17,048 nt of DNA from positions 1 to 17,048 of the forward strand of contig PFLZ01000027.1 in the NCBI GenBank assembly GCA_002784795.1. Direction: 5' to 3'. A program made the translations under genes and the position numbers. Source of the DNA: Candidatus Magasanikbacteria bacterium CG_4_10_14_0_8_um_filter_42_12 (GTDB lineage Bacteria > Patescibacteriota > Patescibacteriia > Magasanikbacterales > UBA922). Of the stretch, positions 1 through 17,048 are shown one piece after another. Below the pieces are notes generated by a model. It saw only the letters and a program-made list of their open reading frames with translations. It was not told the origin of the DNA and ran no database searches. Position 1 is the first letter of the stretch; every line of letters begins with the position of its first letter.

Positions 1-2
1 AA

Positions 3-455
3 ATGAGTATACAGAACTCCATAGCAGTCACCAATTACGGTTGTTATAGAGAACTGATACCCCGCCCCTCTGGGGCGGGGAGCTTCATTGATGTCCGTGT
101 TCATGTAAATGAACAAAATGACTTTGCAAATGCTCGAGGCTACGTACATATCAGCCCAGGCAAAGACGATATCACAGATCGACATGCACAAATGCTCGTC
201 CACGTAATAAAAGAAGGTGGAAGGTTTATGAACCAGCGAGATCTCTATGTCGCATGCATGGTCGCAGATGGAAAACTAGATTTTTATACGAGTACCTCTG
301 GAAAAGATCACGATCATCTCGCACCAAAACTTATTTTGGAAGAAGCTGGAGCTGTGGTTACCGATAGTGATGGTAATACGTGGGAACGAGGAAAAAGCGA
401 TATCATTGCTGCCAATCCTGTATTACACGAAAAAATTATTCAGTTATTGAAGTAG
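3..455 (+). CDS. Inositol-monophosphatase-family protein, C-terminal part (5' truncated by window edge)
   Basis: This is the C-terminal half of an inositol monophosphatase-like (FIG superfamily) Mg2+-dependent sugar/inositol phosphatase. Its last ~50 residues align closely with the complete paralogue just downstream: DHDHLAP matches DWDYLAP, LILEEAGAVVTD matches LIAEEAGAIVTN, and both end with a short helix. The metal-binding Asp residues of the C-terminal motif are kept. The N-terminal half, with the WVIDPIDGT motif, is not in the window. No stop precedes the ATG at position 3, so that ATG is probably internal and the gene starts upstream. A perfect GC hairpin at 60-80 adds roughly LIPRPSGAGS to the protein without breaking the frame. 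The gap to the next gene is 3 nt, so the two are probably co-transcribed. Substrate is unknown. Confidence 0.75.
   Translation: MSIQNSIAVTNYGCYRELIPRPSGAGSFIDVRVHVNEQNDFANARGYVHISPGKDDITDRHAQMLVHVIKEGGRFMNQRDLYVACMVADGKLDFYTSTSGKDHDHLAPKLILEEAGAVVTDSDGNTWERGKSDIIAANPVLHEKIIQLLK
60..80. repeat. GC-rich palindrome inserted in frame in the IMPase-like gene
   Basis: A perfect 9-bp inverted repeat (CCCCGCCCC / GGGGCGGGG) with a 3-nt TCT loop, followed by AGCTTCATT. It is far richer in GC than the surrounding gene and encodes Pro/Gly/Ser residues at a point where the downstream paralogue has no matching segment. Hairpins of this form resemble the ends of IS200/IS605-type elements, but that link is from general resemblance only. 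Confidence 0.7.
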
Positions 456-458
456 CAT

Positions 459-1244
459 ATGCAAGATTTTTTAAAACAAACAATACAAGAAGCTGGGGCT
501 ATTGCAAAAGGGTATTTTGACAATGGCGTCAAAAGTATCAAGACAAAATCAACCGTAGGGGATCTGGTGACAGAAGCAGATGTTGCGGTGAGTGATTTTA
601 TCGTAAAAAAGATACAAGACGCGTACCCAGAACATACTATTTTTTCAGAAGAAGTAGGAGAAAAAATCAATGAGGGAGGAACATATGAATGGGTCATCGA
701 TCCTATCGACGGTACGAGAAACTTTGCCAATGGAATTCCATTTTGGTGTACGATTATCGCAGTTGTGAGAAATGGTGAGACATGGCTAGGAGCGGTATAT
801 AATGCCATAAGTGGAGATTTATTTTTTGCAGAAAAAAGAAAAGGAGCTTTTCTCAACGATACAAAACTTTCTGTCAACAATACGCAATCGATTGATCAGG
901 CGTTTGGTGTGATGGTGCAGGCAAACAAAGCAGGAACCTATGGTGATCATATTGAGCGATTCCGTGTGTTGGCTATCAATCTGAATACCAAAACAGATTC
1001 ATGGGTCCACAACTATGGTACAATGTTGACAGTGTGTCATCTCGCATCTGGTGCCGTTGATTTTCAGGCAGGGAATGCTGGTCTTGATTGGGATTACCTT
1101 GCGCCATTTCTTATTGCCGAGGAAGCTGGTGCTATTGTGACAAATGGGTACGGTGAGCCGTGGACACGCGGACGACAAGATTATGTTATGGCAAATACAG
1201 ATCTTCATCCAAAAGTGATGCAATTGTTTGAAACGTATACATAA
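459..1244 (+). CDS. Inositol monophosphatase family protein
   Basis: A complete 261-residue member of the inositol monophosphatase/FIG superfamily, the usual length for the family. It hydrolyses a phosphate ester with Mg2+ in the cytosol; inositol-1-phosphate, histidinol phosphate and PAP are all possible substrates. Visible motifs are DLVTEAD (residues 35-41), the SEE metal ligands (63-65), the signature WVIDPIDGT (78-86) followed by NFANG, and the C-terminal metal motif GLDWDYLAP with D210/D212. It follows the truncated paralogue after 3 nt, so the pair looks like a tandem duplication read as one unit. There is no palindromic insertion here, which makes it a useful reference for the insertion in its neighbour. 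Family assignment is firm; the substrate cannot be read from sequence. Confidence 0.9.
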   Translation: MQDFLKQTIQEAGAIAKGYFDNGVKSIKTKSTVGDLVTEADVAVSDFIVKKIQDAYPEHTIFSEEVGEKINEGGTYEWVIDPIDGTRNFANGIPFWCTIIAVVRNGETWLGAVYNAISGDLFFAEKRKGAFLNDTKLSVNNTQSIDQAFGVMVQANKAGTYGDHIERFRVLAINLNTKTDSWVHNYGTMLTVCHLASGAVDFQAGNAGLDWDYLAPFLIAEEAGAIVTNGYGEPWTRGRQDYVMANTDLHPKVMQLFETYT

Positions 1245-1256
1245 ACATGTAAGATA

Positions 1257-1335
1257 GAACACGGATCACCATGATTTCCAAGATTATCCAAGATTGTATC
1301 CTGGTATATCTGGGAGATCCTGGAAATCTGTGTTC
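1257..1335. repeat. 79-bp intergenic element with terminal inverted repeats
   Basis: The stretch begins GAACACGGAT and ends ATCTGTGTTC, which are inverted copies of one another with one mismatch. The interior is itself semi-palindromic, with ATTTCCA near the left and TGGAAAT near the right, and several GAT/ATC-rich units. The ends share ACACGGAT / ATCTGTGT with the inverted repeats around the GxxExxY gene at 4724-5181, so it may be a gene-less relative of that cassette. No coding capacity. Confidence 0.6.
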
Positions 1336-1355
1336 AATCAGATGAAAAAGTATTT

Positions 1356-1442
1356 ATGGAAAAATATAATCCAAAAGAAATCGAAGCTAAGTGGCCCGTC
1401 TCCGCTAAAGCTACGCCGGGTAAACGAGTAAGTTATATTTAG
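1356..1442 (+). pseudogene. Remnant of a second, divergent leuS 5' end
   Basis: A 28-codon reading frame starting MEKYNPKEIEAKW, nearly the same as the start of the LeuRS that follows (MDKYNPKSIEQKW): 10 of 13 residues are identical, but only 27 of 39 bases, with many synonymous differences. After codon 13 the similarity stops abruptly and a palindromic repeat takes over (PVSAKATPGKR), followed by a TAG one base before the leuS ATG. The high synonymous divergence argues against a fresh duplication. It fits the leftover start of an older leuS allele replaced by the present one. It could still be translated as a leader peptide coupled to leuS, since stop and start are 1 nt apart. Confidence 0.65.
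1394..1420. repeat. Palindromic repeat inside the leuS remnant
   Basis: CCCG and CGGG ends enclose the core TCCGCTAAAGCTACG. The first 12 bases of this core recur in the in-frame insert of leuS at 3712-3723, indicating one repeat family present twice within about 2.3 kb. Confidence 0.55.
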
Positions 1443-1443
1443 T

Positions 1444-4400
1444 ATGGATAAATACAACCCAAAATCTATCGAGCAAAAATGGCAATCCTATTGGGAAGAG
1501 AACAAGACGTTCTCGACGCCAACGGATGCAACGTCAGAAAATAAATATTATATCTTGCCGCAACTGCCATATCCATCTGGCAGTGGGCTTCATGTTGGAC
1601 ACGCAGAGGTATATACCGCGTGTGATATTTACGCACGCTATCAGCGGATGAAAGGGAAGAAAGTTCTGCAAGTATTCGGACTGGATTCTTTTGGGCTTCC
1701 TGCAGAAAATTATGCGATCAAAACAAACGTGCATCCAAAAGAAACGATTGACCAGACCGGTGCAAATTTTGTTGAACAAGTAAAAAAACTTGGTGCTTCT
1801 GTCGACTGGGATAGATTTGTGCGTTCGAGTGATCCAGAGTATTACAAATTCACGCAATGGTTCTTCCTCCTCATGTACGAGCGAGGACTTGCATATAGAA
1901 AAACACAAGCCGTGAACTGGTGCGACAGTTGCAAGACCGTATTGGCAAACGCGCAAGTTGTTGACGGGCACTGTGAACGGTGTGATACTGTTGTGGTCCA
2001 AAAAGACATGGAACAGTGGTATTTGAAAATTACAGATTATGCAGAAAAATTGCTCGAAGGATTGGACAGAATTGACTGGCCAGAGGAGACGAAGAAACGT
2101 CAGAAGGATTGGATAGGAAAAAGCATGGGTGCCAGTATTGCATTTGATGTACTGGATGTGCGAAATACGAAAAGTACGAAAATACGAAATTCTGAAATCG
2201 AAGTATTCACCACTCGACCAGACACACTCTTTGGTGCGACGTACATGGTACTTGCACCAGAAGGTCAGTATGTGCAGGAATTGAAAGAAAACATTGAAAA
2301 TTGGGAAGACGTTGAATCCTACATAGTAGCAACATCAAAGAAAACAGAACTCGAGCGTCAGACAGAAAAAGAAAAAACAGGTGTAGAGGTTAAAGGTGTA
2401 AAAGCCGTCAATCCTGCCAATGGCGAAGAGATTCCTATTTGGGTTGCGGATTATGTCATTGCAACGTATGGAACGGGAGCTATCATGGCTGTCCCAGCGC
2501 ATGACGAGCGTGATTTTGAGTTTGCGAAGAAGTATAAATTGCCAATCAAGCAAGTAGTTGAATCAATTAAATACTATGTTTCTATCAATAAGGAAGAAAT
2601 AGACCTAAATGGATTATTTACAGAATTTTCATCAGATGATATTCAAGAATTTACTTATAATGGAAAATATACTTTGGAAGCTTATGATAAAAATTTGTTT
2701 ATTAAGGCTTTAAAAAAATATTCAAGACTTTCTTCTATATCTATTTTGAGTGGAGTTACTGAAAATATTGAAAATTGGTACAAAAAAGAAGAGGAAAAAG
2801 AAATTTTTTGTTATCCTAATTTTGGGATAAGTATCAATTCTGAATTTTTAAATCGTCTCACCACACAAGAAGCAAAAGAAAAAATGATCGACTGGCTCGA
2901 AGAACATAATGTAGGAAAACGAAAAATCCAATATAAACTTCGAGATTGGTCTGTGTCACGTCAGCGATTTTGGGGTGCGCCACTGCCGATGGTTGTCAAT
3001 GAACAATTATCAATAAGCAAAAAACAATATGTGTTTATTCATGGATATGGTGGTGATGCACAGTCCAACTTTTTTCCATGGATGAAACAAGAGCTTGAAG
3101 CAAAGGGACATACTGTTGTATTGCTGGATCTTCCAAATACGGATAAACCAAACGTAAAAGAACAAGCCGATTTTCTCAAAGAAAAGATTTCTTTTAACGA
3201 AAATACGGTGATTGTCGCGCATAGTCTTGGCGGTCCCGTCGCATTTCGTATTCTCGAAAATCTTGGTGCACCAATTGCAAAACTTATTCTTGCAGATCCA
3301 GTATTTCGTCCAGAGTTTAACGACGGAGAGCGATCCGATGTTACGGCAAGTGATTCCTTTGTATTTGATTTTGAAAAAATAAAAGCAAATGCTGACGCAA
3401 TTTCAATAATTTCAGATGCAAAGCATGTCACTATTAAAAAAGAACACATTGATGAACTGTCATCAATATTCAATGCAAGACATATAGAAGTTGATTTGTC
3501 TGAACGACATCTGATGGTTGCCGAGATTCCAGCACTTCTCGAAGAAGCCTTGATGACAGGTGTCAAACCTGTTCCGTTCTCAGATCTTCCTGTATTACTT
3601 CCAGAAGACGTAGATTTCAAACCAACTGGCCAGTCGCCACTGACGTATTCAAAAACATTCCAAGAAGGTGTCGAAGAAAAATATGGAAACGGCCCCTCCT
3701 CCGCTTCCACCTCCGCTAAAGCTTCGGCGGACGAGAAAGCTACGGCGGGCACGTGGAAAAGAGAAGTGAATACACTCGACACGTTCATGTGTTCATCATG
3801 GTATTTCTTTCGATATCTTGACCCACACAATGAAAAAGAATTTGCATCACCCGAAGCATTGAAAACATGGATGCCGGTAGATTTTTATCTCGGCGGACCA
3901 GAACATGTAAACGGGCATTTGTTGTATTCCAGATTTTTCACAAAAGTCTTGTTTGATGCTGGATATATTGATTTTGATGAACCATTTACCGTTCACCGCC
4001 ATCAGGGCCTCATTCTCGGACCAGACGGACGCAAGATGAGTAAGAGGTGGGGGAATGTCATCAATCCAAGTGATGTCGTCGATGTATACGGCGCAGACAC
4101 CATGCGTATGTACGAGATGTTCATGGGACCACTCGAAGATGATAAACCATGGGATGACGCCGGTGTACGCGGTGTGCGTCGTTTCTTAGATCGTGTGTGG
4201 AATCTCCAAGATGTTCTTGTAAAAGACGAAGAAATTGGTAATTTGAAATTAGAAATTGGGGACCTAGATAAAGAAACGCACAAAGTATTAAAGAAAGTCG
4301 GGGATGATTTGGCGACGTTAAACTTCAATACTGCAATTGCGAAGCTCATGGAGTTGACGAATGCATTCTACAAAGTAGAAAAAGTACCTATTACGAATTA

Positions 4401-4719
4401 CATATTACTTATTACGATGCTTGCTCCATTCGCGCCACACATGGCAGAAGAATTGTGGCAACTCCTCGGACATGATACGCAACTTGCGTTTGCTGAATGG
4501 CCACAGTACGACGAGAGCAAACTTGTCAGCGACACGATGACGATTGCTGTACAAGTGAATGGAAAAGTGCGCGCGACGATTGACATCGCTTCTGACGCGA
4601 GTGAAGATGATGTGAAGGCTACTGCGATGGCGGATGAAAATGTGAAAAAGTGGATGGGTGGAAATGAGCCGAAGAAGGTGATTTATGTGAAGGGGAAGAT
4701 TGTGAATGTAGTTGTGTAA
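1444..4719 (+). CDS. leuS: Leucyl-tRNA synthetase with inserted serine alpha/beta-hydrolase domain
   Basis: Charges tRNA-Leu with leucine (class Ia synthetase, cytosol). Visible parts: HVGH signature (50-53), a Zn finger with C160/C163/C177/C180, the editing-domain motif TTRPDTLFG (256-264), GAIMAVPAHDERD, RDWSVSRQRFWG (~500-511), LPVLLPEDVDF, DTFMCSSWYFFRY, the KMSKR form of KMSKS (864-868), and the usual C-terminal QVNGKVR domain. The usual length is about 800-880 residues; this one has 1091. Residues ~374-459 are an AT-rich insert before GISINSEF. Residues ~519-706, between GAPLP and KPVPFSDLP, form what looks like a whole RBBP9/YdeN-like serine hydrolase: VFIHGYGG, nucleophile S594 in AHSLGG, D658 and H689 as likely triad partners. 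Four short in-frame repeats add further residues. The frame is open throughout and all synthetase motifs are present, so it is probably functional. Confidence 0.93.
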   Translation: MDKYNPKSIEQKWQSYWEENKTFSTPTDATSENKYYILPQLPYPSGSGLHVGHAEVYTACDIYARYQRMKGKKVLQVFGLDSFGLPAENYAIKTNVHPKETIDQTGANFVEQVKKLGASVDWDRFVRSSDPEYYKFTQWFFLLMYERGLAYRKTQAVNWCDSCKTVLANAQVVDGHCERCDTVVVQKDMEQWYLKITDYAEKLLEGLDRIDWPEETKKRQKDWIGKSMGASIAFDVLDVRNTKSTKIRNSEIEVFTTRPDTLFGATYMVLAPEGQYVQELKENIENWEDVESYIVATSKKTELERQTEKEKTGVEVKGVKAVNPANGEEIPIWVADYVIATYGTGAIMAVPAHDERDFEFAKKYKLPIKQVVESIKYYVSINKEEIDLNGLFTEFSSDDIQEFTYNGKYTLEAYDKNLFIKALKKYSRLSSISILSGVTENIENWYKKEEEKEIFCYPNFGISINSEFLNRLTTQEAKEKMIDWLEEHNVGKRKIQYKLRDWSVSRQRFWGAPLPMVVNEQLSISKKQYVFIHGYGGDAQSNFFPWMKQELEAKGHTVVLLDLPNTDKPNVKEQADFLKEKISFNENTVIVAHSLGGPVAFRILENLGAPIAKLILADPVFRPEFNDGERSDVTASDSFVFDFEKIKANADAISIISDAKHVTIKKEHIDELSSIFNARHIEVDLSERHLMVAEIPALLEEALMTGVKPVPFSDLPVLLPEDVDFKPTGQSPLTYSKTFQEGVEEKYGNGPSSASTSAKASADEKATAGTWKREVNTLDTFMCSSWYFFRYLDPHNEKEFASPEALKTWMPVDFYLGGPEHVNGHLLYSRFFTKVLFDAGYIDFDEPFTVHRHQGLILGPDGRKMSKRWGNVINPSDVVDVYGADTMRMYEMFMGPLEDDKPWDDAGVRGVRRFLDRVWNLQDVLVKDEEIGNLKLEIGDLDKETHKVLKKVGDDLATLNFNTAIAKLMELTNAFYKVEKVPITNYILLITMLAPFAPHMAEELWQLLGHDTQLAFAEWPQYDESKLVSDTMTIAVQVNGKVRATIDIASDASEDDVKATAMADENVKKWMGGNEPKKVIYVKGKIVNVVV
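2161..2203 (+). repeat. CGAAA-type short tandem repeat in frame in leuS
   Basis: Irregular tandem units built on (A)CGAAA(A)TA, four copies, encoding RNTKSTKIRNSEIE (residues 240-253). It lies in the loop just before the VFTTRPDTLFG editing motif, where most LeuRS proteins have a short turn. Confidence 0.5.
2563..2820 (+). other. AT-rich insert segment within leuS
   Basis: Codons ~374-459 are much richer in A and T than the flanking leuS sequence, with long A and T runs and Asn/Lys/Ile/Tyr-rich translation. The segment lies after GLPIKQVV-type sequence in the editing region, before the conserved INSEF..L..EAKEKM motif. Typical synthetases have about 30-40 residues here, so at least part is extra. 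I do not recognise a known domain in it. Confidence 0.55.
3692..3754. repeat. GC-rich palindromic repeat in frame in leuS
   Basis: The core CCGCTAAAGCTTCGGCGG is imperfectly palindromic around AAGCTT and is followed by a similar half, GAAAGCTACGGCGGGC. It encodes the Ala/Ser/Lys-rich stretch SSASTSAKASADEKATAG (residues 752-769), at the loop where many LeuRS proteins carry a CxxC pair before the DTxDTF motif. Its first half matches the repeat at 1394-1420. Confidence 0.7.
4231..4260 (+). repeat. GAAATT(GG) tandem repeat in frame in leuS
   Basis: Three GAAATT units, two extended to GAAATTGG, encode EIGNLKLEIG (residues 930-939) in the linker between the KMSKS region and the anticodon-binding helices. 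Confidence 0.45.
4390..4417 (+). repeat. Heptamer tandem repeat (ATTACNN x4) in leuS
   Basis: Four uninterrupted 7-base units, ATTACGA, ATTACAT, ATTACTT and ATTACGA. Because 7 is not a multiple of 3, each unit is read in a different frame, giving ITNYILLIT (residues 983-991) just before the conserved LAPFAPHMAEELW helix. The hydrophobic translation suits a helix. Confidence 0.65.
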
Positions 4720-4723
4720 AATA

Positions 4724-5181
4724 GCACACGGATGACACGGATTGAATAGATTTTTTGTAGAATTTGTTCATGAAACATAAAGGAGTGACAGACAATATAT
4801 TAAAGGCCTATTACAATGTGTATAATACACTTGGTTTTGGCTTTCTCGAAAAGGTATATGAACATGCCCTTTTATTGGAACTTCAAAAAATGGGTTTACA
4901 TGCAGAAGCTCAATTTCCAATAATTGTTCATTATGATGGAAAAGAAGTTGGGCAATATTTTGCAGATATTATTGTTGGAAAAATTGTCATTTTAGAATTA
5001 AAAGCTGTTGATACGTTATCTGAAGAACATAGTTATCAACTTATAAATTATTTGAAAGCAACTGACATAGAAGTTGGCTTACTACTCAATTTTGGAAAAC
5101 GTCCCCAAGTAAAAAGAAAAATTTTTGATAATGAATATAAAAAATCCATTCAGATCCATTAAATCCGTGTCATCTGTGTGC
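4724..5181. mobile_element. GxxExxY cassette bounded by 20-bp inverted repeats
   Basis: GCACACGGATGACACGGATT at 4724-4743 is repeated in inverted orientation at 5162-5181 with 19 of 20 positions identical. The two ends enclose exactly one gene, the GxxExxY protein, whose stop codon is reached at the first bases of the right repeat. Inside both ends there are further degraded GGATT/GAT units. The element starts 5 bp after the leuS stop and finishes 1 bp before the comEC ATG, so it fills the whole space between these genes and probably replaced comEC's own leader. No transposase is encoded, so movement would have to be in trans or by recombination. No target-site duplication is evident by eye. 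Confidence 0.65.
4770..5162 (+). CDS. GxxExxY family protein (PD-(D/E)XK nuclease-like)
   Basis: A 130-residue protein of the GxxExxY family (PDDEXK_3). The naming motif is visible as GFLEKVY (24-30). The nuclease-like core is D66 (FADIIV) followed by E76-L-K78 (ILELKAVD), then a SYQLINYLK helix and the strand VGLLLNFG, all typical of the family. The biochemical role of the family is not established; a nuclease fold is predicted. I chose the ATG at 4770 over an in-frame TTG two codons earlier. The last residues (KKSIQIH) come from the repeat-like sequence at the right end of the cassette. It is in the same orientation as leuS and comEC. Full length with core residues intact, so it need not be decayed. 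Confidence 0.88.
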   Translation: MKHKGVTDNILKAYYNVYNTLGFGFLEKVYEHALLLELQKMGLHAEAQFPIIVHYDGKEVGQYFADIIVGKIVILELKAVDTLSEEHSYQLINYLKATDIEVGLLLNFGKRPQVKRKIFDNEYKKSIQIH

Positions 5182-5182
5182 T

Positions 5183-6682
5183 ATGTCTTTCAAGGAGGGT
5201 ATCAAAACAATCATCACTTCAAAAAGCAAACGCTTCCTCATCTACTGTTTTGGGTTTCTTTTCGGCGTTGCAGTCATGTCTGTCTTCGATATACAGATAG
5301 ACTTTTTGTATGTGTATAGCACATTGTTTGCTGCAATATTTTTTCTTATTATTTTCTGGAAGCAAAACACACTTCGATTTCTGTCATTCTTTTTTCTCGC
5401 ATGTATATTCGGTATTCTCCGATATCAGATAGCATTTCCACTCAGCTCGCACGATGTCAGTAGATACAATGGCAGAGAAATGGAACTCGTAGGATATGTT
5501 TCTGCAGAGCCGGATGTACGCATGGATGGCGTACGGTACATTGTTGCAGTCAATAAACAAGTAACAATAAGCAATACACAAAATCTTTCTGGACGTGTGT
5601 ATGTAAAGAGTGGTTTGTACCCGCGCTACAGTTATGGAGATAAGTTGCAACTGGTGTGTCAGCTGGAGGCGCCGGAACCTGTGGAGGATTTTGCATATGA
5701 CAAATATCTTGCTCGCTACGGCGTCTTTAGCATCTGTTCAGGAGCAAAGATAGATAAGATTGGCACTGGCGGTGGAAATGCGCTGTTTCGGGGCATTTTG
5801 GGGCTCAAGGAGGTAGTGGCAGAGAGGATCAACACGCTGTGGCACGAGCCGTATGCAAGTTTTATGGCCGGACTGCTGTATGGCTACCGCGGAGGGCTTG
5901 GGCAGCTCAATGAATTGTTTTCTCGAACAGGTGTCACGCATATTGTCGCAATTTCTGGATACAATATTACGCTCATTGCGACGCTCCTGATTACCTTTTG
6001 TATCAGTCTTGCTATTCCACGAAAAAAAGCGTTTTGGATTGTGGTATTTGGCATTATTGTCTTTCTTATTTTTGCTGGACTTTCTGCATCTGTGGTTCGT
6101 GCAGGAATCATGGGCATTCTTGTCCTCATCGCAAAACAGATGGGACGGATGTCGCGTATTGGCAATGTACTTGTGTTGACGGCTGTCATTATGACACTGC
6201 AAAATCCGTTTGTACTTATCTATGATGCAGGATTTCAATTGTCATTTCTTTCGACTGTTGGACTGGTGTATCTCGCACCAAACATAGAATCGTGGTTTTC
6301 TCGTGTACCAAAAGTACTTGGCTTGCAAGAATCAGTCGTCGCAACATTGTCTGCAACAATGATTACACTTCCGCTTATTTTATTTCAATTTGGGAGACTG
6401 TCACTCGTGTCATTGCCGGTCAACATGATTATTCTTTGGATTATTCCGTTTATTATGATGCTTGGCTTTTTTGCTGTTGTTGTGAGCATGCTGTTTTTGC
6501 CACTTGCACATATTCTTTCGTGGATCGCATGGGGTGGCATGATGTATATCGTCGGCATCGTTCGTTGGTTTGCAGATCTGTCGTTTGCTGCTGTTGACAT
6601 GCGGGTGCCAATTTGGGGAATGGTTGTTATGTATATTATGCTCACGTGGTTTGTCCTGAGAAAAAAGTCTTCCACACCTTAG
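5183..6682 (+). CDS. comEC: ComEC/Rec2-family competence membrane channel (without metallo-hydrolase domain)
   Basis: The inner-membrane channel of natural transformation, which passes single-stranded DNA into the cytosol. The 499 residues contain N-terminal membrane helices (~17-85), a soluble OB-like DUF4131 region (MELVGYVSAEPDV, ~95-170), and the Competence domain with GVTHIVAISGYNITLI (~249-264) and about eight more membrane helices (VVRAGIMG, NPFVLIYDAGFQLSFLST). Many ComEC proteins are 700-800 residues with a C-terminal metallo-beta-lactamase domain; here that domain is a separate gene at 7682. The ATG lies 1 bp after the right inverted repeat of the GxxExxY cassette. No Shine-Dalgarno site is visible upstream. 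Confidence 0.9.
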   Translation: MSFKEGIKTIITSKSKRFLIYCFGFLFGVAVMSVFDIQIDFLYVYSTLFAAIFFLIIFWKQNTLRFLSFFFLACIFGILRYQIAFPLSSHDVSRYNGREMELVGYVSAEPDVRMDGVRYIVAVNKQVTISNTQNLSGRVYVKSGLYPRYSYGDKLQLVCQLEAPEPVEDFAYDKYLARYGVFSICSGAKIDKIGTGGGNALFRGILGLKEVVAERINTLWHEPYASFMAGLLYGYRGGLGQLNELFSRTGVTHIVAISGYNITLIATLLITFCISLAIPRKKAFWIVVFGIIVFLIFAGLSASVVRAGIMGILVLIAKQMGRMSRIGNVLVLTAVIMTLQNPFVLIYDAGFQLSFLSTVGLVYLAPNIESWFSRVPKVLGLQESVVATLSATMITLPLILFQFGRLSLVSLPVNMIILWIIPFIMMLGFFAVVVSMLFLPLAHILSWIAWGGMMYIVGIVRWFADLSFAAVDMRVPIWGMVVMYIMLTWFVLRKKSSTP

Positions 6683-6720
6683 GTTTTGGAGGCATTTGAC
6701 GGGATAGGTTTTATTTGAGA

Positions 6721-6750
6721 CTATATTAGTGTTATTTACTTCTAATATAG
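6721..6750. promoter_or_regulatory. Inverted repeat in the leader of the lipoprotein gene
   Basis: CTATATTAG (6721-6729) and CTAATATAG (6742-6750) form a perfect 9-bp dyad with a 12-nt spacer, ending 7 bp before the lipoprotein ATG. TATATT within the left arm could be a -10 box, with TTGACG at 6696-6701 as a -35 box, though the 20-bp spacing is long. It could be a repressor site or a leader hairpin that occludes translation initiation. Confidence 0.45.
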
Positions 6751-6757
6751 AACATAT

Positions 6758-7420
6758 ATGAAGAAAATCCTCGGAGCATCAGCTGTGCTGTGCGCCCTTT
6801 TACTTGTTGGTGCAGGATGTGCGCCAGCTGCAGATGATTATTCTGCAACAGACGGAGACACAGACGATGGTGCTATGGTACAAGACGATGGGGGAGACAC
6901 AGGAGACACAATGGTAGCAGATGACAGCGCAATGGCTGGATCATTTGCAGATTGTCCTTCTGCAACAGAACTCGCAACACTCACATCTACAGATGCGTCT
7001 GTGGTAGAAGGTGGACCTTTTGACACAACAAGCTTCACGTTTGCAAAAGCAAAATGGGAAGGAAACAAACTCAACGTATATATTTCAAACGAAGACTACG
7101 CAGTATCAAAATTTGGTGCACTCGATAGTCCAGTCAAAGGTGCTGACAAAGGAACAGGTGTCTTGCAGATCAGATTTAGTAACGGTACAGAAAAAGCTGA
7201 CGTTGCTTCTTACAACCCTGCAGCTGGATACGGACAGCCACATTGGGTCACTGCAGAAATGCTCGTCCCAGTTGGACCTACAGCGACTGACGCACTCCTC
7301 AGTATGAGTAGTGGAAGTGCAGAAGTAGTTGCTATGGATGATACAAAAGTATGTGGAACATTTGACATGACAGGAAACAACAGTGCGGCAACAGGAGCAT
7401 TCGTTGCAACATTCAAATAA
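6758..7420 (+). CDS. Putative lipoprotein of unknown function
   Basis: A 220-residue exported protein. It starts with a lipoprotein signal peptide: MKK, a hydrophobic core, then the lipobox LVGAGC with the acylated Cys at 21. An Asp/Ala/Thr/Gly-rich, very acidic linker follows (~25-65), then a mainly beta-type globular part containing two Cys residues (in FADCPS and KVCGTF) that could form a disulfide. It ends in the strand-like TGAFVATFK. I do not recognise the globular domain. The gene sits between the two ComEC parts and is followed at once by a strong terminator, so it is probably a separate transcription unit. A surface role is likely from the signal; a link to DNA uptake is only suggested by position. 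Confidence 0.75.
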   Translation: MKKILGASAVLCALLLVGAGCAPAADDYSATDGDTDDGAMVQDDGGDTGDTMVADDSAMAGSFADCPSATELATLTSTDASVVEGGPFDTTSFTFAKAKWEGNKLNVYISNEDYAVSKFGALDSPVKGADKGTGVLQIRFSNGTEKADVASYNPAAGYGQPHWVTAEMLVPVGPTATDALLSMSSGSAEVVAMDDTKVCGTFDMTGNNSAATGAFVATFK

Positions 7421-7444
7421 CTTTTTTATGAAGGGGGGACACAC

Positions 7445-7480
7445 AAACACCACGGATATCCGTGGTGTTTTGTTTTTTGT
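7445..7480 (+). terminator. Rho-independent terminator after the lipoprotein gene
   Basis: A perfect palindrome with 13-base arms (AAACACCACGGAT / ATCCGTGGTGTTT) runs directly into the T-rich tract TTTTGTTTTTTGTTT. It lies 25 bp after the stop codon. Confidence 0.9.
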
Positions 7481-7492
7481 TTAGATAGCATG

Positions 7493-7554
7493 AGCCGGCG
7501 GACGCAAGGGCTTCCTAGTGATCGAGATGATCGGAAATCCTGCGTCCGTCGGCT
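7493..7554. repeat. GC-rich long hairpin, REP-like
   Basis: AGCCGGCGGACGCA (7493-7506) pairs with TGCGTCCGTCGGCT (7541-7554): a 14-base stem with a single mismatch that would be a G-U wobble in RNA. Inside, TTCC pairs with GGAA, and GATC-GAGAT-GATC forms a small inner hairpin. It is much richer in GC than the flanks. It may be a REP-type palindrome served by the transposase gene 1 kb downstream, or a structured RNA. It has no coding capacity. Confidence 0.55.
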
Positions 7555-7559
7555 GCAAT

Positions 7560-7630
7560 TGCGTGGCATTTGCCAAGAGGCGTAGGGAAACCCCCGCATT
7601 CCTCGCGCACTCACGGCATTCGCACACGCA
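7560..7630. other. Structured intergenic stretch, possible ncRNA or repeat
   Basis: Nested pairings are visible: TGCGTG (7560-7565) with CACGCA (7625-7630), GAGG (7577-7580) with CCTC (7601-7604), and GGG-AAA-CCC at the tip. The composition is GC-rich like the adjacent long hairpin. No tRNA T-loop, tmRNA, RNase P or SRP signature could be recognised. With the preceding hairpin it explains most of the 261-bp gap between the lipoprotein and the hydrolase gene. Confidence 0.4.
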
Positions 7631-7681
7631 TCTACTAGCCTATCACGACTTTCTTTTTATCGTCAAAATGACTCTGTGTAT

Positions 7682-8635
7682 ATGAAACAAGTGATCGTTT
7701 TCCTTTTCATTGTATTAGGTATCACCGTTGGTTTACGTGTGTATCTATCGTTGTCTGCTCCTGGAGTGTCAAATTCTTCGGATATTCAAATAGAAGAAGT
7801 GCAAGAGCCAACGCTCAAGATTACTTTTCTTGATATTGGTCAGGGGGATTCGACACTTGTAGAATTTTCCGATGGGCAGCAGATGCTTGTCGATTGTGCG
7901 ATTGATGATCGTGTGCTCGAAGCATTGGGACGCGTAATGCCGTTTTATGATCATGAGATAGAGTATCTTGTGGTGACGCATCCAGATCTTGATCACTATG
8001 GCGGATGTCTCGATGTGATGAAGCGATTAGATATTGGGCACATTCTCTACAATGGCATGGAAAAGCCATATGATGAACTCTGGCAATCGTTTCATGCAGA
8101 AGTACAAGCGCAGATGGCCGATGGAAAAGAATATATAGAAGTAGACGAACCTTTTGTGTGGGAGATTGCCAGCACGACAGTAAACGTCCTCTATCCAGAT
8201 CATTCTATACCACAAAATGATCATATCCCGGGATTAGAAAAAGACGTCGGTGCAAATGACACGTCCGTTGTTATCAAGCTGTCGTATGGAACACAGGACA
8301 TGCTGCTCATGGGAGATGCGGAAAAAGATTTGGAGGAATATTTGGTACAGACGTATGGCGAACAACTTGACGTAGAAGTACTGAAAATGGGACATCATGG
8401 CAGTCAGAGTTCTTCGAGTCAGGCATTTATCAACGCGACATCTCCAGAGGTTGCTATTGCTTCTTGCGGATTAAACAACAAGTTTGGCCATCCGTCCCCT
8501 CGCGTGCTAAAACGATTTGAGCGAGCGCATACTGATACGTTGCGAACAGATGTATCGGGTGATATTTTGTTGACTGTTTTTGAAGATCACTATGAAATAT
8601 CAACGCAATATGGAGATGGATCAGACAAACAGTAG
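7682..8635 (+). CDS. ComEC-type metallo-beta-lactamase domain protein, membrane-anchored or exported
   Basis: A 317-residue protein made of an N-terminal hydrophobic helix (~4-24) and the metallo-beta-lactamase-fold hydrolase that in many bacteria is the C-terminal domain of ComEC. Motifs: LKITFLDIGQGDSTLVEF (45-62), metal ligands in THPDLDHYGG (99-108), NDTSVVIKL followed by LLMGDAEKD, LKMGHHGSQSSSS, and GHPSPRVL near the end. In ComEC this domain is thought to degrade the non-transported DNA strand outside the membrane; the helix here would place it at the cell surface. I chose the ATG at 7682; a GTG two codons upstream is in frame. The last 20 nt overlap the transposase gene. The role in DNA uptake is inferred from family and from comEC 1 kb upstream. 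Confidence 0.87.
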   Translation: MKQVIVFLFIVLGITVGLRVYLSLSAPGVSNSSDIQIEEVQEPTLKITFLDIGQGDSTLVEFSDGQQMLVDCAIDDRVLEALGRVMPFYDHEIEYLVVTHPDLDHYGGCLDVMKRLDIGHILYNGMEKPYDELWQSFHAEVQAQMADGKEYIEVDEPFVWEIASTTVNVLYPDHSIPQNDHIPGLEKDVGANDTSVVIKLSYGTQDMLLMGDAEKDLEEYLVQTYGEQLDVEVLKMGHHGSQSSSSQAFINATSPEVAIASCGLNNKFGHPSPRVLKRFERAHTDTLRTDVSGDILLTVFEDHYEISTQYGDGSDKQ

Positions 8636-9263
8636 AAATCTGCATAGACCGCATCATATGTATGATGGACACACGTACTTTGTGACAGGGAGATGTATTG
8701 GAGCAAAACATTATTTTTATAATGAACAAAGAAAAAATATTTGGCGAAATGTGTGTAAGGAATCTATAGAACGATTTGGTATTAAGATGTATGCATGGGT
8801 ACTCCTTGAAAATCATTATCATATATTGTTTTCATTGCCATATAAAGAAGTTTGTACTGAGACAGATTTCGTGCCTCAATCTGTCACTCCACGCGATAGA
8901 AAAGAGAGGAGTGACGAAATGAGCGCAGCGAATTTCGTTTCGCAGCAAGATATACGTATTTTGGTTGAGTTTATTCGCAAAATTCATAAGGATTCTGCTA
9001 GAAAATTAAATCAACTCGACAACACCCCAGCCAGAAAAATATGGTATCAATATTACGATAGATGTATCAGGAATATTCCAGATTTTTGGAAGCACTTCAA
9101 TTATATTCTCAAAAATCCATACAAACATGGGTTGGTGGATTCCTTGGGTGCAAGTTTTGCATATATACACTCTAGTAATCCAACCTGGCTTTTCCGTTTT
9201 GGTGCCGATGGTCTTCATGAAGGATTTTGCAAATATCCTGTTGCTGAAGTAGCAGTAGAATGA
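8616..9263 (+). CDS. REP-associated tyrosine transposase (Y1, HUH family)
   Basis: A ~215-residue Y1 transposase of the IS200-like/RAYT type, which cuts and joins single-stranded DNA at hairpins. It has YDGHTYFVTGR at the start, the HUH-type motif as H-Y-H in ENHYHILFS, and the catalytic-Tyr helix in FNYILKNPYKHGLV. Between the HUH motif and the long helix there are about 27 residues (VPQSVTPRDRKERSDEMS..) coded by stacked palindromes. Four in-frame starts exist (TTG 8580, ATG 8592, 8610, 8616); I prefer 8616, which gives the usual short N-terminus and a 20-bp overlap with the hydrolase gene. RAYTs are usually single-copy domesticated genes that mobilise REP palindromes in trans. Confidence 0.85.
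   Translation: MDQTNSRNLHRPHHMYDGHTYFVTGRCIGAKHYFYNEQRKNIWRNVCKESIERFGIKMYAWVLLENHYHILFSLPYKEVCTETDFVPQSVTPRDRKERSDEMSAANFVSQQDIRILVEFIRKIHKDSARKLNQLDNTPARKIWYQYYDRCIRNIPDFWKHFNYILKNPYKHGLVDSLGASFAYIHSSNPTWLFRFGADGLHEGFCKYPVAEVAVE
8861..8938. repeat. Stacked palindromes inserted in frame in the transposase gene
   Basis: Three consecutive hairpins overlap end to end: GACAGATT (8861-8868) with AATCTGTC (8878-8885); GTCACTCC (8883-8890) with GGAGTGAC (8908-8915); and ACGAAAT (8914-8920) with ATTTCGT (8932-8938). The frame is kept. The last hairpin has the form CGAAATGAGCGCAGCGAATTTCG, related in style to the dispersed repeat at 16630-16711. Confidence 0.7.
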
Positions 9264-9269
9264 ATTATT

Positions 9270-9278
9270 TGCTATACT
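9270..9278 (+). promoter_or_regulatory. Candidate extended -10 promoter for the TSP3 protein gene
   Basis: TGCTATACT is a good extended -10 box (TGn plus TATACT), 35 bp before the ATG at 9314 and just after the transposase stop. No clear -35 box is seen at 17 bp spacing. Confidence 0.45.
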
Positions 9279-9313
9279 AAGCGCAGCTCATGTTGTTATC
9301 AGCTTATTAATCT

Positions 9314-10726
9314 ATGAAAAAAATTCTTTATTCAATTGCGCTGCTTTTTGCGTTTCCACTTGTCGCACATGCTGCCAATTTTACCTTTCTAGTAAACAAT
9401 AGCGTCTATCTTTCGGATGAGAATGCATTTGCGGGTGATACGGTAAAAGTATATACCGTCGTAGTGAATAATGATTTTCCTTCTTTCTCAGCAGATGTGA
9501 CGTTTTTTAACAACGGCGTACATATTGGTACGGCAGAAATTCGCAATCTTGCATTTGAACAAGCAAAGCAAGTATCTATTGATTACACACTTCCAGAGGG
9601 AGAAAATAAGATAGAAGCAAGAATGATTAACGTCTCTGTTCGAGATGAATCTGGATCCACAATAGAATTGTCCCAACAAGAACTCGCTGCATTTCAAGCA
9701 ACACGTTCTTTGAATATTGATGTTGATACTGATGGCGATAATACCGGCAATGCAGAGGATACCGATGATGACAATGATGGACTCTCTGACACAGACGAAG
9801 AAGCGCGCGGGACAAACTCTCTCAAAGCTGATTCTGATGGAGATAGTATTGATGATAAAAAAGAAGTTGATGGCGGTACAGATCCAACAAAAGCCGATAC
9901 TGATGGTGATGGTCATAATGACGGACAGGATCTTTTCCCAACAAATAAAGGTGAATGGTCTGATGTAGACGAAGATGGAACCGGTGATAATGCCGACACG
10001 GACGACGACAATGATGGCCTTTCAGACATCGATGAAGCAACCCTAGGGAGTGATCCTCTCAAAAAAGATACTGATGGTGATGGGATAGAAGATGGTGCAG
10101 AAAAAGAAGCTGGGACTGATCCAACGAATAAAGATACTGATGGTGATGGTATCAATGATAAAGAGGAAATAGACGGTGTTACCAATCCCACAAAGGCGGA
10201 TACCGATGACGATGGTATCAATGATAGAGAAGAAAGAAACAAAGGAACCGATCCAACAAACGCAGATACTGACGGTGATGGACTTTCAGACGGAGATGAA
10301 TTGAAAAAAGGAAGTGATCCGCTAAAAGCAGATACTGATGGAGACGGTGTAAACGATCTGCTTGATGCGTTTCCACTCGATGCTGCTGAATCAATCGATA
10401 CTGATCTCGATGGTATAGGCAACAATGTCGACGATGATGATGACAATGATGGCATTCTGGATGGAGACGAAGGATCATTTGGCACCGACCCACTAAAAAA
10501 TGATACTGATGGTGACGGGGTGAGTGATAAAACAGAGCAAGAAAAAGGAACCAATCCACTATTGGCAGACAGTGACGGTGATGGACGTATGGATGGAGAA
10601 GATAGTCGTCCACTTGCTGCCGATATGTTTGATTACAAGCGTATTATTCAGTGGGGTGCATTTGGGAGTTTGATATTGTTTATTGTGTTCATGAGTGTGT
10701 ATGCGTACAAACGCGAACGGTATTAA
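9314..10726 (+). CDS. Secreted, membrane-anchored protein with thrombospondin type 3 calcium-binding repeats
   Basis: A 470-residue surface protein. Residues 1-20 are a signal peptide (cleavage after AHA). Residues ~21-130 are a beta-rich domain (VKVYTVVVNND, EGENKIEARM) resembling Ig/CARDB-like folds. Residues ~134-432 hold about a dozen thrombospondin type 3 units of the form DTDGDGxxDxxExxxGTDPxxK, which bind Ca2+ through Asp side chains; some units are shortened or fused (DTDDDNDGLSD, DLFPTNKGEW). A single C-terminal membrane helix (~448-463) ends with positive residues YKRERY, so most of the chain would face outward. The next gene starts before this one stops, and it shares TSP3 units, so the two probably act together at the cell wall. 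Confidence 0.85.
   Translation: MKKILYSIALLFAFPLVAHAANFTFLVNNSVYLSDENAFAGDTVKVYTVVVNNDFPSFSADVTFFNNGVHIGTAEIRNLAFEQAKQVSIDYTLPEGENKIEARMINVSVRDESGSTIELSQQELAAFQATRSLNIDVDTDGDNTGNAEDTDDDNDGLSDTDEEARGTNSLKADSDGDSIDDKKEVDGGTDPTKADTDGDGHNDGQDLFPTNKGEWSDVDEDGTGDNADTDDDNDGLSDIDEATLGSDPLKKDTDGDGIEDGAEKEAGTDPTNKDTDGDGINDKEEIDGVTNPTKADTDDDGINDREERNKGTDPTNADTDGDGLSDGDELKKGSDPLKADTDGDGVNDLLDAFPLDAAESIDTDLDGIGNNVDDDDDNDGILDGDEGSFGTDPLKNDTDGDGVSDKTEQEKGTNPLLADSDGDGRMDGEDSRPLAADMFDYKRIIQWGAFGSLILFIVFMSVYAYKRERY
9715..10610 (+). repeat. Degenerate coding tandem repeats (TSP3 units)
   Basis: Repeated units of roughly 66-69 bp centred on GATACTGATGGTGATGG, coding for the Ca2+-binding TSP3 modules. Units differ at synonymous sites, so the array is old or under protein-level selection. 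Confidence 0.75.
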
Positions 10727-11480
10727 ATCTATCAATGGAGTAATCATTATGCTGGCGTGTCTCTTCGCGCCAGTCTTTGTGTATGCTGCTGATAGTGATA
10801 ATGATGGTCTCTCAGACGAGCAAGAAGCGATCTATCATACCGACCCAGCCAATCCTGATACAGATGGAGATGGCTATTTTGATGGTATAGAAGTCGCACA
10901 TGATTATTCTCCTCATCTCGCTGGTGGAAAACGTTTGAATGAAGATGATTTTGATCATGATGGACTGAATGATTGGCTCGAGAGGTGGTTTGGAAGTGAC
11001 ATGGGGAAAAGTGATACCGATGGAGACGGATTTTCAGATTATGATGAAGTCATGCGTGGATATTCTCCTGCTTCTACAACAAGTACGCAGGTATTTGTAC
11101 GAAAAGTTGTTGTAGACAGATCGCAACAACGATTGAATTTTTATGTAGATGGGGTAAAGATACACAATTTCCCTGCGTCGACTGGAAATCCAGGTACACC
11201 AACGCCAGACGGTGAATATCACATGATGCGAAAAGTGGCAAAAAAAAGCTATGTCGGACCTGGATATGATCTTCCTGGCGTTACCTGGAACGTTGAATTT
11301 TCTCCTATGTATTATATACATACTGCCTATTGGCACAATGATTTTGGCAAGCGCACACATAGCCATGGTTGCGTGAATTTGCGAGAAGATGATGCAAAGG
11401 TCATCTATGAGTATATAGACGAAACAGTGCCTATTGTGGTGACAGGAGAGACGCCGGCTGGGTATGTCGTAGGGACGTGA
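10701..11480 (+). CDS. L,D-transpeptidase (YkuD) with N-terminal TSP3 repeats
   Basis: A 259-residue exported peptidoglycan enzyme. The hydrophobic segment ~11-29 is a signal peptide or anchor. Residues ~31-120 contain three TSP3-type Ca2+-binding units (DSDNDGLSD, DTDGDGYFD, DFDHDGLND, DTDGDGFSD). Residues ~131-250 are an L,D-transpeptidase catalytic domain: KVVVDRSQQRLNFYVDG at its start, a PTPDGEY loop, H207 in IHTAYW, and the catalytic THSHGCVNL with C224. Such enzymes make 3-3 cross-links or attach proteins to peptidoglycan. The ATG at 10701 overlaps the end of the TSP3 protein gene by 26 bp, and the stop lies 1 bp before mutY, so translation is likely coupled. An attractive but unproven idea is that it attaches or modifies wall near its TSP3 partner. 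Confidence 0.88.
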   Translation: MRTNANGIKSINGVIIMLACLFAPVFVYAADSDNDGLSDEQEAIYHTDPANPDTDGDGYFDGIEVAHDYSPHLAGGKRLNEDDFDHDGLNDWLERWFGSDMGKSDTDGDGFSDYDEVMRGYSPASTTSTQVFVRKVVVDRSQQRLNFYVDGVKIHNFPASTGNPGTPTPDGEYHMMRKVAKKSYVGPGYDLPGVTWNVEFSPMYYIHTAYWHNDFGKRTHSHGCVNLREDDAKVIYEYIDETVPIVVTGETPAGYVVGT

Positions 11481-11481
11481 T

Positions 11482-12354
11482 ATGACAAAAAAACAAAAAC
11501 AACTTTGTATAGATATCCTCACGTGGTATCACAAAGAGGGAAGAAATTTGCCATGGCGGAAGACGAGAAATCCGTATCGTATTTTGGTTTCGGAAATTAT
11601 GTTGCAACAGACGCAAGTACCACGGGTGATAGAAAAATATAAAGAATTTCTTCGTGCCTTTCCTACCATCACCGCACTTGCCGAAGCAAAAACAGCAGAT
11701 GTCATTACTGTGTGGAAGGGACTTGGCTACAATAGACGAGCGTTGTTTTTGCAACGAACTGCGCAGGCAGTACAAAAAGAATTTCGTGGGAAATTTCCTC
11801 GAACACTGGAAGAACTGAAAACATTGCCGGGAGTGGGGGATTATACTGCACGAGCTATTCTCTCATTTGCATTTGACCAACCCACGCCTGTCCTCGACAC
11901 GAATCATAGAAAGTTTTACCAAAAAACATTTTTTGGAGATGAAATAAAAATTGATGCTGAACTGTTGAAGAAGGCTGAGGAAGTGATAGCGTTTATTGCA
12001 ACGATTTCTCTTGCTGAGATAACCCCCACCCAGCCTCCCCCTACTAGGGGGAGGGGTTCATTTTCTCTTATCTACCACTGGAATCAGGCACTCATGGACT
12101 GGGTGTCTGCAAATACAGAAAAGTATACATTGCCGAAAATCAAGAAAAAAAAGAAAGCTGTACCGTTCAAAGAGACCGATCGCTATTTTCGTGGCAGAAT
12201 TGTAGATGTGCTTCGGGAAGAAGGAAAGATCGGTATAGCTTCCTTACGAAAGTGCTATCCAGAAATATCGGATGAGCGTTTTGAGAAGATTGTCAAAAAA
12301 CTCGAAAAGGACCACTTGATTTTGCGTAAAAATCAGAGTATACTCCTCCCATAA
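11482..12354 (+). CDS. mutY: MutY-like A/G-specific adenine glycosylase without iron-sulfur cluster motif
   Basis: A 290-residue HhH-GPD DNA glycosylase, most like MutY, which removes adenine mispaired with 8-oxoguanine. It has LPWR (23-26), SEIMLQQTQV with catalytic E38, GLGYNRRA, the helix-hairpin-helix LPGVGDYTA (115-123) and PVLDTN with D139. Two things are unusual. The four-Cys Fe-S loop that normally follows NQALMD is replaced by WVSANTEKYTLPKIKKKKK, with no cysteines. The C-terminal NUDIX-like 8-oxoG sensor is absent; instead there is a ~60-residue winged-helix-like tail (YFRGRIVDVLREEG). A palindromic repeat adds TPTQPPPTRGRGS (181-193) just before the NQALMD helix. It could be a different HhH-GPD glycosylase with altered specificity. 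Confidence 0.82.
   Translation: MTKKQKQLCIDILTWYHKEGRNLPWRKTRNPYRILVSEIMLQQTQVPRVIEKYKEFLRAFPTITALAEAKTADVITVWKGLGYNRRALFLQRTAQAVQKEFRGKFPRTLEELKTLPGVGDYTARAILSFAFDQPTPVLDTNHRKFYQKTFFGDEIKIDAELLKKAEEVIAFIATISLAEITPTQPPPTRGRGSFSLIYHWNQALMDWVSANTEKYTLPKIKKKKKAVPFKETDRYFRGRIVDVLREEGKIGIASLRKCYPEISDERFEKIVKKLEKDHLILRKNQSILLP
12021..12058. repeat. CCCCCT/AGGGGG palindrome in frame in mutY
   Basis: Arms CCTCCCCCTA (12034-12043) and TAGGGGGAGG (12045-12054) are perfectly complementary around one base, with outer AACCCC and GGGGTT also paired. It resembles a dispersed repeat type seen in many bacterial genomes, usually between genes; here it is read as Pro/Thr/Arg/Gly. Confidence 0.75.
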
Positions 12355-12373
12355 GTACATATCATTATCTTTT

Positions 12374-12715
12374 ATGAAACTCCTTCTCAGATGGTTTCTC
12401 AATGCCCTCACACTCATCGCTATCGCATTTTATTTGCCAGGCGTCACTGTGAGTGGTATTTATGCAGCACTCATCACTGCGCTCGTACTCGGGCTGGTAA
12501 ATGCGGTTATTCGCCCAGTTCTGTTTGTCCTCACACTGCCTATCAATCTGCTCACACTGGGACTCTTTACCTTTGTGTTGAATGGATTGTTGTTTTGGTT
12601 TGTCGGTAGTGTGGTAAAAGGATTTGATGTTGCAGGGTTTTGGCCAGCATTCCTCGGGGCACTCATCTTGAGTCTTGTCAGTTGGCTCCTCGGGTGGACA
12701 CTCCGAAAAAATTAA
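12374..12715 (+). CDS. Phage holin family 4 (YvlD-like) membrane protein
   Basis: A 113-residue integral membrane protein matching the Phage_holin_4_2/YvlD family, which is widespread on bacterial chromosomes and despite its name is not usually part of a prophage. Four hydrophobic segments are visible: ~5-24, ~29-51, ~55-81 and ~87-109, with the family-typical LVNAVIRPVLFVLTLPINLLTLGLF in the middle. It starts 19 bp after mutY and lies upstream of a small basic protein and UMP kinase. There are no phage genes nearby, so a lysis role is unlikely; an envelope-related role is possible. Confidence 0.85.
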   Translation: MKLLLRWFLNALTLIAIAFYLPGVTVSGIYAALITALVLGLVNAVIRPVLFVLTLPINLLTLGLFTFVLNGLLFWFVGSVVKGFDVAGFWPAFLGALILSLVSWLLGWTLRKN

Positions 12716-12735
12716 TTAGACATAACCTATACTAT

Positions 12736-12915
12736 ATGAAAGGTGGCACAGTTCGTGTTGCAAAGGGGAAATCTTCATCACATGCACCACAGCAGGGTCG
12801 TGGTGGTTTTGGTTCACAAAAAAATACAGGATTTGGTGGACAAATGATGGGAAAGAAAAGTCTGGTTTCGAGACTAAAACAGGTGGAGAAAAAAGATGAA
12901 AAGAAAGAAAAATAA
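12736..12915 (+). CDS. Small basic Gly-rich protein, unknown function
   Basis: A 59-residue protein starting MKGGTVRVAKGK. The first 37 residues are rich in Gly, Gln, Ser and Lys (GRGGFGSQKNTGFGG) and look disordered; the last 20 form a Lys/Glu-rich helix (SLVSRLKQVEKKDEKK). It could bind nucleic acid or ribosomes, but no domain is recognised. The ATG at 12736 fits the spacing to the holin-like gene (20 bp); an in-frame frame extending upstream would overlap that gene and is unlikely. It ends 3 bp before UMP kinase, supporting co-transcription and reality of the gene. Confidence 0.6.
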   Translation: MKGGTVRVAKGKSSSHAPQQGRGGFGSQKNTGFGGQMMGKKSLVSRLKQVEKKDEKKEK

Positions 12916-12918
12916 CGT

Positions 12919-13608
12919 ATGGCAAAAAAACGTATTATTATTTCACTTGGTGGTTCTATCATCATCCCAAAAACTGGATTTGATCCGGCGTTTTTGAAAT
13001 CACTCAAATCATTGCTTGTTTCAGAAGTAAAGAAAGGGAATCAATTTATTCTGATCGTCGGTGGGGGAGCGACTGCACGTATGTATCAAGATGCGCTCCG
13101 TGTGGTAGGAAAACCGACAGATACAGATTTGGATTGGATGGGGATAGAGACAACGAGAGTCAACGCTATGTTTGTGAAACTTTTCTTTGGAGATGCACTG
13201 ACACATAAAGATATTCTCAGTGATCCGCGAAAGAAAGTGAATACGAGTAAACCAATTATCATTGCATATGGCTGGAAGCCTGGCAATTCAACAGATTTTT
13301 GTGCGGTCAATTTTGCGAAGACCTATGGCGCGAGTGATGTGATCAATCTTTCAAATATTGAATACGTCTACGACAAAGATCCCGCAAAACATAAGGATGC
13401 TAAGAAAATTGAGCAGATGGCTTGGGGAGATTTCAGGAAAATTGTTGGCAATGATTGGGACCCAGGTGCAAATGTGCCATTCGATCCTATCGCGAGCAAG
13501 ATGGCAGAGAAGCTTGGTCTTCGCGTGAGTATTCTTCGTGGTACAGATTTGAAAGAAGTGAAGAAGGCAATTGGTGGAAAGACGTTTCGTGGAACAGTGA
13601 TTTATTAA
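12919..13608 (+). CDS. pyrH: UMP kinase, archaeal-type
   Basis: A 229-residue amino-acid-kinase-fold enzyme that phosphorylates UMP to UDP in pyrimidine synthesis (cytosol). Features: KRIIISLGGSII at the start (phosphate-binding GGS), IVGGGATAR, the DWMGIETTRVNA helix, YGWKPGNSTDFCAV, and NLSNIEYVYDKDPAKHKDAKKIEQM, where the nucleotide and Mg2+ bind. The NLSNIDYVYxxDP pattern and length are those of archaeal UMP kinases, a form also found in many CPR bacteria, rather than the ~240-residue bacterial PyrH. It closes the plus-strand run; a minus-strand gene converges 64 bp downstream. Confidence 0.88.
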   Translation: MAKKRIIISLGGSIIIPKTGFDPAFLKSLKSLLVSEVKKGNQFILIVGGGATARMYQDALRVVGKPTDTDLDWMGIETTRVNAMFVKLFFGDALTHKDILSDPRKKVNTSKPIIIAYGWKPGNSTDFCAVNFAKTYGASDVINLSNIEYVYDKDPAKHKDAKKIEQMAWGDFRKIVGNDWDPGANVPFDPIASKMAEKLGLRVSILRGTDLKEVKKAIGGKTFRGTVIY

Positions 13609-13672
13609 CTTCGATAAAAAAGAAAAAGAATCTCGCTATGTGGTTCTTTATTCATTACACAAGTTGTTTGTG

Positions 13673-14851
13673 TTATCCCAGTTTTTTCACACCAGTCCAT
13701 TCAGACACTACTGCCTGAATATGTTCAGCAGTCACTTTTGGCCAGCCTTTCTTTTCCAAAATTGTTGATTCCTCTTTTTGAATTTCTTTTACTTTTTTTA
13801 CAATTTCTTTTCGTAACTTCTCGGTTTCTTTTGCATCTTCCAATCCCATTTCTTCGCGTCGCAAAGAAAGCAATTCTTTTTTCAGATTCGTCACCTTTTT
13901 GCTCTCTATCCCACTTTCTTTGGCAAGGTTGCCTGCTGCTCCATACAAGAGCGCTACGGCGTGATCTGGGGCTTCTCGTTCGTGTACGTGGATCATAGCT
14001 GCCGCTTCGTCCATGATATCAATGGCCTTGTCCGGGAGGCGCCTGTCTTTTATAAACTTTTCTGACAATGTGACTGCTTCTGAAATTGCGTCGTCTGTAA
14101 ACGTAACTTTGTGATATAGTTCGTAATTTTTTTTCAGCCCTTTCAGAATTTCAACCGATTCTTTGATACTAGGTTCATCAACTACTACTTTTTGAAATCG
14201 TCTTGCCCAACTTTCATCTGGCTCAATATATTGCTCATATTCTTTTTTTGTCGTTGCACCGATGACCTGCAATTCACCACGAGCAAGTGCTGGTTTCAAA
14301 ATATCAGAAATATTGACAGACCCCTCAGCACCCTTTGTCTGCATGATCGTGTGGATTTCATCGATAAAGAGAATAATACTGCGACCAGAATTTTTTATAT
14401 AATCGACGAGCTGTTTGACTCGATGTTCAAATTCTCCACGATATTTGGTCCCACTGATCAGATCAGCTACTTGCAAGACCAGCACCCGTTTATCCTTCAG
14501 GACTGCCGGTACGTCACCAGTGATAATTTTCAGTGCCAATCCTTCGACAATAGCAGTCTTGCCTACACCTGGCTCACCGACGAGAATAACATTGTTTTTT
14601 CGACGACGAGTCAGTATCTGTGTCACACGGGAAATTTCTTCATCTCGACCGATCACAGGGTCGACTTTTCCTTCGTGTGCGAGTTCTGTAATATCCGTGG
14701 TGAATCCACCATAACTGCCAGAAGATGTTTTCCCTGCATGCAACTTTGGCAAAAAGGGGATAGAGATATCTTTTTTTGAAGAATATAAAATGATAATACT
14801 GATAACAATGAGGACCGAACCCGCCCACACCGTGAGTTGAAAATAATCCAT
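13673..14851 (-). CDS. Membrane-anchored single-ring ClpC/ClpB-like AAA+ ATPase (D1 only)
   Basis: A 392-residue AAA+ protein matching the first ATPase ring (D1) of ClpC/ClpB unfoldases. Instead of the Clp N-domain it has one N-terminal membrane helix (~7-23) and a short linker. Then come [19 protein letters not shown], Walker A GEPGVGKT (92-99), pore loop KYRGEFE, Walker B ILFIDEIH (160-167), sensor IGATT, Arg finger ARRF (~217-219), and a lid with [18 protein letters not shown] coiled-coil part (~310-365) resembles the ClpC/ClpB middle domain. It ends at [10 protein letters not shown], exactly where full-length ClpC enters D2. No D2 sequence is left downstream, so this looks like a stable architecture. 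It may extract membrane proteins or work with a separate protease; no ClpP is visible here. Confidence 0.87.
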
Positions 14852-14893
14852 ATTTTTTTATACTTATTTTTTGTACTCATAGTTTATCACAAA

Positions 14894-14926
14894 AGAAAAA
14901 GAGTAGCTATTTGCTACTCTTTTTCT
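14894..14926 (-). terminator. Rho-independent terminator between the CARDB-like and ClpC-like genes
   Basis: A perfect 14-base inverted repeat (AGAAAAAGAGTAGC / GCTACTCTTTTTCT) with a 5-nt loop, 17 bp past the stop of the CARDB-like gene. Read on the minus strand it runs into CTTTTTCTTTTG, as expected for termination. It separates the two minus-strand genes into different transcripts. Confidence 0.8.
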
Positions 14927-14943
14927 GGCATATTGTGTGCTTC

Positions 14944-16053
14944 TTATCGAAACTTTTTTGTCTTTTCATTATTGTCTTCATTTGATTCGAGAATATACCC
15001 TCTGCCCGGTTCAGTGAATGGTGCGATAGAGGTAACAGAACCTTCTACCCAATCCACTTTCATTTTTATTTGATCAAAATTGGTAAGATATGTATCAGCC
15101 ATCTGCACGTCTTTTGAAATCGTCATTTCTTTTCCTGCTGCCAAATTCATCGTAGCATAGTAGATATTGCTGCTCAGATATTGTGGAAATGCATATACCG
15201 AGCCATCGTCGTGCATAAAATAGAGTTGCACAACAAAGGTGCCAAAATTTTGATGCATGGTACTAGGTCGGAGTGCAGGTGCATTTCCAATATTTTTTAT
15301 CGTGATGCTCACATTCTTTCTTCCTGCGTATGGGCTATCTGAGATATTGAAATTTTGGATCACCAAGTCTGGCATTGGCTCTACGGTCGTTGCCGTTGGT
15401 GTTGACGTGACTGTATCAGATACTGGTGTTGAGGCTGCATCCGTTGTTTCTGTCTGTGTTTCTAATGGTGTGTCAATAAGAATAGGTACTTCTTTGACAA
15501 GCCCCATTTGTTCGATATTGTAACTTCCTTTGTGGCTGTTCAACTCATTTGTTTCACTAACAAGATTTGTCGTATCCCATGTATATTCGAATGGAAGAGA
15601 TGTTGCGTCATACTCACTAGGTATGATGAACCAGTAGGTGACAGTCGTTGATTGTCCTGGTTTTAACTTGAAATTTTTTGCCAAAATATCAAACGAACCA
15701 TCTTTGGAATCCAAATTTTCGAGAGATCCTTTTATATCAGCAGAAGGAGGATTTTGTACTTTCACTGTGTGTACTACATTTTTGCCATCACCCAATTTTA
15801 CATTGAGGACAAAAGGACTTGTGACGGCAAGTGATCCTTTATTCAGGAGTGTAAAAGATAATTTATTCATGCCATCTTCTACGCTTACGCCAGATTTTGC
15901 AAAGACAAGATCAGCCTTTACCGTGCCTCTGGCACGCATACCTGTAAATCCAGCTGCTAATGCAGCAAGACCAAGAAAACCAACAGCGATAGCCATTTTG
16001 GTCTTGGAGACAGATACGGTCTGGGTCTGTGTTTGTGGTTGTTGTTCATCCAT
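14944..16053 (-). CDS. Membrane-anchored extracellular protein with CARDB-like domains
   Basis: A 369-residue protein with a short Gln/Thr-rich cytosolic start (~1-18), one membrane helix (~20-38) and an outward-facing remainder. Residues ~45-170 form a beta-sandwich-like domain (LSFTLLNKGSLAV, LKPGQSTTVTYWF). A Thr/Ser/Pro-rich linker (~195-228) leads to a second domain (~229-369) starting PDLVIQNFNISDSPYAGRKNVSITIKNIGNAPA and ending with ESNEDNNEKTKKF, which is the typical start and end of CARDB-type adhesion modules. The function is likely surface binding or scaffolding; the partner is unknown. It is preceded by an AT-rich gap with a candidate promoter and followed by a terminator, so it is probably a single-gene unit. 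Confidence 0.75.
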   Translation of the reverse strand: MDEQQPQTQTQTVSVSKTKMAIAVGFLGLAALAAGFTGMRARGTVKADLVFAKSGVSVEDGMNKLSFTLLNKGSLAVTSPFVLNVKLGDGKNVVHTVKVQNPPSADIKGSLENLDSKDGSFDILAKNFKLKPGQSTTVTYWFIIPSEYDATSLPFEYTWDTTNLVSETNELNSHKGSYNIEQMGLVKEVPILIDTPLETQTETTDAASTPVSDTVTSTPTATTVEPMPDLVIQNFNISDSPYAGRKNVSITIKNIGNAPALRPSTMHQNFGTFVVQLYFMHDDGSVYAFPQYLSSNIYYATMNLAAGKEMTISKDVQMADTYLTNFDQIKMKVDWVEGSVTSIAPFTEPGRGYILESNEDNNEKTKKFR

Positions 16054-16092
16054 ATTGTGTATTGAGTAAATAGTGAAGTGATACTTTAGTTA

Positions 16093-16101
16093 ATAATAGC
16101 A
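16093..16101 (-). promoter_or_regulatory. Candidate extended -10 promoter for the CARDB-like protein gene
   Basis: On the minus strand TGCTATTAT gives an extended -10 box, about 40 bp upstream of the ATG at 16053, in an AT-rich 122-bp gap. The matching -35 position (TTCGTC) is poor. Confidence 0.4.
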
Positions 16102-16175
16102 CAAAATGTTAATTTGACGAAGAAAATGTACGAATTGTCCACAAGATTGAATCTCTGAAAATCTAATATGCTTTT

Positions 16176-16619
16176 TTACTCAATCCCCACCACTTCAATC
16201 ACTCTCTCTGCATCATCCGCACCATTCGTAATGTTTACCGCAATCACTTGCTCAAATTTTTTCAAGATTCCTGCTATTTTTTCTGGCCATTCTATCATCA
16301 CGATAGTCTTTGGGTCGCCGAGATAATCCTCCACACCAATGGCACGCAGATCTTCTTCATTTTCTAGTCGATAGGTATCTATATGAACAAACATATCTAT
16401 TTCTGGGTGCGCGTCAGTAGGGTAGACATTCATCAGCGAAAATGTCGGACTTGTGATTGTCTTTTTCACCCCTAACCCTTCGGCAAAGCCTTTGGTAAAC
16501 GTGGTTTTGCCAGCACCAAGATCACCTGAGAGTGTGATAATGTCGCCAGGAGAAATCATGGTCGCGAGTTGCCGACCGATGGATGTTGTTTGTGATTCGT
16601 TTGGGGAGGTGTATTTCAT
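16176..16619 (-). CDS. tsaE: tRNA threonylcarbamoyladenosine biosynthesis ATPase TsaE
   Basis: A 147-residue P-loop ATPase that, with TsaB, TsaC and TsaD, makes the t6A modification at position 37 of ANN-decoding tRNAs. Motifs: GDLGAGKTTFTKG (P-loop, 32-44), the switch-like TSPTFSLMNVY (56-66), VHIDTYRL (78-85) and VMIEWPEK, all characteristic. Length is normal. It has the same orientation as glyA upstream, separated by an 82-bp dispersed repeat. tsaB and tsaD are not in this window. Confidence 0.93.
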   Translation of the reverse strand: MKYTSPNESQTTSIGRQLATMISPGDIITLSGDLGAGKTTFTKGFAEGLGVKKTITSPTFSLMNVYPTDAHPEIDMFVHIDTYRLENEEDLRAIGVEDYLGDPKTIVMIEWPEKIAGILKKFEQVIAVNITNGADDAERVIEVVGIE

Positions 16620-16629
16620 ATGTGTATTT

Positions 16630-16711
16630 TGTCATCCCAAATGAGCCAAAAATCTCGAATAATCTATCTGAAACAGGATTTCTCGACTCCTTTTAGTTGC
16701 TCGAAATGACA
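16630..16711. repeat. Dispersed intergenic repeat of the TGTCATNNC...CGAAATGACA type
   Basis: It begins TGTCATCCC and ends CGAAATGACA, so the terminal TGTCAT/ATGACA are inverted. The interior has AATCTCGA on one side and TTTCTCGACTCC on the other, a pattern common to a repeat class found between genes in very many bacteria. It fills the gap between glyA and tsaE and could act as a transcript-end hairpin. Confidence 0.65.
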
Positions 16712-16717
16712 CGGTTG

Positions 16718-17048
16718 TTAATTTGGCAATGGAAATGACACACACAATTCTTTCACCTCTTCGTGAATTTTTTGCAATTCTGCGTCATCGTCGCCGTGGG
16801 TAATCGCTCTGTCTATCATCGCAGCGATTTTTTTCATTCCACCTTCCTTCATGCCACGAGTCGTAAGCGCTGGCGTGCCCATACGAATACCACTTGGGTC
16901 AAATGGTTTTCGTGGGTCATGAGGAATGGTATTTTTATTCACTGTGATACCTGCTTTCCCGAGCGCAAGTTCTCCTTGTTTTCCTGTGACGTCTTTATTC
17001 GTTAGATCGAGGAGGAGAAGATGCGTATTTGTTCCGCCGGTGACGAGT
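16718..17048 (-). CDS. glyA: Serine hydroxymethyltransferase, C-terminal part (truncated by window edge)
   Basis: The last ~109 codons of serine hydroxymethyltransferase, a PLP enzyme that converts serine and tetrahydrofolate to glycine and methylene-tetrahydrofolate. Read on the minus strand from the edge: LVTGGTNTHLLLLDL (family pattern VSGGTDNHLxLVDL), then TGKQGELALGKAGITVNKN, the conserved IPHDPRKPFDPSGIRMGTPALTTRGMKEGGM, and a C-terminal helix. The PLP-lysine region lies beyond the window. The frame is open to the edge, so the first ATG inside the window (16942) is not the start. Confidence 0.95.
   Translation of the reverse strand, partial: LVTGGTNTHLLLLDLTNKDVTGKQGELALGKAGITVNKNTIPHDPRKPFDPSGIRMGTPALTTRGMKEGGMKKIAAMIDRAITHGDDDAELQKIHEEVKELCVSFPLPN

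Follow-up and report, generated by a model that had tools for sequence, protein, structure and literature searches.

The leucyl-tRNA synthetase (LeuRS) of a tiny uncultured bacterium, Candidatus Magasanikbacteria bacterium CG_4_10_14_0_8_um_filter_42_12 (order Magasanikbacterales), contains a complete serine alpha/beta-hydrolase. The embedded hydrolase is real, intact and recurrent, and its retention by selection within an otherwise intact LeuRS is supported by the sequence, the predicted fold and the dN/dS ratios. Domain gain by synthetases is known, but one would not expect an enzyme so central to translation to harbour an entire serine hydrolase that is kept by selection. The insertion region accommodates different enzyme families in turn, and the genomes concerned are among the smallest known. 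Many relatives likewise embed this hydrolase or other small enzymes in LeuRS, a pattern that hints at an additional, so far overlooked activity in a central step of translation.

A complete serine hydrolase inside LeuRS

The window, which is the whole stretch of DNA analysed, comprises 17,048 nt (contig PFLZ01000027.1 of assembly GCA_002784795.1, forward strand, positions 1 to 17,048). Its LeuRS gene, with the embedded enzyme, is located at 1444..4719 on the plus strand, as are all LeuRS features given below, and encodes 1091 aa. The original prediction held that the synthetase motifs were intact on both flanks of the insert and in the same frame. This was confirmed by the single open frame at 1444-4719 and by the score of the protein against the bacterial LeuRS model TIGR00396 (906.6 bits; curated cut-off 548.4). 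HIGH-like and KMSKS-like motifs and the whole synthetase fold were present. The CP1 editing domain was matched by Pfam at residues 221-382 (2104..2589), and its motifs TTRPDTLFGAT and AVPAHDERD were unbroken. The hydrolase insert spans residues 519-706 (2998..3561; profile match 3016-3558), and the LeuRS frame picks up again at TGVKPVPFSDLPVLLP (residues 705-720; 3556..3603). The full-length AF2 model had a pLDDT of 87.5 and a pTM of 0.83, with blocks of the hydrolase region at about 91-97.

That the approximately 190 embedded residues form a complete RBBP9/YdeN-like hydrolase, as had been proposed from motifs, was borne out by the agreement of Pfam, PDB sequences and the family profile. Residues 519-706, searched as a 188-aa piece, matched the alpha/beta-hydrolase families Abhydrolase_6 (5.3e-9), Abhydrolase_1 (5.9e-9) and Ser_hydrolase (9.6e-8), all above the cut-offs. 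The closest solved sequence was YdeN (1uxo, 6e-14), followed by RBBP9; the weak lower-ranked PDB sequence matches were judged to be due to chance. A search with a family profile gave YdeN at 1.7e-35 over 5-172 and RBBP9 at 2.1e-26. Since every match listed in the structure searches with the whole model was a synthetase, the hydrolase domain was modelled alone (AF2; pLDDT 96.6, pTM 0.93). The predicted model had the expected alpha/beta-hydrolase fold and matched RBBP9/YdeN (PF06821) structures across the full length. Both the nucleophile elbow HSxG and the catalytic His position of the family are present in the insert. Fold, profile, selection and the occurrence in independent genomes all support the call of the domain, as well as its being intact and embedded. 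An intein or homing origin of the insert was rejected, as Pfam matched no such family in the frame.

Bacillus subtilis YdeN (1uxo) and human RBBP9 (2qs9, 7oex) are free-standing, whereas the window domain lies inside a synthetase. The window LeuRS shares its whole fold, motifs and CP1 with T. thermophilus (2bte/1h3n) and E. coli LeuRS, but it adds the 188-aa enzyme in the CxxC-G turn and a 74-aa insert after CP1, and it has lost the Cys pair of that turn. The CP1 editing domain is itself an insertion. Judged by family, CP1 and the embedded hydrolase both have a hydrolase function near the synthetase core; the latter differs in fold and chemistry (serine nucleophile), and CP1 is still present in the window LeuRS. 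NCBIfam NF040702, by its name an IleRS with an N-acetyltransferase domain, likewise combines a class I synthetase with an extra enzyme domain, although both the synthetase and the enzyme are others.

Insertion sites and other embedded enzymes

To place the insertions, a reference profile was built from 17 LeuRS of the window's order that lack inserts. Compared with this profile, the window LeuRS has 183 additional residues at position 444 of the model, where they separate CEKC from G right after RDWxxSRQRxWGxPxP, and 74 additional residues at position 374, past the CP1 core. A census was made of 202 LeuRS rows, consisting of 52 proteins and 150 distinct frames, some of which are incomplete or overlap as copies of a single gene; neither the window's own protein (P0001) nor the ValRS P0050 was counted. 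The 272 inserts of at least 35 aa fell at positions 444 (92), 374 (90), 244 (79), 277 (5), 530 (5) and 651 (1). We refer to position 444 (the CxxC-G turn) as site A, 244 (near the CP1 start) as site B and 374 (the CP1 end) as site C. Mainly three loops around CP1 hold exchangeable enzymes in CPR LeuRS and in seven archaeal-titled records.

By profile, 169 of these inserts were hydrolases, 71 were Nudix-like (63 at position 374) and 3 were HAD-like; three matched two profiles and 32 matched none. The Nudix box was strict in 53/59 distinct Nudix inserts and loose in 3 more. Pfam scans assigned Ham1 to L061 and L065, a methyltransferase-like domain to L092, and both Nudix and HAD to L178. Other synthetases also carried several enzymes by Pfam: IleRS L133 (LMW-PTP, hydrolase, histidine phosphatase), IleRS L068 (hydrolase, Nudix, histidine phosphatase), ValRS L067 (HAD, hydrolase, histidine phosphatase) and ValRS L066 (HAD and Nudix, with a weak hydrolase match). 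A segment of 117 or 118 aa occurs at position 374 in L084, L105, L065, P0041, P0049 and P0051; Pfam scans of L105 and L065 gave no match to it.

Near-complete LeuRS frames of the same order, with matches in 57/57 genomes, ranged from about 805 to 1234 aa, several frames of this survey ending at contig ends. All frame lengths were taken from stop to stop and so somewhat overstate the proteins. The control ranges exclude cut frames: IleRS, 48 frames of 951-1037 aa plus two of 1104 and 1176 aa (matches in 53/54 genomes); AlaRS, 589-792 aa with three above 710 (53/54); and EF-G, 692-758 aa (52/54). Four frames met in the IleRS search and taken as ValRS measured 1082-1207 aa.

Catalytic residues

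S594 of AHSLGG (3223..3225) and H689 (3508..3510) had been named as nucleophile and catalytic histidine, and conservation upheld both assignments. At site A, Ser was found in 68/68 copies and His in 66/68, the other two being gaps. The Ser column was likewise filled by Ser in 64/64 site-B copies and 29/29 free-standing homologues, and His occurred in every embedded or free copy whose column is filled. The choice of D658 (3415..3417) as the acid held in part. D/E was present there in 54/68 site-A copies, but the usual acid column of the family lies three columns later (H661 in the window); there, Asp was found in 29/29 free-standing homologues and D/E in 60/64 site-B and only 17/68 site-A copies. 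Therefore, D658 is probably the acid, judging from the alignment, yet shifted from the family column. Two of the 68 site-A copies had D/E at neither acid column, one of them from missing sequence. In the model, D658 is the final residue of predicted strand 653-658, a position compatible with a catalytic acid.

The motif FxDxxR, which includes D627 (3322..3324), was common in embedded copies and less so in free ones. The D627 column contained D/E in 62/68 site-A copies, D in 40/64 site-B copies and D/E in 11/29 free copies, and this residue is a possible anchor for a substrate alpha-amine.

Distribution of the embedded hydrolase

A survey of CPR LeuRS had been proposed. The embedded hydrolase recurs across CPR and in some archaeal-titled records; it occupies three different sites of LeuRS and is also carried by further class I synthetases, which extends beyond what had been seen in the window. 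In the window's order, 59/86 genomes matched the hydrolase profile at 1e-6, and 33/86 had the hydrolase in a frame of at least 600 aa, all 33 being LeuRS; in a set of 57 genomes of the order, 24 had it inside LeuRS. The phylum sample gave matches at 1e-10 in 131/286 genomes, free copies included. An insert-restricted search with LeuRS-sized candidates yielded 54 protein clusters, all of which show LeuRS features in Pfam lists or alignments except P0050. The 80 named loci kept from 215 relatives comprised 59 LeuRS, 1 IleRS and 20 short frames. Seven of the 59 LeuRS loci were archaeal-titled (DPANN or unplaced: L082, L086, L094, L105, L128, L134, L136), and these LeuRS resemble the bacterial type.

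Further hosts were ValRS (P0050, L066, L067), IleRS (L068, L133) and a 392-aa frame (L069). With the exception of L064, the hydrolase-bearing frames above 600 aa that were examined all encode LeuRS, ValRS or IleRS, which are class I synthetases. In L064:3408-6383, the hydrolase sits between two regions matching glycosyltransferase models. The hydrolase-bearing LeuRS frame L093:3-7274 is 2424 aa long from stop to stop. The same LeuRS site as in the window carries the hydrolase in other genomes, among them Magasanikbacteria CG1_02_41_34 (L071), UBA12086 and GW2011_GWE2_42_7; as these are independent genomes, an assembly chimera was rejected.

When only the window domain served as query, a single homologue (P0055) emerged from 229 candidates, and a profile search for free relatives found 1923 at E<=1e-10 among 8000 scored. 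P0055 (299 aa, on short contigs, the longest of 1465 bases) is an RBBP9-like hydrolase followed by a tRNA-binding domain like the MetRS C-terminus. PF01588 was in none of the 120 listed among the 1923 profile matches, indicating that P0055 is a single case. Titles and abstract beginnings of the open-licence papers retrieved yielded no description of such synthetase inserts. Archaeal-type TyrRS/TrpRS in CPR have been described (PMC5370408) and differ from the embedded hydrolase.

Selection and evolution

The dN/dS ratios were taken from three pairs with dS <1 in both parts; many other pairs were near saturation and were not used. The hydrolase and the LeuRS body gave 0.12 and 0.11 for the window versus L071, 0.21 and 0.13 for the window versus L070, and 0.11 and 0.16 for L070 versus L071. 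The hydrolase is thus under purifying selection equal or close to that of the LeuRS body.

Trees were built with FastTree or were quick trees, from a row set enriched for insert carriers. On the hydrolase tree, the 68 site-A rows almost formed one group: they required 5 changes, of which at least 2 fell on starred branches, compared with 6 for site B and 3 for free copies; all labels together required 13, against the least possible 6. The ValRS and IleRS copies were scattered on this tree, which together with the change counts indicates several captures. The LeuRS body tree, with the CP1 region removed, required 17 changes for site A (at least 10 on starred branches), 13 for site B (likewise at least 10) and 35 for Nudix. 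Hydrolase and body distances agreed weakly (Mantel r 0.20 for site A, n=51, 1/2000 permutations as high; r 0.23 for site B, n=51, 0/2000). One ancient insertion with simple descent was rejected, because the body tree demands many gains or losses and the distances agree weakly.

The CP1 region of LeuRS is mosaic. Cargo differs between close bodies: L158 is without and L173 with a Nudix insert at 91% body identity, and the 95% identical bodies of P0034 and P0038 have CP1 domains that are 33% identical. Among LeuRS, CP1 comes in several markedly divergent forms (P0034/P0038, L011, L017, L052, L040, L164, L169).

Possible functions of the embedded hydrolase

The amino acids of LeuRS, IleRS, ValRS and MetRS are hydrophobic and are carried on tRNA as esters. 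Valacyclovir is the valyl ester of a nucleoside analogue. A title cited in PMC7730578 names RBBP9 as a valacyclovir-activating enzyme. Published work on RBBP9 (PMC8866121) describes an aminopeptidase preferring aromatic residues, which forms adducts with single hydrophobic residues (Leu/Ile, Phe, Tyr, Trp) and needs a free alpha-amine; its authors regard amide, ester or thioester bonds as possible targets of cleavage. Given these adducts and the amine requirement, an extra aminoacyl-ester hydrolase is chemically sensible, and an extra editing or deacylation role is compatible with the published chemistry. Since the synthetases concerned handle hydrophobic aminoacyl esters, we ranked aminoacyl-ester hydrolysis first, narrowly. 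The Leu/Val/Ile host range, the fusion partner in P0055, the invariant Ser and His where the column is filled and the purifying selection also speak for this choice. Our best explanation, which we hold tentatively and at somewhat below an even chance, is that the selected embedded hydrolase acts as an auxiliary aminoacyl-ester hydrolase. By sequence and predicted fold, the RBBP9/YdeN-type enzyme sits as a folded domain in the CxxC-G turn adjoining CP1. In the proposed mechanism, by analogy with RBBP9, S594 would form an acyl-enzyme, and the domain would cleave ester or amide bonds to release hydrophobic amino acids whose alpha-amine is free. It may thereby deacylate wrongly made or stray aminoacyl esters at the synthetase, beside an intact CP1, with mischarged tRNA and aminoacyl-adenylate by-products as candidate targets. 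Here, we infer the cis action, the tRNA contact and the substrate. Were the hydrolase to act on aminoacyl-tRNA as a deacylase, it would provide another proofreading site, one that works through serine chemistry. The column aligned by eye to RBBP9 Glu108, its amine anchor, is not conserved, and this counts against the favoured role.

Replacement of a lost CP1 site was rejected as a rule, because the CP1 motifs were unbroken in most of the hydrolase-bearing LeuRS listed. Furthermore, altered CP1 was seen both with and without the hydrolase among the LeuRS listed, so there is no pattern of replacement. With the CP1 editing motifs intact, the hydrolase would add to editing rather than replace it.

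A housekeeping enzyme, such as an aminopeptidase or metabolite esterase, might also work in LeuRS as if it were alone, lodged in a tolerant loop of the synthetase in a streamlined genome. We consider this plausible and close behind the favoured role, because such proteins also house enzymes of unrelated families (Nudix, HAD, Ham1, methyltransferase-like, histidine phosphatase and LMW-PTP) and because a free copy might stand in for an embedded one. Free relatives are plentiful, as evidenced by the 1923 profile matches, and a genome with the embedded domain seldom has a close free copy as well. A free RBBP9-like gene was found in 1/33 genomes with the embedded domain versus 14/53 others (Fisher p 0.007), counting matches of at least 50 bits in frames below 300 aa with a cut-off chosen post hoc and uncorrected for kinship. 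A looser count of every short match at 1e-6, in which the added matches were mostly of 28-44 bits in frames of about 240-280 aa, gave 10/33 versus 26/53 and was not significant (p 0.12). Some phylum genomes, e.g. G123 and G141, have both free and embedded kinds. The rarity of close free copies suggests a function that does not need LeuRS, and the pattern looks as if the same job had been relocated into LeuRS. Together with the unrelated families in the same loops, it cuts against a specific editing role. However, insertion in the order concentrates in LeuRS (24/57), the lengths of IleRS, AlaRS and EF-G varying less, and the inserted families are mostly hydrolases rather than random proteins. 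If this housekeeping reading is true, it shows how streamlined genomes house enzymes. A wider and rather doubtful proposal is that the CP1 loops of LeuRS and some IleRS/ValRS loops, in CPR and some DPANN, are exchange sites for small hydrolase cassettes (RBBP9-type, Nudix, HAD, Ham1, histidine phosphatase, LMW-PTP), which would act at the synthetase on aminoacyl or nucleotidyl compounds as an added layer of proofreading or self-protection and turn over faster than the synthetase.

It is unlikely, though consistent with the patchy mosaic distribution (17 changes for site A and 35 for Nudix on the body tree) and with the different CP1 of the close bodies P0034/P0038, that the embedded enzymes confer immunity by destroying toxins or antibiotics that mimic aminoacyl-nucleotides at the target synthetase, exchange being driven by an arms race. 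Toxins that target LeuRS are known from entry titles (agrocin 84 moiety, 3zgz; AgnB2 LeuRS, 5ah5), and this explanation, if true, points to toxins aimed at LeuRS; however, the frequency of exchange may reflect ordinary CPR recombination, repeated loss or uneven sampling. Amino-acid scavenging is presumed in CPR bacteria, and an aminopeptidase beside the synthetase could release hydrophobic residues from scavenged peptides for local use. RBBP9 is indeed an aminopeptidase (PMC8866121), but its preference for aromatic residues, and Nudix and HAD inserts, which do not fit, make such feeding very improbable. The least probable reading, to which we give hardly any weight, is a dead or assembly-born insert with no enzymatic function. 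The off-column acid, the low model confidence of the nearby 74-aa insert and of a repeat-derived loop, and the early end of the same-genus frame L070 (819 aa) are in its favour, whereas the independent genomes, the invariant Ser and His where the column is filled, the hydrolase dN/dS of 0.11-0.21 and D/E at the shifted column in 54/68 copies argue against it.

Other features of the window

The 74-aa second insert (2578..2799) is AT-rich (26-27% GC) and has a low-confidence fold, with pLDDT mostly <60. A Pfam scan of it gave no match. It lies in the loop where relatives carry Nudix or HAD and resembles, by eye, a 77-aa insert in L184/L010. A near-palindromic 20-mer occurs at 3712-3731 and 1401-1420 of the window; five places in the genome match it with at most 3 mismatches, and the reversed control gave 0. 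One copy falls in the DNA encoding the low-confidence SSASTSAKASADEKATAG loop of LeuRS. The adjacent frames 3-455 and 459-1244, within 3-1244 of the window, appear by eye to be tandem relatives of inositol monophosphatase.
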